A stretch of DNA of 63,841 nucleotides, taken from Rhodobacterales bacterium 56_14_T64 (lineage in GTDB: Bacteria; Pseudomonadota; Alphaproteobacteria; Rhodobacterales; Rhodobacteraceae). Positions 1 to 63,841 of the stretch are shown one piece after another. The stretch lies in contig MAAY01000048.1 in assembly GCA_002162795.1 (NCBI GenBank), positions 1 through 63,841 of the forward strand, in the 5' to 3' direction. The translations under genes and the position numbers were made by a program. Each line of letters starts with the position of its first letter. Within the stretch, counting starts at the first letter, position 1. The notes beneath the pieces are model-generated. The model saw only the letters and a program-made list of their open reading frames with translations, made no database searches and had not been told where the DNA came from.

Positions 1-2
1 AA

Positions 3-62
3 TGTTTGGGATGGAAAACACCCGCTGAAGTCTTCAAGGAAAAGGTCTTGGATCGGGCCGCA
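3..62 (+). pseudogene. IS30-family transposase, C-terminal tail cut by window edge
   Basis: Reading frame 3 encodes CLGWKTPAEVFKEKVLDRAA and then TGA, the conserved tail of IS30-family transposases (GWKTPAEVF). The rest of the gene lies outside the window. A second, about 80% identical copy of this tail is at 2350-2411. The DNA after both tails is also similar, so this is the right end of one IS30-type element. Confidence 0.75.
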
Positions 63-85
63 TGAACCCCCAAACTCACACCTGC

Positions 86-122
86 TCAAAAGTCGCAGTT
101 CACGTATCGCTCACAGCGCTCA
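86..122 (+). repeat. IS30-type right terminal sequence (copy 1)
   Basis: CTCAAAAGTCGCAG followed by an imperfect GTATCGCTCACAGCGC stretch lies just after the transposase stop. The same block recurs at 2433-2469. Its reverse complement resembles the sequence at 63773-63804, which carries GCGACTTTTGAG. This fits the terminal inverted repeat of an IS30-family element. Confidence 0.6.
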
Positions 123-1010
123 GCTATCACACGGTCCAGTTCTCGAGCAATGGCGCGGAGCCAAAGTCAGCGTCGACGTAATTGCAGATCGTCTCGGTCG
201 TAAAAGATCGACATTATTCCGCGAACTCCCACGCAACCGTTATCAGGATGCCGAGATGCCAAAGCGCGGCGGATATTTTGGTGTTGTGGCCTCGATGAAA
301 GCCTTCGCGCGCCGTCAAAAGGACCGCAAACTGAAGCGGTACAGCGAACTGCGTGTCTTGACTATTGAACGGATCAAAGACGGCCTCTTCTCGGCAGATT
401 GACTTTCAACCGCCTGCCGGGCAATGGGACGCCTGAGCAAATCGCAGGTCGCCTTCGCTATGAGAACGCGCCTGTTCGGGTCTGTCAGGAAACGATCTAC
501 CGGTTCGTCTATTCAGCCGAAGGCATGAAAGAATAACTCTGGTGATATCTGCCAGAACACCGCCGAAAACGCGCCTCCGCAAAGGGCGTGTGCCGAAAAA
601 TTCCAAAACCCATCCTGAGCTAGGCATCGCCAATCGCCCTAAAATTATAGGATAAAGAGTCAATTTGGGCACTCACTGCCCAGTAGGTGATTGCAAAGCA
701 ATCTGCCGTAAAGGGAATCTGACTTAATGCTGTTCAGGCGGAAGTTTGGTCTCGCAAACGTAACATGGCTGGGCGAGCGCGTCAGTCGCTTCACTGTACT
801 GTTGGTGAATGCGAACCGGACGACTTCCAGGGTCATGGGACGGCTGGCGAATGTGATGCGGACCCTCCCTCTCAAGGCGCGTAAATCCGTCACCTTCGAT
901 CGAGGTTCTGAGTTCATGGACTGGCCACATCTGCAAGCTGAAGTGGGGGCGCAAACTTGGTTGTCTAATCGCACGGCGCCAGTCAAGCCCTGGAGGGCAC
1001 AAAACATGGA
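103..1010 (+). pseudogene. Degenerate IS30-family transposase, N-terminal and DDE parts
   Basis: Three separated blocks match one IS30-type transposase. The first, about 103-402, is an N-terminal HTH region with IADRLGRKRSTLFREL and a DAEMPK..GYFGVVAS segment, ending in an in-frame TGA. The second, about 421-535, reads GTPEQIAGRLRYEN and QETIYRFVYS and ends in TAA. The third, 727-1000, is the catalytic-core segment with VERVSRFTV-like residues and SVTFDRGSEF. Stops and frame changes lie between the blocks, so the gene is dead. Its C-terminal part reappears at 2186-2411, beyond an IS110-type element, so the copy appears to be split by that insertion. I call it a family member only; the exact IS name cannot be given from sequence alone. 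Confidence 0.75.
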
Positions 1011-1248
1011 TCGCGCCAACGCGCGTTAAGGTACAAGTCCGAAGGTGGGGCGCAATCTCGGTGTCTCGACGGGAGGAATCGTCTGCGTATGTCGGGAGCA
1101 TGGTTGTCTTTGCGGTCGGACGTATGACCGCCGCATTATGGTCTCCGCAAGTAAGGACTTCCTATGTTCTGCACGCAGTCTCTGAGAGCTGCAGCCAAGT
1201 CTTTCGGAATGACCTGACCTACGTCCAGGACAGGGACGCCTCCTCACA

Positions 1249-2076
1249 TCAGATTGATGACGCGTTGAGATCGGTGTGCTGGAAGGTGTGCTTAAGCAAT
1301 ACCCCAGCCGATGAATTGAAGGGTTCTCCGGTCTTGAGCATGGTGGACATGATAACTGCAAGCTTTCGAGCAACAGCCACGGCCGCGCGTTTGAAGCCAA
1401 GCCGTTCACGCAGTTGCAGGCCCCAGATTTCGAGATTGCTTTCGGTTTTGGCGCTGGTTCTCGTGAGCACCGCCGTCGCCGCCTCGGAGAGCAGGCCGCA
1501 CAGACGGGTGTCGCCTCTACGTGAAATATGGCCGCCAAAGTGCAGCTCTCCGGATTGATAGCGGCGGGTCGTGAGGCCGAGCCAGGCATCGACGGATCGC
1601 GAATTTCGGAAGTTTTGCGGTGTTTCAATTGCAGCGACATAGGAAATCGCCGTGATGGCCCCAATACCCGGTATCGTCATCAGCAGTTTTGTGTCCGAAC
1701 TCTGCCGTGCTGCTGCAAGCACTTGTCACGTAAGTGCGGCCACGCGCTCACGTACTTCGTGCCAGACATCGAGCGGAGCTAAACCATCTGCATCGTTGGC
1801 ATCAGTCTTGTTGAGCGTCTCACTCAGTATTTTCTGTGCATGGCGCTTCGATGCAGACTGCGGGTAAGCCATTTGCCGCAAAAGCATGGAAAACCACGTA
1901 TCGAGGGGGCCGGTTTCGAATTCGACGCGCTGTGGCTTTGGGGCGAGCTTGTGAATTGTTCGCGCGAGCGTTCGGGGGGCAGACGGGCACTTCCCCCGCC
2001 AAATCCGCTTGCCATCCTGCCGGATCGCAAGCGCAGTATCCTTCAAAGACACATCAAGCCTTATATGCTGACCCAT
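1249..2076 (-). pseudogene. IS110-family transposase, frameshifted
   Basis: The N-terminal half starts at 2076 with MGQHIRLDVSLKDTALAIR and includes a DEDD-type segment with KTDANDADGLA. The C-terminal half (1249-1722) carries the Transposase_20 signature, MTIPGIGAITAISYVAAIE and WLGLTTRRYQSGE. The two halves are in different frames. Residues expected between KTDANDADG and the C-terminal domain are missing, so this is a deleted and frameshifted copy. It lies between the two parts of the IS30-type gene, on the opposite strand. Confidence 0.8.
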
Positions 2077-2185
2077 GGTTAATCTCCATCCAATGGTTAG
2101 ACACAACCCTTTCGCGAGTTCGGTTCTCAATCATATCGGTGAGTGCCCCTTTCCCAAACACACATGGCTCAGAGCGAAGCATCCC

Positions 2186-2411
2186 GCGATTACCCCATGT
2201 TCTGCGACCCTTCCGCACACTAGCAAAAGGGGCCGTGGAGAACACCAATCGCAGGTCGCGCAGGTGGCGGCCACGAGACACAGATCCCAGGAAACTCATA
2301 CGTGAGCATCTGGAGGTGATTTGTGCTCGTCTCAACGCCACCCCTCGCAAATGCTTTGGGTGGAAAACACCCGCTGAAGTCTTCAACGAAAATGTCTTGG
2401 ATCAAGTAGCA
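2186..2411 (+). pseudogene. IS30-family transposase, C-terminal fragment (continuation)
   Basis: FCDPSAH, then after a frame change KGAVENTNRR, RDTDPRKLI and FGWKTPAEVF, is the C-terminal third of the IS30-type DDE domain. It includes the catalytic-Glu motif region (VENTNRR). It completes the broken transposase at 103-1010 and ends at TGA-type sequence near 2412. A frameshift near 2210 shows that it is inactive. Confidence 0.7.
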
Positions 2412-2504
2412 TGATACTCCAAACTCAACCCAGCTCAAAAGTCGCAGGTCAGCTATCGCTCACACGCCTCGATGTCGTCGGGTTGGATAGTCAAGACCGG
2501 GTTC

Positions 2505-2766
2505 CCCGTTGATCCTGAAAGCGGTGCTGCACCGGAGCAACCTTCATCAACTGCCCGACATGCTGAAGATGGCCGAAACCATGGTCGCGCGGCGGATCGA
2601 AGCGGCGACTGTCCAGTTCCTCGGGTGGGGCAGCACCGGGCGGAACGTGGCGCCGGATGGATCGGTTCTGCCTTGTCACGCGGCGCAAACCATTCCGCAT
2701 CTCAGCTTTGACCGGGTTCAAGACCGCCCGCTGGCAGACATCTGGTACAAAGTCACCGCGTCATGA
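2505..2766 (+). pseudogene. pqqE relic (PQQ biosynthesis radical-SAM enzyme) with internal deletion
   Basis: The frame first encodes LKAVLHRSNLHQLPDML..ARRIEAATVQFLGW. This matches the middle of PqqE, whose family motif is NAVxHRxNL..GA..ELAxxQYYGW. It then passes directly into GSTGRNVAPDGSVLPCHAAQTIP and DRPLADIWY, the PqqE SPASM-domain region (TPDGxVLPCHAAETIP..LxDIWY). About 60 residues that normally lie between these blocks are absent. The radical-SAM N-terminus and the rest of the C-terminus are also missing, and a stop follows at 2764. PqqE crosslinks Glu and Tyr in PqqA; this copy cannot do so. The deletion joins two GW-containing motifs. No other pqq gene is present in the window. Confidence 0.7.
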
Positions 2767-2915
2767 TGCTTTCCACCGCCGCCTTGATTTGCCAGACGGC
2801 ACCCGAAAACCCCGGAATCGGTAGAATAGGTGCAGCTGATTTACAGCCTAAGTCTGACCTGACAGAGCCTGAAGTTCCCCGACACTGACTAAGTTCACAG
2901 GATGGTTGGGGCCAC

Positions 2916-3860
2916 TCAGACCGAGCTCTTGCGGCCTGAAATAGCGACAACGCCGACAATGATTGCCCCGGTAACGATTAGGCGAAACCCAGCCGACAGG
3001 CCCACAGTATTGAGCATCGAAACCAGCAGGAACATAAACAGCGACGCTCCCCACAGGCCTGTGAGATTGGCATAACCTCCGGCAACTGAGGTGCCACCAA
3101 TGACCACCACGGCGATCGACATTAGCAGATATTGTTCGCCCATGTTTAACGCGGCACCGCCGGAAAACCCTGCGAGCACAAAGCCACAGACCGCAGCCAG
3201 CACCGAGCACATGAGATAGGTGAGGTATCGCGTTTTCTCGACTTTGATGCCAGCAAGCTTAGCCGCGCGGATGTTCTGGCCGATGGCAGAGACCGACAGA
3301 CCAAACGGTGTGCGGTGCAGCATAAATGCCATCGCCAGCGTCAGCACCAGCACAACAATGGTGAGGACCGGCAGGCCGAGCACTTTGGCGACGGCAAAGT
3401 CTCCCAAAATCTCGGGCGGTTTGACGCGCAGCCCTCGGTTCGACCAGATCGCGGTGGATTGATACAGAAACGACGCTGACAACGTGGCGATAATCGGCGG
3501 GATGCGCAGCAGCAGGATCAGCAAGAAATTCAAGGTTCCGATTGCCAGCCCAACCGTCAGAGAGATTAGCAATCCCGGCACCAGCAAAGAGGCGTCTCCA
3601 TTCATGAATTTCATTGCCAGGGTCGCCGACAACGTCATGCAGGCCGGAATGGACAGGTCCACATTGCCCGGCCCCAGAGTGATGACAAACATCTGGCCGG
3701 TGGCGACGATAACAAAGAAGGTGCCAAACGAGGCTGCGGCGGACAGCACCTGCCCTCCGGCGCTGATCCCCGAAATTCCGGTAATTATCATCCACATTGA
3801 CACTGCGCCGAGCCAGGCCCAGATCCAGGGTTTTTGGGTGAGTTGACTGAGAGCACTCAC
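2916..3860 (-). CDS. Sugar ABC transporter permease (RbsC family), second subunit
   Basis: This 314-residue, very hydrophobic protein of the BPD_transp_2/RbsC family has about eight to ten membrane spans. Family features include GPGNVDLSIPACMTLSA near residue 63 and the loop SAIGQNIRAAKLAGIKVEKTR around residues 190-210, which contacts the ATPase. It also has a VVVIGGTSVAGGYANLTG motif. The start codon overlaps the end of the next upstream permease by 4 bp (ATGA-type), so the two are translationally coupled. They likely form a heterodimeric channel with the double ATPase and the binding protein upstream. The substrate is not evident from sequence; the family carries pentoses, hexoses and autoinducer-2. 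It is the last gene of the operon. Confidence 0.9.
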   Translation of the reverse strand: MSALSQLTQKPWIWAWLGAVSMWMIITGISGISAGGQVLSAAASFGTFFVIVATGQMFVITLGPGNVDLSIPACMTLSATLAMKFMNGDASLLVPGLLISLTVGLAIGTLNFLLILLLRIPPIIATLSASFLYQSTAIWSNRGLRVKPPEILGDFAVAKVLGLPVLTIVVLVLTLAMAFMLHRTPFGLSVSAIGQNIRAAKLAGIKVEKTRYLTYLMCSVLAAVCGFVLAGFSGGAALNMGEQYLLMSIAVVVIGGTSVAGGYANLTGLWGASLFMFLLVSMLNTVGLSAGFRLIVTGAIIVGVVAISGRKSSV

Positions 3861-4795
3861 GCGCGCGTCCCCCTTGAATTGATCAAAAGGCGAAGGGCAA
3901 GCACCAGGATCAGAATCACTCCTTGTGCGCCGATCTGAAAGTCTGGGTTTAGGCGTAGAAAGCTGAGGAAAGAGCCGGCCAGGGCCAAGGTAATGGCCCC
4001 AATCACCGCGCCGATTGGGGAGACCCGGCCGCCGACAAATTCACCGCCGCCCAAGATGCCGCCGGCAATCGACAGCAGCGTGTAGCGCAGGGCAATGTTG
4101 GCATCAGCCGAAGTGGTCAATCCGACAAGCGCCATGCCGGAAAGCACGCCGAAAAAGCCAGCCAGCGCAAACATGGTGCATTTGACCCGCAACATCGACC
4201 AGCCCGCCCGCTCCACCGACTTTGGATTGCCACCTGCCCCGCGCAACACCACGCCAGCGGCTGAACGCATCAGACCAAAGTGAACGGTCAGGGCAATCAC
4301 AACCGCAGCAATGATCGGAAACGGCACCAGAGCGGGTTTCAATGTCATCAATGTGCGGATCCAACCCGGAGCGGATCCGCCGGGTGTTGGCAGAACCAGC
4401 ACCGCAATGCCGGTCCAGACAAAAGACATGCCCAGTGTGACGACAATAGACGGCAAGTTTCGCAGATGTATCAATGCGCCAAGCGCGGCATAGGCAGCAA
4501 CACAGGCGGCCAGTGCCAGGATGCCAATCAACGGTGCATCATTTAGCCATGTCGCCGTGATGCAGGCCGTTAAGGATATGAATGCACCCAGCGACAGGTC
4601 CAGATCATTGACGCAGAGAATGAACATCTGCGCGATGGTGGCCAGCGCAATTGGCACCGCCAAATTCAGCAGCAGGTTCAGCCCAAAATAGCTCATTGTG
4701 CGGGGCTGCAGATAAAAGATGGCCGCTAGCAGGGCAGCCAGAGACAGGCCAGGCAACAGGGTTCGCATCATCGCGGGAGTTAATAACCGGGACAT
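3857..4795 (-). CDS. Sugar ABC transporter permease (RbsC family), first subunit
   Basis: This 312-residue integral membrane permease has several hydrophobic helices and the RbsC-type segment VNDLDLSLGAFISLTACI. A cytoplasmic loop reads RGAGGNPKSVERAGWSMLRVK, and the conserved glycine-rich motif is SIAGGILGGGEFVGGRVSPIGAV. It abuts the ATPase gene (4796) and overlaps the following permease by 4 bp. Having two different RbsC-type permeases instead of one is common in this subfamily. It lies in a four-gene operon together with a Peripla_BP_4 binding protein. Confidence 0.9.
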   Translation of the reverse strand: MSRLLTPAMMRTLLPGLSLAALLAAIFYLQPRTMSYFGLNLLLNLAVPIALATIAQMFILCVNDLDLSLGAFISLTACITATWLNDAPLIGILALAACVAAYAALGALIHLRNLPSIVVTLGMSFVWTGIAVLVLPTPGGSAPGWIRTLMTLKPALVPFPIIAAVVIALTVHFGLMRSAAGVVLRGAGGNPKSVERAGWSMLRVKCTMFALAGFFGVLSGMALVGLTTSADANIALRYTLLSIAGGILGGGEFVGGRVSPIGAVIGAITLALAGSFLSFLRLNPDFQIGAQGVILILVLALRLLINSRGTRA

Positions 4796-6259
4796 CTAAA
4801 CATCCTCCGCTTCAAAGGAACTGCTTAGAATATTGGCTTCGGTCAGGGTCTCGCCACTGAGTTCGGCAACGATGTGGCCTTCGCGAAATACATAAACGCG
4901 GTCACAATGTTTCAATTCATCCGTTTCTGTCGTGTACCAGATTAACGCGCGCCCTAAAGCGGCTTCTTCTGTCAGGATTTCATAGACTTCCTGCTTGGTG
5001 CCGACATCGACGCCTCGCATTGGGTCGTCCATCAATACGATTTTGGCGTCCGATCCCAAGGCCCGTGCAAACAGCGCCTTTTGCTGATTGCCGCCAGACA
5101 GGGACAGGATGTTGTTTTTCATGTCGGCTGTCCGGATCGACAGCTTTTTGTGCCATCCGGCGGCTTCGTCATCTTCACGGTCAAAATCGAGCGAGAAGCG
5201 GTTCATCAGCCGCGCAAAGGAGCTGACCGAAATATTTCGGGTGATCGACCACAGTGGAAAAATCCCATCTGATTGTCTGTCTCCGGCGACAAACACGGCG
5301 GGTTCCGTTGCCGAGATCGCACGCCGCGCGCCCTGTGCAGCCTCAAAAATCTTGACCAACGCGTTTGTCTGCCCATGGCCGCTCAGACCGGCAAAGCCGA
5401 TGATTTCCCCAGGATAGAGTATCAATTGGTGGCCATTTTCACGCGGGCCAGTCACCACCGGATCACTATTAACAATTTTGGTGTTGATGCGAGTGCCAAA
5501 ACCGCTGTCGTCTACCAGCACATCGCCCATATCGCGCACCAGCCTTTCGCGATCAAAATTTGTTGTGTCATCGACAGCAACCACCACCCCGTCGCGCATC
5601 ACCACCACGGTATCCGAGGCGGTTAAAATTTCGCCTAGCAAGTGGGAAATCAGCACTACACTGCGGCTTCCGGATACAAACTCCCGGATGAAAGTCACAA
5701 GTTGCGCCGCTGCATTTTGATCAAGCGAGGACGTTGGTTCATCCAAGATGACCAGATCAACCTGACTATCAACGATGGAAAAGGCCCGCGCGATTTCCAC
5801 CATTTGACGGCGAGCAATGGTCAGGTCGCCAACTTCGCTATCCGGGTTGATCCCGTGCCCTGGAAAGATCTGGTCAAGCGACTCCAAGATCACTTTGCCG
5901 GCTGTCTTACGCCAGCCAAATCCTTTGATTGATGGATGTGAGATCCGCAGATTTTCCGCCACCGTAAGGTTGGGGCACAGCGACAGTTCTTGAAATACAC
6001 ACCGTATGCCGTGGCCCACGGCCGTGGCAGGATCATAACCCCGATCAAAATCTTCACCGTCTATACGCAGTGAGCCCGCATCGGGCCGGATAAGCCCGGA
6101 CAGCACATTCATCAAGGTCGATTTGCCCGCGCCGTTGTGGCCAACCAGCCCGACACAGGTGCCCCGCATCAGCTGGAAGTCCACACCAGCCAGAGCGCGG
6201 GCGGCGCCGAAACTTTTCTCGACACCGCCCATGTCAACCAAGGGAGTATTCATTTGCAC
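4796..6259 (-). CDS. Sugar ABC transporter ATP-binding protein, duplicated domains (RbsA/MglA type)
   Basis: This 487-residue protein carries two nucleotide-binding domains in one chain, as in RbsA and MglA. The first has an intact Walker A (GHNGAGKST, about residues 39-47) and a Walker [12 protein letters not shown], but its signature reads LTIARRQ instead of LSGGQ. The second has a degenerate Walker A (GLSGHGQTN) and a good signature, [15 protein letters not shown], with Walker [12 protein letters not shown]. One domain weak in each motif is the usual state of this family. It energises the two permeases downstream. The neighbouring gene order is binding protein, ATPase, permease, permease. 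Confidence 0.92.
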
Positions 6260-6310
6260 GTGGTCGTCTTTCTGTTCTTATCATTCATGCAGAGCTGGGA
6301 TCTGTTGGCT

Positions 6311-7330
6311 TTAGTTGCCGAAGATCACAGCCTTGGAGTCATCCAGAGAATACTCGACATTCGCAACACCGCCAGCCTGAGTGGTTTTCAGGCTTTCCTC
6401 AAGGGTATCTTGTGTGATGCTCAGGAAGGGAACCGACAGATCCTGTGGGACCTCGGCACCATCAAGAACTTGCTGAGCAACCCAGAAAGCCAGGGTTGAA
6501 ACACCCGGCGCAATCGACACCGACATGGTCTCGTATCCGTTGGCGTCTTTCTGTTCTTTCCACCAGGTTAGCTCGTCGTGACGGTTGCCCATAACGATGA
6601 TCGGCGTGTCCCGGCCAGCGGCTTTGAACGCCTGTGCAGCGCCATAGCCATCACCACCCTGGGTCACCACAGCGGCGATATCCGGGAGGCTTGGCAGAAT
6701 GCCAGCAACAGCTTTTTGCGACACGTCCTGCGCCCAGTCACCGTGGACCGACCCCTGGATGTTGAATTTGTCGTTTGCCGAAACACCTTCGTGAATACCA
6801 CCCGAGATCTCGTCATCCACAAACACCCCGGCAAGGCCGCGGATTTCCAGCAGATTGCCGCCATCCGGGAAGCGTCCAGCCAGATACTCAACCTGAACTT
6901 TGCCCATTGCATGGAAATCCACCGCAATACGATAGGCGCAGGGTTCGGTCACGATGCCATCAAAAGACACCACTACTACACCCGCGTCACAGGCCTCTTT
7001 AACCGCACCATTCAGTCCTTCAGGCGAGGCCGCATTGATGACAATAGCATCATAGCCCTGCAGGATCAGGTTCTGGATTTGCGCGGCCTGCTCAGTTACT
7101 TGGTTCTCGGCAGTGGTAAAGGCATCTGCCGAGGCAACAACGCCGGCAGTGACAGCTTCACCCGTGACTTTTTCCCAGCTGGTCAACATGGCCTGACGCC
7201 ATGAGTTACCCGCGTAGTTGTTGGACAGTGCGATTTTCTTTCCCGACGTATCGGCAAATGCACCGCTGCCAGTAACCAGCGCGACGGTCGCAACCGTACA
7301 GCAGAGTTTTCCTAGTGTTGTGAGTTTCAT
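6311..7330 (-). CDS. Periplasmic sugar-binding protein (Peripla_BP_4)
   Basis: This 339-residue protein has a Sec signal peptide: MKLTTLGK, then a hydrophobic core, ending near GAFADTSG. The mature part follows the ribose-binding-protein fold. It has a first-strand KIALSNNYAGNSWRQ, a segment ILQGYDAIVINAASPEGLN, and VVVSFDGIVTEPCAY in the sugar-binding hinge region. It is the first gene of the importer operon, preceded by 230 bp of non-coding sequence containing AGGAGG-like Shine-Dalgarno (GGGAGGTTACTATG on the minus strand). The ligand is unknown. Its position directly downstream of a histidine kinase/response regulator pair suggests that it may be induced by them. Confidence 0.9.
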   Translation of the reverse strand: MKLTTLGKLCCTVATVALVTGSGAFADTSGKKIALSNNYAGNSWRQAMLTSWEKVTGEAVTAGVVASADAFTTAENQVTEQAAQIQNLILQGYDAIVINAASPEGLNGAVKEACDAGVVVVSFDGIVTEPCAYRIAVDFHAMGKVQVEYLAGRFPDGGNLLEIRGLAGVFVDDEISGGIHEGVSANDKFNIQGSVHGDWAQDVSQKAVAGILPSLPDIAAVVTQGGDGYGAAQAFKAAGRDTPIIVMGNRHDELTWWKEQKDANGYETMSVSIAPGVSTLAFWVAQQVLDGAEVPQDLSVPFLSITQDTLEESLKTTQAGGVANVEYSLDDSKAVIFGN

Positions 7331-7560
7331 AGTAACCTCCCATTACGAAACCAATTGATCTGTATCTTGCTCTATCCCCAGGGCCGTGGCGCATAATTTT
7401 AAGCGCCATCAAAAATGTCCGCCATAATGGCCTTAAACATCTTGGTTGGAAGATTAGAAAACATGGCAGTGGCGGGAAACCAGCGGTAGCGACCAATTAC
7501 ATGCGCATCTCAACAGTCAGACTGCGGATTTCCGCAAGGCCACTGAAACTGCCAATTTGC

Positions 7561-8289
7561 CTATACCTCTATGCTCAGCCGCCAGGCGTTAAGCTGTTCT
7601 TCTGCCAATGACATTCCTTCCAGATTCAGCAGGCCCCGCGACAATGCAATTGACACCGCACGCGTACGGGAATTGAACGCGGGGCCAATTTCACCATTGA
7701 TTAGGTCCTGATCGATCCCCAGCTTCTCATAAAGGTGCTTCAACCGGCTTTGCACCGTTCGCGTCGAGATACTGCGCCGCGCCGCAATGGCCTTGTCGGT
7801 CATCCCCAGTGAGATATCCGTCAACACCTCAAACTCGGTATTGGACAGGCCGGCGTGGATGTCCTGCGCCCGCTGCTGAACGCCACGGATTTCCCGGTCG
7901 ATGATGCACTGATCCTCTTGAAACACCCCCAACAGGGCAAGGCCCAGCCGATGTTCCGATGCTGTTTTTAGCAGGTATCCATAGACAGCCCCGGTTGGGA
8001 CAATACGAGAAATGCCACGCACATAGGCCTCGTCCGAGTAATTGGACCAAAACAGAATACGCATGGACGGATGTGTCTTCCAAATCGACGAGGCCGCCGC
8101 AATGCCGCTCATTTTCGGCATCTGCAGATCCATCACCACCGCATCAATAGCGTTGTTCTCGGCAATTTCGATGGCCTCTTCACCGTTTGTTGCCTCAAAC
8201 ACTTTGTCGCAATCGGGTAGCGATTTTTGCACGGTACTGGACAGGAAGGAGCGGTGGAACGGGTCGTCTTCAGCGATAAGGATCTTCAT
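7561..8289 (-). CDS. NarL/LuxR-family response regulator
   Basis: This 242-residue protein has an N-terminal receiver domain. ILIAEDDP carries the acidic pocket, the predicted phosphoacceptor is Asp54 in VVMDLQMPKMSG, and a conserved Lys lies in YLLKTAS near residue 110. A C-terminal LuxR-type HTH (LSNTEFEVLTDISLGMTDKAIAARRSISTRTVQSRLKHLYEKL) follows. It is slightly longer than the usual 210-220 residues because of a tail after the HTH. The gene overlaps the end of the kinase gene by 4 bp, so kinase and regulator are made together. Its operon lies just upstream of the sugar importer on the same strand, the likely target. Confidence 0.9.
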   Translation of the reverse strand: MKILIAEDDPFHRSFLSSTVQKSLPDCDKVFEATNGEEAIEIAENNAIDAVVMDLQMPKMSGIAAASSIWKTHPSMRILFWSNYSDEAYVRGISRIVPTGAVYGYLLKTASEHRLGLALLGVFQEDQCIIDREIRGVQQRAQDIHAGLSNTEFEVLTDISLGMTDKAIAARRSISTRTVQSRLKHLYEKLGIDQDLINGEIGPAFNSRTRAVSIALSRGLLNLEGMSLAEEQLNAWRLSIEV

Positions 8290-9584
8290 GGCATCTGTCT
8301 TTCTAGCTGCGCAAATTTATGGAGACGCGTGGTCGAAGGATCATCACTTTCCGGACTCCGGGTTAGAGCCGACAGTGGAATCGTCAGGTCCGTTTGGCTG
8401 CCAATCCCGTTGGCATTGCGACTAAATTCAACGTGGGAGGAAATCAGAGCCGCGCGAATACGAATATTGTCGACCCCACCAGAAGACCGCCGCCATCCCT
8501 CGGCAGGTTCGTCACCATCATTGGCCACCACTATGCGGATATGCTGCGCGGTGCTCGTCAGTTTGACGGTAATCCAGGAACAGCGCGAGTGTTTGATCGC
8601 GTTGGTGACCGCCTCTTGCACGATCCGGAACACGGCGGTCCGGATCGGGTCTGGCCCACCGTCCAACAGATCATCGGTTGCGTCCGTGACCGATACTTTC
8701 ACAGCGCGTTCAATGCCAATCGTTGCCCGCTCTAGCTGCGCTTCAATCGCCTGAGTCAGTCCAAAAAGTTCCAATACTCCCGGCTTGGCGTTCTCAATGA
8801 TCCCACGCAGTTCAGAAATACTATGCGCAATACTATCTGCGATTTGCCCCAACTCACCAGGCTTTGGTTTGGGTTGTTCTGATAATCGGGTGACCTGATG
8901 GTACACAGCAGACAACTCGGCCAAAGTCTGGTCATGTAACTCCATGCCCAGCCGTTGACGCTCTGCCTCCATTGCCTCGGTCAACCGCAAGGCCCCAACC
9001 CGCAACGATTGTTCACGCCCGCGTGCCGCGCCCTCGGCCAAGGCCGAGACACGCGCCTGTTCGCTCATATTCAACGCATAGACATAGGGTGAAATCAGAT
9101 CCGCAATATTTTGGGTAATTGCCAAGTCTTCGTCGGTATAAGCATTTTTGCGATGTGACGAAACATTCAACGTCCCCAGAACCTCGCCATGCACATACAG
9201 CGGAACATGCATGCGGCTGTGTAGATTAGCCTCATAAATTGGTGCATCACTTGCCCCTTCAAAATGAAACCTGTCATCCTCCCAAGCATCACCGGTCAGA
9301 ATATGGGAGACCTTGCCATTCAACACATGGCGCACTGGGCTTAGATCATTGGGCTGCGTGTCTCTGGTTTTGCCCCAATGCGTTTCAACCCCGGTCTCAA
9401 AGGCGACATGCATCGAACTGTCGCCTGGTGAAACGATGGCCACATCCAGATGATCGTAGAGCAGCAATTTTGACTGAACGGCCTCGGCAATTTTGTTCAG
9501 GACATTCTGAAAATCCAGCTCACCGGCCACTGCACGCGAGATCGCCAGATAATACTCCAGAGGGATTTTTGACCGTGCTGCCAT
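8286..9584 (-). CDS. GAF-domain sensor histidine kinase (NarX/DegS-like, HisKA_3)
   Basis: The protein has about 432 residues from the preferred ATG at 9584, which has AAAGG about 8 nt upstream. A GTG at 9608 is an alternative start. An N-terminal GAF domain (about 20-175, with HVPLYVHGEVLGTLNVSS) is followed by a short coiled region. The HisKA_3 dimerisation helix contains GMELHDQT, whose His is the phosphorylation site. The HATPase domain has a VQEAVTNAIKHS N-box and VANDGDEPAEGW. There are no membrane spans, so the kinase is cytoplasmic and the signal is probably an intracellular small molecule read by GAF. It is divergently arranged with the SMP-30 gene across about 210 bp. Confidence 0.88.
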   Translation of the reverse strand: MAARSKIPLEYYLAISRAVAGELDFQNVLNKIAEAVQSKLLLYDHLDVAIVSPGDSSMHVAFETGVETHWGKTRDTQPNDLSPVRHVLNGKVSHILTGDAWEDDRFHFEGASDAPIYEANLHSRMHVPLYVHGEVLGTLNVSSHRKNAYTDEDLAITQNIADLISPYVYALNMSEQARVSALAEGAARGREQSLRVGALRLTEAMEAERQRLGMELHDQTLAELSAVYHQVTRLSEQPKPKPGELGQIADSIAHSISELRGIIENAKPGVLELFGLTQAIEAQLERATIGIERAVKVSVTDATDDLLDGGPDPIRTAVFRIVQEAVTNAIKHSRCSWITVKLTSTAQHIRIVVANDGDEPAEGWRRSSGGVDNIRIRAALISSHVEFSRNANGIGSQTDLTIPLSALTRSPESDDPSTTRLHKFAQLERQMP

Positions 9585-9794
9585 GCCAGTACCTTTGTTT
9601 CGAATCACGCTACGGCATCACATCTGATAGGCCAAGTTGAGCCTTGGTAATTTGACTGCATGTTCGCACAATTCCATCTGCGGGTTCCCGCAATACAACT
9701 GCAGAAAAACGTACCCGAACATGAGAATTCTGGCCGTGATCATCAAATTTATTTTGGCTATCTGTTGGATGTAGCGACCAAAAAAGAAGTCCAA

Positions 9795-10688
9795 ATGTCC
9801 GACCACATTCTCGCCCACAATAACCGTTTCTATGATTTGATCGTTCCAAATTCGGAATTGACCAAAATAGCCGGTGGGGCGCTGTGGACCGAGGGGCCGG
9901 TGTATTTTGCCCAAGGCGACTATTTCCTGTGGTCGGATATCCCCAACAATAAGGTCTACCAATGGGCCGAAGGCATGGGCAGCCGCATCTTCGATTATGA
10001 AGCGAACAACAGCAACGGCCACACCACCGATACTCAGGGGCGACTGCTGTCTTGCGAGCACTTGACCCGGCGCGTCACCCGGCGCGAGCATGATGGATCG
10101 ACAACCATCATCGCCGATAGCCATGATGATAAACGTTTGAACTCGCCCAATGATCTTGTTGTCAAATCGGACGATTCAATCTGGTTCACAGACCCTTCAT
10201 ACGGCATCTTGTCTGACTACGAGGGAAAGAAATCACCACAAGAACAGGCTGGGTGTTTCGTCTACCGCGTCGAGTCTGCCGGCGCCGAACCAACCATTGT
10301 TGCTGATGACATGGTCAAGCCCAACGGGCTGGCCTTTTCACGCGATGAAAGCAGGCTTTATGTCTCTGACACCGGGCAAAGCCACGACCCAGATGGGCCG
10401 CACCACATCCGTGTTTTTGATGTCTCAGACAGCACGCTCAGCGGCGGAGATGTCTTTGTCGACATCCCGCATGGTCTGTCAGATGGTTTCAGGGTCGATA
10501 CCTTGGACAACATCTGGACAAGCACCGGGCGCGGCGTCAGTTGCTACGCGCCAGATGGAGAATTGCTTGGCGAAATTTTGGTCCCCGAGGTGGTATCAAA
10601 CCTGTGTTTCGGCGGCCCCAAAATGAACCGGATGATGATCACCGCGACAACATCGGTCTATACCATTTATCTGGGCGTCACAGGTTAG
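9795..10688 (+). CDS. SMP-30/gluconolactonase-type lactone hydrolase
   Basis: This six-bladed beta-propeller protein of 297 residues starts at ATG 9795, preceded by AAGAAG; an open frame extends further upstream. Family motifs are TEGPVYFAQGDYFLWSDIPNNKVYQW, LSCEHLTRRVTR, LNSPNDLVVKSDDSIWFTDPSYGI (metal-site Asn/Asp) and KPNGLAFSRDESRLYVSDTG. Enzymes of this group open sugar-acid lactones using a divalent metal. It stands alone, divergent from the kinase gene and convergent with kduD. A role after oxidation of the imported sugar is an inference from context. Confidence 0.88.
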   Translation: MSDHILAHNNRFYDLIVPNSELTKIAGGALWTEGPVYFAQGDYFLWSDIPNNKVYQWAEGMGSRIFDYEANNSNGHTTDTQGRLLSCEHLTRRVTRREHDGSTTIIADSHDDKRLNSPNDLVVKSDDSIWFTDPSYGILSDYEGKKSPQEQAGCFVYRVESAGAEPTIVADDMVKPNGLAFSRDESRLYVSDTGQSHDPDGPHHIRVFDVSDSTLSGGDVFVDIPHGLSDGFRVDTLDNIWTSTGRGVSCYAPDGELLGEILVPEVVSNLCFGGPKMNRMMITATTSVYTIYLGVTG

Positions 10689-10695
10689 AGGGCAG

Positions 10696-10721
10696 CCGCG
10701 CGCTACATTGCTGCGCGCGCG
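10696..10721. terminator. GC-rich hairpin between convergent SMP-30 and kduD genes
   Basis: CCGCGCGC, a nine-base loop and GCGCGCGCG form a 7 bp stem just after the SMP-30 stop. On the other strand it is 22 bp beyond the kduD stop. It has no long T run. The convergent position supports a bidirectional transcription stop. Confidence 0.5.
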
Positions 10722-10742
10722 TGTCAGTCATCCTATCGGGCT

Positions 10743-11513
10743 TCAGCGTCCCATCCAGCCACCATCGACGACAAGAATCTCGCCATTGACGTAGTCCGAC
10801 GCCGACGACGCCAGAAAGACCGCCGGCCCGGCAAAATCACGCGGAGTGCCCCAGCGACCCTGTGGAATACGCCCCAAAATGGACTGGGACCGCTCAGCAT
10901 CGTCTTGCAACGCTTGGGTGTTGTCCGTTGCCACATAGCCCGGCGCAATGGCATTCACGTTCACGCCTTTTCCGGCCCATTCATTGGCCAGAGCCTTGGT
11001 CAACTGACCAATGCCGCCCTTGGACGCCGCATAACCCGGCACGGTGATGCCGCCCTGAAACGTCAGCAGCGACGCGATGAAAATGATTTTGCCCGAACCA
11101 CGCTCGACCATGCCACGGCCTATTTCACGAGAGAGCACAAATTGCGCCGAGAGGTTCACCTCGATCACTTCGTCCCACCAATCATCCGGGTGTTCGGCCG
11201 CCGGTTTGCGCTTGATGGTGCCCGCGTTGTTGATCAGGATGTCCGGCGCGTGACCGTCGGCTTCCAACTGCTCAGCAAATCCCCGAACGGCCTTTCGATC
11301 GGAAAAATCACATTTATAGGCGGTGAACTTGCGCCCCAAGGCCGTCACGGCCGCGCCGACATCTGACCCTGTGACCTCCAGCGAGGCACTAACACCGATG
11401 ATATCAGCCCCTGCTTCGGCCAAAGCTTCGGCCATGCCGCGCCCAATGCCTCGTTTGCAACCGGTCACTAGGGCTGTTTTGCCTGTCAGATCAAAGGACG
11501 ACAAAATATTCAT
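10743..11513 (-). CDS. kduD: 2-deoxy-D-gluconate 3-dehydrogenase-type SDR (KduD)
   Basis: This 256-residue short-chain dehydrogenase has the cofactor motif TGCKRGIGRGMAEAL near residue 18, the NNAG motif in INNAGTIKRKPA, a catalytic Ser in IASLLTFQGG, and YAASKGG with the catalytic Tyr and Lys. The sequence TIKRKPAAEHPDDWWDEVI and the ending VNGEILVVDGGWMGR are typical of KduD. KduD reduces or oxidises 2-keto-3-deoxy or 2,5-diketo sugar acids with NAD(H). No kduI or kdgK is nearby. The gene is separated from the PfkB/frc operon by about 200 bp without clear promoter structure, so it may be read through from it. Confidence 0.85.
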   Translation of the reverse strand: MNILSSFDLTGKTALVTGCKRGIGRGMAEALAEAGADIIGVSASLEVTGSDVGAAVTALGRKFTAYKCDFSDRKAVRGFAEQLEADGHAPDILINNAGTIKRKPAAEHPDDWWDEVIEVNLSAQFVLSREIGRGMVERGSGKIIFIASLLTFQGGITVPGYAASKGGIGQLTKALANEWAGKGVNVNAIAPGYVATDNTQALQDDAERSQSILGRIPQGRWGTPRDFAGPAVFLASSASDYVNGEILVVDGGWMGR

Positions 11514-11709
11514 TCAAAATCTCCAGCCTATAATAGGTGTTTCAGTGTTATCGGTCACGGGCCAGCGTTTCAAATACGGCTAACGTCACTATTGGTGATC
11601 ACTGCATCTACGCCACCTGGCGCGCTGGTGGAAATGGATTCTCCTTATTCTTCCGACCAATAGCTGCGCCTGATGAAATAATCGGCGCACACAGACATGT
11701 TTTCAGAGG

Positions 11710-12642
11710 TCAGCTGGTGATTTCATCACGCCAGGGCGAGTTGGCGCCAGCGCGCGAAACGGTGATCGCCGCGACTTTTGCACCGTGTTCCAACGCCTCA
11801 CCAAGCGGTTGCCCGCTAATTTCAGCCAAGGCTGATTTACTGAGCAGGCCTAATTCAGACAGTTTGGCCAAAACACCTGCATTGAAGGTGTCGCCCGCGC
11901 CAACCGTGTCCACCACATCGACTTTGCGCACAGGCACATCAATTCTGGCGCCATTGCCAAAGTAGCCACTGGCCCCGTCCGCACCGCGGGTCAAAATAAC
12001 AATGGATGGCCCTGCGACGCGAAGCTGCTCAACCTTGTCTTCAAGCGAGGCCTGACCTGGGAAAATCCAATCCAAATCTTCGTCGGACACTTTAACAATA
12101 TCTGCGCGGGATATCATCCGGTCCAATCGATCGCGATAGGCTGTGGGATTGGTGATAAAGCTGGGACGAATATTGGGATCGAGCATGATCACACGGTTGG
12201 ACGCCTCGCGCTCTGCCAGCGTTGCGTAGGTTTCAGCACCCGGCTCGCAAGCCAAAGAAATTCCGCCAAAGTACAACGCCGTGACAGAATTGGGCAGAAC
12301 CGGTAAATCCGCAGGAGCCAGCATGCGCCCGGCTGAATTTTCGTCAAAGAAAGAATAACTTGCATGGCCGTTGACAAGTTTTACAAAAGCCAGCGTTGTA
12401 GGGCGGTCGCAAGCAATCAGCAGCGAGGTGTCAACCCGGCTGGCCTGCAAGGCTTCCGTCAATTGCTGACCAAACAGGTCGCTGGACATTCCGGTTAGCA
12501 TTCCTGCCGGCACTCCAAGGCGTCCCAATGCAACTGCTGTATTGAATATCGCGCCCCCCGAATGAGGCACAAACCCCATATCACCGTTGGTCGTTGGAGT
12601 TGGGATCATGTCGATTAGTGCTTCGCCGCAGCAGAGTAGCAT
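11710..12642 (-). CDS. PfkB-family sugar kinase (fructokinase-like)
   Basis: The protein has about 310 residues when started at ATG 12642, where MLLCCGEALIDMIP matches the family N-terminus; a longer open frame upstream overlaps frcK. Motifs include GGAIFNTAVALGRLG (substrate site) and the PfkB signature 2 DTVGAGDTFNAG with the catalytic Asp. FFDENSAGRML and DPNIRPSF are typical of fructokinases. Only 4 bp separate it from the frcK stop, so it is in the frc operon. It would phosphorylate fructose entering through FrcABC to fructose 6-phosphate. The specificity is inferred from context. Confidence 0.85.
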   Translation of the reverse strand: MLLCCGEALIDMIPTPTTNGDMGFVPHSGGAIFNTAVALGRLGVPAGMLTGMSSDLFGQQLTEALQASRVDTSLLIACDRPTTLAFVKLVNGHASYSFFDENSAGRMLAPADLPVLPNSVTALYFGGISLACEPGAETYATLAEREASNRVIMLDPNIRPSFITNPTAYRDRLDRMISRADIVKVSDEDLDWIFPGQASLEDKVEQLRVAGPSIVILTRGADGASGYFGNGARIDVPVRKVDVVDTVGAGDTFNAGVLAKLSELGLLSKSALAEISGQPLGEALEHGAKVAAITVSRAGANSPWRDEITS

Positions 12643-12646
12643 CGTC

Positions 12647-13300
12647 CTAGTCTTCCTTACTCTGGCTGTTCCGCAGGACAATCTGTCCGGGAACGTCCAA
12701 TCTATAACGTTCAATAATGTCCGCGTTTTGCAGATCATTGCCTTGGGCACGCGCTACAGCCTCTTCCATGGTCTGTCCATGTTCAAGCCAACGGCGGATC
12801 AAACGTTGCCGCAATTCTATGCGCGAAACTTCCAATCGTATTGCTATATCCCAGTATTGTATCAGTGGCCGCCATGCCGGTGTGTCAAATAGCAGGTAGT
12901 TCCCCTCGACAATGATAGTGTCACTCTGTGCCGTGACGAGTCCGCAACCGGCAATGGCGATGTCGCGGCTTCTATCAAAGACCGGGAAAACAACTTCGTC
13001 TTCGTCGCCCAGCCGTTTGCACAACTGCACCAGTCCTGCGGCATCAAAACTTTCCGGAGCACCTTTGCGGCCCAGAATTCCCCGCTCAGCCAAAATGCGA
13101 TTGTCCAGGTGAAAGCCGTCCATCGGGATCACCTGGGTCACACAGCCCGCTTTGGTCAGAGCCACTGCCAGCGTTTCAGCCAAAGTGGACTTTCCACTCG
13201 CCGGAGCCCCGGCCAGCGCGATCAGTCGACGCTGACGTGCACGGGGTGCTGACAGAATTTTGCCCGCCAACACCTCAAGTTCTGCACTTTCAAAGGTCAC
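12647..13300 (-). CDS. frcK: FrcK-like P-loop kinase of the fructose uptake operon
   Basis: This 217-residue protein of the uridine-kinase/PRK superfamily has Walker A GAPASGKST (about 31-39), MDGFHLDN for substrate binding and VEGNYLLFDTPAWRPL. In Sinorhizobium meliloti the frcBCAK operon ends with a kinase of this type. It overlaps the ATPase gene by 4 bp. The physiological substrate is not proven; a role in sugar phosphorylation is inferred. Confidence 0.85.
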   Translation of the reverse strand: MTFESAELEVLAGKILSAPRARQRRLIALAGAPASGKSTLAETLAVALTKAGCVTQVIPMDGFHLDNRILAERGILGRKGAPESFDAAGLVQLCKRLGDEDEVVFPVFDRSRDIAIAGCGLVTAQSDTIIVEGNYLLFDTPAWRPLIQYWDIAIRLEVSRIELRQRLIRRWLEHGQTMEEAVARAQGNDLQNADIIERYRLDVPGQIVLRNSQSKED

Positions 13301-14066
13301 GCCGCTTCGGCTGGCGCCTCTTTGGCCCCGGTCATAAAGGCCACTGCATCGGACATGGTGTAATCTTTGGGATCAATAACACAGAGCCGCTTACCCAGCC
13401 GATGCACGTGAATGCGATCTGCCACTTCGAACACATGCGGCATGTTGTGGCTGATCAGAATGATCGGAATGCCACGTGATTTCACATCCAAAATCATCTC
13501 CAGCACCCGGCGGCTTTCTTTGACGCCAAGTGCGGCTGTTGGTTCGTCCAGAATGATGACCTTAGAGCCAAAGGCAGCAGCACGGGCCACAGCGACGCCT
13601 TGGCGCTGGCCGCCCGACAGGGTCTCAACCGCCTGATTGATATTCTGGATTGTCATCAGGCCCAGTTCGTTCAACTTATCACGGGCGAATTTTTCCATTG
13701 CAGGGCGATCCAGCTGGCGCAGCCATTTACCCCGAAACCCCGGACGGCGCAGCTCTCGCCCCATGAAAAGGTTGTCGGTGATCGACAGCGCCGGAGACAT
13801 CGCAAGGGTCTGATAGACCGTCTCGATGCCCTCATTTCGGGCCTCGATGGGAGAGCTGAACTGCACCTGCTCACCATCCAGATAAACCTCGCCCTCGTCG
13901 GGAATTACTGCCCCGGACACAGCCTTGATCAGGGTGGATTTACCAGCGCCGTTGTCGCCAATAACGGCAAGGATTTCCCCCGGCATCAGTTCGAAATCGC
14001 AGCCATCCAACGCGGTGACTTTACCATAACGTTTGACCAGATTGCGGCCTTTAAGAATAGGTTCCA
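13297..14066 (-). CDS. frcA: Fructose-type ABC importer ATP-binding protein (FrcA)
   Basis: This single-domain ATPase of 256 residues starts at ATG 14066 (MEPILKGRNLVKRYG); an open frame continues upstream inside the permease gene. Walker A is GDNGAGKST, the signature is LSGGQRQGVAVARA, Walker B is VIILDEPTAALG, and the H-loop is ILISHNMPHV. Most sugar importers of this class carry two fused ATPase domains. A single domain is the known state of FrcA, which supports the assignment. It abuts frcC upstream. Confidence 0.9.
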
Positions 14067-15128
14067 TCAGACCGATACCTTTCTGATCCATTGGTCCACC
14101 GCAACAGCGGCAATAATCAAGGCGCCAATCAGCAGGAAGGTCCACTGCGCATCCGCCCCCATCAGGCGCAGACCCAGCGTGAACACTCCCACGATCAGCG
14201 CGCCAAACAACATGCCCAGAATCGAGCCTCGGCCACCGAACAGAGAGATACCGCCGATCACCACAGCCGTAATGCTTTCGATATTTGCCAATTGCCCTGA
14301 CGTTGGCGAGATTGAGCCAATACGGCCAATCAGGGCCCATCCGGCAAAGGCACAAATCAAACCAGCCAGCATATAAACCGAGATCAACACGCCTTTCACA
14401 TTCACACCCGACAGCTCTGCGGCTTCGGGATCGTCGCCCACCGCATATATATGCCGTCCATAGGCAGTATGGCGCAGGACGTAGTTCAGCAAGATCACCA
14501 GCAGCACCAGAAAGATGACTCCAAAGGTGAAATTGGCGGTGCCAATTCTGATCTTTTCACCAAAGAACTGCAACAGCGGCGCGTGTTTGGCGATGTCCTG
14601 GCTGCGAATGGTCTCGTTGGCGGAATAGAGAAAAACGGTCGCCAGAACGATTTGCCACATGCCCAATGTCACGATGAACGGCGGCAATTTGACCTTAGCA
14701 ATCAGCCAGCCGTTAATGAAGCCAACAAATGTACCGCAGGCCAGTCCCAGCACCACTGCGACCGATGGCGGCAAGCCATAGCGAAAGGTACATTGCCCCA
14801 TCACCACCGAGCTGAGCACCATGATCGCACCAACCGACAGGTCGATACCTGCGGTCAGGATCACCAAAGACTGCGCGGCGCCAACAATGCCAACAATGGC
14901 GACCTGCTGAAGGATCAGGGTCAACGCAAAGGGCGAAAAGAACTTGGATCCCAGCAACAGGCCAAAGATCGCAACAGACAAGACCAGAACAATCAACGGC
15001 ACCAGCGACGGTGTCACATGCAGCGCGTGCTGAATGCGATTGATCGCCGAGTTGTGATTACTGGAGAAGTCAGCAACGGTCTCAGGGCTGTTTGCACTGG
15101 CCGCTTCAAAACTTGGGGTAGTAGACAT
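14067..15128 (-). CDS. frcC: Fructose-type ABC importer permease (FrcC)
   Basis: This 353-residue RbsC-family permease has a hydrophilic N-terminal 35 residues and then eight to ten membrane helices. Motifs include TAGIDLSVGAIMVLSSVVMG, VGDDPEAAELSGVNVKGV (cytoplasmic coupling loop) and ITAVVIGGISLFGGRGSILG. It lies between frcB and frcA in the order known for the S. meliloti fructose/mannose/ribose importer. It acts in the inner membrane. Confidence 0.9.
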   Translation of the reverse strand: MSTTPSFEAASANSPETVADFSSNHNSAINRIQHALHVTPSLVPLIVLVLSVAIFGLLLGSKFFSPFALTLILQQVAIVGIVGAAQSLVILTAGIDLSVGAIMVLSSVVMGQCTFRYGLPPSVAVVLGLACGTFVGFINGWLIAKVKLPPFIVTLGMWQIVLATVFLYSANETIRSQDIAKHAPLLQFFGEKIRIGTANFTFGVIFLVLLVILLNYVLRHTAYGRHIYAVGDDPEAAELSGVNVKGVLISVYMLAGLICAFAGWALIGRIGSISPTSGQLANIESITAVVIGGISLFGGRGSILGMLFGALIVGVFTLGLRLMGADAQWTFLLIGALIIAAVAVDQWIRKVSV

Positions 15129-15220
15129 TTGTACTCCTTCGCACTTCCCGTACTGGGAATAGAAGCGGGACCGGCTGCAAGCCTGCCCCGCTTCACGTTG
15201 CGGTAGTCTAGGGGGTTAGA

Positions 15221-16234
15221 TCAACCCCAGCAGAGGTTGGTACCCTCGGTGGTGCTGATTGATGTTACACCATCGACAGGTTCGTCTGTGACAAGGGCAA
15301 CGCCAGTGTCAAAGAAGGCTTTGCCCGGAGTTGGTTCAGGTTTAACTCCGTCAGTCGCCCAAGCATAGATAGCTTCAACACCCAGCGACGCCATCAGCAG
15401 CGGATATTGCTGCGATGTCGCACCGATAACGCCGTCTTTGATATTTTCAACGCCGGGGCAACCGCCATCTACGGACACGATCAGCACGTCGTTTTCACGA
15501 CCAAAGGACTTGAGCGCCTCGTAAGCACCGGCAGCTGCTGGTTCGTTGATGGTATAGACCACGTTGATACCGGGATCCGTTGCCAACAGGTTCTCCATCG
15601 CCTTGCGGCCACCTTCTTCGTTGCCGGCGGTCACATCATTGCCAACAATACGCGGGTCGGTTTCGTCACCCCATTTATTTGGGTCGCCCAACTCAATGCC
15701 AAAGCCTTGCAGGAAGCCCTGATCGCGCAGAACGCCAACGGTCGGCTGGCTGATGCCAAGATCAAGCATGGCGATTTTTGCAGTCGCAGCGCCATCACCC
15801 AGTTTCGCAGCAGCCCATTGGCCAATCAACTCACCGGCCAAGAAGTTGTCGGTGGCAAATGTTGCATCGGCGGCATCGATTGGGCTCAGCGGGGTATCCA
15901 GAGCGATGACCACTAGGCCGGCGTCACGCGCTTGCTGGACTGCCGGAACAATTGAACTGGTATCCGAAGCCGTCAGCAAAATGCCGCTAGCGCCATCCGC
16001 GATGCAGGTTTCGATCGCAGCAACCTGAGTTTCGTGATCGCCATCAACTTTGCCAGCGTAGGACTTCAGCACCATGCCAAGCTCTGCCGCTTTGGCTTCA
16101 GCGCCTTCACGCATCTTAACAAAAAATGGGTTCGTGTCAGTTTTTGTAATCAGGCACACCGAGACGTCGCTGGCATATGCGTTACCGGTCATCGCGGCCA
16201 TTGTCAGTGCCGTACAGGCCAAAAGTTTTTTCAT
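15221..16234 (-). CDS. frcB: Periplasmic fructose-type binding protein (FrcB)
   Basis: This 337-residue protein has a signal peptide, [21 protein letters not shown], cleaved near residue 22. The mature protein begins [28 protein letters not shown], the Peripla_BP_4 opening also seen in Frc[22 protein letters not shown] and [17 protein letters not shown] are in ligand-binding regions. Shine-Dalgarno GGGAGGACATC lies before the ATG. It is the first gene of frcBCAK-pfkB and diverges from frcR. Confidence 0.9.
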
Positions 16235-16347
16235 GATGTCCTCCCTTGGGAACTAAATTTCTGACGGACCAGGGCGAGCCCAATCCAGCCTGACAGTATT
16301 CCTCCCACTGCCAGTGCCCACAAGAAACCCGATTCTTGCGCATCAGT

Positions 16348-16378
16348 CAATTAATAAATAAACATGACTTATTAATTG
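16348..16378. promoter_or_regulatory. Perfect inverted repeat, probable FrcR operator
   Basis: CAATTAATAA (16348-16357) and TTATTAATTG (16369-16378) form a perfect 10 bp inverted repeat with an 11 bp spacer. It lies in the 185 bp between the divergent frcB and frcR starts and is markedly AT-rich against the surroundings. The two half-sites are 21 bp apart, two helical turns, as expected for a dimeric HTH regulator. Binding by the adjacent ROK protein is an inference. Confidence 0.7.
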
Positions 16379-16419
16379 TGCTACCCACCGAACATGATCA
16401 ATGGTAGCAACGGTATGCA

Positions 16420-17619
16420 ATGGATGAAGAAAAAATCAGAGACTTGAGCGGTGGTGTGAACCAGCGAGGGGTGCGGAACTATAACGAGCGCCTATTGCTG
16501 ACGATGCTACAGAGGAGCGGTGCCCAAGCGGGAATCGACCTTGCGCGAAAGGCCAGGCTTTCACCGCAGACTGTTTCGGTCATTTTGCGCAAACTTGAAA
16601 GCGACGGCATCGTTGAACGAGGCGCGCCTATACGGGGTAAAGTTGGTAAACCATCCATCCCCATGACCCTGGCCAAGGATGGGGTCTATGCCATTGGCAT
16701 GAAAGTTGGCCGTCGGCGCGCCGACCTTTTGCTACTAGATTTCCACGGCAAGGTTCGGGCACAGGTGAGTACCAACTACAGCTATCCGATGCCGGAAACC
16801 GTTTTTAGCTTTCTGAAAGATGGCCTGGACACAATCCTGTCCGATCTTCCGGAGCGGATGATCTCCCGGATCTGCGGCATCGGCATCGCCGCCCCGTTTG
16901 AGCTGTGGAGGTGGCACGAATTGGTGGGCGCCCCTGCTCGCAAATTTCAGTCCTGGAAAGACGTAAACTTTGCCGAAGAGGTCGCTAAATTCAGTGACCT
17001 GCCGATCTGCGTCGTCAATGATTCCACATCCGCCTGCCATGCCGAACATCTCTATGGGCGCGGCAAGGAATTTCGCGACTATGGCTATTTCTTTATCGGC
17101 TCGTTTGTCGGCGGCGGGGTTGTCCTGAACGATACGGTGTTCGAGGGCAACAAGGGAAATGCCGGCGCGTTTGGATCCATGCGCAGTTCTGGTCCTATGG
17201 GCGAAAGCCGACAGTTGATTGATGTGGCGTCGCTTCATGTGCTTGAAGGGCGGCTTGTTGAGGCAGGGCTAGATCCGCAACTGCTGTGGGCGCAGCCGCA
17301 AGATTGGAGCGCTCTGTCGCGTTATGTTGATCCATGGATTGGCGAGACGGCGCAAGAATTGTCCAAAGCAGCGCTGTCGATTTGTTCGGTTATTGATTTC
17401 GAGGCAGTGCTGTTTGATGGCGCCGTCCCCCCTGCTGTTCGCGACGAGTTGGTAGAGCGGGTCCGCCGCTATCTTGTCAATCAAGACACCCGCGGGTTGA
17501 TAGCACCAAGAATCGAAGCAGGAAGCATTGGCGGCAATGCCCGGGCCATCGGCGCCGCCAGCGCACCGATCTATTCGCAGTTTTTCTTGAACGTGAATGC
17601 CGGATTGTCGGCTGTTTAA
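16420..17619 (+). CDS. frcR: ROK-family transcriptional regulator (FrcR-like)
   Basis: This 399-residue protein has an N-terminal winged HTH (about 20-75), with NERLLLTMLQRSGAQAGIDLARKARLSPQTVSVILRKLE. A ROK (sugar-kinase-like) ligand domain follows, with CVVNDSTSACHAEHLYGRG and FIGSFVGGGVVLNDTVFEGNKGNAGAFG. The typical ROK zinc motif CGxxGCxE is not evident; SMRSSGPMGES is found at the equivalent place. It is divergent from frcBCAK. It probably represses the operon and senses the imported sugar or its phosphate. Confidence 0.85.
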   Translation: MDEEKIRDLSGGVNQRGVRNYNERLLLTMLQRSGAQAGIDLARKARLSPQTVSVILRKLESDGIVERGAPIRGKVGKPSIPMTLAKDGVYAIGMKVGRRRADLLLLDFHGKVRAQVSTNYSYPMPETVFSFLKDGLDTILSDLPERMISRICGIGIAAPFELWRWHELVGAPARKFQSWKDVNFAEEVAKFSDLPICVVNDSTSACHAEHLYGRGKEFRDYGYFFIGSFVGGGVVLNDTVFEGNKGNAGAFGSMRSSGPMGESRQLIDVASLHVLEGRLVEAGLDPQLLWAQPQDWSALSRYVDPWIGETAQELSKAALSICSVIDFEAVLFDGAVPPAVRDELVERVRRYLVNQDTRGLIAPRIEAGSIGGNARAIGAASAPIYSQFFLNVNAGLSAV

Positions 17620-17731
17620 GTTACGCCATAGTGCCAATCATCTGGGCCTCAGCCCCGACCTGCAGCTTCCCCCGGGATATTTTTGCCAGATGAATTTGAA
17701 TCTGCTCGGGGAAGCAGACTCGCTTGAGATA

Positions 17732-18970
17732 TCAGGGCACAAGCGTGGCTTTCATTGCCGCCTCTGGAAAGCAAGTTGCTGGGCGCCCGTTATCAGATTG
17801 CCAGCGACCAATGGAACGGCGGGTCCTAAAACCCGGCAACCCATCGGCACCGCCAACATCATGGCCCTGCGCCTCAAGCGCGCGCTGCATGGCGGCAACA
17901 TCTGAACGGAAAAGCCCGCCAACTGCCCCCCATCGTTCTGAAAAATCGCCGACGCCATACTGGATGCGGTCGCCCACATGGCCCACGAACAACGCATAAA
18001 GATCGCTCATGTTGTAATCCTTCAGCACATAGAAATTCGGCGTCACGATAAACGCCGGCCCACTGCGACCAGCCGGCATCAACAGATACCCCTCGCCCTG
18101 CCTTTCATGCGCAGGAAAAGGTCGGCCTGACACGCGTGTAATCCCCAAAGCTTCCCATCTGGCGATGGCTTGCCCTTGATCAGGGCCTTCCAGGCTGCAG
18201 GAAACAGCGGGTGGCACGGTGACCTCAAACCCCCAATCTCGGCCCCTCACCCAACCGTGCTTGGCTAGGTAGTTGCCGATGGAGGCAATGGTGTCCGCCT
18301 CGGACCCCCAAATGTCAGCGCGTCCATCACCATCGGCATCCACCGCGTAGTCCAGAAAACTTGTCGGCATGAACTGCGGTTGACCAAGCGCCCCGGCCCA
18401 ACTGCTTTTCATCGCACTTTTTGGAGCATGACCTGCCTGCGCAATCTGCAGCGCTGCAAGCAGTTCATCCGTGAAATAGCCCGCCCGCGTGCTCATGAAG
18501 CCTTTGGTGCCCAGAACCTGAAAGACATCATGTGGGATCTTCACCCGGCCATAACCACTTTCGCGGCCCCAAATCGCCAGAATGATCCGCCCCGGAACCC
18601 CGGTTTTCTGTTCAACAGCAGCCAGCGTTGCTGCATGGCGCGTGGCCATTTGACGACCCACCAAAGTCGCGCCATCGATCGAACCCCGGTTAAAATACTT
18701 GCCCGGCGAGCCAAATTCAGCCTGCCGTTGCCGCTTGGGCGTTTGCGGCTTGCTGCCCGGCGGCACCAAATCCGGCAATTTCCAGTTCAGCGACACACCA
18801 GAAAAAGCCGCCTTGAACGTCTTGCGAGATACGCCTTTGGCCTTGGCCCTTGGCCAGACAGTCTGCTTTAGCCAGGTTTGAAACTGCCGCTCCACCGCCG
18901 CACGATCCTGAGCAACGAGCGGCCCAGAAAACAGAAACAAAGTGGCAAAAAGAATAATGGCACGAAACAT
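17732..18970 (-). CDS. MltB-type lytic murein transglycosylase with peptidoglycan-binding domain
   Basis: This 412-residue protein has a signal peptide ending near PLVAQDR; no lipobox Cys follows, so it is soluble periplasmic. The SLT_2/MltB domain contains ILAIWGRESGYGRVK (catalytic Glu) and GALGQPQFMPTSFLDYAVDADGDGRADIW. The C-terminal PG_binding_1 repeat starts at about residue 350 (VAAMQRALEAQGHDVGGADGLPGFRTRRSIGRWQ). It cuts glycan strands to 1,6-anhydromuropeptides. It is convergent with frcR and is not part of either sugar operon. It could help envelope-spanning structures such as the tad pilus; that is speculation. Confidence 0.9.
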   Translation of the reverse strand: MFRAIILFATLFLFSGPLVAQDRAAVERQFQTWLKQTVWPRAKAKGVSRKTFKAAFSGVSLNWKLPDLVPPGSKPQTPKRQRQAEFGSPGKYFNRGSIDGATLVGRQMATRHAATLAAVEQKTGVPGRIILAIWGRESGYGRVKIPHDVFQVLGTKGFMSTRAGYFTDELLAALQIAQAGHAPKSAMKSSWAGALGQPQFMPTSFLDYAVDADGDGRADIWGSEADTIASIGNYLAKHGWVRGRDWGFEVTVPPAVSCSLEGPDQGQAIARWEALGITRVSGRPFPAHERQGEGYLLMPAGRSGPAFIVTPNFYVLKDYNMSDLYALFVGHVGDRIQYGVGDFSERWGAVGGLFRSDVAAMQRALEAQGHDVGGADGLPGFRTRRSIGRWQSDNGRPATCFPEAAMKATLVP

Positions 18971-19067
18971 TTGGGGCGTCTCCTGATCAAACTGTCATCA
19001 GCAAACACCATTGTACCCGTCAACATTACATACGCCAGCACCTTCGCCACCAGTTACCCAAAACGGT

Positions 19068-20396
19068 CTACTTTGATAATGCCCGCTTGATCGCCTCGTA
19101 CGAGGCTTTTGGCGTTCGTTTCAGGCTGTCAAAATCCACGTGCACCAGACCAAAGCGTTTTTCATAACCCAAGGCCCACTCGAAATTGTCCATCAAGGAC
19201 CACAGGAAATAACCCTGAACCGGAACACCTTCGTCCGCCGCCTGCTTTACGCGTTGCAAGTGCTGGTTAATATAATCAATGCGATCCGGATCGAAACACG
19301 CGCCATCAACAACGGTATCCGCCGCCGCCATGCCATTCTCGGTCACGAACAATGGTAAATCCCCGGTATAGTCAGCAACCGTGCGTTTCAGGAATTTATA
19401 CAAGCCATCGGGATAGATCTCCCAGCCCATCTGTGTCTTGGGCAAAGGTCCATCCACTTCGGTGTGGGCAGGCCACGGGCCGTCGCATGGAGCAATGATC
19501 TTGCGGGTGTAATAGTTCAAGCCGCACCAATCCACTGGCGCGGTGATGGTGCCGAAGTCATCTTGCCAGCCTTTGGGGAGATGCTCGCCCAGCCCGTCGA
19601 TGATCCGCTCTGGGTATTCCCCCTTGAATACGCCGCTCAGGAAAAACCGGTTGTAGATATCATCGTATAGATCGGCGGCGGCGATGGCCTCGGGCGTGTC
19701 ATCTACTGGCTGCGCCCATTCAAAGTTAAACACGGCGCCAAGATTTGACATCCCCAAACCGCGCATCGCCTGTATGGATCGTCCGTGCGACAACAGCACA
19801 TGATGCATCGCGCGCGCAGTGGCGCGAATGTCGCGCATACCCGGCGCGTGATGACCCAGAAAATGCGACAACCAGGTGACACACCAGGGCTCGTTGATAG
19901 GCGCGACAGAGTGCATCCGGTCACCAATCCGCCCCATGATCACCTCGGTGAAATCAGCAAACCAACCTGCAATATCGCGGTTTCTCCAACCACCCAGATC
20001 CGCTAGCGGCTGCGGCAGTTCCCAATGATACAAAGTGGCACAGGGCTTTAGCCCGCGCTCCAGCATCGCATCGGTGAGCCGATCATAGAAATCCAAACCC
20101 TCGGGGTTTGGCGCTCCGCGACCTTCGGGCATTACCCGTCCCCAACTGGTGGAAAAGCGGTAACTATCGAACCCAGCCGCTGCGACAAGGTCCAGATCTT
20201 CCTCAAAGCGATGATAGTGGTCGCAGGCGCGCAGCCCGTTTTCGGCGCGGGTCACATTGCCCGGTGTTGCGGCAAAGCTGTCCCAATGGGTTGGGCCCGC
20301 GCCGCCAAATCCATGACCTTCGATCTGATAGCTTGAGGTCGCGGTTCCAAACATGAAATCTTTGGGAAAATCGCTTCGGTTCAGGGTCAACATCAT
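19068..20396 (-). CDS. GH1 beta-glucosidase
   Basis: This 442-residue glycoside hydrolase family 1 enzyme starts with FPKDFMFGTATSSYQIEG (family N-terminal signature). The acid/base Glu169 is in APINEPW and the nucleophile Glu353 is in LFVTENGMA. GYFLWSLMDNFEWALGYEKRFGLVHVD is the aglycone-site segment. There is no signal peptide, so it is cytoplasmic. It overlaps the LacI-type regulator by 4 bp. The pair is divergent from aglEFGAK, which imports and splits alpha-glucosides, so the locus may handle both alpha- and beta-linked glucosides. Confidence 0.93.
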   Translation of the reverse strand: MMLTLNRSDFPKDFMFGTATSSYQIEGHGFGGAGPTHWDSFAATPGNVTRAENGLRACDHYHRFEEDLDLVAAAGFDSYRFSTSWGRVMPEGRGAPNPEGLDFYDRLTDAMLERGLKPCATLYHWELPQPLADLGGWRNRDIAGWFADFTEVIMGRIGDRMHSVAPINEPWCVTWLSHFLGHHAPGMRDIRATARAMHHVLLSHGRSIQAMRGLGMSNLGAVFNFEWAQPVDDTPEAIAAADLYDDIYNRFFLSGVFKGEYPERIIDGLGEHLPKGWQDDFGTITAPVDWCGLNYYTRKIIAPCDGPWPAHTEVDGPLPKTQMGWEIYPDGLYKFLKRTVADYTGDLPLFVTENGMAAADTVVDGACFDPDRIDYINQHLQRVKQAADEGVPVQGYFLWSLMDNFEWALGYEKRFGLVHVDFDSLKRTPKASYEAIKRALSK

Positions 20397-21424
20397 CGGC
20401 CCTCCAAGTTCGGGCCAGTGGACCGCCCAACAGTCAGCTCGGCCTCCAGCAATTTTGTTTTTGGGGCCTGCTGGGGATTCGAGATCTGCTCGATCAGAAT
20501 CCGAGCCAGCTGTTGCCCCGCCTCGCGCACAGACGAGCGGGTCGCCGTAAACAGCGGCACATCATCACCGTTTCTGAGATATGACAGATCATCGTCATGG
20601 GTTATCACCGAAATATCGCGCCCCATGACCAATCCGGCATCGTGGATGGCGCGCCGAATACCAATAGCTGGGATCATCGAAGACACCAGATAGGCTGTTG
20701 GCGGATCGGGCAGCTCCATCATCTGACGAACCGCCTGGTAGCCGTAGTTCTCGGTCATCTCTTCTGATCGCATCAGCTGCGGATCAACGGCGATACCTCG
20801 GTTGAGCAATGCTTCGACGTAGCCGGTGCGACGCCTATGGGCAAAATCCATTTTCTCAAGACCGTTGAGCAAGCCAATGCGCCTGTGCCCCAGATCAAGC
20901 AGGAAATCCGTTGCCCGCAGAAAGGCGTTCTTATTGTTCATGTCCAGCCAGTTGTAGGGAATTTGCACATCCGAGGCACGGCCATGAACGGCAAACGGCA
21001 GACCAATATCCTGCAACAGTGAAATGCGCGGATCCTGCATCTCGGGCGCGTGGACAACAATGCCGTCAACGTTCCCCTTGGCAAACATTTCGCGGTAAAC
21101 CCGCTCTTCCTGACTATCCTGTACCAGGGACAACACCATATCATACCCGGCCGCCGCATAGGTTTCGCCTGCCCCCGCAATGAAGTCGCCAAAAACCGGG
21201 TTCACCATTTCATGCTGCGCCGAGATCGGGATCACATGACCAATCGCCATGGACCGCCCCGTGGCCAACCCCTTGGCACGAGTGTTTGGCCGATAGCTGT
21301 ATTTTTCCGCTGCTGCCGCAACACGTTGCCGGGTTGCTTCACTGACCTCAGGGTAGCCATTCAGCGCACGGCTAACCGTGGTTTGCGACAATCCGAGTCG
21401 GGCAGCCAGATCCTTGAGATTCAT
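20393..21424 (-). CDS. aglR: LacI-family repressor of the agl locus (AglR-like)
   Basis: The protein has about 343 residues from ATG 21424 (MNLKDLAARLGLSQTTVSRALNGYPEVSEATRQRV, the LacI HTH plus hinge). An in-frame start at 21484 would add 20 unconserved residues. The periplasmic-binding-protein-like effector domain has HVIPISAQHEMVNPVFGDFIAGA and YLVSSMIPAIGIRRAI. It is divergent from aglE, with CCAAA..TTTGG-type palindromes in between. It probably represses both itself with the GH1 gene and aglEFGAK. Confidence 0.88.
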   Translation of the reverse strand: MNLKDLAARLGLSQTTVSRALNGYPEVSEATRQRVAAAAEKYSYRPNTRAKGLATGRSMAIGHVIPISAQHEMVNPVFGDFIAGAGETYAAAGYDMVLSLVQDSQEERVYREMFAKGNVDGIVVHAPEMQDPRISLLQDIGLPFAVHGRASDVQIPYNWLDMNNKNAFLRATDFLLDLGHRRIGLLNGLEKMDFAHRRRTGYVEALLNRGIAVDPQLMRSEEMTENYGYQAVRQMMELPDPPTAYLVSSMIPAIGIRRAIHDAGLVMGRDISVITHDDDLSYLRNGDDVPLFTATRSSVREAGQQLARILIEQISNPQQAPKTKLLEAELTVGRSTGPNLEGR

Positions 21425-21435
21425 ATAATCCATCC

Positions 21436-21449
21436 AAAGCGCTATCAAT
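21436..21449. promoter_or_regulatory. LacI-type operator candidate near the aglR start
   Basis: CCAAAGCGCTATCA is an imperfect palindrome centred on the CG step common to LacI-family sites (AAAGCGCTTT-like). It lies just upstream of the aglR ATG and resembles the site at 21588-21601. Confidence 0.45.
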
Positions 21450-21587
21450 TTTGACAATCTAGCGCGCTGATTATCTAAGGTCAAAGGTCTTTATTCATAT
21501 AGAGCAACCCGCGTGCATCTTTAGTTATATGGGTCAATCTCACATTCGCCATTGACACAACGGCAAGAATCCTGAATTTTTCCATTA

Positions 21588-21601
21588 CCAAATCGCTTTG
21601 G
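21588..21601. promoter_or_regulatory. LacI-type operator candidate upstream of aglE
   Basis: CCAAATCGCTTTGG has perfect 5 bp arms around a TCGC centre. It is 61 bp before the aglE ATG and 152 bp from the site near aglR. A third, half-matching site, CCAAGCGCTGATTA, is at 21627-21640. Confidence 0.5.
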
Positions 21602-21661
21602 ACGATTTTCAAAGTCGCCAAGGACCAAGCGCTGATTAGGCGCGATAAGGGAGGATTAATC

Positions 21662-23014
21662 ATGAAGACCAAGCTTCTCGCTGCAGCGGGTATTTTAGCA
21701 CTGTCATCGGGACTGTCTTACGCCGAAGGGAAAATGCCATTCCCCGTCGGCGAAGGTGATTTCAACTGGGAAAGCTACGAAGCCCTGAAATCGCTGCAAC
21801 TGGACGGTGAACAGGTTACGGTCTTTGGCCCCTGGCTGGGCCCGGATCAGGAATTGGCAGAAAATGTTCTTGCCTATTTTGCTGAGGCTACAGGCGCTGA
21901 TGTTCGCTACGTCGGCTCTGACAGCTTTGAGCAGCAGATCATGGTCGATGCCGAAGCCGGTTCAGCCCCCAACGTTGCAATCTTTCCGCAGCCCGGCCTT
22001 GCCGCAGATATGGCATCGCGCGGCTTTCTCGCGCCGCTTGGCAGCGAGACCGCAGATTGGGTCCGCGACAACTATGCGGCTGGCAGTTCTTGGGTGGATC
22101 TCAGCACCTTTGCGGGTCCAGATGGCGCCGACGATCTGTATGGCATGTTCTTCAAAATCGACGTGAAATCGCTGGTTTGGTATGTGCCGGAAAACTTCGA
22201 AGACTTTGGCTATGACGTGCCCGAGTCGATGGAAGACCTGAAGGCCCTGACCGACCAGATGGTTGCAGACGGAAACACCCCTTGGTGTATTGGTCTGGGT
22301 TCCGGTGGCGCAACGGGCTGGCCTGCAACCGACTGGGTCGAAGACCTGATGCTGCGCACCCAGGAACCTGCCGTCTATGACCAATGGGTTTCCAACGAAA
22401 TCCCGTTCACTGACGCGCGTGTCGTCGCAGCAATCGAAGAGTTTGGCTACTTTGCACGCAACGACAAATATGTCTCCGGTGGCGCCGGCGCTGTTGCCTC
22501 AACCGATTTCCGCGACAGCCCCAAAGGTCTGTTCTCCAGCCCATCGCAGTGTTTCATGCATCGTCAGGCTTCGTTCATCCCGGCCTTCTTCCCAGAAGGC
22601 ACCGAAGTGGGTGAAGACGCTGACTTCTTCTACTTCCCTGCCTATGCTGAAAAAGATCTCGGCGCCCCGGTTCTGGGTGCTGGCACATTGTGGTCGATCA
22701 CCAACGATTCCAAAGGTGCGCGTGCTTTGATGGAATTCCTGAAGTCACCCATCGCGCACGAAGTGTGGATGGCACAGCAAGGTTTCCTGACACCGCATAA
22801 AGGTGTGAACACCGAAACCTACGCAACGGACACGCTCAAGAAAATGGGTGAGATCCTGCTGTCTGCCGACACATTCCGCTTTGACGCATCAGACCTGATG
22901 CCCGGTGGTGTTGGTGCAGGCTCGTTCTGGACCGGTATGGTTGACTATTCTGGCGGTAAATCTGCTGAAGACGCAGCCTCTGACATCCAAAAGTCCTGGG
23001 ACGCTTTGAAGTAA
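21662..23014 (+). CDS. aglE: Alpha-glucoside-binding periplasmic protein (AglE)
   Basis: This 450-residue family 1 solute-binding protein has signal peptide MKTKLLAAAGILALSSGLSYA. The mature part includes GEQVTVFGPWLGPDQELAENVLAYFAEATGADVRYVGSDSFEQ and ends SAEDAASDIQKSWDALK, both characteristic of AglE. A strong GGGAGG precedes the ATG. It is the first gene of aglEFGAK. A hairpin after its stop probably gives it higher expression than the membrane components. Confidence 0.93.
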   Translation: MKTKLLAAAGILALSSGLSYAEGKMPFPVGEGDFNWESYEALKSLQLDGEQVTVFGPWLGPDQELAENVLAYFAEATGADVRYVGSDSFEQQIMVDAEAGSAPNVAIFPQPGLAADMASRGFLAPLGSETADWVRDNYAAGSSWVDLSTFAGPDGADDLYGMFFKIDVKSLVWYVPENFEDFGYDVPESMEDLKALTDQMVADGNTPWCIGLGSGGATGWPATDWVEDLMLRTQEPAVYDQWVSNEIPFTDARVVAAIEEFGYFARNDKYVSGGAGAVASTDFRDSPKGLFSSPSQCFMHRQASFIPAFFPEGTEVGEDADFFYFPAYAEKDLGAPVLGAGTLWSITNDSKGARALMEFLKSPIAHEVWMAQQGFLTPHKGVNTETYATDTLKKMGEILLSADTFRFDASDLMPGGVGAGSFWTGMVDYSGGKSAEDAASDIQKSWDALK

Positions 23015-23034
23015 GCCCCTAACCAAGACACAAA

Positions 23035-23059
23035 GGTCGCCCTACACTGCGGGGCGGCC
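23035..23059 (+). terminator. Intercistronic hairpin after aglE
   Basis: GGTCGCCC and GGGCGGCC pair (one G-T) across a nine-base loop, 21 bp after the aglE stop, with TTAT following. It is more likely an attenuator or RNA-stabilising stem than a full stop, since aglF follows 20 bp later. Confidence 0.55.
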
Positions 23060-23080
23060 TTATCCAAATCTACTCATTGC

Positions 23081-24100
23081 GTGGACTTTGAAATGCATCC
23101 AGCTCTCCAAGGAATACTGACCATCGCCTTTGGTGTTGGTGGCTGCGTTGGTTACTTCTACCTATCCAATATCATCCTGGATCATGCCATTTTCCCGGCC
23201 CGCGGCACCCATATCGCTCGCAACATCCGCCGTGCAAATATCGTGCGGCCCTGGCTGTTCTTGCTACCTGCCCTTCTGGCCTTGGGACTGTATCTCGCCT
23301 ACCCGGTTTTTGAGACACTGCGGCTGTCGCTAACAGAACGAGTCCCGGGCGGCGGGTCGGTCTTTGTCGGCTTGGACAATTACAAACAGATGCTGGGCGA
23401 GGATAAGTTTTGGGAAGCGTTACAGAACAACTTCCTCTGGCTGCTGGTTGTGCCCGCAGGGGCAACGGCATTTGGCCTGCTGGCGGCGCAACTGACTGAC
23501 CGGATCGCCTGGGGCAACCTTGCCAAATCGCTGATCTTCATGCCGATGGCCATTTCTTTTGTCGGCGCGGCAGTAATCTGGAAACTGGTCTACGACGCCC
23601 GCCCGCCCGGAGCCGAACAAATCGGCGTGCTAAACGCGATCTATATCTATTATGGCGGCGATGAGGCCCAGCAATGGTTGACCATCCCGTTTTGGAACAG
23701 CTTCTTCCTGATGGCGGTGCTGATCTGGATTCAAACCGGCTTTGCCATGGTGATCCTGTCAGCCGCCCTGCGCGGCGTGCCGGAAGACACCATCGAAGCC
23801 GCCATTGTCGACGGCGCCAATCCATTTCAGATCTTCTTTCGCATCAAGATGCCGCAGATCATGGGCACCATCGTCGTGGTCTGGACCACCATCACCATTG
23901 TTGTGCTCAAGGTGTTCGACATCGTGTTCGCCATGACCAACGGCCAATGGCAGACACAGGTTCTGGCCAATTACATGTTCGACAAATTGTTCCGCGCCAA
24001 TGACTGGGGGGTTGGCTCGGCCAGCGCCATGGTGATCATGCTGCTGGTGTCGCCGATCCTGATCTGGAACGTCTACAACGCCCGCAAAGAAATGCGCTAA
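23081..24100 (+). CDS. aglF: Alpha-glucoside ABC importer permease AglF
   Basis: This 339-residue MalF-type permease starts at GTG 23081; ATG 23093 is an alternative. It has about seven membrane helices, and the coupling loop EAAIVDGANPFQIFFRIKMPQI (EAA motif) lies near residues 245-266. WQTQVLANYMFDKLFRANDWGVGSASA is typical of AglF. It pairs with AglG, whose start is 12 bp downstream behind an AAGGAGG site. Confidence 0.92.
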   Translation: MDFEMHPALQGILTIAFGVGGCVGYFYLSNIILDHAIFPARGTHIARNIRRANIVRPWLFLLPALLALGLYLAYPVFETLRLSLTERVPGGGSVFVGLDNYKQMLGEDKFWEALQNNFLWLLVVPAGATAFGLLAAQLTDRIAWGNLAKSLIFMPMAISFVGAAVIWKLVYDARPPGAEQIGVLNAIYIYYGGDEAQQWLTIPFWNSFFLMAVLIWIQTGFAMVILSAALRGVPEDTIEAAIVDGANPFQIFFRIKMPQIMGTIVVVWTTITIVVLKVFDIVFAMTNGQWQTQVLANYMFDKLFRANDWGVGSASAMVIMLLVSPILIWNVYNARKEMR

Positions 24101-24111
24101 GGAGGCCTGAT

Positions 24112-25266
24112 ATGAATTCGATTGCCGGACATAAATCGGGTCTGACCTGGGCGGTGCATATCTCGGTACTGCTGTTGGTGGGACTTTGGATATTCCCAAC
24201 CGTGGGGCTACTGGTGTCCTCGTTCCGCACTGCCGATCAAATCTCGTCCAGCGGCTGGTGGCGGGCCATGTTCCCCACCGAACAAAACCTGACCCTGCGC
24301 ACGGCAACCCCAGACACACAGGTGAAAATAGGCGATCTTTACGTAATCGAAGGCAACCTGTTCGAGGTCAAGGCAGGCAAGAGTGCCGCGATTTCAGCCT
24401 GGGGCGTTACCTCCCGCGAGATAGATGCCTACAAGTCCGGAGATCAGGCCGAGTTGCGCAAGGGTGGTCTGTTGACGGTCCAGTCCGACGGCAGCTATCG
24501 GTTGGAGAGTGACACAGAAATAAGCGGAAAGCGCGGTCCCCGGGTGTTTGTCACGGCTGTTGTGCCGCCAGAATTCACCCTAAAGAACTATGAAACCATC
24601 CTGATCAGCGGCAATGCCACCGACAATATGGCAAAGGCCTTTATCAACACTCTGACAGTGACGATCCCGGCGACGATCATCCCGATCCTGATCGCCGCCT
24701 TTGCCGCTTATGCGCTGGCCTGGATGGAATTCCCCGGTCGCGCCCTGCTGATCGCAGCCATCGTCGGGTTGTTGGTGGTGCCGCTGCAACTGGCGCTGAT
24801 CCCATTGCTGAAGGTTCACAACGAAATTGGCATTGGAAAAGGGTACTTGGGCGCTTGGATGGCTCATACTGGGTTTGGCCTGCCGCTGGCCATTTACCTG
24901 CTGCGCAACTACATGATCGGCATCCCCCGCGACATTATCGAGAACGCCCGCGTTGACGGCGCCACCGATTTCCAGATCTTCATCCGGATCGTCCTACCGC
25001 TCAGCTTCCCGGCTCTGGCCAGTTTTGCCATTTTCCAATTCCTGTGGACATGGAACGACCTGCTGGTGGCCCTGGTTTTCCTGATCGACTCGACCGGTGA
25101 AACCACAGTGATGACCAAACAAATCGTCGAGATGCTGGGCACCCGTGGGGGCAACTGGGAGATCCTGGCAACCTCGGCCTTTGTCTCCATCTCGGTGCCG
25201 CTGGTGGTTTTCTTCGCAATGCAAAAATACCTGGTGCGCGGCCTGCTGGCTGGCTCGGTTAAATAA
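24112..25266 (+). CDS. aglG: Alpha-glucoside ABC importer permease AglG
   Basis: This 384-residue MalG-type permease has an EAA-type loop, ENARVDGATDFQIFIRIVLPLS, near residue 280. A long hydrophilic insertion of about 120 residues between the first and second membrane helices (about 45-165) is predicted to lie in the periplasm. Such an insertion is known in AglG and absent from MalG. The C-terminus is YLVRGLLAGSVK. The Shine-Dalgarno AAGGAGG is 6 nt before the ATG. Confidence 0.92.
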   Translation: MNSIAGHKSGLTWAVHISVLLLVGLWIFPTVGLLVSSFRTADQISSSGWWRAMFPTEQNLTLRTATPDTQVKIGDLYVIEGNLFEVKAGKSAAISAWGVTSREIDAYKSGDQAELRKGGLLTVQSDGSYRLESDTEISGKRGPRVFVTAVVPPEFTLKNYETILISGNATDNMAKAFINTLTVTIPATIIPILIAAFAAYALAWMEFPGRALLIAAIVGLLVVPLQLALIPLLKVHNEIGIGKGYLGAWMAHTGFGLPLAIYLLRNYMIGIPRDIIENARVDGATDFQIFIRIVLPLSFPALASFAIFQFLWTWNDLLVALVFLIDSTGETTVMTKQIVEMLGTRGGNWEILATSAFVSISVPLVVFFAMQKYLVRGLLAGSVK

Positions 25267-25292
25267 CTCACTCCTTCCTACGGACTAAGACT

Positions 25293-26948
25293 ATGACGAA
25301 TGACGCTCAAATCACGCCAAAGAACATACTGGCCGCCGATCCTGACTGGTGGCGCGGCGCGGTAATCTACCAGATCTACCCGCGCAGCTTTCAAGACAGC
25401 ACGGGCGATGGCATCGGCGATCTGTTGGGCATAGCTCAGCGCCTGCCATACATCGCCTCGCTGGGGGTCGATGCGATCTGGATCTCGCCGTTCTTCACCT
25501 CGCCGATGAAAGACTTCGGCTACGACGTCAGCAATTATTGTGACGTCGATCCGATGTTCGGAACGCTGGCTGATTTCGATGTCGTCGTTAAAACTGCCCA
25601 CAAACTGGGCGTGCGGGTGATGATTGATCTGGTGCTGTCACATACCTCTGACCAACACCCTTGGTTCGCCGAATCACGGGCTAATCGCGACAGTGCCAAA
25701 TCCGATTGGTACGTCTGGTCCGACCCAAAACCGGATGGAACGCCGCCCAACAACTGGCTGTCGATCTTTGGCGGATCGGCCTGGCAATGGGACACTCGGC
25801 GCGAGCAGTATTACCTGCACAACTTCCTAACAACGCAACCTGATCTGAATTTCCATTGCCCCGCAGTGCAAGACGCCCTGCTGGAGGCAACCCGGTTCTG
25901 GCTGGACCGCGGCGTGGACGGTTACCGCCTGGACACCATCAATTTCTACACCCACGACAAACTGCTGCGCGATAACCCTGCCCTACCGCCCGAACAGCGC
26001 AATTCCACCATCGCGCCCTCGGTGAACCCCTATAATCATCAGCAACATCTGTACTCGAAAAACCAGCCCGAGAACCTGGACTTCCTGCGCAGTTTCCGCA
26101 GCCTGCTGAACGAATACCCGGACAAATCAGCCGTAGGCGAAGTGGGCGATGCCCAACTAGGGCTGGAAATTATGGGTCAGTACACTGCCGGTGATGACTT
26201 TGTGCATATGTGTTATGCCTTTGAATTTCTGGAAAAATCACCGCTGACAGCCTCCCGCGTGGTCGAAGTCTTTGATCGCCTAGACAAAGTCGCCGCAGAT
26301 GGCTGGGCCTGCTGGGCCTTTTCCAATCACGACGTGGTGCGCCACGCCTCGCGTTGGAACCTGTCACCGGCAGCGCTGCGCGCTTTCACCACAATGATGA
26401 TGTGCCTGCGCGGCACCGTTTGCCTGTACCAAGGCGAGGAGTTGGGCCTGCCCGAGGCCGACATCGCATTTGAGGATCTGCAAGATCCCTATGGCATCGA
26501 ATTTTGGCCCCAGTTCAAAGGCCGAGATGGCTGCCGCACCCCCATGGTCTGGAAACAGTCAAACAGCAGTGGCGGCTTCTCAACCGGTAAGCCTTGGTTG
26601 CCGGTGGGCGCTGAACATTTGAGCCGCGCCGTCGCCTTACAGGATGAAGATCCAACAGCGATTTTGCATCACTACCGCCGATCCATCGCGTTTCGCAGCG
26701 CCAGCCCCATGCTGGCCAAGGGGGATCTAAACGGAATGCAGGCCTCGGGCGAGGTTTTGAGCTTTGTCAGAACTTTGGGCTCGGAAGAGATATTTTGTGC
26801 CTTCAACCTCGGCAATGATCCAAACAGCCTGACCCTTCCAAAAGGCGATTGGGTGCAGATCGGCGAGGATTTGGGCAGCGCGGTGATATCAACAGATAAC
26901 ATCGTGGATTTACAGCCATGGCAGCCCTGCCTGGCGCGCCGGGTCTGA
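25293..26948 (+). CDS. aglA: GH13 alpha-glucosidase (AglA)
   Basis: This 551-residue enzyme of glycoside hydrolase family 13 (oligo-1,6-glucosidase subfamily) has DWWRGAVIYQIYPRSFQDSTGDGIGDL at the N-terminus. Catalytic residues are Asp214 in VDGYRLDTINF, Glu283 in AVGEVGDAQ and Asp347 in FSNHDVVR. It has no signal peptide, so it splits imported alpha-glucosides (sucrose, maltose, trehalose-like sugars) in the cytoplasm. It lies in the fixed order aglG-aglA-aglK. Confidence 0.93.
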   Translation: MTNDAQITPKNILAADPDWWRGAVIYQIYPRSFQDSTGDGIGDLLGIAQRLPYIASLGVDAIWISPFFTSPMKDFGYDVSNYCDVDPMFGTLADFDVVVKTAHKLGVRVMIDLVLSHTSDQHPWFAESRANRDSAKSDWYVWSDPKPDGTPPNNWLSIFGGSAWQWDTRREQYYLHNFLTTQPDLNFHCPAVQDALLEATRFWLDRGVDGYRLDTINFYTHDKLLRDNPALPPEQRNSTIAPSVNPYNHQQHLYSKNQPENLDFLRSFRSLLNEYPDKSAVGEVGDAQLGLEIMGQYTAGDDFVHMCYAFEFLEKSPLTASRVVEVFDRLDKVAADGWACWAFSNHDVVRHASRWNLSPAALRAFTTMMMCLRGTVCLYQGEELGLPEADIAFEDLQDPYGIEFWPQFKGRDGCRTPMVWKQSNSSGGFSTGKPWLPVGAEHLSRAVALQDEDPTAILHHYRRSIAFRSASPMLAKGDLNGMQASGEVLSFVRTLGSEEIFCAFNLGNDPNSLTLPKGDWVQIGEDLGSAVISTDNIVDLQPWQPCLARRV

Positions 26949-26972
26949 ACGGGTAAAGGGAGACAACACCAC

Positions 26973-28064
26973 ATGGCCAATTTGAAATTGACCGATATTG
27001 CCAAAACCTATGGGGGCACTGTCAATGTTCTCAATAATATCAACCTCGACATTCAGACCGGCGAGCTGGTGGTCTTTGTCGGTCCCTCGGGCTGCGGCAA
27101 GTCTACATTGCTGCGGATGATTGCCGGTCTGGAAAAGATCTCTGCCGGCACGCTAGAGATCGACGGCCAAGTGGTGAACGACATCCCGCCCGCGCAGCGT
27201 GGTATCGCCATGGTGTTCCAGTCTTACGCGCTGTACCCGCATATGACCGTGCGCGACAACATGAGCTTTGCCCTGAAAATCGCTGGCAAACCCAAGGCTG
27301 AAATCGACGCCACCATCGAACGGGTCGCAAAGACATTGCAACTGGGTGAACTGCTCGACCGGCTGCCCAAAGCATTGTCAGGTGGCCAGCGCCAGCGCGT
27401 TGCCATTGGCCGGTCCATTGTCCGCAACCCCAAAGTCTATCTATTTGACGAACCGCTCTCGAACCTTGATGCCGCATTGCGCGTGGCCACCCGCCTTGAA
27501 ATTGCGCAACTGAAAGAGTCCATGCCGGACAGCACCATGGTCTATGTCACCCACGATCAGGTCGAAGCCATGACTCTGGCTGACCGCATTGTCGTTCTAG
27601 CTAACAAGGGCATTGCCCAAGTCGGTACACCTCTGGAATTATATGAAAGTCCACAAAACGAGTTTGTCGCCCAGTTCATTGGCTCACCCGCCATGAACCT
27701 GTTTCCTGGCAAAGTCATCGGCACCGGAGATGTCACCAGCCTGCGCTTAGATGGCGGCGGTCTTATCACATCAGATGTCCCAACCACGGATGAAGACATG
27801 GGGCTAACGGTCAATGTTGGTGTGCGCCCCGAGGACATGTTGATTACTGAAGTCGAAAATTGGGTGATGGAGTGCACAGTCAACATCATTGAAGCCTTAG
27901 GTGATGTCACGGTGCTCTATTTTGACTCTCTCGAAGGCCAGGCCCCATGGATTGCAAAACTACCAGGCATCCACAATGGTTTGCGCGGCCAATCGGTTCG
28001 TCTGACGGCGACACCAGCTAAGGTTCACCTTTTTCACAACGGGCAATCTTTGTTGTACCGATAG
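26973..28064 (+). CDS. aglK: Alpha-glucoside ABC importer ATPase AglK
   Basis: This 363-residue MalK/UgpC-type ATPase has Walker A GPSGCGKST (about 38-46), signature LSGGQRQRVAIGRSI, Walker B VYLFDEPLSNLD and H-loop VTHDQVEA. A C-terminal TOBE/OB region (about 240-360) includes VGVRPEDM. It completes aglEFGAK and ends 22 bp before the convergent tadC gene. No obvious terminator separates the two. Confidence 0.93.
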   Translation: MANLKLTDIAKTYGGTVNVLNNINLDIQTGELVVFVGPSGCGKSTLLRMIAGLEKISAGTLEIDGQVVNDIPPAQRGIAMVFQSYALYPHMTVRDNMSFALKIAGKPKAEIDATIERVAKTLQLGELLDRLPKALSGGQRQRVAIGRSIVRNPKVYLFDEPLSNLDAALRVATRLEIAQLKESMPDSTMVYVTHDQVEAMTLADRIVVLANKGIAQVGTPLELYESPQNEFVAQFIGSPAMNLFPGKVIGTGDVTSLRLDGGGLITSDVPTTDEDMGLTVNVGVRPEDMLITEVENWVMECTVNIIEALGDVTVLYFDSLEGQAPWIAKLPGIHNGLRGQSVRLTATPAKVHLFHNGQSLLYR

Positions 28065-28085
28065 GCTCAATCACGATTTCGGGTG

Positions 28086-29009
28086 TCAGGTTGGCCCGAT
28101 GCTCATCATCATGCGCATAATGATCATAAGGATCGGCACTAGCACAATCACCAGATTAACCGGGAACATGAACAAGGCCATCGGGAACAGCATCTTGACC
28201 GGCAGTGCATTGGCCTTTTCCTCGGCCCGCACCAGTCGCATTTGCCGCATCTCGCGGGCAAAAACCCGCAAGGTTTTACTGACACTACTGCCCAATTCTT
28301 CGGATTGGCGGAACAGAACCGCCAGCGTGTTGGCTTCTTCTACGCCAATACGTTTTGAGAAGTTCTTTAGCGCCTCATGCAATGGCCGCCCGGCGCGGAT
28401 TTCCAGATTGATGATGCTCAGCTGAATGCCAAAATCCGGCGTGGTCAGCAGAAACTCCCGGGTAACCCGATCAATCGAGGCATTGATGCTCAACCCGGCA
28501 TCAGCGCAGACCAGCAATAGGTCCATAAAATCCGGGAAAAGCTTGCGGAACTCACGGCTCCGCCGTCGGCCCAGATGTTCCAGCACCGCCGAGCTCAGAA
28601 TGAAAACCACACCGGCTGCTGTCATCGCCCAAACTGACAAAATAGCAGAACTGAATTGAGGCAATGAGACAGTCAAGGCAATTTGGGTCAGTACAAAAGT
28701 AGCCGCAGCAATCGCAGTTCGGATAATGTTGAAATTGAACAGCGCCCGTTTGGTAAAGAACCCGGCCCGAACTAGACGCATCCGCAGCGAATTGACGGAC
28801 TCGTTCTGCACAACATCCAGATAATAGCGGATCTGCTCATTGCCGGACCCCAGCATCTTGTCGATATCGTCGTCAACCTGTTGTCGGCGCGAGGTGGCCG
28901 TGCCGATGTTGCGGGCAATGTCCCGGCGTTTTTGCACGTACAGAATGACCCCTAACGAGACAATCAGTGTTGCGACAAATACAGCGGCAAGGATCATCGT
29001 TTCGGTCAA
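28086..29009 (-). CDS. tadC: Tad pilus inner-membrane platform protein TadC
   Basis: This 307-residue protein has a type II secretion F domain (about 145-270, FRKLFPDFMDLLLVCADAGLSINASIDRV, and NTLAVLFRQSEELGSSVSKTLRVFAREMRQMR). Its membrane spans are near residues 5-25, 90-135 and 275-300. TadB and TadC together form the platform that couples the CpaF motor to Flp pilin assembly. It is the last gene of the pilus operon in this window; the usual downstream tadD/E/F/G are not here. Confidence 0.93.
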   Translation of the reverse strand: MTETMILAAVFVATLIVSLGVILYVQKRRDIARNIGTATSRRQQVDDDIDKMLGSGNEQIRYYLDVVQNESVNSLRMRLVRAGFFTKRALFNFNIIRTAIAAATFVLTQIALTVSLPQFSSAILSVWAMTAAGVVFILSSAVLEHLGRRRSREFRKLFPDFMDLLLVCADAGLSINASIDRVTREFLLTTPDFGIQLSIINLEIRAGRPLHEALKNFSKRIGVEEANTLAVLFRQSEELGSSVSKTLRVFAREMRQMRLVRAEEKANALPVKMLFPMALFMFPVNLVIVLVPILMIIMRMMMSIGPT

Positions 29010-29038
29010 AATAGCCCCTCCTGTCTCAGGTTGATCTG

Positions 29039-30001
29039 TCAGAAATCAAAATTGATTAGTTTTCGGATTACCAGCATGCCGAGGAAGATCATGCTCAGAC
29101 AGCCAATCACAAAATAGCTGCCGTAGCCGCTGTCCCACAGCAGATCAAAATAGGTCGGCACCATGAACAAGATCATGTAATACAGGCCAAATGGGAACAG
29201 CAGCATGATCCAGGCGGTGATACGACCCTCAGCTGATATCGCCTTGATTTTGGCCCGGATCATCATTCGGTCGCGGATCATCTGGCCCAAGTTTTCAAGG
29301 ATCTCGGACAGGTTGCCGCCGGTGCCGCGCTGTACACTGACGGTGACTGTCAGCAGGTTCAATTCGGGCGCTCCGACTCGGTTATACATGTTCAGCATCG
29401 CCTGCTCCAGATCCGAGCCAAAGGTCATCTGATCATTCAGAATACCAAACTCGGACCCAATCGGATCGGGCATTTCCCGCGCCACCAGCGCAATCGCCGC
29501 CACCACCGGGTGCCCGGCCTTCAGACTGCGCACTATGATATCGATCGCCGGGGGCAACTGAGACGTGAACTGCTTAATCCGACGGTTGCGAACAAACCGA
29601 AGGATCAGGACAACGCCAACACTGGCAAAAGCAAAAGCAAAGACATACCTCGCCACGCCGCTAAGGTTCAGCACCGCAACTGCGAATAATACCCCAGCCA
29701 CATACAGTCCCAGTAAAAACAGCACTCGGCGAAACATGCTAATTTCCAGCCCGGATTGAGCGATGTATTTGTTGATGCGGTTACCGATATCCTGAAGCCC
29801 ATCGCGCTCGCGCACCCCGCGCAGGTTCAACAGTTCGGTATAGGCCTGCTCAGCACCCGAGCTCTGCTTTAGCGCCTGCAGGCGGTTGGCGACATCCTCG
29901 TTGGCGCGGTGTTTTGAAAACAAGGCCCGCAACAGGGTGTCAATCAGCACAAGGGACGCCACAAAGATCAGACCATAGAAAACATAGGGATTATTCAGCA
30001 T
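29039..30001 (-). CDS. tadB: Tad pilus inner-membrane platform protein TadB
   Basis: This 320-residue protein has a T2SSF domain with FTSQLPPAIDIIVRSLKAGHPVVAAIALVAREMPDP and NLLTVTVSVQRGTGGNLSEILENLGQMIRDR. Membrane helices lie near the N-terminus, around residues 90-130 and in the last 70 residues. It is separated by 3 bp from cpaF and by 29 bp from tadC. Confidence 0.93.
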   Translation of the reverse strand: MLNNPYVFYGLIFVASLVLIDTLLRALFSKHRANEDVANRLQALKQSSGAEQAYTELLNLRGVRERDGLQDIGNRINKYIAQSGLEISMFRRVLFLLGLYVAGVLFAVAVLNLSGVARYVFAFAFASVGVVLILRFVRNRRIKQFTSQLPPAIDIIVRSLKAGHPVVAAIALVAREMPDPIGSEFGILNDQMTFGSDLEQAMLNMYNRVGAPELNLLTVTVSVQRGTGGNLSEILENLGQMIRDRMMIRAKIKAISAEGRITAWIMLLFPFGLYYMILFMVPTYFDLLWDSGYGSYFVIGCLSMIFLGMLVIRKLINFDF

Positions 30002-30004
30002 CGG

Positions 30005-31432
30005 CTATAACACCTTGGAAGGGTCAAAATAATCAGGGTTCAGGTGCAGCCCCATGGCTTCCAGATCCTCTAGGAACCGTGGACGGATACCCGTGGCGTG
30101 GAAATCCCCAAGAATGTTGCCATCGTCGTCCACACCACGGCGTCTGAAATTCATGATTTCTTGCAACTGAATGGTATCGCCCTCCATACCCGTAATTTCA
30201 GAAATCGAAGTCATCCGCCGGGTGCCGTCCCGCAGTCGCGACAGCTGGATAAACACATTCACCGCCGAGCTGATCTGCGCCCGTATGGCGCCCTGACTCA
30301 TCGGCATTTCGGCCATTCCCACCATCTGCTCGATCCGGCCAATGGCATCGCGCGGCGTATTGGCGTGCACCGTCGACATCGAGCCCTCGTGGCCGGTGTT
30401 CATCGCCTGCAACATGTCAAAGGCCTCGGCCCCGCGCACCTCACCGATGATCATCCTGTCAGGCCGCATGCGCAGCGCATTTTTCACCAAATCGCGTTGC
30501 AGGATCTCGTTGCGCCCATCCACCGTGGGTGGCCGGGTTTCCAACCTGACCACATGGGACTGCTGCAATTGCAATTCTGCCGCGTCCTCGATGGTGACCA
30601 GCCGCTCACGATTGGGTATAAAAGCCGACAACGCGTTCAGCATTGTAGTCTTGCCCGAACCGGTGCCGCCGGAAATCACGATCGACACCTTGCCCTCAAC
30701 AGCCGCCGCCAGCAGGTCTGCCATGCCACGTGCCAAGGCTCCGTTATCCACCAACCGGTCCAGTGAATAGGGTTTTTTGGAAAACTTTCGGATCGACACC
30801 TGTGGCCCGTCCACCGCCACCGGGCGCACCGCGACATTGACCCGACTGCCATCCGCCAAACGCGCGTCCACCAAAGGCGAACTTTCATCAACCCGTCGGC
30901 CCACCGAGGCCACGATTTTATTGATGATCCGCATCAGGTGCTCTTCGTCCTTGAACCGCACCTTAGTGGGTTCAACGATGCCAAAGCGTTCGATAAACAC
31001 CGTTCCCGCACCAACTATCAGAATGTCCGAAATTGTATCATCCATCAGCAGCGGCTCAATTGGCCCAAGCCCCAGCATCTCGTCGCCAATGTCTTGGATC
31101 AAGGTTTCCAGCTCTGACGAATTCAGCGGAAAGTTATTGGATTTGGCATAGTCCCGCACCAATGGGCGCAGCTCATCATGGATTTCAACTTCTTCCATGG
31201 TATCGAGGATCGACAGGTTGATCTTGTCCAGCAAAAATCGATGCAACAAAACCCGCTCATTGACAAAATCCGGGGGCGCGACGGTTTCAACCTGTGCCGG
31301 AGTCTTAACGGTGGCAGTCCCATTTACCAAAGCGGCGCCATCGCCCGCCCCGTCTGCCTTCAAAACCAGCACATCTTTCTTTTCCAGTGCGGCGCCTTTT
31401 GATTTGGCCTTTCTGAAAAATCGACCAGCCAT
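30005..31432 (-). CDS. cpaF: Tad pilus assembly ATPase CpaF/TadA
   Basis: This 475-residue secretion ATPase of the GspE/VirB11 superfamily has Walker A GGTGSGKTT (255-263), a Walker B region RMRPDRMIIGEVRGAEAFDMLQAMNTGHEGSMSTVHAN and an RKFSK arginine-finger region. It powers Flp pilus extension and retraction in tad systems. The first about 60 residues are low-complexity and charged. It follows the L,D-transpeptidase gene by 22 bp. Confidence 0.95.
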   Translation of the reverse strand: MAGRFFRKAKSKGAALEKKDVLVLKADGAGDGAALVNGTATVKTPAQVETVAPPDFVNERVLLHRFLLDKINLSILDTMEEVEIHDELRPLVRDYAKSNNFPLNSSELETLIQDIGDEMLGLGPIEPLLMDDTISDILIVGAGTVFIERFGIVEPTKVRFKDEEHLMRIINKIVASVGRRVDESSPLVDARLADGSRVNVAVRPVAVDGPQVSIRKFSKKPYSLDRLVDNGALARGMADLLAAAVEGKVSIVISGGTGSGKTTMLNALSAFIPNRERLVTIEDAAELQLQQSHVVRLETRPPTVDGRNEILQRDLVKNALRMRPDRMIIGEVRGAEAFDMLQAMNTGHEGSMSTVHANTPRDAIGRIEQMVGMAEMPMSQGAIRAQISSAVNVFIQLSRLRDGTRRMTSISEITGMEGDTIQLQEIMNFRRRGVDDDGNILGDFHATGIRPRFLEDLEAMGLHLNPDYFDPSKVL

Positions 31433-31454
31433 GCAGCAGTTCCTCCCTTAACGG

Positions 31455-32030
31455 TTAATGCACAATCACCTTGGTTCCGTTTCGCACTTTCTTGAACAGA
31501 TCCATCACATCACTGTTGGTCATCCGAAAGCAGCCTGAAGTTTCAAACCCACCAATTGTGCCAGCGCTGTTGGTGCCGTGGATCCGGTATAATGTGTCGC
31601 GGTTTCCCGAATACAAATAGAGCGCCCGCGCCCCCAACGGGTTGTAAGGCCCCGGTGGCACATATTCCGGCAATGACGGATCCCTGCCCCGCATCGCGCC
31701 AGGTGGACGCCAACCGGGCCACTCAGTTTTGCGTCCAACATAAGTGGTGCCGGTCCAGGTAAAGCCATCCCGCCCAACCGAGATCTGGTACTGCTCGGCC
31801 TTGCCCCCTGACAGCACCCGATGCAGGGTTCTGTTTTGGTTCGAAATGAGAATTGTACCGGGACTTTCCGGGCCAGAATAGGCCACGATTTTCATACTGC
31901 GCGGCCCGTGACTGCGCGGTATTTTCTTGACCCCGGCCTGACCAGCAGCTGGAGTGATCACGGCACAAAGCAGACCCAACATCACCCCCCGGCGATGCAG
32001 ATTGCGAGACTGATAAAAACGGTCCGTCAT
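31455..32030 (-). CDS. YkuD-type L,D-transpeptidase inside the tad operon
   Basis: This 191-residue protein has an N-terminal RRGVMLGLLCAVITPAAGQA export signal; the twin Arg allows a Tat reading, otherwise Sec. The YkuD domain spans about 55-190. The active site is HGTNSAGTIG (His151) and SGCFRM (Cys167), complete for catalysis. Such enzymes make 3,3 crosslinks in peptidoglycan or attach proteins to it. The gene overlaps the end of cpaE by 4 bp and precedes cpaF by 22 bp, so it is made with the pilus machine. A role in opening or anchoring the cell wall around the pilus is inferred. Confidence 0.9.
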   Translation of the reverse strand: MTDRFYQSRNLHRRGVMLGLLCAVITPAAGQAGVKKIPRSHGPRSMKIVAYSGPESPGTILISNQNRTLHRVLSGGKAEQYQISVGRDGFTWTGTTYVGRKTEWPGWRPPGAMRGRDPSLPEYVPPGPYNPLGARALYLYSGNRDTLYRIHGTNSAGTIGGFETSGCFRMTNSDVMDLFKKVRNGTKVIVH

Positions 32031-33172
32031 AAAATAGTCTCCGAGGTCAATTCGATGGTTTTCAGGTATTTGGTCAGCGATCTGATGAAGGTATTGCGGC
32101 TAGAAATCTCGCTCGGCAACATGCCGCGATCAACTGCTTCCCCAATCAGGTTGGGCTCTAACGGGAGAAAGAAAAACGGAACCCCGTCGAACAGCTCGCG
32201 CAGCTTCCGCTTGCTGATACGCTGACCAAACAGGCTGGGAACCCTTTTGTTGACGATAACCCGAACCGGAAAGGACTCGCCCCGCAAGCGGCGAATACGC
32301 TCGATCATATCAATCGTGTGTTTGATCGACGGCAAGTTCAATTCGGTCAGCAAAGTGCAGGTGTTGACGGCCGCCAGCACGTCCTCTTTCCATTCGGTCT
32401 CGTAATAAGGCAGGTCCAGAAAAGTCTGACCATGCTCCAAGCTAACCGCATCCAGCAGCCGCAAAACCAGTTCATAGCCGTTCAAGTCTGTGCTCATCTC
32501 GGGGCGCTTGAAGGAATACAAGTAAAAGCCACGTTTATGCCGTTGCTGGATGGTCCGAATGAATTCTGTATCAATCCGCTGCGGCGTTTCGATCACCGAC
32601 CCCAGATTAAACCGGTTCACCATGTTCAAAACATAACCGCAATTGCCCGTTGAGAAATCCAGATCAAACAAAGCCACATTGGCACTTTTGCGAAAGAATT
32701 TGGTGGCAACTAGATCGGCCATATTGATCGCCGTGGTGGTTGCCCCTGCCCCACCAACCGACGACACGATGGCGTGCACCCGGTTTTTCTTGACCTTAAT
32801 TTTGCGCACCGAGGCCATCACCGACATCATCAACTGATCCGCAGTGACCGGCTTGTTCAGCCAGTCCTGCACGTTGAACTTGAACAGCTGGCGCATGGCG
32901 TCAGGCGGTAATTCTGACGACATGACAATCAGCGGCACGATTGGCGCCTGAGCCCGTACGGAGGTCAGAATTTGCACTTCCTCGGCCTCAAGACCCTGTA
33001 GGTCAACCAGCACCAGATCCGCATTCTGCGCGGTCAGTTTTTTGGGCAATTTACTGGGATTGATGGTTTTGACAAAAAACTCTGAAGAGCCTCGCAGTGC
33101 CACCGTCACTTCATCTTGATCCGCCCCATCCGCTGTGATCATCAAAATTCGTGTTCTAGGTGTTTCTGGCAT
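32027..33172 (-). CDS. cpaE: Tad pilus localisation ATPase CpaE/TadZ
   Basis: The protein has about 381 residues from ATG 33172 (MPETPRTRILMITADGADQDEV); an in-frame start at 33214 would overlap the upstream gene. The N-terminal receiver-like domain (about 1-125, ADLVLVDLQGLEAEEV) is followed by a MinD/ParA-like fold. Its P-loop reads SSVGGAGATTTAINMAD, without the Lys of KGGxGKT, so ATP use may be altered, as reported for some TadZ proteins. CpaE/TadZ places the pilus at the pole. It overlaps the transpeptidase gene by 4 bp. Confidence 0.92.
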   Translation of the reverse strand: MPETPRTRILMITADGADQDEVTVALRGSSEFFVKTINPSKLPKKLTAQNADLVLVDLQGLEAEEVQILTSVRAQAPIVPLIVMSSELPPDAMRQLFKFNVQDWLNKPVTADQLMMSVMASVRKIKVKKNRVHAIVSSVGGAGATTTAINMADLVATKFFRKSANVALFDLDFSTGNCGYVLNMVNRFNLGSVIETPQRIDTEFIRTIQQRHKRGFYLYSFKRPEMSTDLNGYELVLRLLDAVSLEHGQTFLDLPYYETEWKEDVLAAVNTCTLLTELNLPSIKHTIDMIERIRRLRGESFPVRVIVNKRVPSLFGQRISKRKLRELFDGVPFFFLPLEPNLIGEAVDRGMLPSEISSRNTFIRSLTKYLKTIELTSETIL

Positions 33173-33192
33173 TCTCGGCAGCTCATGATTGT

Positions 33193-33580
33193 TCAGGGGC
33201 AAGTATCTCGGCAATTGTTTACGTCTTTGCTGATGATGCTGACCGGCTGCGCTGGGATCGTCAGCGAGGTCAGCCCGGGGATCAACTCATCAGCAATTAA
33301 ATAGTCAAACGATAGGTTTCTCAGCTCAACCGCAATGGTCGACACGGGTCTAAATGGCCGCCCATCATAACCTAGCCCTGAACGATAATAAGTCACCCTC
33401 ACATTCTCGGCAAAGATGAACGGGGCAAGGTCACACATGTCCATCATCGACAGTGACCCGCTGGGCAAACTCAGGAATACCAAAGCTCAACAAAGGGAGT
33501 ACCAGCACCGCAAGCAGGGTCTCAATCAGAACAAAACCGTTCTGATCCCGCAGCAGATTTTTGGCTGACTGGGACAGCAT
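33193..33580 (-). pseudogene. TadE-like minor pilin gene with a single frameshift
   Basis: The N-terminal part from ATG 33580 reads MLSQSAKNLLRDQNGFVLIETLLAVLVLPLLSFG, a pilin-like/TadE N-terminal helix, and continues to VTVDDGHV before TGA. A +1 change near 33440 opens the frame MCDLAPFIFAENVRVTYYRSGLG...VSTIAVELRNLSFDYLI..IPGLTSLTIPA, typical of TadE-like C-termini. The interval is 388 bp, one base more than a multiple of three. It therefore fits either a single-base disruption or a sequencing error; repaired, it would encode about 128 residues. It lies between the lipoprotein and cpaE. Confidence 0.7.
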
Positions 33581-33680
33581 TTTGTAATTGCCCCCATACT
33601 TGTTACCAGTGTCAATTCGCAACTCTATAGCCACAGCCAAAGACTGCGTAGAAAACACCTCGGTTAGTCCAAGACTAAAG

Positions 33681-33881
33681 TCAGCCGCCAAACTCGATAT
33701 CTGTATCTTCGACGTGCTCAGGCCAGGCTGTAACTTCTTGGATCGCAGTATTGGCCTCAGGTGCGTTTCCGGCCCGGGTCGAAACCCGGTCCCAATTATT
33801 CATATAGTCGGCACAGCCGCCAAGCAGCAGCGCGGCACTCAGAGCTGCCACAGCAGTCTTAGTTCTTTTCAATAACACCAT
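33681..33881 (-). CDS. Small tad-locus lipoprotein
   Basis: This 66-residue protein starts at ATG 33881. A signal peptide with lipobox LLLGGC puts the lipidated Cys at 23. The mature part is ADYMNNWDRVSTRAGNAPEANTAIQ. Its start overlaps the end of cpaC by 23 bp. Short lipoproteins next to the secretin may act as pilotins in tad systems. The function here is unproven. Confidence 0.7.
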   Translation of the reverse strand: MVLLKRTKTAVAALSAALLLGGCADYMNNWDRVSTRAGNAPEANTAIQEVTAWPEHVEDTDIEFGG

Positions 33882-35265
33882 CTTCGAACTCCAGATCAAT
33901 CATGTGCCCGTAGGGTCCAACCACCCCAGCCCCATCACGGAACCGACGCAGCAGTTTTTTGTCCACTTCCAGCATGCCCAGAAAGAACAGCTCCAGATCA
34001 TTTGACGACCGGGTGCCATCCAGCGGCGTAACCAAAGGTGTACCCGGTGCAACCGGACGCACCAAACGCGGGGTGACCAAAATCACCAGATCGGTTTCGC
34101 TTTTCTGGAACCCCGACGATTTGAACAAGGCACCCAGAATTGGCACCTGCCCCAACCAAGGCACCTGATCAACGCTGCGGGCATTATTCGCCTGCAGCAG
34201 ACCCGCAATGGCGAAACTCTGACCATTGCGCAACGACACTGTTGTTTCAGCCTTGCGTGAGATAAAGCCCGGCTGGCCGTTCACATCGATTGTCGGATCA
34301 ATGTCACTCACTTCAGGACTGATCCGCAAGCGGATCAACTCGTCATCCAGAACAACGGGAAGAAAGTTCAACCGAACACCAAATTCACGATACTCGGTGC
34401 TTGTCGTGACCGCACCGCTGGCGCTTTCGGTGGAAACCGAAATTGGAACTTCACCACCGACGACAAAATTCGCCTCTTGGCCGCTGGTCGCGACCAACTT
34501 TGGATTGGCCAATCGTCGCGCCAAGCCTTTTTCCTCAAGTGCGTTGATAACAAAATCAATCTGGAAGCCTGAAATTTCCAACAACTCGCCGACGGCAACT
34601 CCAAACGGAGCAGACCGCGGGTTTGATCCAGTTGTAAATCCACTCGACCCGCTGGTATTTGACCCGGTCAATTCAACGCCAAGCTCACGGCCTGAACTAC
34701 GCTCTACTTCGATAATGCGAACATCCAGTTCAACTTGCTGCGCGCCTTCGACCCGGATGGCGTTGATAATCGGATCAGAAGAATACTGGGCTGCAATTTC
34801 CAGCACACGTTGCAAATCGACGTTATTTTTGACCTTACCAGACAGCCGAATTCGGTTGTTTGCATTGCTCACCCTCACCCGTGCGCTGGGGACCGCACCC
34901 TGCAATGCCTCGCTCAGATCCGAGAAATCCACCTTGACCTTGACTTCAAGCACCTCAAGCAAACGCTTGTCAGCCGAATACAGGGCAACGCTAGTGGTGC
35001 CATAGCCCTTGGCCTGAATATAAAGCGACGAATCCGTCAGCGGGAACACGTCAACAATGTTGACATCACCAATCACAATATCCGCAAACGGCCGGTCGGT
35101 TTCGATTGTTTGCGTAAACCCGGCTGCCATCGCAATTCGACTGATGGTTCCGTCATCGATCGTGATCCGGTGGGCCTGCGCTTGCGCTGATGCGGCCATA
35201 GTCACCAATAAAAAAATGGAGGCCAGCGCTTGGATTAGGCAGTTTGATTTTCTACTCAGTGTCAA
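33859..35265 (-). CDS. cpaC: Tad pilus outer-membrane secretin CpaC/RcpA
   Basis: The protein has about 468 residues from TTG 35265, which has AAGG 9 nt upstream and leads straight into a signal peptide (hydrophobic LIQALASIFLLVTMAASAQAQA). The open frame continues upstream into cpaB without a better start. An N-terminal secretin-associated domain (RITIDDGTISRIAMAAGF, DIVIGDVNIVDVFPLTDSSLYIQAKGYGTTSVALY) and a BON-like stretch precede the secretin domain. That domain has RDNGQSFAIAGLL-type motif (LRNGQSFAIAGLLQANNARSVDQVPWLGQVPILGALF). It forms the outer-membrane pore for the Flp pilus. Confidence 0.9.
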   Translation of the reverse strand: MTLSRKSNCLIQALASIFLLVTMAASAQAQAHRITIDDGTISRIAMAAGFTQTIETDRPFADIVIGDVNIVDVFPLTDSSLYIQAKGYGTTSVALYSADKRLLEVLEVKVKVDFSDLSEALQGAVPSARVRVSNANNRIRLSGKVKNNVDLQRVLEIAAQYSSDPIINAIRVEGAQQVELDVRIIEVERSSGRELGVELTGSNTSGSSGFTTGSNPRSAPFGVAVGELLEISGFQIDFVINALEEKGLARRLANPKLVATSGQEANFVVGGEVPISVSTESASGAVTTSTEYREFGVRLNFLPVVLDDELIRLRISPEVSDIDPTIDVNGQPGFISRKAETTVSLRNGQSFAIAGLLQANNARSVDQVPWLGQVPILGALFKSSGFQKSETDLVILVTPRLVRPVAPGTPLVTPLDGTRSSNDLELFFLGMLEVDKKLLRRFRDGAGVVGPYGHMIDLEFEDGVIEKN

Positions 35266-35311
35266 TTTAAAAGACCTTATGCCGACATGTCCGCCGTTCA
35301 CAAAAGGTCCG

Positions 35312-36397
35312 CTAGCTGTCCGGTTCAACCTGAATCCCAGCTTGCAGGATCCTGGTATTTCCCTCTTCCACTTTATATTCATCACGCTTCCCATTGCGAA
35401 TAACCGCAACAGTCCGCCTTTGAGGGATCACCGGCTCGCGCTCAACGAACCGTTCGACGATAACTTCTCTCTCGACGATAACAGGCTCTTGCGCGTTTAG
35501 CTTATCCTCAAGTACCTGCATCTGCTCAGATGTATCCGTATAGAGGTTATTTAGCAACTGTTCGAGCATCGCAAATTGGGCAATTGACGGGTCAGGTTCA
35601 ACAACCGCGACCTCTTGCAGCTCTGGAATCAGGTCTTCTGCAACATCCATATCATTCAGATCCTCCAGCGTTACCCGCTCATTCATTTCGATCTCATTCG
35701 AGGCCAGATTGCGCAGAGCAAGCGACAAAGTACCGACATTAGCCCCAAGAACCAGTTTCTGCGCCTCGATTGTGTTGACCTCAAAGGTCACTGTGCGCAC
35801 CACGCTGGGCTGATCTTTATTACCGTCGGCAATTTGATCGATGGCAAGGACTTTGACCCCCTGCAGCAGCACATCTACATAGTTATCGACACCACGACCG
35901 CCACGGGTCAACAAGACATCAACGCGATCACCCGGCAGCACAAACCCGGCCACGCCCAGCACATCATTCACTCTAATTGAAATCGCCTTCATGCCAGGGG
36001 ACAGTGCTGTAGACATCTTGGCTCGCTGTCCCGGAGTAGTGACCCTGGTGCTCAAAATAGGTTCGCCAACTGCGATGCTAGTCAAGGCAAATCGGGCAGT
36101 ATCGTCGGTATCGCCTACGACCAAGTCTTCGATCTTTTCAAACGAACCTTCGGGTACAATTTTGCTGGCCCATTCAATTTCACGCACCTTAGTTGAATCC
36201 AACCGCTCGCCAAAACTGACTGTCTCGGTGGCGACCACGATGGTATTCTTCGGTGTTGTCTCGACTTGCTGCACCTCCTGGCGCAACTGTGTCGCAAAAC
36301 TTAGCCGTTCTGAGGCCAACCAGTTGCGGGCACCAAACACCGCAATCCCGGCCAGAACGGCCGCCATCAAAAAACTTGCTAGTGTCGAAAAGCGCAT
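35312..36397 (-). CDS. cpaB: Tad pilus periplasmic protein CpaB/RcpC
   Basis: This 361-residue protein has an N-terminal membrane anchor, MRFSTLASFLMAAVLAGIAVFGARNWL. A SAF domain (about 52-115, IVVATETVSFGERLDSTKVREIEW) and an RcpC/CpaB domain (GMKAISIRVNDVLGVAGFVLPGDRVDVLLT) follow. The C-terminal third is acidic, with a VEREVIVERFVEREP repeat-like segment likely to be coiled. It lies upstream of cpaC and downstream of the flp pilin. Confidence 0.92.
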   Translation of the reverse strand: MRFSTLASFLMAAVLAGIAVFGARNWLASERLSFATQLRQEVQQVETTPKNTIVVATETVSFGERLDSTKVREIEWASKIVPEGSFEKIEDLVVGDTDDTARFALTSIAVGEPILSTRVTTPGQRAKMSTALSPGMKAISIRVNDVLGVAGFVLPGDRVDVLLTRGGRGVDNYVDVLLQGVKVLAIDQIADGNKDQPSVVRTVTFEVNTIEAQKLVLGANVGTLSLALRNLASNEIEMNERVTLEDLNDMDVAEDLIPELQEVAVVEPDPSIAQFAMLEQLLNNLYTDTSEQMQVLEDKLNAQEPVIVEREVIVERFVEREPVIPQRRTVAVIRNGKRDEYKVEEGNTRILQAGIQVEPDS

Positions 36398-36538
36398 TGT
36401 GAAGCTCCTCCATGGCTCTTCCCTCTTCTGCGTAGCTGCTGATGAAGAGAAAGTATCTGCCAGTCGATCTATCTCGGGTTAGCACATCTGCTTCTGTCAA
36501 TCGCATCATCCCAAAAGCCGAAAACCACTAAGAGGTGG

Positions 36539-36565
36539 GCGAGGCTCGGTATAACCGAGCCTCGC
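36539..36565 (-). terminator. Strong hairpin after the flp pilin gene
   Basis: GCGAGGCTCGGT, loop ATA and ACCGAGCCTCGC form a perfect 12 bp stem, 25 bp after the flp stop and 140 bp before cpaB. The minus strand has no T run directly after it; a TTTT follows further on. It likely lets pilin messenger accumulate above that of the machinery genes. Confidence 0.7.
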
Positions 36566-36590
36566 TGTTACTTTTGTGACACTTAAGTAA

Positions 36591-36806
36591 TCAGGAGCTC
36601 GGTCCAGTAGTACTAAGAGTGCCGATCCATACAGCCCAGCCGTTCCAAACGGCAGTAAGATTAGTACCAAAAAGGGTAACAGCTGTAATCACAGCTCCCG
36701 TTAGCAAGCCCAAAAGCAGCAAGTATTCGGTCAGAGCAAGACCTTCTTCGTCATGTTGAAACCGGACAATAAGGTCACGTGCGTAAGCATTAACCATCAT
36801 TAACAT
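36591..36806 (-). CDS. Flp/Fap-type major pilin
   Basis: This 71-residue prepilin starts at ATG 36806 with GGGAG 6 nt before it. The leader MLMMVNAYARDLIVRFQHDEEG is followed by the Flp motif G/LALTEYLLLLGLLTGAVITAV: predicted cleavage after Gly22, with Glu at +5 followed by Tyr, as in Flp pilins. Processing is expected by the CpaA peptidase encoded upstream. The pilin assembles into the tad pilus. Confidence 0.92.
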   Translation of the reverse strand: MLMMVNAYARDLIVRFQHDEEGLALTEYLLLLGLLTGAVITAVTLFGTNLTAVWNGWAVWIGTLSTTGPSS

Positions 36807-37016
36807 GTGTATCTCCCAAATTATTACTGATGCCGAAATGGCAATTCTCCTACCACAATTGACCTTCGCCTGAATGCCCCGCTATATGGGCCGCCTCGTA
36901 CATAATTTGATTTATCGAATTCGTCTCAATATTCATCTAGGCTGCATTCAACTGTTCGCCACAAAAAAATTCCGGCCAAACAATCAGGGCGTGATTTGAA
37001 ATACTTGCAAAGATGA

Positions 37017-37051
37017 GTCAACAATACACGTTTTCTCCAACCATTGTTGAC
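37017..37051. promoter_or_regulatory. Perfect inverted repeat upstream of the flp promoter region
   Basis: GTCAACAAT (37017-37025) and ATTGTTGAC (37043-37051) are perfect 9 bp arms, 17 bp apart, about 210 bp upstream of the pilin start. It could be a regulator site controlling pilin synthesis. No regulator is encoded nearby. Confidence 0.45.
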
Positions 37052-37229
37052 TTCGACGTCAGCGCTACACACCTATAGGTAATGGTAAATTTAGTGTTTT
37101 CCTTCTGGGATTGTGATCCACAATTTGTGCCGTTACTATTGCAAGCGAGTATTGCAACCGCCGTCACTTGGATCCAGTAATAGCCCGCAGCTGGCCTTGC
37201 TAGCCCCCCTGCCCTGTCCTTGCCTAGTT

Positions 37230-37385
37230 TCAGCGAACCAAAATAGCTTCGACGCGGATAAGGTTCTCTAAGGCCCCATTTCCACCGAATCCGGTGATGT
37301 CGACATCAATGGTGGATACGATGCTGGGTTTGTTGTCGCCGTAATGCTGCCAAAGCAGCCGCTTATTGCATACACCCCTGCCCAT
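37230..37385 (-). other. Possible C-terminal fragment of an unidentified protein
   Basis: From ATG 37385 the minus strand encodes about 51 residues. They include the well-ordered string IVSTIDVDITGFGGNGALEN, followed by LIRVEAILVR and a stop. The frame is open upstream into cpaA, but only as an overlap there. No Shine-Dalgarno is visible. It reads like the C-terminus of a larger, lost protein. I do not recognise the family. Confidence 0.25.
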
Positions 37386-37432
37386 TCTAAATAACGTTGA
37401 GCCGGGCCAGAGCAAGTTCAGGCTGTAGCGCG

Positions 37433-37927
37433 CTAGACGCTGGTGATGATCCGCAACACAATGACAGGGGCCGCAGCCAGGCACATCGGTACGGCATAAG
37501 GTGCCCGACCGCTGGTATGGATTTCGCGCAAACGCAACAGGATAGCGCCACCATGTTTCAGCCGAGCGGAAACAACCAGCGCTGCCAGGAACAACAAGGT
37601 TGCCGCCAGCAGCGTAAATGCAAACAGCCCAATGTTGGCAAACCCCATCAACAGACCAAGCGCGAAATACAGTTTTACATCGCCCCCACCCATCATCTTG
37701 GCGAGCCACATCACCAACCCGATCAAGAACAGAATAAGCCCAGCCCCCAGATCACCCGCCAAGGTTTGAAAGCCGCCCAATAGCGTCCAAACGACGTAAA
37801 GCCCCAGCAAGATCAAAACCGAAATATTGCGAATTGTAAGGTGCCAAAAATCAAACCAGGCAATATGCAGCAGTAGCCCCACCGCCAAGAGCAGCACAGC
37901 ATCCGCAACAATATCAGCCATGAGCAT
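37433..37927 (-). CDS. cpaA: Flp prepilin peptidase CpaA/TadV
   Basis: This 164-residue membrane protein of the A24 prepilin peptidase family starts at ATG 37927. The second catalytic motif is conserved, KMMGGGDVKLYFALGLLMG (GxGDxK type), and the first Asp is in IAWFDFWHLTIRN. There are five to six membrane helices. It is shorter than PilD because the methyltransferase domain is absent, as usual for CpaA/TadV. It matures the Flp prepilin. Confidence 0.9.
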   Translation of the reverse strand: MLMADIVADAVLLLAVGLLLHIAWFDFWHLTIRNISVLILLGLYVVWTLLGGFQTLAGDLGAGLILFLIGLVMWLAKMMGGGDVKLYFALGLLMGFANIGLFAFTLLAATLLFLAALVVSARLKHGGAILLRLREIHTSGRAPYAVPMCLAAAPVIVLRIITSV

Positions 37928-37939
37928 CAAAACCGCCTA

Positions 37940-38449
37940 TCAGAGAGAGGTCAGATCGCCATTGGCCCGTTTTGGATAATTGACCGAGTTGCGCAGCATT
38001 TCCAGATTGTTTGCTGCCCGCTCGTTTGCGGGGTCAATCTCATAGGCCTTGATGAAATGTGTACGTGCACCTTTCAGCTCTCCGCGCAGCAGCAACGAAT
38101 AGCCTCGGTTGTTATGATACTCTATGCGGTTGCCGATAATCGGTTGCAGTTTGCGATAGGCGACATCGGATTTGTCAAACCGGCGCAACATATCGGACGA
38201 GGCCGCAAACCCCAGCAATGCAGCAGGATCGTTTGGCACCACGTCCAGAGCTTTGTCAAACAGAGTATAGGCGCGGCCATAATTGCCTTCGACGAACTGC
38301 GTTTTGGCCGCCACCAAGGGATCATCATCCGGGTAATAGCTGCGGTTAGAGGTATCTTTCACGGATTGCTGGCTGTCGCTGAAGGACGACAGATCACAGC
38401 CGGCGAGGCCAACTGTTAATAGCAAAAATAGCACATTTCTCATTGTCAT
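37940..38449 (-). CDS. TPR lipoprotein of the tad locus (TadD-like)
   Basis: This 169-residue protein has signal and lipobox LLLTVGLAGC with the lipidated Cys at 18. Three TPR-like helical repeats follow between about 45 and 150 (AKTQFVEGNYGRAYTLFDKALDVVPNDPAALLGFA; IEYHNNRGYSLLLRGELKGARTHFIKAYEIDPANERAANNLEML). TadD proteins act as pilotins or assembly factors in tad systems. It lies 13 bp upstream of cpaA and opens the minus-strand pilus gene set. Confidence 0.85.
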   Translation of the reverse strand: MTMRNVLFLLLTVGLAGCDLSSFSDSQQSVKDTSNRSYYPDDDPLVAAKTQFVEGNYGRAYTLFDKALDVVPNDPAALLGFAASSDMLRRFDKSDVAYRKLQPIIGNRIEYHNNRGYSLLLRGELKGARTHFIKAYEIDPANERAANNLEMLRNSVNYPKRANGDLTSL

Positions 38450-38466
38450 ACCTCTTACTGCACAAG

Positions 38467-38492
38467 CACAGAATGCCTAGACTAGGCCTGTG
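38467..38492 (-). terminator. Hairpin between rep and the TadD-like gene
   Basis: CACAG, AAT, then GCCTAG-A-CTAGGC and CTGTG make a stem with a 13 bp core palindrome. It is about 115 bp after the rep stop and 18 bp before the TadD-like start. It may end rep transcription, or it may form a structured leader in the pilus message. Confidence 0.5.
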
Positions 38493-38607
38493 CAGGCAAA
38501 GGGGTTATGCAGAAATTATAAAATTGCGTTGTTTTGGTTACAGGCAACAAAGGTTAACGCACTGACCCACAGGAACAAAACTCTCGTCCCATTCGGCCTG
38601 AAAGCCC

Positions 38608-39870
38608 CTAGGTGCCAAAAGCCTCGGGCTCCAAATCCAGCCAAAAATCTATAATGGCGCTGGTATTCAACCCCGAACGCCAGCCATGAACGCTGAAATT
38701 CTCGCGCTCCAGATCCCCGGTAAGGCTGGCCATAAACAACTGCTTATCGGCGTTGCGCTGGGTCGGGTTTCGTCGCGAAACCAGATCCTGCACGATTTCC
38801 AGTTTCTGCGCCCGCCCGGCCCGCTCCGCTGCGCGTTCATGATAGGCCGCATCTTCACGGTCCCGCTCAGACCTTTGCTGACGGGCCGCTTCAACCGCTT
38901 CTGGGCTGGGTTCGCTGGGCTTAGGCTCTGTCTTAGCCTGATAGTCATCGCGTAAAGCCGCTGAAAGGTAGCCTACCGAAGATTTCACCTCGCCCTGCCC
39001 AATCATATAGGTCAGCTTCTGCATCACATAGTCCTCACCATGTTCCGCGATCCACTGTCGCGCCAACCGATCCGATACCCCCTGCCCGCGCAGCGCTTTA
39101 TAGACCTCCTGATTACGCACACCGTCGCTGTCATCAATCTGGAACATCGCCAACTGCGGGTTTTCGCGGATCACAAAGCGAATGTCCGTGACCGATCTGC
39201 CCTTTTTACGAAACTCCGCGGTAATCTCGATATCTGAGTTCTTATTCACCTCATTCACCGCCGGTTTGATGATCTTAGCGTTCAGGTGCTTAAAACTCTC
39301 GTAGTAGTTTGACCCCTGCACGCCCATCAGCTTGCGAAACGTCTCAAGACTCCACCAGCCGGTCGATCCTGTGCGCACAAAGCGATAGCAGTTTTCATAC
39401 AGCGCCAACCCGTGGCCCGAACTGAAATTGCGCTGAATATGCACATTGATCAGCGCATAGATCTTGGGGTCATGTAATTTCTGCGCCAACACCGGCGAAT
39501 AGGCGTATTCACAGACACCATTCTTGAGCGTGGCAAAGGACAGCAGCGATGACACCCCCCATTCCTGCCGTCCCTGTTCATCCAGCATATCCCATTCGGC
39601 GACGGTTTCAGCCAGTGCCCGCAAGCTGGCGCGCAGAGTGTCAAAATCGTTGGAGTTGTAGCCCACAATCGCCGCCAGGGTGCGGGCATCAATCGAATGG
39701 GTCTGCGCCGTGGTCAGCGCATCATAAGCATTGAGCAAAAGAACGTTGGACAGTTTGCGCTGCAACAGGCTCAATTTGCCGCTGATATGAATCGCTGCGA
39801 CATTCTTTTTAACCGTCTCACGCCGCAGGGCACCTGTCAGCTGATCTTTATCAATCTGGGTATCGTACAT
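38608..39870 (-). CDS. Plasmid replication initiator, Rep_3-like (RepB-type in roseobacter plasmids)
   Basis: This 420-residue protein has an N-terminal part, KKNVAAIHISGKLSLLQRKLSNVLLLNAYDAL..IDARTLAAIVGYNSNDFDTLRASLRALA. Winged-helix segments follow (WWSLETFRKLMGVQGSNYYESFKHLNAKIIKPAVNEVNKNSDIEITAEFRKKGRSVTDIRFVI), as in Rep_3/TrfA-type initiators that bind iterons. The C-terminal 110 residues are charged and coiled. Divergent parAB and an iteron array immediately upstream fit a roseobacter RepB-type replicon. I place the family by pattern, not by search. A parS-like palindrome lies within its 3' coding region. Confidence 0.85.
   Translation of the reverse strand: MYDTQIDKDQLTGALRRETVKKNVAAIHISGKLSLLQRKLSNVLLLNAYDALTTAQTHSIDARTLAAIVGYNSNDFDTLRASLRALAETVAEWDMLDEQGRQEWGVSSLLSFATLKNGVCEYAYSPVLAQKLHDPKIYALINVHIQRNFSSGHGLALYENCYRFVRTGSTGWWSLETFRKLMGVQGSNYYESFKHLNAKIIKPAVNEVNKNSDIEITAEFRKKGRSVTDIRFVIRENPQLAMFQIDDSDGVRNQEVYKALRGQGVSDRLARQWIAEHGEDYVMQKLTYMIGQGEVKSSVGYLSAALRDDYQAKTEPKPSEPSPEAVEAARQQRSERDREDAAYHERAAERAGRAQKLEIVQDLVSRRNPTQRNADKQLFMASLTGDLERENFSVHGWRSGLNTSAIIDFWLDLEPEAFGT
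38766..38782. promoter_or_regulatory. parS-like palindrome 1 (inside rep)
   Basis: GGTTTCGTCGCGAAACC is a 7+3+7 palindrome, identical to the site at 42901-42917 and near-identical to those at 40319 and 41890. The four copies occur only around rep-parAB, so they are the likely ParB binding sites. Confidence 0.75.
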
Positions 39871-39911
39871 GGGGTCTATGTTCTGCTCGGGCTTTCTATA
39901 AAGTGTGCCAC

Positions 39912-39985
39912 GAAAGGTACCCGCAGATCAATTTGTTTTAGTGCCCAAACTCCAAAGCAACCGGGTCCCGTAGACAGGTACCTTT
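39912..39985. promoter_or_regulatory. Inverted iteron-like copies in the rep promoter
   Basis: CGGGTCCC (39962-39969), AGGTACCTTTA (39976-39986) and its opposite-strand partner AAAGGTACCCGC (39913-39924) lie just upstream of the rep ATG. Inverted copies of iteron cores at this place usually act as the operator for initiator autorepression. Confidence 0.5.
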
Positions 39986-40008
39986 AGTCGCGGCCCGACA
40001 AAACCGCC

Positions 40009-40017
40009 TGTGGATAA
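40009..40017 (-). promoter_or_regulatory. DnaA box
   Basis: TGTGGATAA is the exact complement of the strong DnaA box TTATCCACA. It is located between the rep promoter and the iteron array, as in iteron plasmids that need host DnaA. Confidence 0.7.
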
Positions 40018-40094
40018 CCCTGTAATTCACCTTTATCGTGAGTCGCAAGTGGTCTTTTTGGCTCTAATTTCGCGGTTTTAGAGCCTATCGAAAC

Positions 40095-40214
40095 CCCATA
40101 TCGGGCACCTGCGAATCGGGACCCTTAATCCTGTATCTGGGTCCCTATGATCCTGTATCCGGGTCCCCTAGACACCGATGCCGGGTACCTATCAACCTGT
40201 ATTCGGGTCCCCAG
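40095..40214. repeat. Iteron array, probable replication origin
   Basis: Six GGGNNCC cores start at 40103, 40118, 40139, 40161, 40183 and 40205. The last four are exactly 22 bp apart, two helical turns, and share the flank CCTGTATYCGGGTCCC. This fits direct iterons bound by the initiator encoded 230 bp away. An AT-rich stretch follows at 40255-40318 and could be the opening region. Confidence 0.85.
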
Positions 40215-40318
40215 TGCCTTATAACGCTTTGAAGGTGAACGGTTAAGTCAGCGCAAAGTCTTTAAAGTCCTAAAACTAAATAAACTCTTTGTTGTGCTTT
40301 TTCCTATTCCTTTCTTCA

Positions 40319-40335
40319 GGTTTCGTGACGAAACC
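40319..40335. promoter_or_regulatory. parS-like palindrome 2 (origin side of parA)
   Basis: GGTTTCGTGACGAAACC has the same arms as the other three sites with a TGA centre. It is between the AT-rich origin segment and the parA promoter. Confidence 0.75.
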
Positions 40336-40393
40336 GAGTCCTTTTCGTCGCAACATTGCAGAAATTTGGCATCGATGCTGGATTGAACCTGGG

Positions 40394-40435
40394 ATGTTCG
40401 TTAGTTTGCCGAATATACGCCAAAAAGGCGAACAT
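40394..40435. promoter_or_regulatory. Inverted repeat before parA, probable autorepression operator
   Basis: ATGTTCG (40394-40400) and CGAACAT (40429-40435) are perfect arms around a segment that also has CGCC-AAAAA-GGCG. It ends 16 bp before the parA GTG. ParA proteins with an N-terminal HTH repress their own promoter at such sites. Confidence 0.5.
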
Positions 40436-40451
40436 AACTTGAGGCACGCAA

Positions 40452-41837
40452 GTGAGCAAACCCACCTCCCCTAACCTGCCGCCCTATCTGAATCTGGATC
40501 CCGAGGCCGCGGCCAAGCGGTTACCGGATCCTATTGGCACCAGCCGATTCGCAAAAGCCGCTGCTTTTTGTGCCAAGGGACGTGAAGACCTAGCCAAACG
40601 CGGCTATGCCCCCAACGGCGAAAAGAAGCTGCGAAAGTTCTCGACCTGGGAAATCACCAAGTACCTGATTCCCATCGCCCCTGCCCATCTGCGCCGTGTT
40701 CTCAAGGCCAACCCAGATCTGCCTCAGGGCGATGGTGAGGGTGGCTCAAAATGGTTCACACTGGAAGAGGTGCTCGCCCTGCGACAGCATTTTGCCAGCG
40801 AAGGTGTGAGCACCAAAGAATACCAGCCCTACCGTCCCGAAGGCCTACCTGCAAAAGTCGTTGCGGTGGCCAATTTCAAAGGCGGCGTTGGCAAGACTTC
40901 GACCGCCGCGCATCTGGCGATGTCGGCGGCCTTGGATGGCTACAAAGTTCTGGTTATCGACCTAGACTCGCAGGGCTCGATGACATCGATCATGGGTGGT
41001 AAAGTCGCTGATGAATGGCAGACTGTGTTCCCCTTGGTGGCCAAGGATTATGCCAAGGCGGTGCTGGCCGAGAACGAGGTGCGCGCTGCGGCTGGTCAGC
41101 CGGATATCCCGCTGGATGAAACCTTGCAAGAGGCGCTGAAGACCACGCCGCAGGACGTCATTCAGAATACCCACTGGCCCAACATTGACCTGATAGGCGC
41201 GCAACTGAACCTCTATTGGGCCGAGTTCCAGATCCCGGTCTGGCGCATGGGGTTGCGCAGCTGGCCACTGTGGGACGGCTTGACCAATTTCCTCGAGGAT
41301 GAGGGTATTCTGGATCAATACGATGTGGTGTTCCTAGATACCCCCCCTGCCCTGGGCTATCTGACCATTAACGCACTTGCCGCTGCGGATATTCTGCTGG
41401 TGCCACTCGGGGCCTCGTTCCTTGAGTTCGACTCAACCGGCCGGTTCTTTGATATGCTCTACACGACTTTTGCCAGCATCGAAGACGGCGAAAACGCGGC
41501 GCAACGCGCGGCTGGTTTACCTGAAATTAAGTTCGAATGGGATGTAGTACGCGCCATCGTCACCCGCTTTGACGCCAGCCAGCAAACCGACATGGCCAAT
41601 GTAATCCAGGCCTATTTTGGTGACTTCATGAACGCCCATCGGCAGGATTTCACCGCATTGGTGGGACAGGCTGGCGAGCAGGTGAACGGTATCTACGAGG
41701 CCGATTACCGTGATTTCAACCGCGACACATATGTGCGGGGACGCGAAACTTTTGACCGCACCTATGCCGAGTTCAAGGAACTGTTGATCGGCTGCTGGTG
41801 GCGTGATGCCCATATGGGAGATGAGCAAGATGGCTAA
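40452..41837 (+). CDS. parA: ParA-type partition ATPase (type Ia)
   Basis: This 461-residue protein starts at GTG 40452, preceded by TTGAGG. The N-terminal 130 residues contain an HTH-like region (RKFSTWEITKYLIPIAPAHLRRVLKANP). The ATPase part follows: deviant Walker A in FKGGVGKTSTAAHLAMSAA, DLDSQGSMTSIMGG and VVFLDTPPALGYLTINALAAADILLVPL. The length and extra N-terminal domain fit type Ia (SopA/P1 ParA, RepA of repABC). It positions replicon copies with ParB. It overlaps parB by 8 bp. Confidence 0.93.
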   Translation: MSKPTSPNLPPYLNLDPEAAAKRLPDPIGTSRFAKAAAFCAKGREDLAKRGYAPNGEKKLRKFSTWEITKYLIPIAPAHLRRVLKANPDLPQGDGEGGSKWFTLEEVLALRQHFASEGVSTKEYQPYRPEGLPAKVVAVANFKGGVGKTSTAAHLAMSAALDGYKVLVIDLDSQGSMTSIMGGKVADEWQTVFPLVAKDYAKAVLAENEVRAAAGQPDIPLDETLQEALKTTPQDVIQNTHWPNIDLIGAQLNLYWAEFQIPVWRMGLRSWPLWDGLTNFLEDEGILDQYDVVFLDTPPALGYLTINALAAADILLVPLGASFLEFDSTGRFFDMLYTTFASIEDGENAAQRAAGLPEIKFEWDVVRAIVTRFDASQQTDMANVIQAYFGDFMNAHRQDFTALVGQAGEQVNGIYEADYRDFNRDTYVRGRETFDRTYAEFKELLIGCWWRDAHMGDEQDG

Positions 41838-42897
41838 ACGCAGACGACTGATCGCCCCGGACGCATCGACCCTGCAGGAGCTGGAGGAAGGTTTCGCCGC
41901 GAAACCTGCGCTGGGACCACTGGAGACAAAATCGGTGGTGCCGCCAATTGCTCAGGTTGCCGGTGAAGCGGCGGCGCTAAGCGGTATGGCCAATGTCACT
42001 GACCGCGTGGCCTTGGCGCGCGATCAAAGTGATGCTGTACGCCTGCGGCAGGCTGAAGAGGCCGGTTTGTTGGTGCTGGAATTGCAGATCAGCGAGATTG
42101 ATCAGGATTTCATTCGCCGCGACCGTCTGGCAGAAGACGCCGAAGCGATGGAGGAGCTGGTCAGTTCTATCGTAACCCATGGGTTACGGTCACCCATCGA
42201 AGTGGTGAAAACCGAAGATGGCTATGGATTGATCTCTGGGTTTCGACGCTTGCTCGCCTTTCGCCAACTGACAGCGACCGACCAGGGTTTCAATGAAATT
42301 CCAGCCTTTGTCCGCCCGGCCACCTCCAGCGAGACGGCCTATGTCTCGATGGTCGAGGAAAACGAGATCCGCGCCAATCTGAGCCACTATGAACGGGGCC
42401 GGATTGCAGTTCTGGCAACGGGTCAGGGTGTATTCCCCTCGGTCGAAGTGGCGGTGGACAAGCTGTTTTCAGCAGCCTCCAAGGCGAAACGATCCAAAGT
42501 CCGCAGCTTCGCTGTTGTGCACGAAGCTTTGGGCGATCTGCTACGTTTCCCCACGGCTCTGACTGAGAAGGCCGGTTTGGCCTTGGCATCGGGGCTTCGG
42601 GCTGGGGCGCAGGCGCAATTGCGGGCGGCGATGGATGGGGCCGATGCAGGCGATGCCAAGGCAGAATGGGCGCTATTACATAAAGCACTGAAAGGTACGG
42701 CCGAGGTGCCAAAAGATGCCTCTCGCGGGGGGCGTCCGCAGCAGATCACCAAGGTGCCAGAGAGGGTATTGCCCAAGGGCGGCGTGTTGCGGGCTGAGGT
42801 GACAGCCGATGGCGTGCGGATCGAACTAAAGGGCAGGGTGCTGAATGCTGATACAGCCGAGCGGATCCTGCAACTGATTGCCCGCCAGATCGGATAG
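41830..42897 (+). CDS. parB: ParB-type partition protein
   Basis: The protein has about 355 residues from ATG 41830, which has GGGAG 9 nt upstream; the first in-frame ATG at 41821 is too close to that site. The ParB/Srx N-terminal domain carries the CTP-binding motif GFRRLLAFR and ENEIRANLSHYERG, followed by an HTH region (about 210-250). A C-terminal dimer segment ends at RILQLIARQIG. It should load on the GGTTTCG-N3-CGAAACC palindromes. One of them (41890-41906) lies within its own 5' coding region, another just after its stop. Confidence 0.92.
   Translation: MAKRRRLIAPDASTLQELEEGFAAKPALGPLETKSVVPPIAQVAGEAAALSGMANVTDRVALARDQSDAVRLRQAEEAGLLVLELQISEIDQDFIRRDRLAEDAEAMEELVSSIVTHGLRSPIEVVKTEDGYGLISGFRRLLAFRQLTATDQGFNEIPAFVRPATSSETAYVSMVEENEIRANLSHYERGRIAVLATGQGVFPSVEVAVDKLFSAASKAKRSKVRSFAVVHEALGDLLRFPTALTEKAGLALASGLRAGAQAQLRAAMDGADAGDAKAEWALLHKALKGTAEVPKDASRGGRPQQITKVPERVLPKGGVLRAEVTADGVRIELKGRVLNADTAERILQLIARQIG
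41890..41906. promoter_or_regulatory. parS-like palindrome 3 (inside parB)
   Basis: GGTTTCGCCGCGAAACC has the same 7 bp arms with a CCG centre. It is kept inside the coding sequence of parB, where it encodes GFAAKP. Confidence 0.75.
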
Positions 42898-42900
42898 GCA

Positions 42901-42917
42901 GGTTTCGTCGCGAAACC
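42901..42917. promoter_or_regulatory. parS-like palindrome 4 (between parB and the AAA+ gene)
   Basis: GGTTTCGTCGCGAAACC, identical to the copy inside rep, lies 3 bp after the parB stop and touches the stop codon of the convergent AAA+ gene. Confidence 0.75.
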
Positions 42918-44186
42918 CTAATGACTGCGCTTGGCCGCCGCGATGTTGCGGCTGGCCAGGTCCAACAGTTCCATGTTCAGCTCCACCGGGCGATCCAGAT
43001 AGCGGCAGGCAGAAATGATGTGGCGGATCAGAAAGCCGGGATGCGCGCCGGACGTCACGTGATCCTTGGCGACATACTCGCGTTCAAAGAACTGTTCGAC
43101 CACGGACGGGTTCCAATCCAAATCATGCTCAGCACAGGCATCTCGAAAGATCTGGATGTAATCATCGCGGGTGGGGCTGGGCACATGGATCTTGAAATAG
43201 ATCCGCCGCAGTGACGCCCCATCGCCCAGTTGCTCGGGCATCAGGTTCGATGAGAACACAACCAGCTGGTCAAACGGCACAGTGAATTTCTTGCCGGTGT
43301 GCAGCGCCATAATATCGAACCCCTTTTCTAGCGGCACAATCCAGCGGTTGAGGAATTCCTGCGGGCTGTGGGTTTGGCGACCAAAGTCATCCAGCACAAA
43401 GATACCCCCCAACGCCTTGAGATGCATGGGCGCCTCGTAAAAGCGTGCTGTGAGGTCAAAAGACAGATCCAGCATCGCCAGGGTCAGTTCACCGCCTGCC
43501 ATCACCACAGGGCGTTTGCAGGCCACCCAGCGGCCATCCAGCGGCGCGGCATCGGCGGGCATTTCAGCGGTGGTGTGCAGGGTTTCGTCATAAAACTTGA
43601 TAATTTGATTTCCCACCAGCAGGGCGTGTGGGAAATACACCGCGTCATTGAACGACGCCCCCAGTGCCTCGGCCAGCGAGGTCTTGCCATTGCCCGGCTC
43701 GCCGTACAGCAGCACCGAACGCCCGGAATTGGCAGCAGGCCCGAGTTGCGACATCAGCCCGTCTGGCAGCACCAGATGTGACATGGCGGCCTCTAGTTCG
43801 GTGCGGTGGATCTGTTCGCGGCTGATCGATTGTTCGCGGATTTGTGCCTCGAACATGTCGAGGGTCACCGGCGCAGGGCCGACGTATTGTGACACCAGCA
43901 TCGCCTCGAGCGCCCATTTGCGGCCCAGATCGGTCAGCGCATAACGGATGTCGGATTTGATATCGGGGCCGGCTAGCCCCTGTGCTTCGACCAACATCTG
44001 CTCGGTCATTTCTTTGATCAGCTGGCGACAAACCAGTTTTTGTAGTTTGATCTGGTTGGAAATTTCCTGCGGCGTCAGGACGCCGCTTTCGTACATAATC
44101 TTGCAAACCAGAGAAATTAAAAAGCTGGGGCTAAGACCCGTGTCGCGAATGGTTCTGGGCGGTTCGGCATATGCAAACGTGGTCAA
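42918..44186 (-). CDS. AAA+ ATPase with N-terminal winged-helix region, function unknown
   Basis: This 422-residue protein starts with about 95 residues that look like a winged helix (FLISLVCKIMYESGVLTPQEISNQIKLQKLVCRQLIKEM). An AAA+ core follows with Walker A GEPGNGKTS (162-170), Walker B GIFVLDDFGRQ (262-272), sensor-1-like VVFSSNLMPEQLGDGASLRRIYFKIHV and a small helical lid. It is MoxR/RuvB-like in layout but matches no named family that I can assign. It is convergent with parB across a parS-like site, and the tad operon lies on the other side of the replication genes. A role in pilus function or plasmid maintenance are both possible. Confidence 0.8.
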   Translation of the reverse strand: MTTFAYAEPPRTIRDTGLSPSFLISLVCKIMYESGVLTPQEISNQIKLQKLVCRQLIKEMTEQMLVEAQGLAGPDIKSDIRYALTDLGRKWALEAMLVSQYVGPAPVTLDMFEAQIREQSISREQIHRTELEAAMSHLVLPDGLMSQLGPAANSGRSVLLYGEPGNGKTSLAEALGASFNDAVYFPHALLVGNQIIKFYDETLHTTAEMPADAAPLDGRWVACKRPVVMAGGELTLAMLDLSFDLTARFYEAPMHLKALGGIFVLDDFGRQTHSPQEFLNRWIVPLEKGFDIMALHTGKKFTVPFDQLVVFSSNLMPEQLGDGASLRRIYFKIHVPSPTRDDYIQIFRDACAEHDLDWNPSVVEQFFEREYVAKDHVTSGAHPGFLIRHIISACRYLDRPVELNMELLDLASRNIAAAKRSH

Positions 44187-44266
44187 AATGATCTCCCTGC
44201 TGGTCCACCTTTGCTAGATAGCGCTCAACGGAGCGACATCTAGCTGATGGTTGCAAAGGGCGATTA

Positions 44267-45031
44267 TTAGTCGGCTTTAGCGATCACCAGTTTTGAGCCG
44301 CTCAGCAAATCTGAAAACACCGTGCCGGGTTGTTGGTCGCAGACAATCAGATCCTCTGACTGTAGCGCTGGCAGCCGCAGCGATGGCTTTACGCCGTCGC
44401 TGATGAATTTTGAGCCATCCACAGCCATGATCGTGTGGCCTGCGATTTCCATCATGGCGCGGGAGATGTCGACCTCGCATTGGTCATAAGCCAGAAAACC
44501 AAGTTTGGGGTGCACCTGCGACGACGATAGAATCGCATAATCAACCGAAGACCGGGCGATCACCTCAAAAGCGGCACGATCAAAGGCGGCACCGTCATGG
44601 GTGCGTAGCTGGGTGCCTGCCATAAAGACCCGGTTGCCTTCGACCATGGACAGGGTGCTGGCGGTGAAGGCCGAGTTGGTCACGATGGTCAGATTTTTCT
44701 TGCGGCGCAGCGCCTGGGCCACAAACCCCGACGTCGAACCCGTGTCGATAGCCAGAGATGCCCCGTCGTTGATCAGATCGGCAATGCAATTGGCAATGGC
44801 CACTTTTGCCGTCCGGTTTTTGTTCATACGCGCCAGAAAAGGTGGGTCCATCAGGTTCTGGGTGCTGACCAGCGCACCGTGAACCTTCTTCAGATCGCCC
44901 CGTTCAACCATTGGAATGACAATCCGACGCACAGTTTGATCTGAAACATCAAGGATCTGTGCCAGTTCGGTCACGGTGACGGTGCCGCGCAGGTTCACGG
45001 TACTGAGAATTTCTTGCTCGTGTTTGGACAT
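44267..45031 (-). CDS. DeoR-family transcriptional regulator
   Basis: This 254-residue protein has an N-terminal DeoR HTH (about 5-55, EILSTVNLRGTVTVTELAQILDVSDQTVRRIVIPMVERGDLKKVHGALV). The DeoR-C sensor domain follows, with LAIDTGSTSGFVAQAL (DxGSTxxxxA), IVTNS and AVDGSKF. DeoR sensors usually bind phosphorylated small metabolites. It is divergent from the first FAD oxidoreductase gene, and the gap holds an elaborate repeat. The same half-site recurs before the betaine-binding protein gene, so it likely controls the whole cluster. Confidence 0.9.
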   Translation of the reverse strand: MSKHEQEILSTVNLRGTVTVTELAQILDVSDQTVRRIVIPMVERGDLKKVHGALVSTQNLMDPPFLARMNKNRTAKVAIANCIADLINDGASLAIDTGSTSGFVAQALRRKKNLTIVTNSAFTASTLSMVEGNRVFMAGTQLRTHDGAAFDRAAFEVIARSSVDYAILSSSQVHPKLGFLAYDQCEVDISRAMMEIAGHTIMAVDGSKFISDGVKPSLRLPALQSEDLIVCDQQPGTVFSDLLSGSKLVIAKAD

Positions 45032-45093
45032 ATCTGGCTTGTTTGACGTTTCGTTGTCCCAAAATATGACAGTTTTGCGAGCGTCTCAAGGTG

Positions 45094-45135
45094 ATAAATC
45101 AACATAAATGAAAATAATTGTTGATTTATGTTGAT
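45094..45135. promoter_or_regulatory. Interlocked inverted and direct repeats, probable DeoR operator
   Basis: Two perfect inverted repeats share the same bases: ATAAATCAACA (45094-45104) with TGTTGATTTAT (45119-45129), and ATCAACATAAAT (45098-45109) with ATTTATGTTGAT (45124-45135). The right side is TGTTGA-N4-TGTTGA, a direct repeat at 10 bp. The region separates the divergent regulator and oxidoreductase genes. Confidence 0.7.
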
Positions 45136-45184
45136 ATAATGATTGCAGATACAGACAGGAGATTTGCGCAAGAGGGCGAGTGAA

Positions 45185-47608
45185 ATGACACAACAGGCGG
45201 TAAAGCACCTGATTATTGGCGGCGGCATCATTGGCTGCTCGATTGCCTATCACCTGGCGAAATCGGGTGAACGGGACGTGGTTTTGTTGGAGAAAGCATC
45301 GCTGACCGAAGGCGCGACATGGCATGCGGCGGGATTGGTCGGGCAGTTGCGCTCGTCGCGCAATACCACGCGGATGCTGAAGCGATCAGTGGCGATGTAT
45401 GATCGGTTGGAAGCGGAAACCGGCATGGCGTTTGACTGGAAGAAAGTCGGCAGCTTGCGGCTGGCGGCGACCAAGGAACGTCTGCTGGAGGCCAAGCGCC
45501 TGACCACGATGGCGCGCAGCTTTGATCTCGACATGGAGATGATCACTCCGGCGGAAGCCAAGGCGCTGTTTCCGTATATCGATGCAGATGGGCTGGAGGG
45601 CGCAGCGTTTATTCCGTCAGATGGCCATGTGGATCCGGCGGGTCTGTGTCTGGCAATTGCTGCCGGCGCACGCAAACATGGCGCAGTGATCCGTCAGGGC
45701 GTCAAGGTAACGGATTTTGAAATCACCAAAGGCCGGATCACGAAGGTGATGACCTCGGACGGGGACTATGAGGCTGAGGTTGTGGTTCTGGCCGCGGGCA
45801 TGTGGAGTCGTGAGCTGGCGGCAAAACTGGGGGTGACCGTTCCTGCCTGCGCGGTTGAGCATCAGTATGTGGTGACCGAACCCTTGCCTGATCCTGAACT
45901 GGTGCGGGACCTGCCGACCCTGCGTGATCCGGAGCGGCTGGTGTATTACAAGCCTGATGCGGGTGGACGTTTGGTCATTGGCGGCTATGAAGAGGGCACA
46001 TTGCCGTTTGGTGACAAGGGAATACCCGGCGAGTTTGTGCGGCAGCTATTGCCCGACAATCTGGACCGCTTTGCGCCGCTGGCCGAAATGGCGGGGCTGG
46101 TGACACCGGTGGTCAATCAGGTTGGCATCCGACAGGTGATCAACGGACCAATCCCCTATTCTGCGGATGGCGATTTTGTCATGGGCTGGGCGCCGAACCT
46201 GAAAAACCTGATGCTGTCGACCGGGTTTCTCTATGGCATTGCCGCTGGCGGCGGGGCAGGGGAGATGATTGCCGAGTGGATTTTGGACGGCAACCCTAGT
46301 CTGGACCTATGGCCTCTAGATGTGCGCCGGTTCAGCCCGCACCACGCCACCAAGGCATTCATGTATCCGCGTGCGGTGGAGCATTACGCGCATCACTATA
46401 AGATGCGATATCCGGGACAAGAGGCTGAAACTGCACGGAAATTACGGCTGAGCCCGCTGTATGACCGTCTGAAACAGCACGGTGCGGTTTATGGGGCAAA
46501 GAATGGTTGGGAGCGGCCATTATGGTTTGCTCCGGACGGAGTAGAGCCGGTGGATCAGCTGGCTTTTGTCGATCCGGGTTGGAAGAAATATGCCGCTGAA
46601 GAGCATAGGGCGGTGCGTAACGGTGTGGCGCTGATCGACCAGTCCAGTTTCTCAAAATTCGACCTTATCGGGGCAGGGGCGCTGGAGGTGTTACAGCGCC
46701 TTTCAGTGTCGAACATGGACAAGCCTGTTGGCAGCGTCATCTATACGCAGCTGTGCAATGCCCGTGGTGGGATCGAGGCAGACATCACGGTGACCCGGAC
46801 TAGCTTGGAGTGTTTTTACATCGTCACCGGCGCCGGGTTTGGGGTGCGCGATAGTGATTGGATCCGCCGTTCGCTGCCCGAAGATGGATCGGTGCATTTG
46901 ATCGAGATGACCTCGGCCAGGGCGGTGGTGAACATTTGCGGCCCCAAAGCGCGTGAGGTGTTGCAACAGGTCTGTGAGGGGGATGTCTCCAACGCCGCCT
47001 TTCCGTTTGGAACGGCGCAAGAGATTGTCATCGGCGCTGCAACGGTGCGGGCGGTGCGGATCGGCTATGTTGGGGAGCTGGGCTGGGAATTGCATGTGCC
47101 CGCTGAATTTGCCCGCCATGTCTATGATAGCTTATGGCAGGCAGGTCAGGCCTTTGGCATCCGGGATGTTGGCTATCGTGCCATTGAATCGCTGCGGCTG
47201 GAAAAGGGATACCTGTACTGGAGCGCCGATATCACCCCGGATTACACGCCGATTGAGGCCGGGCTTGGATTTCGGGTGCATTTGAAGAGCAAAGGGGAAT
47301 TTGCCGGACGGCCTGTGTTAGAGCCGCAAAAGGCCGCCGGGGCAGATCGGCGACTTTGCTCCTTTGTCAGCGAGGCCTCGCTGCCGGTGACAGGTGGGGA
47401 AACCATCTTGAAGTCGGGCGAGGCTGTCTCGCTGGCCTGTAGCGCCGGATATGGCCACACGGTTGGTCGGACCATCATATTTGGCTATCTTCCGGTGGAC
47501 TTGGCCACCCAAGACGAATTTGAACTAGAGGTATTTGGCGAGCGCCATGCGATCCGCCGGTTGGATGGTCCGCTTTATGATCCGACCAACACGCGACTGA
47601 AGTCATAG
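45185..47608 (+). CDS. FAD-dependent oxidoreductase with GcvT domain (dimethylglycine/sarcosine dehydrogenase-like), first copy
   Basis: The protein has about 807 residues from ATG 45185, preceded by GAGGGCGAG. The N-terminal DAO domain has the FAD motif IIGGGIIGCSIAYHLA and ATWHAAGLVGQL, where His47 corresponds to the covalent FAD attachment site in DMGDH/SARDH. A FAO_M middle region and C-terminal GcvT-like domains (about 420-807; GYRAIESLRLEKGYLYWSADIT, FGVRDSDW) follow. Such enzymes oxidatively remove N-methyl groups and pass formaldehyde to tetrahydrofolate. It is homologous along its length to the gene at 53713. The substrate is not defined by sequence. No signal peptide, so it is cytoplasmic. 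Confidence 0.88.
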   Translation: MTQQAVKHLIIGGGIIGCSIAYHLAKSGERDVVLLEKASLTEGATWHAAGLVGQLRSSRNTTRMLKRSVAMYDRLEAETGMAFDWKKVGSLRLAATKERLLEAKRLTTMARSFDLDMEMITPAEAKALFPYIDADGLEGAAFIPSDGHVDPAGLCLAIAAGARKHGAVIRQGVKVTDFEITKGRITKVMTSDGDYEAEVVVLAAGMWSRELAAKLGVTVPACAVEHQYVVTEPLPDPELVRDLPTLRDPERLVYYKPDAGGRLVIGGYEEGTLPFGDKGIPGEFVRQLLPDNLDRFAPLAEMAGLVTPVVNQVGIRQVINGPIPYSADGDFVMGWAPNLKNLMLSTGFLYGIAAGGGAGEMIAEWILDGNPSLDLWPLDVRRFSPHHATKAFMYPRAVEHYAHHYKMRYPGQEAETARKLRLSPLYDRLKQHGAVYGAKNGWERPLWFAPDGVEPVDQLAFVDPGWKKYAAEEHRAVRNGVALIDQSSFSKFDLIGAGALEVLQRLSVSNMDKPVGSVIYTQLCNARGGIEADITVTRTSLECFYIVTGAGFGVRDSDWIRRSLPEDGSVHLIEMTSARAVVNICGPKAREVLQQVCEGDVSNAAFPFGTAQEIVIGAATVRAVRIGYVGELGWELHVPAEFARHVYDSLWQAGQAFGIRDVGYRAIESLRLEKGYLYWSADITPDYTPIEAGLGFRVHLKSKGEFAGRPVLEPQKAAGADRRLCSFVSEASLPVTGGETILKSGEAVSLACSAGYGHTVGRTIIFGYLPVDLATQDEFELEVFGERHAIRRLDGPLYDPTNTRLKS

Positions 47609-47629
47609 ATCACAAGGGAGTATTCAGGA

Positions 47630-48571
47630 ATGGCAGACGAAAATACAGCCGACGTGTTGCAGGCTTTGCGAAAACTGGCCGGGTATGAGGGGGTTTTCGC
47701 CGAAAACTGTAGCATCCAAAGGTTGGGTGGGCTGACCAATCTGGTCTACCGGGTGGAATTTGAGGGACAAAGTGTAATTGTGCGTATCCCCGGTGCGGGC
47801 ACCGAGGCATATATTGATCGCGCAGTGGAAATCCACAACACTCGGGTGGCGGCAGACGTCGGGATCGCGGCCAAAGTGTTATGGGCTGATCCTGCAACTG
47901 GCGTCATGATCAGCGATTGCATTGAAAACATTGAAACCATGACGCCGACCTTGTTCCACAGTCGCGATGGGTCACCTGCGCGGGCAGGGGCGGCGTTGCG
48001 CCAATTGCATCAGGCGCCGGTGCCGTTTGAGTTCCGGTTTGAGCTGTTCACGATGATCGACAGCTATCTGGAAATTCTGTCCAAGAAGCAGACCACCCTG
48101 CCGGATGGATATCAGGACGTGGTCGCAGAAGCGGCCCCAGTGAAGCAGTTATTGGCTGACAAGCCGGGGGATCTGGCGCCCAGCCATTGTGATCCGTTGT
48201 GCGAGAATTTTCTGGATGACGGGGTCCGTATGTGGATCGTTGACTATGAGTATTCCGGGATGAATGACCCGCTGTGGGATCTGGGGGATCTGTCGGTTGA
48301 GGCTGGCCTGACAGAGGCGCAAGATCTTGAAATGCTGACCGCCTATTTTGGTGCCGCCCCGTCGGCGGCGAAGATCGGGCGCATGGTGATTTACAAGGCG
48401 ATGTGTGACCTGCTGTGGACCCTGTGGGGATTGATTCAGCATGCCGATGGTAACCCAGCCGAGGATTTCTGGGCCTATGCGCTCACGCGGTTTGAGCGCT
48501 GTCAGTTGTTGATGACGGATCCTGCCTTTGCGGGCCACATGGCTGCAGTTCGCGCGGTTGATGAGGCGTGA
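47630..48571 (+). CDS. Choline-kinase-like phosphotransferase (APH fold), first copy
   Basis: This 313-residue protein of the APH/choline kinase superfamily has the catalytic loop SHCDPLCENF (His186, Asp188, Asn193) and metal-binding WIVDYEYSGMNDPLWDLGDLSVEA (Asp205). These match choline/ethanolamine kinases better than aminoglycoside kinases. An N-terminal GGLTNLVYRVEF nucleotide-binding strand is visible. It lies 22 bp downstream of the first oxidoreductase and before the betaine-binding protein. It may phosphorylate an amino alcohol. The product could be the DeoR effector, an inference. Confidence 0.85.
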   Translation: MADENTADVLQALRKLAGYEGVFAENCSIQRLGGLTNLVYRVEFEGQSVIVRIPGAGTEAYIDRAVEIHNTRVAADVGIAAKVLWADPATGVMISDCIENIETMTPTLFHSRDGSPARAGAALRQLHQAPVPFEFRFELFTMIDSYLEILSKKQTTLPDGYQDVVAEAAPVKQLLADKPGDLAPSHCDPLCENFLDDGVRMWIVDYEYSGMNDPLWDLGDLSVEAGLTEAQDLEMLTAYFGAAPSAAKIGRMVIYKAMCDLLWTLWGLIQHADGNPAEDFWAYALTRFERCQLLMTDPAFAGHMAAVRAVDEA

Positions 48572-48624
48572 TGCCTGCCAAATTGCAGTAAAAGCCACAA
48601 ATTTCCACATTGAGTGGTGATTTT

Positions 48625-48640
48625 TGTTGAAATGTGTTGA
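48625..48640. promoter_or_regulatory. TGTTGA direct repeat upstream of the betaine-binding protein
   Basis: TGTTGAAATGTGTTGA has two TGTTGA units 10 bp apart, the same arrangement as at 45119-45134 before the first oxidoreductase. It is about 93 bp before the binding-protein ATG, in the only sizeable gap of the plus-strand cluster. Confidence 0.6.
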
Positions 48641-48732
48641 GAAATATTGAGCATGGACTGATTACATCTGCGACTCGTCAGATCAGCCAATAGGTCTCTG
48701 GTCGCCTTAGAAAAACCACAGGGGGTTTGAAA

Positions 48733-49680
48733 ATGCGTACTTTTACCACTCTTCTAGCGGCTGCTGCTGCGGGGCTTAGCCTTGCAAGCGGCGTTTTGGC
48801 CGAGGCTGAATCTCAAGAGCCGATCAAGCTGACAATGCATGACTGGACGGGGCAGTTGCTGACCACAACAATCATGGGCAAAGTTCTGGCCAATGCGGGC
48901 TACAACGTTGAATATGTGCAGGCGGATTATATTGCTCAGTTTGCCGGGCTTAAAACCGGTGACCTGCATGTTGCCATGGAAATCTGGGAAACCACCGGAC
49001 GCGAGGCCATGGATGAGGCCACAGATACTGGCAAAGTCGTAAACATGGGCGAGTCCGGAATGATGGCCATCGAGGAATGGTGGTATCCGGCTTATATGGA
49101 AGAGCTCTGCCCCGGTCTGCCGGATTGGAAAGCGCTGAACGATTGTGCGCAGGAGTTCTCGACCCCTGAAACGGCCCCGATGGGCCGGTATTTGGGTGGC
49201 CCGGTGACTTGGGGTGGCTTCGACGATGAACGCGTCGAAGCATTGGAGATGGATTTCGAAGTTGTGCACGCGGGCACCGACGCCGCGCTGTTTGCTGAAT
49301 TGGAAAGCGCCTATCAGCGTAAAGCCCCGATTGTGCTGTGGGTTTATGCGCCGCATTGGGCACCGTCCAAATACGACGGGAGCTTTGTTAAGTTCCCAGC
49401 TTATTCCAGCGAATGTTATTCGGATCCATCGGTGGGGATGAACCCGTCGATGGCTTATGATTGCGGGAAACCCACCGGACCAATCTGGAAAGTTGCCTGG
49501 TCTGGTCTGGCTGACAAATGGCCTGGTGCCGCGTCGGCTGTTGAGGCCTTTACCATCAGCAATGATGACATGGGTGCCATGGTGACAGCTGTAGATCTGG
49601 GCGGCGGTAGTGTTGACGAGGTTAGCGAAGCTTGGCTGGCCGCCAATGAAGCCACTTGGTCCGGTTGGGTCACGAAGTAA
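48733..49680 (+). CDS. Glycine-betaine/choline-type ABC binding protein (OpuAC family)
   Basis: The protein has about 315 residues from ATG 48733, with GGGGG 7 nt upstream. Signal peptide MRTFTTLLAAAAAGLSLASGVLAEA precedes the OpuAC domain: IKLTMHDWTGQLLTTTIMGKVLANAGYNVEYVQADYIAQFAGLKTGDLHVAMEIWETT. Several Trp and Tyr residues (EEWWYPAYM, WVYAPHWAP) could form an aromatic cage for a quaternary ammonium. Two Cys pairs may be oxidised. It is followed by ATPase and double-permease genes. Confidence 0.92.
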   Translation: MRTFTTLLAAAAAGLSLASGVLAEAESQEPIKLTMHDWTGQLLTTTIMGKVLANAGYNVEYVQADYIAQFAGLKTGDLHVAMEIWETTGREAMDEATDTGKVVNMGESGMMAIEEWWYPAYMEELCPGLPDWKALNDCAQEFSTPETAPMGRYLGGPVTWGGFDDERVEALEMDFEVVHAGTDAALFAELESAYQRKAPIVLWVYAPHWAPSKYDGSFVKFPAYSSECYSDPSVGMNPSMAYDCGKPTGPIWKVAWSGLADKWPGAASAVEAFTISNDDMGAMVTAVDLGGGSVDEVSEAWLAANEATWSGWVTK

Positions 49681-49690
49681 GGTGACCTAT

Positions 49691-49714
49691 CAGGGCGGTC
49701 GAATGGCCGCCCTG
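49691..49714 (+). terminator. Hairpin after the betaine-binding protein gene
   Basis: CAGGGCGG, loop TCGAATGG and CCGCCCTG, followed by TTAAT, lie 10 bp after the stop. The perfect 8 bp stem can act as an attenuator that keeps binding-protein messenger in excess. Confidence 0.65.
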
Positions 49715-49782
49715 TTAATACCCGCTATTGACGCCTGCTGTGCCAGCGCGTTCTGGACTGTTTTGTCGTGCCTGAGGACTAC

Positions 49783-50814
49783 ATGAAAAAACCAATTTTG
49801 CTGGACTGTCGCAATGTCTGGAAAATCTACGGGGCACAGGCCGGCCGGGTTCACGCCGAACACAGGGGCAACCCCAGTGCCGAGACACTCAAAAATCAGG
49901 GTCTAATAGGGGCCGTTCGCAATGCCAGCGTTCAAATCCGACAAGGAGAGATCTTTGTCATCATGGGGTTGTCGGGGTCGGGGAAATCGACCTTGGTGCG
50001 GTGTCTGTCACGATTGATTGAACCCACCGGTGGCGAGATCCTGTTCGAGGGCCAAGATCTATTGACGATGAGAGATAAGGAACTCATCGAGATACGTCGC
50101 AAGAAGATGGGCATGGTGTTTCAACATTTTGCCTTGCTGCCGCATTTGACCGTGCTGCAAAATGCGGCGTTTCCGTTGGAAATTCAAGGCATGGGCAAGG
50201 CTGAGCGTGAAGCCCGCGCCCGAGAAGTGGTTGAGCTGGTTGGGCTGAAAGGGCGCGAGGACTATTATCCCCGTCAACTGTCTGGCGGTCAGCAGCAGCG
50301 GGTCGGCATTGCGCGCTCCTTGGCGGTGGAACCTGACCTGTGGTTTCTGGATGAGCCGTTTTCGGCGCTGGATCCGTTGATCCGCCGCGAGATGCAGGAT
50401 GAATTTTTGCGGCTGCAGAACCTGTTGCACAAGACCATCGTATTTATCACCCATGATTTTGACGAGGCCATTCGGCTGGCCGACCGCATTGCCGTGATGA
50501 AAGACGGCGAGATTGTGCAAATCGCCACGCCTGAAGAGCTGATTCTGAATCCGGCAACGGAGTATGTTGAGGAATTCACCCGACATATACCGCGCTCCAA
50601 GGTTCTGACGCTGGGGTCGGTGATGTCGCCAGGTGCGGTGGCAGGCGAAGCGGCCGGTGACTTGCAGGCAACGCAACGTATCGAGGATTGTGCAGACCAG
50701 ATCGAGGCCAGCGATCTGCCGTTTCGAGTGTTGTCGGAAGGCGGCACTGTTGTCGGCTCTATCGGGCGGCAAATAGTGGTGGACATTCTGATCGGCCGAA
50801 AGGTCTCGTTGTGA
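49783..50814 (+). CDS. Glycine-betaine-type ABC ATPase (ProV/OpuAA family)
   Basis: The protein has about 343 residues from ATG 49783, with GAGG 5 nt upstream; GTG 49768 is a weaker option. Walker A is GLSGSGKST, the signature is LSGGQQQRVGIARSLAVEP, Walker B is LWFLDEPFSALD and the H-loop is ITHDFDEA. The N-terminal extension, WKIYGAQAGRVHAEH.., is typical of ProV. The C-terminal regulatory portion (about 235-343) has only one CBS-like segment (FRVLSEGGTVVGSIGRQIVVDILIG). The stop overlaps the permease GTG (GTGA). Confidence 0.92.
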   Translation: MKKPILLDCRNVWKIYGAQAGRVHAEHRGNPSAETLKNQGLIGAVRNASVQIRQGEIFVIMGLSGSGKSTLVRCLSRLIEPTGGEILFEGQDLLTMRDKELIEIRRKKMGMVFQHFALLPHLTVLQNAAFPLEIQGMGKAEREARAREVVELVGLKGREDYYPRQLSGGQQQRVGIARSLAVEPDLWFLDEPFSALDPLIRREMQDEFLRLQNLLHKTIVFITHDFDEAIRLADRIAVMKDGEIVQIATPEELILNPATEYVEEFTRHIPRSKVLTLGSVMSPGAVAGEAAGDLQATQRIEDCADQIEASDLPFRVLSEGGTVVGSIGRQIVVDILIGRKVSL

Positions 50815-52820
50815 TCCGCTTACGCCAAATAATCCAAAACTCAACAGTACAGTTCTGGACTATCCTGTTTACAGTGACTTGGCTGTTGTCCCGGTATTCG
50901 TGGGATCTGTACAAGACGCTGGATGCGCGCTGGATCATCAAATACCCAGCCGCGGCGCGACTGCCGTTGGAAGACAAGATCAGTGCTTTCATGCAGTGGT
51001 TGGTCGAAGACGCCAGCTTTGGGTTGTTCTCGTTTCGTGACATGACCCGGTTCATCGCCTCGCTGATCGAAGCGCCTTACGATTTTGCCCGTGACCTGTT
51101 GATCGAGGGGTTCTCGGTGGGCTTGGGTAACGAGGCGGTTGAGATTGCGCCCTCGCTCAGCTGGATTGCCATCATCGTGACGCTTGCCGCCATGGGTCAC
51201 TATGCGCGCGATTGGAAGTTGGCGGCCCTGATGGGCGGGTGTTTTCTGTATCTGGCGGTGTTTGGCCAGTGGGACAGTGCGATGGTCACCCTGGCGTCGG
51301 TGCTGATAGCGGTGCCAATTGGCGCCATTGGCGGGTTGATGCTGGGTATCTTCGCCTATCGCTGGCCGGTATTTGAGCAAGTGATCCGCCCGCTGTTGGA
51401 CCTGATGCAGACGGTGCCGGTTTTTGCCTATCTGGTTCCGATCCTGTTCTTGTTTGGCTTTGGCCCGGTTGCGGCGCTGGTGGCGACGATCATCTACGCG
51501 ATGCCGCCGATGGTGCGGGTGACGATCCTTGCGTTGAGGGCCGTGCCGGGTGAAGTCAAAGATGTCGGCGTCATGGTGGGCTGTACCAAACATCAACTGA
51601 TGTGGAAGGTCATGGTGCCTTCGGCCGCGCCGATGCTGATGGTTGGGGTCAATCAGGTCATCATGCTGACACTGAACATGGTGATCATTGCTTCGATGAT
51701 TGGGGCAGGGGGGCTGGGTTTTGATGTTTTGACGGCCCTGCGGCGGCTGGATATCGGCGGCGGGATCGAGGCAGGTGTTGCCATCGTAGTGATGGCGATT
51801 GCCCTGGATCGACTGAGCCAGGCCTTTGCCAGCCGTGTTGCGGCCGATCATCAACTGGACCCGGATCTGCCGCTAGTGAAACGCCACCCGTGGACGGTGA
51901 CGGTTCTGGTGGTTGCTGTTGGGACGTTCCTGTTGGCGCGGCTGCTGCCGGGCATCCAGTCCTACCCCGAGGCCGCGACCCTTTCGACGGGCACTTTCTG
52001 GTCCGATGTCATTGGCTATATCAACGTGAATTACTTTGACACATTTGAGGCGATCAAGACCGCCTTTCTGTCTTATCTTCTGCTGCCGGTGAAACGGTTT
52101 TTCGTTGGAATCCCGTGGGCCTGGGGCATTATTGCAATGACGTTGATCGGTTGGCGCGTGGGCGGAATCCGCCTGTCGGGTATGGCCGGTCTGTTCACCG
52201 CATTCATTGCCGCCAGCGGGCTGTGGGACAAGGCGATGGTGACAGTGTATCTTTGTGGGGTTTCGGTCCTGGTGGCCTCGGCCATCGGCATTCCTATGGG
52301 TATTCTGGCGGCGCAGAATGATCGGGCGAACCGAGTGATCAATTCGTTGATCGACACGCTGCAAACCCTGCCGAGCTTTGTCTATCTGATCCCAGTGGTG
52401 ATGCTGTTTCGGGTGGGGGACTTTTCAGCGATGATTGCGGTGGTGCTCTATGCGCTGGCGCCAGCGGTGCGTTATGCGGCGCATGGCATTCGCAATGTCG
52501 ATCCGCAACTGATCGAGGCCGGGCTGGTGTCCGGCTGCACGCCGCGCCAGTTGTTGTGGCGGATCAAATTGCCGATGGCGCTGCCCGAGCTTCTGTTGGG
52601 ATTGAACCAAACCATCATGCTAGCCCTGTCGATGCTGGTGATCACCGCGCTGGTGGGGACACGGGATTTGGGTCAGCAGGTCTATATCGCATTGACCAAG
52701 GCCGATTCAGGGCTGGGCATTGTGGCCGGTCTGTCGGTGGCCTTTATCGCCATCATCGCGGACCGCATCCTGTCTGCGTCGGCGAAACGCGCAAAGCAAA
52801 GATTGGGACTGATGTCATGA
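50811..52820 (+). CDS. Glycine-betaine-type ABC permease with two fused membrane domains
   Basis: The protein has about 669 residues from GTG 50811, overlapping the ATPase stop. There are two BPD_transp_1 (ProW-like) halves. The first has coupling loop GEVKDVGVMVGCTKHQLMWKVMVPSAAPMLMVGVNQ near residue 265. The second has LIEAGLVSGCTPRQLLWRIKLPMALPELLLGLNQ near residue 580. Most ProW/OpuAB proteins have one such half; a fused tandem supplies a full channel from one chain. It overlaps the next kinase gene by 4 bp (ATGA). Confidence 0.92.
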   Translation: MIRLRQIIQNSTVQFWTILFTVTWLLSRYSWDLYKTLDARWIIKYPAAARLPLEDKISAFMQWLVEDASFGLFSFRDMTRFIASLIEAPYDFARDLLIEGFSVGLGNEAVEIAPSLSWIAIIVTLAAMGHYARDWKLAALMGGCFLYLAVFGQWDSAMVTLASVLIAVPIGAIGGLMLGIFAYRWPVFEQVIRPLLDLMQTVPVFAYLVPILFLFGFGPVAALVATIIYAMPPMVRVTILALRAVPGEVKDVGVMVGCTKHQLMWKVMVPSAAPMLMVGVNQVIMLTLNMVIIASMIGAGGLGFDVLTALRRLDIGGGIEAGVAIVVMAIALDRLSQAFASRVAADHQLDPDLPLVKRHPWTVTVLVVAVGTFLLARLLPGIQSYPEAATLSTGTFWSDVIGYINVNYFDTFEAIKTAFLSYLLLPVKRFFVGIPWAWGIIAMTLIGWRVGGIRLSGMAGLFTAFIAASGLWDKAMVTVYLCGVSVLVASAIGIPMGILAAQNDRANRVINSLIDTLQTLPSFVYLIPVVMLFRVGDFSAMIAVVLYALAPAVRYAAHGIRNVDPQLIEAGLVSGCTPRQLLWRIKLPMALPELLLGLNQTIMLALSMLVITALVGTRDLGQQVYIALTKADSGLGIVAGLSVAFIAIIADRILSASAKRAKQRLGLMS

Positions 52821-53704
52821 ATGCAGCAGCACAAGCCGCTATCGAGAAAGCCATGTCCTTGTCGATCTGGCAGGCGCCGCATCAGGCGGCCCTGCTGGGC
52901 GGTGGGATTACCAATTTCAATGTCATGCTGACCGATCAAGGCAAGCGGTATGTGGTGCGGGTGGGGCAGGATATACCGCTGCATCAGATCATGCGATTCA
53001 ACGAGTTGGCCGTTCACCGGGCAGCGCAGGAGATTGGCGTTGCCCCGGCGGTGGTTCACGCAGAGCCGGGTATTCTGGTGCTGGAGTTTGTCGACGGTGG
53101 GTCGTTGGACGAGTCGGCGGTGCGCAACGATGATATGCTGGCTCGCATCATCCCGATGGTAAAGCGATGCCATTCCGAAGGAATGCAAGCACTGCGTGGC
53201 CCGGTACTGACCTTCTGGGTGTTTCATGTTTTGCGCAACTATGCGGCGTCACTGCGTGAGGGAGGATCTACATATCAGCCAATGTTAGAGCCGCTTTTGC
53301 AGACGGCGAGCCAGTTGGAACAGGCCGTGGGGCCGGTGCAACTGGTGCTGGGTCACAATGATCTGCTGGCCGCCAATGTTCTGGATGATGGCACTCGGCT
53401 GTGGTTACTGGATTGGGAATATGGCGGCTTTAACTCGCCTCTGTTTGATCTGGCTGGGTTGGCATCCAACAACGAGCTGAGCGAAGCGCAGGAATGTGCG
53501 ATGCTGGAAAGCTATTTTGAGACCCAGCTGACACAACAGCTTGCGCACCAATATCACGCCATGAAATGTGCCTCGCTGCTGCGCGAGACCATGTGGAGCA
53601 TGGTGTCTGAAATACACTCTGAAATCGACTTTGACTACGCGGTTTACACCGAGAAAAACCTGACGCGTTTCAAAGCAGCCCTTTCCGACTTTCAATCTAT
53701 GTGA
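52817..53704 (+). CDS. Choline-kinase-like phosphotransferase (APH fold), second copy
   Basis: The protein has about 295 residues from ATG 52817, overlapping the permease stop. It carries GGGITNFNVMLTDQGKRYVVRVG, the catalytic loop LGHNDLLAANVL (HNDLxxxN) and LWLLDWEYGGFNSPLFDLAGLASN, all choline/ethanolamine kinase hallmarks. It is related to, but clearly diverged from, the copy at 47630. Coupling to the permease suggests that it acts on the imported compound or on a product of it. Confidence 0.85.
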   Translation: MNAAAQAAIEKAMSLSIWQAPHQAALLGGGITNFNVMLTDQGKRYVVRVGQDIPLHQIMRFNELAVHRAAQEIGVAPAVVHAEPGILVLEFVDGGSLDESAVRNDDMLARIIPMVKRCHSEGMQALRGPVLTFWVFHVLRNYAASLREGGSTYQPMLEPLLQTASQLEQAVGPVQLVLGHNDLLAANVLDDGTRLWLLDWEYGGFNSPLFDLAGLASNNELSEAQECAMLESYFETQLTQQLAHQYHAMKCASLLRETMWSMVSEIHSEIDFDYAVYTEKNLTRFKAALSDFQSM

Positions 53705-53712
53705 GGCTTACT

Positions 53713-56154
53713 ATGAGCTCCTTTCCAACAAGTGCAAAAGCTGTCGTTATTGGCGGCGGTATCGTGGGCTGTTCAACGGCGTACCATCTGGCCAAGCTTG
53801 GCTGGACCGATGTGGTTCTGCTGGAACGCAAGAAACTGACATCCGGCACCACTTTTCACGCAGCGGGACTGGTGGGGCAGCTGCGCTCAAACGCCAATAT
53901 CACCCAGTTGCTGGGGTATTCCGTCGATCTGTATAAAACACTGGAGCAGGAAACCGGTCAGGCGACGGGGTGGAAAATGAACGGTGGATTGCGGCTGGCC
54001 TGTAATCAGGAACGCTGGACCGAGGTCAAGCGGCAGGCCACCACCGCGCATAGTTTTGGCTTGGAAATGGAGCTGTTGACCCCATCCGAGGCCAAGGAAC
54101 TTTGGCCATTAATGAACATCGATGATGTGGTTGGAGCGGCCTTCATGCCCACCGATGGGCAGGCCAATCCGTCGGATATCACTCTGTCTCTGGCCAAAGG
54201 GGCCCGGATGGCCGGTGCCACCATTCTGGAAGACACCAAGGTCACCAATATTGTGCTGGAGGACGGCGTCATCAAAGGCGTGATGACCGAGAAGGGCTTT
54301 ATCGAGTGTGAAAAGGTCATTGTCTGCGCCGGGCAATGGACTCGTGATTTTGCCGCCACTGTTGGTGTGAACGTGCCGCTGGTGCCGATGGAGCATCAGT
54401 ATATGGTCACAGAACGGATCGATGGCGTGACCCCGGATATGCCAACCCTGCGCGACCCGGATCGTCTGACTTACTACAAGGAAGAAGTCGGCGGTTTGGT
54501 GATGGGCGGCTACGAGGCCAACCCGATCCCCTGGGCCACCAAGGGCATTCCCAAGGGGTTCCACTATACCCTGCTGGACAGCAATTTTGACCATTTTGAG
54601 CCGCTGATGGAGCTGGCGCTGGGGCGGGTTCCGGCGCTGGAAACGGCGGGCATCAAGACGCTGACCAATGGCCCGGAAAGTTTCACGCCGGATGGAAACT
54701 TCATCATTGGTGAAGCGCCTGAGCTGAAAAACCTGTTTATTGGCGCGGGCTTTAACGCCTTTGGCATTGCCGCCGGAGGCGGGGCAGGCATGGCGTTGGC
54801 GGAATGGGTCAAGAACGGTGAACCACCGTTTGATCTGTGGTCCGCAGATATTCGCCGTTTTGGTCGTCCGCATTTTGACACAGATTGGATCCGGACCCGT
54901 ACGGTGGAGGCTTATGGCAAGCATTACACTATGGCCTGGCCGTTTGAGGAGCATAGCTCGGGCCGTCCGTGCCGCAAATCTCCGCTGTATGATACCCTGA
55001 AAGGCAAGGGGGCGTGCTTTGGTGAAAAACTGGGGTGGGAGCGCCCAAACTGGTTTGCCACGGCCGGGATGGAGGCCAAGGACGTTTATAGCTTTGGGCG
55101 GCAGAACTGGTTTGAGACTGTTGGCGGCGAGCACAAGGCGGGCCGAGAAGCGGCAGTTTTGTTTGATCAAACCTCGTTTGCCAAGTTCACCCTAAAAGGC
55201 CCGGACGCTGAGGCCGCGCTAAGCTGGATTGCGGCCAATGATGTGCAGAAACCTGTGGGCTCGCTGATCTACACCCAGATGCTGAACGACAAGGGAGGCA
55301 TTGAATGTGACCTGACCGCTGTGCGGGTGGCGCGGGATGAATTTTACATTGTTACCGGCACCGGCTTTGCCACTCATGATTTTGACTGGATCTCGCGCAA
55401 TATCCCCGAAGGGATGAACGCGCAGCTGGTCGATGTCACGTCGGCTTATTCGGTACTGTCACTGATGGGCCCCAGGGCGCGTGACATTCTGCAGAAGGTG
55501 ACCAATAGCGATGTCTCTAACGCGGCGTTCAAATTTGGCACTGCCAAGACCATTGGTATTGCTGGCTGTCCGGTGAACGCGCTGCGGGTGACCTATGTGG
55601 GCGAGTTGGGCTGGGAGCTTCACCTGCCGGTGGAATACGCCACAACTGTATATGCGGCGCTGTCGAAGGCAGGCGCTGAGTTTGGCCTTAGGGATGCAGG
55701 GTATCGGGCAATTGAAAGCATGCGGCTGGAAAAAGGCTATCGCGCCTGGGGGGCGGATATCGGGCCGGATCATACTCCGGCAGAGGCTGGGTTGGGCTGG
55801 GCGATCAAGCTAAAGAAAAACATCGAGTTCAAAGGCCGTAAGGCAGCCGAGGCGCAGCGTGATACCGGAGTGAAAAAGATCATGGCCTGTTTTACGGCGG
55901 ACCCGGATGTGGTGCTGTCGGGACGTGAGACGATCTACCGCGATGGCAAGCGGGTGGGCTGGCTGTCCAGCGGCGGGTTTGGCTATACGGTCAATAAATC
56001 GATTGGCTATGGCTATGTTCGCTCAGATGAAGTGATTGACGCGGCTTATGTATTGTCCGGCTCATATGAGTTGGAGGTGGCGAGCAAGAGGGTGCCCTGC
56101 AAGGTTCAGCTGCGGCCTTTGTATGATCCCAAAATGGAACGGGTAAAGTGCTGA
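53713..56154 (+). CDS. FAD-dependent oxidoreductase with GcvT domain (dimethylglycine/sarcosine dehydrogenase-like), second copy
   Basis: The protein has about 813 residues from ATG 53713, with GAGG 6 nt upstream; a GTG at 53701 overlaps the kinase stop. The FAD motif is VVIGGGIVGCSTAYHLA, and TTFHAAGLVGQL contains His49 at the covalent-FAD position. The C-terminal GcvT domains include GYRAIESMRLEKGYRAWGADIGPDHTPAEAGL. It has the same architecture and motifs as the gene at 45185. The two may act on successive methylated intermediates of one pathway. It ends the plus-strand cluster and is followed by two hairpins. Confidence 0.88.
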   Translation: MSSFPTSAKAVVIGGGIVGCSTAYHLAKLGWTDVVLLERKKLTSGTTFHAAGLVGQLRSNANITQLLGYSVDLYKTLEQETGQATGWKMNGGLRLACNQERWTEVKRQATTAHSFGLEMELLTPSEAKELWPLMNIDDVVGAAFMPTDGQANPSDITLSLAKGARMAGATILEDTKVTNIVLEDGVIKGVMTEKGFIECEKVIVCAGQWTRDFAATVGVNVPLVPMEHQYMVTERIDGVTPDMPTLRDPDRLTYYKEEVGGLVMGGYEANPIPWATKGIPKGFHYTLLDSNFDHFEPLMELALGRVPALETAGIKTLTNGPESFTPDGNFIIGEAPELKNLFIGAGFNAFGIAAGGGAGMALAEWVKNGEPPFDLWSADIRRFGRPHFDTDWIRTRTVEAYGKHYTMAWPFEEHSSGRPCRKSPLYDTLKGKGACFGEKLGWERPNWFATAGMEAKDVYSFGRQNWFETVGGEHKAGREAAVLFDQTSFAKFTLKGPDAEAALSWIAANDVQKPVGSLIYTQMLNDKGGIECDLTAVRVARDEFYIVTGTGFATHDFDWISRNIPEGMNAQLVDVTSAYSVLSLMGPRARDILQKVTNSDVSNAAFKFGTAKTIGIAGCPVNALRVTYVGELGWELHLPVEYATTVYAALSKAGAEFGLRDAGYRAIESMRLEKGYRAWGADIGPDHTPAEAGLGWAIKLKKNIEFKGRKAAEAQRDTGVKKIMACFTADPDVVLSGRETIYRDGKRVGWLSSGGFGYTVNKSIGYGYVRSDEVIDAAYVLSGSYELEVASKRVPCKVQLRPLYDPKMERVKC

Positions 56155-56162
56155 CCGGGCAG

Positions 56163-56187
56163 GGGCAGGCCGAAGAAAGGCCTGCCC
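56163..56187 (+). terminator. Hairpin after the second oxidoreductase
   Basis: GGGCAGGCC, a seven-base loop and GGCCTGCCC form a perfect 9 bp stem, 9 bp after the stop codon. No T run follows. It is the likely end of the amine cluster transcript. Confidence 0.65.
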
Positions 56188-56564
56188 GCCGTCGCCAGTA
56201 GATCAATCGAAACAGCCCCATTGCGACCGAGGGTGTTTTTCAACCACCAACGGGGCAATCACCGAAGACATCGTACTTCAGTACTTGGAGACGCATATCA
56301 AAACCCCTACCGACGCCAGGAGGTAGGGGTTTAGTGTTGTTTGCGCAGGACACCTGCAGACCGGCGATCCAACACTGCTGTTGAGATAACGAAAATGCAC
56401 AAGTATGGGCGTGGCGAGCATTGCCTCTGATCCGCGAATGACCTGTAATTATGCGGCTGTTCGATTAGGGCCGGAGCCCGGGGCAGACTTCGCCAAAAAA
56501 TAAATCTTGTATGGCGATACAATTTTTCTTGATTTTGAAAATCATACATGATCGACTGAAAATC
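56188..56564. other. Intergenic region before the GlxA-type regulator
   Basis: Nearly 380 bp without a convincing gene. It contains the hairpin at 56301-56332 and, close to the regulator start, two short palindromes: TTGTAT-GGCG-ATACAA (56508-56523) and GATTTTGAAAATC (56531-56543). These could be operator sites for the regulator. Confidence 0.45.
56301..56332. terminator. Second hairpin after the amine cluster
   Basis: AAACCCCTAC, a 12-base loop and GTAGGGGTTT form a perfect 10 bp stem ending in TTT. It has a rho-independent terminator look on both strands. Confidence 0.6.
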
Positions 56565-57512
56565 ATGCGGAACTGGGCACTACCATCAGAACATACAGAA
56601 AAGATCGACATTCTACTGTTCGATGAATTTTCGAATTATTGTCTTGCAAATGCCGTTGAGCCGATGCGGGTGGTCAATCGGTTTCTGGGCCGCGAGGCTT
56701 ATGAATGGTCGTTGCTGACGCTGGACGGTCAACCCGTGAAATCATCTGCAGGTATGCCTGTGACCCCGGAGCGTTCTTTGTCGCAATCGCCTGGTGGTCA
56801 GGTACTGTTTGTTATGCCCAGCTACGCCTACCAAACCTACGCCACGGATGCGTGCAATCGTTCGCTTCAGGCGGCTTCTGAAAAATATGACGTTTTGGCA
56901 GGGTTGGACATGGGCAGCTGGTTGCTTGCCTCGGCCGGTCTTTTGCAAAATCGCCGTGCCACAGTGCATTGGGATGAACTCAGCGCTTTTTCCGAGCAGT
57001 TTCCTGAAGTAAACGCCGAGCGTGTTACTTTCACAATTGATGGCGATCGCTGGACGTCTGCTGGCGCAATGGCCGCATTTGATTTGCTGCAGCACATGGT
57101 TGGGCAAACTCACGGCGAGACAATGAGGCTGGAAGTTGCCTCTATGTTTATGGTCGGCGAGGGTGGCAATGGACACAGTACAGCGGAGGTCCTGCCGCAA
57201 TCCAACTTGTGCAAAAGAGCAGTCTCGATGATGCGCGAGCAACTGGAAGAGCCCGTTTCAATTTTTGATATTTGCGAAACACTCAGTTGCCGACGGCAAA
57301 ATTTGGAACGTGCGTTCAACGAAGAATTGGGCGCACCGCCCAAGACAATTTACCGGCGCATCCGCCTGACTGCGGCAAAGCGCTACGCTGAACAAACCAA
57401 ACTTTCGGTCGCCGAAATCTCTTTGCGTTGTGGGTATCATAACCCCAGCGCGATGACTCGGGCGTTCCGTGATGAATTTGGTGTGGCCCCGCGAGACCTG
57501 CGGCCGCATTGA
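56565..57512 (+). CDS. GlxA-family AraC-type regulator (GbdR/CdhR-like)
   Basis: The protein has about 315 residues from ATG 56565; an in-frame ATG at 56511 would add 18 unconserved residues. The N-terminal DJ-1/PfpI-like domain (about 10-185, IDILLFDEFSNYCLANAVEPMRVVNRFLG) lacks an obvious catalytic Cys, so it is a ligand sensor. The C-terminal AraC HTH pair (about 220-315) has SIFDICETLSCRRQNLERAFNEELGAPPKTIYRRIRL and VAEISLRCGYHNPSAMTRAFRDEFGVAP. Relatives GbdR and CdhR in Pseudomonas activate betaine, dimethylglycine and carnitine catabolism. Here it lies between the amine cluster and the peptide importer and could act on either. Confidence 0.85.
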   Translation: MRNWALPSEHTEKIDILLFDEFSNYCLANAVEPMRVVNRFLGREAYEWSLLTLDGQPVKSSAGMPVTPERSLSQSPGGQVLFVMPSYAYQTYATDACNRSLQAASEKYDVLAGLDMGSWLLASAGLLQNRRATVHWDELSAFSEQFPEVNAERVTFTIDGDRWTSAGAMAAFDLLQHMVGQTHGETMRLEVASMFMVGEGGNGHSTAEVLPQSNLCKRAVSMMREQLEEPVSIFDICETLSCRRQNLERAFNEELGAPPKTIYRRIRLTAAKRYAEQTKLSVAEISLRCGYHNPSAMTRAFRDEFGVAPRDLRPH

Positions 57513-57635
57513 TAAGGATTAAAGGAACCGATTGACTGACAGCCAAATGATTGGCCTAGTGGGTCACAAAATAACGAAGAAACAACACAGAATAATCGAT
57601 TGCCACAAAGGCAACGAATTCACAGGGAGAACACA

Positions 57636-59219
57636 ATGTCAAATGAACTGAAGTATCTATCCGAGCGTGCAGCGCGCGGATTGTTGAATCGCCGCTCGTT
57701 TATGGGTCGCGCTGCGGCGCTGGGTGCAACTACAACTTTCGCTAGCACCATGCTTGCATCGGCTGTTATGGCCGCTGGACCTGTCAAAGGTGGCACATTG
57801 CGCGTGGGCATTCAGGGCGGATCGTCTACCGATTCACTAGACCCGGGTCTCTCGACAAACGCGACTTCACTCCAAATTCTCCGGATGTGGGGCGAACCAC
57901 TGCTGGAGCTTGCTGAAGACGGTGGCATCGATCCTCGTCTCGCATCAGAATACGAAGCTTCGGCAGACGCAAAAACCTGGACGTTCAAAATGCGTTCGGG
58001 TGTCACTTACAGCAACGGTAAATCCGTGACTGCTGAGGATGTGAAAGCGACTATCGAGCGTCATGCTGGTGAAGAGTCCAAATCCGGCGCGCTTGGTTTG
58101 CTACGGGGCATCGTCTCGATGTCTACCGATGGCGACAGATTCATTCTGGAGCTTGATACTCCCAACGCTGACTTGCCGTATCTGCTGGCCGATTATCACC
58201 TGGTTATTCAACCAAACGGCGGTAAGGACGATCCGACAGCGGCAATTGGTTCAGGTCCATATATCCTGAAGTCACATGAACCGGGTGTTCGTCATGTCTT
58301 TGAAAAGAACCCCAACTATTGGAACGACGATCTCGGCCATGCCGAAACAGTTGAGCTGCTGGTCATCAATGACGACACAGCCCGCGTCGCGGCGTTGCAG
58401 TCTGGTCAGGTTCACATGGTCAACCGGGTTCCACCAAAAGTGGCATCACTGGTCGGTCGCATGGGCGGCGTAAAGGTGCATTCGACACCAAGTGCCGGGC
58501 ATTATGTCTTCATCATGCACGCCGATACCGCACCTTTCGACAACAAAGACCTTCGTTTGGCGCTAAAATACGCGATCAATCGCGAAGAAATGGTCGACAA
58601 GATCTTGTTTGGTAACGGCACTGCCGGCAACGACTCGCCGATCAATGCCAGCTATCCGTTGTTCTCCGAAAGAGAGCAGCGCACTTATGACCCAGAAAAA
58701 GCCGCGTTCCATTTCAAGGCATCTGGTCACGATGGTTCGGTTCTGCTGCGCACATCAGACAATTCCTTCCCAGGTGCTCCAGATGCGGCCCAGCTGTTCC
58801 AACAGAGTGCCGGTGCGGCTGGCATCACGTTGGACATCAAGCGTGAGCCAAACGATGGCTACTGGTCAGAAGTTTGGAACAAGCAGCCGTTCTGCACCAG
58901 CTACTGGGGCGGTCGTCCGACTCAGGATGCCATGTTCTCGACGGCTTACCTGTCTTCGGCGGATTGGAATGACACCCGCTTCTTTAACGAAGGCTTCGAC
59001 AAGATGCTTCTGGCAGCGCGCGCGGAATTGGACGAAGGCAAGCGCAAGGCAATCTATAGCGACATGAGCACAATCGTGAGCGATGAGGGTGGATTGATCT
59101 GTCCGATGTTCAACAACTTCATCGATGCGGTGTCCGAGGGCGTAGAAGGTTGGCGCACAACCAAGGGCTTTGACCTGATGAACAACTACGCTCCATTGAA
59201 AATGTGGGTCACCGCATAA
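57636..59219 (+). CDS. Dipeptide/opine-type ABC binding protein (SBP_bac_5), Tat-exported
   Basis: The protein has about 527 residues from ATG 57636, with GGGAG 10 nt upstream. The N-terminus has a twin-Arg signal, NRRSFMGRAAALGATTTFASTMLASAVMAAG. The SBP_bac_5 domain follows, with GGTLRVGIQGGSSTDSLDPG, TWTFKMRSGVTYSNGKSVTAEDVKATIERH and ALKYAINREEMVDKILFGNGTAGNDSPI. The family binds dipeptides, opines, nickel or sugars; the ligand here is unknown. Tat export is unusual in this family but seen in Rhodobacteraceae. Confidence 0.9.
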   Translation: MSNELKYLSERAARGLLNRRSFMGRAAALGATTTFASTMLASAVMAAGPVKGGTLRVGIQGGSSTDSLDPGLSTNATSLQILRMWGEPLLELAEDGGIDPRLASEYEASADAKTWTFKMRSGVTYSNGKSVTAEDVKATIERHAGEESKSGALGLLRGIVSMSTDGDRFILELDTPNADLPYLLADYHLVIQPNGGKDDPTAAIGSGPYILKSHEPGVRHVFEKNPNYWNDDLGHAETVELLVINDDTARVAALQSGQVHMVNRVPPKVASLVGRMGGVKVHSTPSAGHYVFIMHADTAPFDNKDLRLALKYAINREEMVDKILFGNGTAGNDSPINASYPLFSEREQRTYDPEKAAFHFKASGHDGSVLLRTSDNSFPGAPDAAQLFQQSAGAAGITLDIKREPNDGYWSEVWNKQPFCTSYWGGRPTQDAMFSTAYLSSADWNDTRFFNEGFDKMLLAARAELDEGKRKAIYSDMSTIVSDEGGLICPMFNNFIDAVSEGVEGWRTTKGFDLMNNYAPLKMWVTA

Positions 59220-59220
59220 T

Positions 59221-60177
59221 ATGGGACCCATGTTTAAGCTAATTTCCCAGCGCATTGCGCTGGGAATACTTTTGCTATTGGCTGTTTCCATCCTCATATT
59301 TGCTGGCACAGAGATGTTGCCCGGGGATTTAGCCGAGAGCATTCTGGGTCAGTCAGCAACCCCCGAGGCCCTGGCCAATATTCGGGCAGAGCTTGGATTG
59401 AATGACCCGGCCTTTATCCGATATTTCCAATGGCTTGGAGGACTGCTGCAAGGGGATTTGGGCACCGCCCTGTCCAATGGTCAGGATATCGGCCCGCAAA
59501 TCGGCAAACGCCTTGGCAACACCCTGTTTCTGGCCGCCACTGCAGCTGTTATCGCCGTGCCGCTGGCGATTTTCCTTGGTCTGGTTGCCGTACGATACCG
59601 CAATCGCTGGCCCGACAAGCTGATTTCCGGAGCCACACTCGCCTCGATCTCGTTGCCAGAATTCTTTATCGGCTATGTGCTGATCTATTTCTTTGCCGTG
59701 AAATGGCGCGTCTTCCCGTCGGTCGCGACGGTTTATGACAGCATGAGCTTTCTTGAAAAGCTAAATGCGATTGCCCTGCCGGTGATAGTCCTGACCCTTG
59801 TTGTTCTGGCGCATATGATGCGTATGACGCGCGCCGCTATCCTGAATGTGATGCAGTCCGCATATATCGAGACGGCAGAACTCAAGGGACTGTCCGCCTT
59901 TAAAGTCATCGCGCGCCATGCCTTTCCAAACTCAATCTCTCCGATTGTGAATGTGGTGACGATTAACCTGGCCTATCTGGTGGTTGGTGTTGTCGTCGTC
60001 GAAGTGATTTTTGTCTATCCCGGCATGGGTCAGTATCTGGTGGACCACGTTTCCAAACGGGATGTGCCAGTTGTGCAGGCCTGTGGCCTGATCTTTGCTA
60101 CCGTCTATGTCGTGCTCAATCTGATTGCTGACATCGTTGCCATCTTAAGTAACCCAAGATTGAGGCACCCAAAATGA
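59221..60177 (+). CDS. Dipeptide-type ABC permease (DppB-like)
   Basis: This 318-residue protein has the DppB N-terminal TM helix (FKLISQRIALGILLLLAVSILIFAGTEMLPGD) and six membrane spans. The coupling loop is YIETAELKGLSAFKVIARHAFPNSISPIVN (about 220-250). The start may be ATG 59221 or ATG 59230; the second matches the family N-terminus better. It overlaps the next permease by 4 bp. Confidence 0.9.
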   Translation: MGPMFKLISQRIALGILLLLAVSILIFAGTEMLPGDLAESILGQSATPEALANIRAELGLNDPAFIRYFQWLGGLLQGDLGTALSNGQDIGPQIGKRLGNTLFLAATAAVIAVPLAIFLGLVAVRYRNRWPDKLISGATLASISLPEFFIGYVLIYFFAVKWRVFPSVATVYDSMSFLEKLNAIALPVIVLTLVVLAHMMRMTRAAILNVMQSAYIETAELKGLSAFKVIARHAFPNSISPIVNVVTINLAYLVVGVVVVEVIFVYPGMGQYLVDHVSKRDVPVVQACGLIFATVYVVLNLIADIVAILSNPRLRHPK

Positions 60178-60989
60178 GGATACCTATATCTGCCCTCATG
60201 GGGCTGATTCTAACCGGCGGATTTTTTCTAGTCGCGATCTTTGCGGATTTCATTGCGCCTTATGGCATGGCCGAAGTGGTCGGCGATGTCTGGGAGCCTC
60301 GATCGGCTGAACATCTGTTGGGGACCGACAATATTGGCCGTGACCTGTTGACCCGCTTGATCTATGGCGGGCAGACGACAATATTTATCGCCACTCTGGC
60401 TACGGCTTTATCTTTCACGTTGGGAAGTATTCTGGGCCTGTCAGCGGCTGTCCTGGGTGGCTGGGTTGACCAAGTGATCTCGCGCCTTGTCGATTTGCTG
60501 ATGTCGATTCCATCGCTGATTTTCGCCTTGGTTATTCTGTCGGTTATGCCGGTGACAGTGCCCGTCCTGATCTTGGTGATGGGGCTGCTGGATTCGACCC
60601 GCGTGTATCGACTGTCCCGTGCAGTTGCGGTGGATATCAACGTTATGGATTTTGTTGAGGCCGCCAAACTGCGCGGTGAAAAACTCAGCTGGATCATCTT
60701 TCGCGAAATCCTGCCAAACGCCTTGTCGCCGCTAGTTGCTGAGCTTGGCCTGCGATTTATCTTTGCGGTTTTGTTCCTGTCCACACTGTCTTTTCTTGGT
60801 CTTGGTGTGCAACCGCCAGCGTCCGATTGGGGCGGAATGGTGAAGGAAAACAAAGAGGGTATCGTCTTTGGTATTGGGGCGGCTCTGGTGCCTGCTGCAG
60901 CCATTGCCATTTTGGCAATCTCGGTAAACTTGGTCGCTGACTGGGTCCTCAACAAAACCTCTGACTTGAAAGGGGGCCGTGGTGGCTGA
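60174..60989 (+). CDS. Dipeptide-type ABC permease (DppC-like)
   Basis: This 271-residue permease carries the family segment WEPRSAEHLLGTDNIGRDLLTRLIYGGQTTIFIATLATALSF and the coupling loop DFVEAAKLRGEKLSWIIFREILPNALSPLVAE. It has five to six membrane spans and overlaps both neighbours: ATGA at its start and 11 bp with the ATPase gene at its end. Confidence 0.9.
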   Translation: MRIPISALMGLILTGGFFLVAIFADFIAPYGMAEVVGDVWEPRSAEHLLGTDNIGRDLLTRLIYGGQTTIFIATLATALSFTLGSILGLSAAVLGGWVDQVISRLVDLLMSIPSLIFALVILSVMPVTVPVLILVMGLLDSTRVYRLSRAVAVDINVMDFVEAAKLRGEKLSWIIFREILPNALSPLVAELGLRFIFAVLFLSTLSFLGLGVQPPASDWGGMVKENKEGIVFGIGAALVPAAAIAILAISVNLVADWVLNKTSDLKGGRGG

Positions 60990-62613
60990 TCTTATACTCG
61001 ATATCAAGAACCTGCGGATTGCAGCGACGATCTATCCACCCAACGAACCGGCCAAAGAACTGGTGATTGTTGAAAGCATCGACCTGACCCTGGAAAAGGG
61101 CAAGGTGCTTGGGTTGATCGGAGAGTCCGGTGCGGGCAAGTCCACCATTGGCTTGGCGTCGATGGGCTATGGCCGCGGATCGGTGACAGTCGGCGGTGAA
61201 GTCACTGTCAACGGCCGCGATATTCTGGCGGGCGGATTAATTGAGCAACGCAAACTGCGCGGCAAAGAAGTCACTTATGTGTCTCAATCTGCTGCCGCAT
61301 CGTTCAACCCGGCAAAACGCCTGATGGAGCAAATCATTGAGGCGGCCCTTGAACACGGTGTGGCAAATCGCGCAGAAGCGCAAAAGCGGGCCATTCAGTT
61401 GTTTAGGGAACTAAGCCTGCCTGATCCGGAAAACATCGGTAATCGCTTCCCTCATCAGGTGTCCGGTGGTCAGTTGCAACGGGCAATGACGGTGATGGCG
61501 CTGGTGCCAGAACCCGATTTGATTGTGTTTGACGAACCAACGACAGCCCTAGATGTTACTACACAAATCGACGTGCTGGCGGCGATCAAAAAGGCCATTC
61601 GCAACACTGGCGTTGCTGCCCTGTATATCACTCATGACCTCGCGGTTGTGGCACAGGTAAGCGACGAAATTATGGTGCTGCGACACGGTGCCTTGGTAGA
61701 GCGCAACACCACAGACAACATCATAAACAACCCGGTCGAAGACTACACTAAAGCACTGGTTTCTGTCCGCTCGATCGAGCACGAAGAGCAAAAGCCAACC
61801 TCGACCCCAATCCTTGAGTGCAAAGGCATTACTGCAGCCTATGGTAATTCTGTGCGCGTATTGCAGGATGTGACAATTCAGGTGCACCCCGGTCAGACAC
61901 TGGCGGTGGTGGGCGAAAGTGGCTCGGGAAAATCCACACTTGCACGAGTGATCACTGGGTTATTGCCACCAATCGCAGGCGAAACGGTGTTTGACGGAGA
62001 GGTCCTGAGCAAAGCATTCGGAGATCGCAGCAAGGACGACCTGCGTCAGCTGCAAATGATTTATCAGATGGCTGATACCGCGATGAACCCGCGCCAAACC
62101 GTGGCCACGATTATTGGGCGCCCGCTGGAGTTCTATTTCGATTTAAAGGGAGCAGAAAAGAAGAAGCGTATTCTTGAGCTGCTGGAAGAGATCGAAATGG
62201 GCGAAGAGTTCCTGGATCGCTATCCAGCCGAGCTTTCCGGTGGCCAAAAACAGCGCGTTTGCATCGCCCGCGCACTTGCCGCCAAGCCCAAGCTGATCAT
62301 TTGTGACGAAGTCACCAGTGCGCTTGATCCACTGGTTGCGGATGGCATTCTCAAGCTCTTGTTACGTCTGCAAAAAATCGAAGACGTGGCGTTCCTGTTC
62401 ATCACCCACGATCTAGCCACCGTGCGGGCCATCGCAGACAGCATCGCGGTCATGTATCAAGGCTCACTGGTGCGCTACGGCTCCAAAAGCGAAGTGCTTG
62501 CGCCACCCTTTGACGATTACACCGACTTGTTGTTGTCCTCGGTGCCCGAGATGCGGATCGGTTGGCTGGAAGACGTGCTGGAGCATCGCAAAATGGAAAG
62601 CGCCGGCAATTGA
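60979..62613 (+). CDS. Dipeptide-type ABC ATPase, DppD-DppF fusion
   Basis: The protein has about 544 residues from GTG 60979; GTG 60982 is equally possible. It has two complete nucleotide-binding domains. The first has Walker A GESGAGKST, signature VSGGQLQRAMTVMA and Walker B LIVFDEPTTALD. The second has Walker A GESGSGKST, signature LSGGQKQRVCIARA and Walker B LIICDEVTSALD. Typical dipeptide systems use two separate ATPases. A single fused chain supplies both here. It is the last gene of the operon. Confidence 0.92.
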   Translation: MVADLILDIKNLRIAATIYPPNEPAKELVIVESIDLTLEKGKVLGLIGESGAGKSTIGLASMGYGRGSVTVGGEVTVNGRDILAGGLIEQRKLRGKEVTYVSQSAAASFNPAKRLMEQIIEAALEHGVANRAEAQKRAIQLFRELSLPDPENIGNRFPHQVSGGQLQRAMTVMALVPEPDLIVFDEPTTALDVTTQIDVLAAIKKAIRNTGVAALYITHDLAVVAQVSDEIMVLRHGALVERNTTDNIINNPVEDYTKALVSVRSIEHEEQKPTSTPILECKGITAAYGNSVRVLQDVTIQVHPGQTLAVVGESGSGKSTLARVITGLLPPIAGETVFDGEVLSKAFGDRSKDDLRQLQMIYQMADTAMNPRQTVATIIGRPLEFYFDLKGAEKKKRILELLEEIEMGEEFLDRYPAELSGGQKQRVCIARALAAKPKLIICDEVTSALDPLVADGILKLLLRLQKIEDVAFLFITHDLATVRAIADSIAVMYQGSLVRYGSKSEVLAPPFDDYTDLLLSSVPEMRIGWLEDVLEHRKMESAGN

Positions 62614-62668
62614 TAGGGCAAGAACCTTCACGGCAGTATGGGGTATTGTGCAAACTCTGACCTCTCTG

Positions 62669-62698
62669 AACCGGTGGCCACTGCGATGGCTGCCGGTT
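62669..62698 (+). terminator. Terminator hairpin after the dipeptide-type operon
   Basis: AACCGG-T-GGCCA, loop and TGGCT-G-CCGGTT form a long stem with one mismatch and one G-T pair, ending in TTTAAT. It is 56 bp after the stop of the fused ATPase gene. Confidence 0.6.
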
Positions 62699-62769
62699 TA
62701 ATGCATAATACAATAGGGTGTATTTTCGCGCCGAACGACTCTGCCTAGACGACTGCTTGCTCGAGAGGA

Positions 62770-63095
62770 CGCCACCACGTTATAAGATCGGATGGGCGGC
62801 GAGGTTGGCATTGCGGGCGGACCACTGGACAAATCCTGATTGATCCTGCGTGCCTATGCTCAGCAGGAATATGGATTGGATTTGAAGGGCGAAAACGAAC
62901 AGATGTTTGGCTCTCCGCCGTTGATCTTTAAGACTGGGCTCAAGGGCGATTATACCGGAGTAATTATCTTCTGGCATTTTGCGGCCAAAATGAAAGCCTC
63001 GGGTATGATCAGCTGATTTTGGTTCAGGACGCCGGACAAGCGTTGGGACCGGATACCAACACGCCGCTGTGGGCGTATTCCTTCAAGGATAGCTT
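62770..63095 (+). pseudogene. ABC importer binding protein, decayed fragment (quinoprotein-associated type)
   Basis: The frame reads GGEVGIAGGPLDKS, then TGA where the family has Trp, then LILRAYAQQEYGLDLKGENEQMFGSPPLIFKTGL and FWHFAAKMKASGM. A frame change leads to LVQDAGQALGPDTNTPLWAYSFKDSFL. This order matches NMT1/ThiY-like binding proteins that occur beside PQQ-alcohol dehydrogenase genes. Stop, frameshift and missing N-terminus make it a relic. Confidence 0.6.
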
Positions 63096-63616
63096 TCTGC
63101 CACAACTTGCCCCGTTTATCGGCGCCGCGGCCCGCTCTGGTATGGTGGCTGCAATCATTGGTCCGTCGGGTGTTGGCAAATCTACTTTGATGCGCTTCGT
63201 GGCCGGGATAGATACATCGTTTGACGGCAAGGCTTCGACGCTCATTCGCTGGCTATGGCGCTTCAGGATCCGAAATTGCAGCCTTGGCACAGCGCTTTGG
63301 ACAATCTGCTAATTGCGTATCCCACGTTGAACACGACCCGTGCCACACAGATTCTAGACCGGGTAGGGCTGGTGAAAAATGCTGATGTTTTTCCTGCCTG
63401 TTGTCGCTGTGCCAACAACGGAGTCTGTCGCTGGCGCGCGCCTTTGCCGACGCTCCGGATCTGCTGATCATGGATGATCCGCTTGTGTCACTGGAGCCAG
63501 ACATGGCTGGCAGAATGTTGGGCCTGCCTGAAACACTGATTGCCGAACACCGCCCGGCGACTTTGTTTGTCACCCATAGCCGCCCGAAGCCGAACGGTTG
63601 GCCAACCGGCTATTGA
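63096..63616 (+). pseudogene. ABC importer ATPase, decayed fragment
   Basis: Walker A is intact (IIGPSGVGKSTLMRFVAG). A frame change leads to a Q-loop region, MALQDPKLQPWHSALDNLLIAYPTLNTTRATQILDRVGLVKNADVFP. A further frame change leads to QQRSLSLARAFADAPDLLIMDDPLVSLEPD and TLFVTHS (signature remnant, Walker B, H-loop). At least two frameshifts are present. It belongs with the binding-protein relic just upstream; the permease is gone. It resembles SsuB/ThiZ-type ATPases. Confidence 0.7.
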
Positions 63617-63726
63617 CCCCGTAGGGCAACTGGTCCGACTTGAACCAAAGAGGGTTGAATACGGACCTCCACTTGCATCCGAAGTTTTAACATAATCTGC
63701 ATTACAAGTCCTTCATCTGTGGCCGG

Positions 63727-63804
63727 GGTGCGCGCTACCCTCAACTGCGACTCTTGTTAGAAAACAGTAGTTGGTGCGCGCTATCCTGACTTGCGACTTT
63801 TGAG
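63727..63804. repeat. Two tandem IS30-type terminal repeats at the right edge
   Basis: GGTGCGCGCTACCCTCAACTGCGACTCTTG-like (63727-63758) and GGTGCGCGCTATCCTGACTTGCGACTTTTG-like (63773-63804) are about 85% identical and 46 bp apart. Both carry the GCGACTYTTG core, which is the reverse complement of CTCAAAAGTCGC at 88-99 and 2433-2444. The inner copy looks like the left terminus of an IS30-type element, whose transposase would start beyond the window end. Confidence 0.65.
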
Positions 63805-63841
63805 TGATAACAAACTGTTGGCACTCAAAAGGACATATCAT

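Follow-up and report, generated by a model that had tools for sequence, protein, structure and literature searches.

What is a bacterium to gain from interleaving, in one cluster, an importer of the type used for quaternary amines, two choline kinase-like enzymes and two flavoproteins that resemble dimethylglycine dehydrogenase? The window considered here, a stretch of 63,841 nucleotides from Rhodobacterales bacterium 56_14_T64 (contig MAAY01000048.1), holds such an arrangement on what is apparently a plasmid. An earlier note on this DNA had proposed that an imported N-methylated amino alcohol is processed there by kinases together with demethylases that depend on folate, and that this is not the choline-betaine-glycine route. 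That proposal has gained support, and from sequence comparison we consider it probable, with a good measure of doubt retained, that the cluster specifies a catabolic pathway for N-methylated ethanolamines proceeding via their phosphate esters.

The cluster and its edges

The nine genes that had been placed between 44267 and 57512 are all there with the expected Pfam domains, each above cut-off. A DeoR/GlpR-type regulator (44267..45031, minus strand; DeoRC 108.8 bits, HTH_DeoR 42.3 bits) diverges from the remaining genes, all on the plus strand. The first of these, FG1 (45143..47608), is a predicted FAD/GcvT amine demethylase whose reading frame opens at TTG, with an in-frame ATG at 45185, and its partner K1 (47630..48571) is a predicted LicA-like amino-alcohol kinase (Choline_kinase 67 bits, and APH). 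Genes for an OpuAC-type substrate-binding protein (48727..49680; OpuAC 161.7 bits), a ProV-type ABC ATPase (49768..50814; TIGR01186 356 bits, above cut-off) and a fused double permease with two BPD_transp_1 stretches (50811..52820; TIGR03416 402 bits, above cut-off) follow, and then come K2 (52817..53704), likewise a predicted LicA-like amino-alcohol kinase (Choline_kinase 71 bits, and APH), and its partner FG2 (53701..56154), a second predicted FAD/GcvT amine demethylase. The 4-bp overlaps claimed for ATPase, permease and second kinase are real, being present at the ATPase/permease and permease/K2 junctions; K2 overlaps FG2 by 4 bp as well with the GTG at 53701 as the FG2 start codon, for which the ATG at 53713 is an alternative. 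A promoter scan found 4 sites where 6.7 were expected.

The solved structure nearest to the binding protein is 4XZ6 (266 bits), which we take to be TmoX, the TMAO-binding protein; several Trp positions are shared and others differ. As the earlier note also had it, no domain of a choline dehydrogenase, a betaine aldehyde dehydrogenase or a BHMT came up when 39 proteins of the window were scanned against Pfam.

Does the regulator at the far end belong? The AraC/DJ-1 gene (56511..57512, plus strand), counted in the earlier note as a GlxA/GbdR-like member, is only a distant relative of GbdR (NF052371; 213.9 bits, cut-off 480), and in L125 and L132, which are the closest relatives, nothing matching it adjoins FG2. 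For these two reasons it probably lies outside the unit, as far as sequence can tell, and GbdR as the unit's regulator was rejected. An oligopeptide-type ABC operon begins 88 bases after it. The DeoR gene adjoins FG1-K1 in many relatives.

Kinases and demethylases as partners

FG1 and FG2 each carry DAO, FAO_M, GCV_T and GCV_T_C in one chain of ~820 amino acids, which is the architecture of the dimethylglycine dehydrogenase/oxidase family. FG2 matches human DMGDH at 558 bits and DMGO at 420 bits, and in alignment it keeps H and Y at the positions of the His225/Tyr259 dyad of A. globiformis DMGO; EHQY and YY motifs, read from the sequence rather than from a structure alignment, are present in FG1 too. 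These domains and retained catalytic residues suggest methyl transfer to tetrahydrofolate by both. In the choline-betaine-glycine route, dimethylglycine dehydrogenase and sarcosine dehydrogenase are alike in domain architecture, His/Tyr positions and folate domain, but FG1 and FG2 are each a single clade, separate from one another and paired with kinases (in a tree from which matches with <75% coverage or a stop were excluded and two duplicate copies of window genes removed), and Pfam shows no Bet or BHMT domain in the cluster. Because such flavin-dependent amine dehydrogenases need a lone pair on the nitrogen, their substrates are tertiary or secondary amines, so that a quaternary compound, which the earlier note had allowed for, is unlikely to be the substrate for demethylation.

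The catalytic motif HxDxxxxN...D is intact in both kinases, and Pfam Choline_kinase is above cut-off in each. Their nearest solved relatives are 3DXQ and LicA (4R77), K1 matching the former at 358 bits and the latter at 112 bits, and K2 matching LicA at 59 bits. By score 3DXQ, a Mesorhizobium structure whose PDB listing gives a family name only, is a K1 orthologue. LicA makes phosphocholine for surface structures, whereas the window kinases are partnered by demethylases. GntI, the kinase of the guanitoxin pathway (NF041256), is the best NCBIfam match of both, though at 137.4 bits for K1 and 137.7 bits for K2 it falls far under the curated cut-off of 357 and was not accepted. Recent duplication was likewise rejected as the origin of the two kinases: K1 and K2 share 24% identity, K2 is found without K1, and the two occupy separate clades in the kinase tree (matches with <70% query coverage or a stop were excluded, hence the K1 of L066 and L067 is missing from it).

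Do the partners keep company elsewhere? A failure of kinases and oxidoreductases to be co-conserved had been named as what would refute the proposal, and in 295 family genomes the reverse was found. K1 orthologues occur in 36 (35 matches at at least 58% identity, of which those in G069, G245 and G255 each hold one stop, and a partial 49% match with a stop in G242; weaker matches belong to K2 or to different kinases), while 58 have a K2 orthologue. All 36 K1 genomes have K2, vs 22 of the 259 without K1 (Fisher p 2.4e-31, on raw genome counts with kinship ignored, as for every co-occurrence count given here). K2 adjoins FG2 in 30 of the 31 family loci that have K2. Among 80 named loci chosen for their FG2, 73 show the same adjacency; the exceptions are L187, where there is no room, and L151, L159, L162, L185, L186 and L197, which are without a K2 match ending near FG2. 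Gene order had been suggested as a check, and in 12 family loci a single segment no longer than 20 kb takes in all seven structural genes. With this co-conservation the import, kinase and demethylase parts of the earlier inference largely stand; the GbdR-like gene's membership does not.

The two pairs are not symmetrical on the gene maps (in some of which matches of <25% coverage were ignored and in others those of <40%). FG1 adjoins K1 in 18 of the 35 family loci with K1; in 13 the neighbor is a SAM methyltransferase instead, which our model does not explain and which counts against it. In two K1-less genera Tmm-Tdm is directly upstream of K2-FG2, which favors the model, and there Tmm-Tdm apparently replaces the K1-FG1 step, to judge from its position; the association of Tdm was examined only after the Tmm-Tdm linkage had been noticed.

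A probable trail to ethanolamine

An inositol-monophosphatase family enzyme (IMPase) is encoded in 13 FG-type family loci, in favor of a route through phosphate esters, and by this linkage a phosphatase is part of the system in many relatives, though missing from the window. Its absence from the window, and from the clusters of the closest relatives L125 and L132, tells against the proposal, as does the finding that the organism's own genome, whose five IMPases were compared with eight cluster enzymes, offers no clear orthologue, the closest likeness to the FG-type cluster enzymes tried being 42%. The best of the five, L097, is not put forward as the missing enzyme because it adjoins a DeoR gene and an apparent aminoethylphosphonate cluster.

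Among the 295 family genomes EutH occurs in one, and there directly after K2-FG2. The order K2-FG2-IMPase-EutH is that of Roseovarius nubinhibens, whose EutH is an equivalog match (648.5 bits, cut-off 575), and of R. dicentrarchi, and K2-FG2-EutH that of Nitratireductor sp. OM-1. In Shimia and Cognatishimia the genes immediately after FG2 form a gamma-glutamyl-ethanolamide module, FGase-GS-ALDH-FeADH, which two Litoreibacter carry on the opposite strand; Salipiger has FGase-GS-ALDH and G239 has GS-FeADH. Phosphatase, EutH and this module thus join K2-FG2 in different lineages. In Salipiger ETF-beta, FolD and PurU genes also come after FG2, as the proposal would have it. Together with RpiR and TRAP genes, the relatives' modules match the ethanolamine operon of Phaeobacter MED193, whose products rise on phosphoethanolamine and whose EtoX binds ethanolamine (PMC10132767). 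Away from the window the organism's own genome (L211) has FeADH, ALDH, GS and FGase with 87%, 84%, 67% and 49% identity, respectively, to the Shimia genes, and DctM and DctQ with them, so that a predicted Eto gene set, with FGase, TRAP, GS, ALDH and FeADH together, is present.

GS homologues are found in 55 of 58 genomes with K2 vs 125 of 237 without (p 1.5e-10, kinship ignored), at a threshold of E 1e-120 that may take in paralogues and that about half of the K2-less genomes pass. GS and EutB avoid each other, GS being present in 2 of 20 EutB-containing genomes vs 178 of 275 others (p 1.5e-6, kinship ignored). Against the proposal, a GS gene is beside the cluster in only 4 of the 80 named loci. 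The own genome has no EutB, nor does any of the 36 K1 genomes, and of the 58 with K2 only 2 have it. EutBC had come under consideration as the downstream enzyme from two-kinase operons on Ri and other plasmids, and was dropped for this cluster on account of these absences. Those operons include an M20 hydrolase gene and, in the 8 named loci inspected, IMPase/HisN five times and EutBC four times; they also have DeoR and two kinases of the same superfamily, but their importer, where adjacent, is of the peptide type, a hydrolase replaces the FG enzymes and the kinases belong to other clades. Because of the linkage of EutH and the Eto-type module to K2-FG2, ethanolamine is probably the pathway's product.

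A phosphobase pathway in reverse?

The phosphobase methylation pathway is one of plants and nematodes, and the route we envisage would run it backwards. The ABC system would import N,N-dimethylethanolamine and/or N-methylethanolamine, and K1 and K2 would phosphorylate the hydroxyl group. The resulting ester would stay inside the cell and, being an anion, could be held by a dimethylglycine-dehydrogenase scaffold where the carboxylate would otherwise sit. FG1 and FG2 would each strip one methyl group, passing it to tetrahydrofolate, K2-FG2 being the core and probably last demethylation and K1-FG1 an optional earlier one. An IMPase-family phosphatase, of the sort in many relatives' clusters, would then release ethanolamine for the Eto route, to yield glycine and glutamate; the genes for that route, which some relatives have next to the cluster and the own genome has elsewhere, have functions known from other species. 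Rhizobium K2-FG2 loci fit less well, lacking an OpuAC-type importer and in one instance having a sugar-type one.

Both the substrate's identity, carbon skeleton included, and the placing of phosphorylation ahead of demethylation are what we infer, and so leave room for other schemes. FG1 and FG2 might demethylate free methylated ethanolamines, the kinases acting afterwards or alongside on ethanolamine or its derivatives to provide lipid head groups or inducers sensed by DeoR, as could be imagined with LicA for the nearest characterized kinase. This is unlikely in our estimation: the recurring phosphatase would undo such phosphorylation, as would the genes for free ethanolamine that some relatives have after FG2, and each kinase goes with a single FG enzyme. 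Somewhat less likely still is the same kinase-demethylase-phosphatase logic applied to a different N-methylated amino alcohol, such as a derivative of propanolamine or diethanolamine. Eut and gamma-glutamylating enzymes may well accept close analogues, but the EutH equivalog and the Eto genes point to ethanolamine itself. And choline? Its import, conversion to phosphocholine by K1 and a first demethylation by another enzyme ahead of FG1 and FG2 strikes us as very improbable, given that flavin amine dehydrogenases require the nitrogen lone pair, that Pfam reveals no candidate quaternary-amine enzyme among the cluster genes and that EutH stands in for the ABC system in some relatives; in its favor are the transporter's resemblance to choline/betaine systems (TIGR03416 and TIGR01186, both above cut-off) and the demethylation of phosphocholine by Eubacterium limosum (PMC12155760).

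For the preferred route, through phosphate esters of methylated ethanolamines, that same E. limosum Mth system (MthK, MthB, MthC, MthA) is a precedent, since choline is phosphorylated and then demethylated to dimethylaminoethanol phosphate, the methyl group going to tetrahydrofolate (PMC12155760). It differs in being cobalamin-dependent and in taking one methyl off phosphocholine, whereas here flavin chemistry and LicA-like kinases are envisaged. The Eto operon of Phaeobacter sp. MED193 (RpiR-GGAH-EtoVWX-ETAGA-GAADDH-GETADH) and the GlnA4 pathway of Streptomyces coelicolor resemble the FGase-GS-ALDH-FeADH genes after FG2 in some relatives and the own-genome TRAP operon, but they deal with unmethylated ethanolamine and do so without a kinase or FAD/GcvT demethylase; the present cluster would feed Eto from methylated ethanolamines.

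The component parts are of known families. Their assembly appears new as far as open-licence literature extends, a weak negative with most subscription journals outside its scope: titles and abstracts there yielded no description of the cluster or assembled pathway, nor did the search yield an aerobic bacterial pathway for methylated ethanolamines. On a larger claim our judgement is evenly poised, namely that this is an undescribed aerobic reversal of phosphobase methylation, in which dedicated kinase/FAD-GcvT pairs would strip the methyl groups from the phosphate esters of dimethyl- and monomethylethanolamine and the phosphate would then be removed, with ethanolamine entering Eto and head-group nitrogen reaching glycine, and which would be modular (K1-FG1 or Tmm-Tdm upstream, K2-FG2 in common, ABC or EutH importers exchangeable) and widespread in Alphaproteobacteria.

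If true, methylated ethanolamines, the intermediates that link choline with ethanolamine as lipids turn over, would have a route of their own, and an undescribed way of recycling lipid-type nitrogen would come to light. In rhizobia and in marine bacteria of the Roseobacter group, genes whose annotation goes no further than ‘choline kinase family protein’ or ‘FAD-dependent oxidoreductase’ would acquire functions, and the solved K1 orthologue 3DXQ a role. Two unrelated chemistries, flavin and folate here and cobalamin in E. limosum, would then be seen to use phosphorylation as a handle when N-methyl groups are removed.

The cluster and its contig

All nine genes that the earlier note had placed at 44267-57512 were found there on reading of the genes and with Pfam. 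The two FAD/GcvT amine demethylases, FG1 (45143-47608) and FG2 (53701-56154), both show the four-domain make-up of dimethylglycine dehydrogenase, both LicA-like kinases, K1 (47630-48571) and K2 (52817-53704), match Pfam Choline_kinase above its cut-off, and the transporter consists of an OpuAC-type binding protein, a ProV-type ATPase and a fused double permease. The 4-bp overlaps claimed for ATPase/permease and permease/K2 were borne out, and given a GTG start for FG2 its overlap with K2 is likewise 4 bp. The AraC/DJ-1 gene, GbdR-like in that note, is no more than distantly related to GbdR (213.9 bits versus a cut-off of 480).

The window is the entire contig C68 (63,841 bases) of a 4.3 Mb genome in 111 contigs. 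C68 is very probably a plasmid: next to the cluster it carries a replication initiator of the Rep3 type (38608-39870) and, at 40452-42897, genes resembling ParA/ParB. No exact overlap was found between its two ends. Directly 3' of the AraC/DJ-1 regulator, on the same strand, is an oligopeptide-type ABC transporter (57600-62613), the two probably being a separate unit. The contig also carries Tad/Flp-type pilus genes (28086-36397; T2SSF, T2SSE, secretin, RcpC) and an alpha-glucoside-type cluster (19068-28064; GH1, LacI regulator, binding protein, two permeases, GH13, MalK-type ATPase), several of whose genes have homologues adjoining K2 in genome G206 (locus L076). The genome has eight more FAD/GcvT paralogues (L100-L107), one a shorter match.

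Kinase and demethylase pairs across genomes

Among 295 genomes of the family, one per genus, K1 orthologues are in 36 (35 share at least 58% identity, and G242 has a partial match at 49%) and K2 orthologues (E 1e-40 or better) in 58. K2 is in all 36 genomes with K1 versus 22 of the 259 lacking it (Fisher p 2.4e-31, on counts that ignore shared descent), and it adjoins FG2 in 30 of the 31 fetched family loci that have K2; the co-conservation of kinases and oxidoreductases on which the earlier note's pathway turned is thus upheld. K1 adjoins FG1 in 18 of the 35 such loci that have K1, and the seven structural genes lie together within 20 kb in 12. Of the best 80 of 541 confirmed FG2 matches from named genomes, 73 have K2 adjoining FG2, and K1 occurs in 23 of the 66 with enough flank, FG1 being in the same 23. 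These adjacencies and co-occurrences, as read from the genomes, mark K2-FG2 as the core module and K1-FG1 as an addition to it. In trees K1, K2, FG1 and FG2 are each confined to one side of a branch, except for one outlying K2-like kinase that falls in no group. The modules are separable, being on different contigs in G043 and at two places on one plasmid in Ruegeria sp. THAF33; in G206 the place before FG2 lacks K2, which is on another contig.

In Shinella sp. HZN7 (L088) and L123, K2-FG2 is followed by a metal/formaldehyde-sensitive repressor and DmeF. The Roseateles sp. XES5 label of L123 may be wrong, since the record carries repB/repC and is marked UNVERIFIED_ORG.

Links to ethanolamine

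In the pathway we propose, methylated ethanolamines would be imported, phosphorylated, demethylated onto tetrahydrofolate and dephosphorylated, with ethanolamine passing to the gamma-glutamyl-ethanolamide (Eto) route. The sequences themselves establish gene content, linkage and co-occurrence; the substrate, the sequence of reactions, the part played by a phosphatase and ethanolamine as end product are inferences. EutH, the ethanolamine permease, is in one of the 295 family genomes, directly 3' of K2-FG2. Roseovarius nubinhibens (EutH 648.5 bits versus a cut-off of 575) and R. dicentrarchi have DeoR/K2-FG2-IMPase-EutH without an OpuAC-type transporter, IMPase being an inositol-monophosphatase-family gene, and Nitratireductor sp. 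OM-1 has DeoR/K2-FG2-EutH. The Eto genes FGase, GS (a GS-type ligase), ALDH and FeADH directly follow FG2 in Shimia aestuarii (Pfam domains confirmed at the Shimia locus) and Cognatishimia maritima, and adjoin it on the opposite strand in two Litoreibacter. In Salipiger abyssi FG2 precedes genes for ETF-beta, a FAD-binding protein, FolD, PurU, FGase, GS and ALDH, and in G239 GS and FeADH accompany the cluster.

With RpiR and TRAP genes these four form the same operon as in Phaeobacter sp. MED193, where its products increase on phosphoethanolamine, EtoX binds ethanolamine (Kd 7.9 uM) and the roles given to its enzymes are those of an ethanolamine gamma-glutamylase, two dehydrogenases and a gamma-glutamylglycine amidohydrolase (PMC10132767); synthesis of gamma-glutamylethanolamide has been demonstrated for Streptomyces GlnA4 (PMC6529630). 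All four are in nine of ten GS regions viewed in K2-containing genomes, the window's own included, the tenth (G239) having GS and FeADH only; a scan of two of these regions, L211 (own genome) and L215, confirmed TRAP genes in both and RpiR in the second. GS homologues (E 1e-120 or better, a threshold that paralogues may also pass) are in 55 of 58 genomes with K2 versus 125 of 237 without (p 1.5e-10). Of the 20 genomes with EutB only 2 have one (p 1.5e-6), the pattern that two alternative ethanolamine routes would give. The own genome has no EutB, nor has any of the 36 genomes with K1; across the family the association of EutB with K2 is not significant in either direction (p 0.38).

Other operons (L090-L092, L113-L117, L068-L072, L080), on Ri and other plasmids, combine DeoR and an M20-type hydrolase with two kinases from separate clades; most also have a peptide-type ABC importer, many IMPase/HisN and some EutBC. 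They form an uncharacterised system that may be related to ethanolamine.

Proposed demethylation of a phosphate ester

Several findings count against the proposed pathway. GS is beside FG2 in only 4 of the best 80 of 541 named loci. Among 17 K1 family loci without adjoining FG1, 13 (L050, L051, L053-L059, L061-L064) carry a gene for a class I SAM methyltransferase that diverges from K1, for which the pathway does not account; the remaining four are L038 and L060, which stop next to K1, L067, whose K1 is partial, and L065, where neither partner adjoins K1. (Such a divergent methyltransferase, with FG1 absent, is also seen at L088.) Rhizobium K2-FG2 loci lack an OpuAC-type importer, the one scanned having a sugar-type importer. 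L165, L166, L168, L177, L182, L188, L189 and other Rhizobiales loci have, just upstream of K2-FG2, an ABC ATPase of a different type and no OpuAC-type transporter, L165 adding a sugar-type binding protein and permeases. The window's cluster, like those of its closest relatives L125 and L132, lacks an IMPase-family gene, the putative phosphatase of the pathway, which is a further point against. Such a gene is within the cluster in 13 FG-type family loci, mostly adjoining K1 or a second DeoR gene, and in 36 of the best 80 of 541 named loci; the own genome has five IMPase-family proteins, the best 42% like the FG-type cluster enzymes tried. At 8644-19901 of L217 (own genome, C102) DeoR and IMPase stand beside SBP_bac_6, an ABC ATPase, a fused permease, a class V aminotransferase, a phosphodiesterase-type hydrolase and ALDH, in what looks like an aminoethylphosphonate cluster.

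In G219 and G239, two genera lacking K1, K2-FG2 is immediately preceded by genes that score above the NCBIfam equivalog cut-offs for trimethylamine monooxygenase (Tmm; 827.9 and 817.5 versus 675 bits) and TMAO demethylase (Tdm; 1204.4 and 1185.7 versus 1100). This fits Tmm-Tdm replacing K1-FG1, with the first demethylation, from dimethyl- to monomethylethanolamine, proceeding via N-oxygenation, and Tdm is in 14 of 22 genomes with K2 only versus 10 of 36 with K1 (p 0.013, post hoc; 56 of 237 without K2). The two genes may equally serve trimethylamine.

A paper on choline in Roseobacter describes Bet genes along with the dehydrogenases for dimethylglycine and sarcosine, and in its main text the term 'choline kinase' is absent (PMC4744692). 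The component families and the downstream route are already known. Searches of an open-licence library turned up no account that combines them into a pathway demethylating phosphate esters.

Enzymes related to dimethylglycine dehydrogenase use FAD to oxidise an N-methyl group on a tertiary or secondary amine, and their GcvT domain transfers that group to tetrahydrofolate. A His/Tyr dyad described for a bacterial member (PMC5082570) is retained in FG2 by alignment, and FG1 has the same motifs on reading of its sequence. The nearest solved kinases to K1 and K2 are 3DXQ (family name only) and LicA choline kinase, and phosphorylation of an amino alcohol before its methyl passes to folate has a published precedent in E. 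limosum (PMC12155760). In the proposed pathway phosphate would take the position held by the carboxylate in dimethylglycine, which would account for one dedicated kinase per dehydrogenase.
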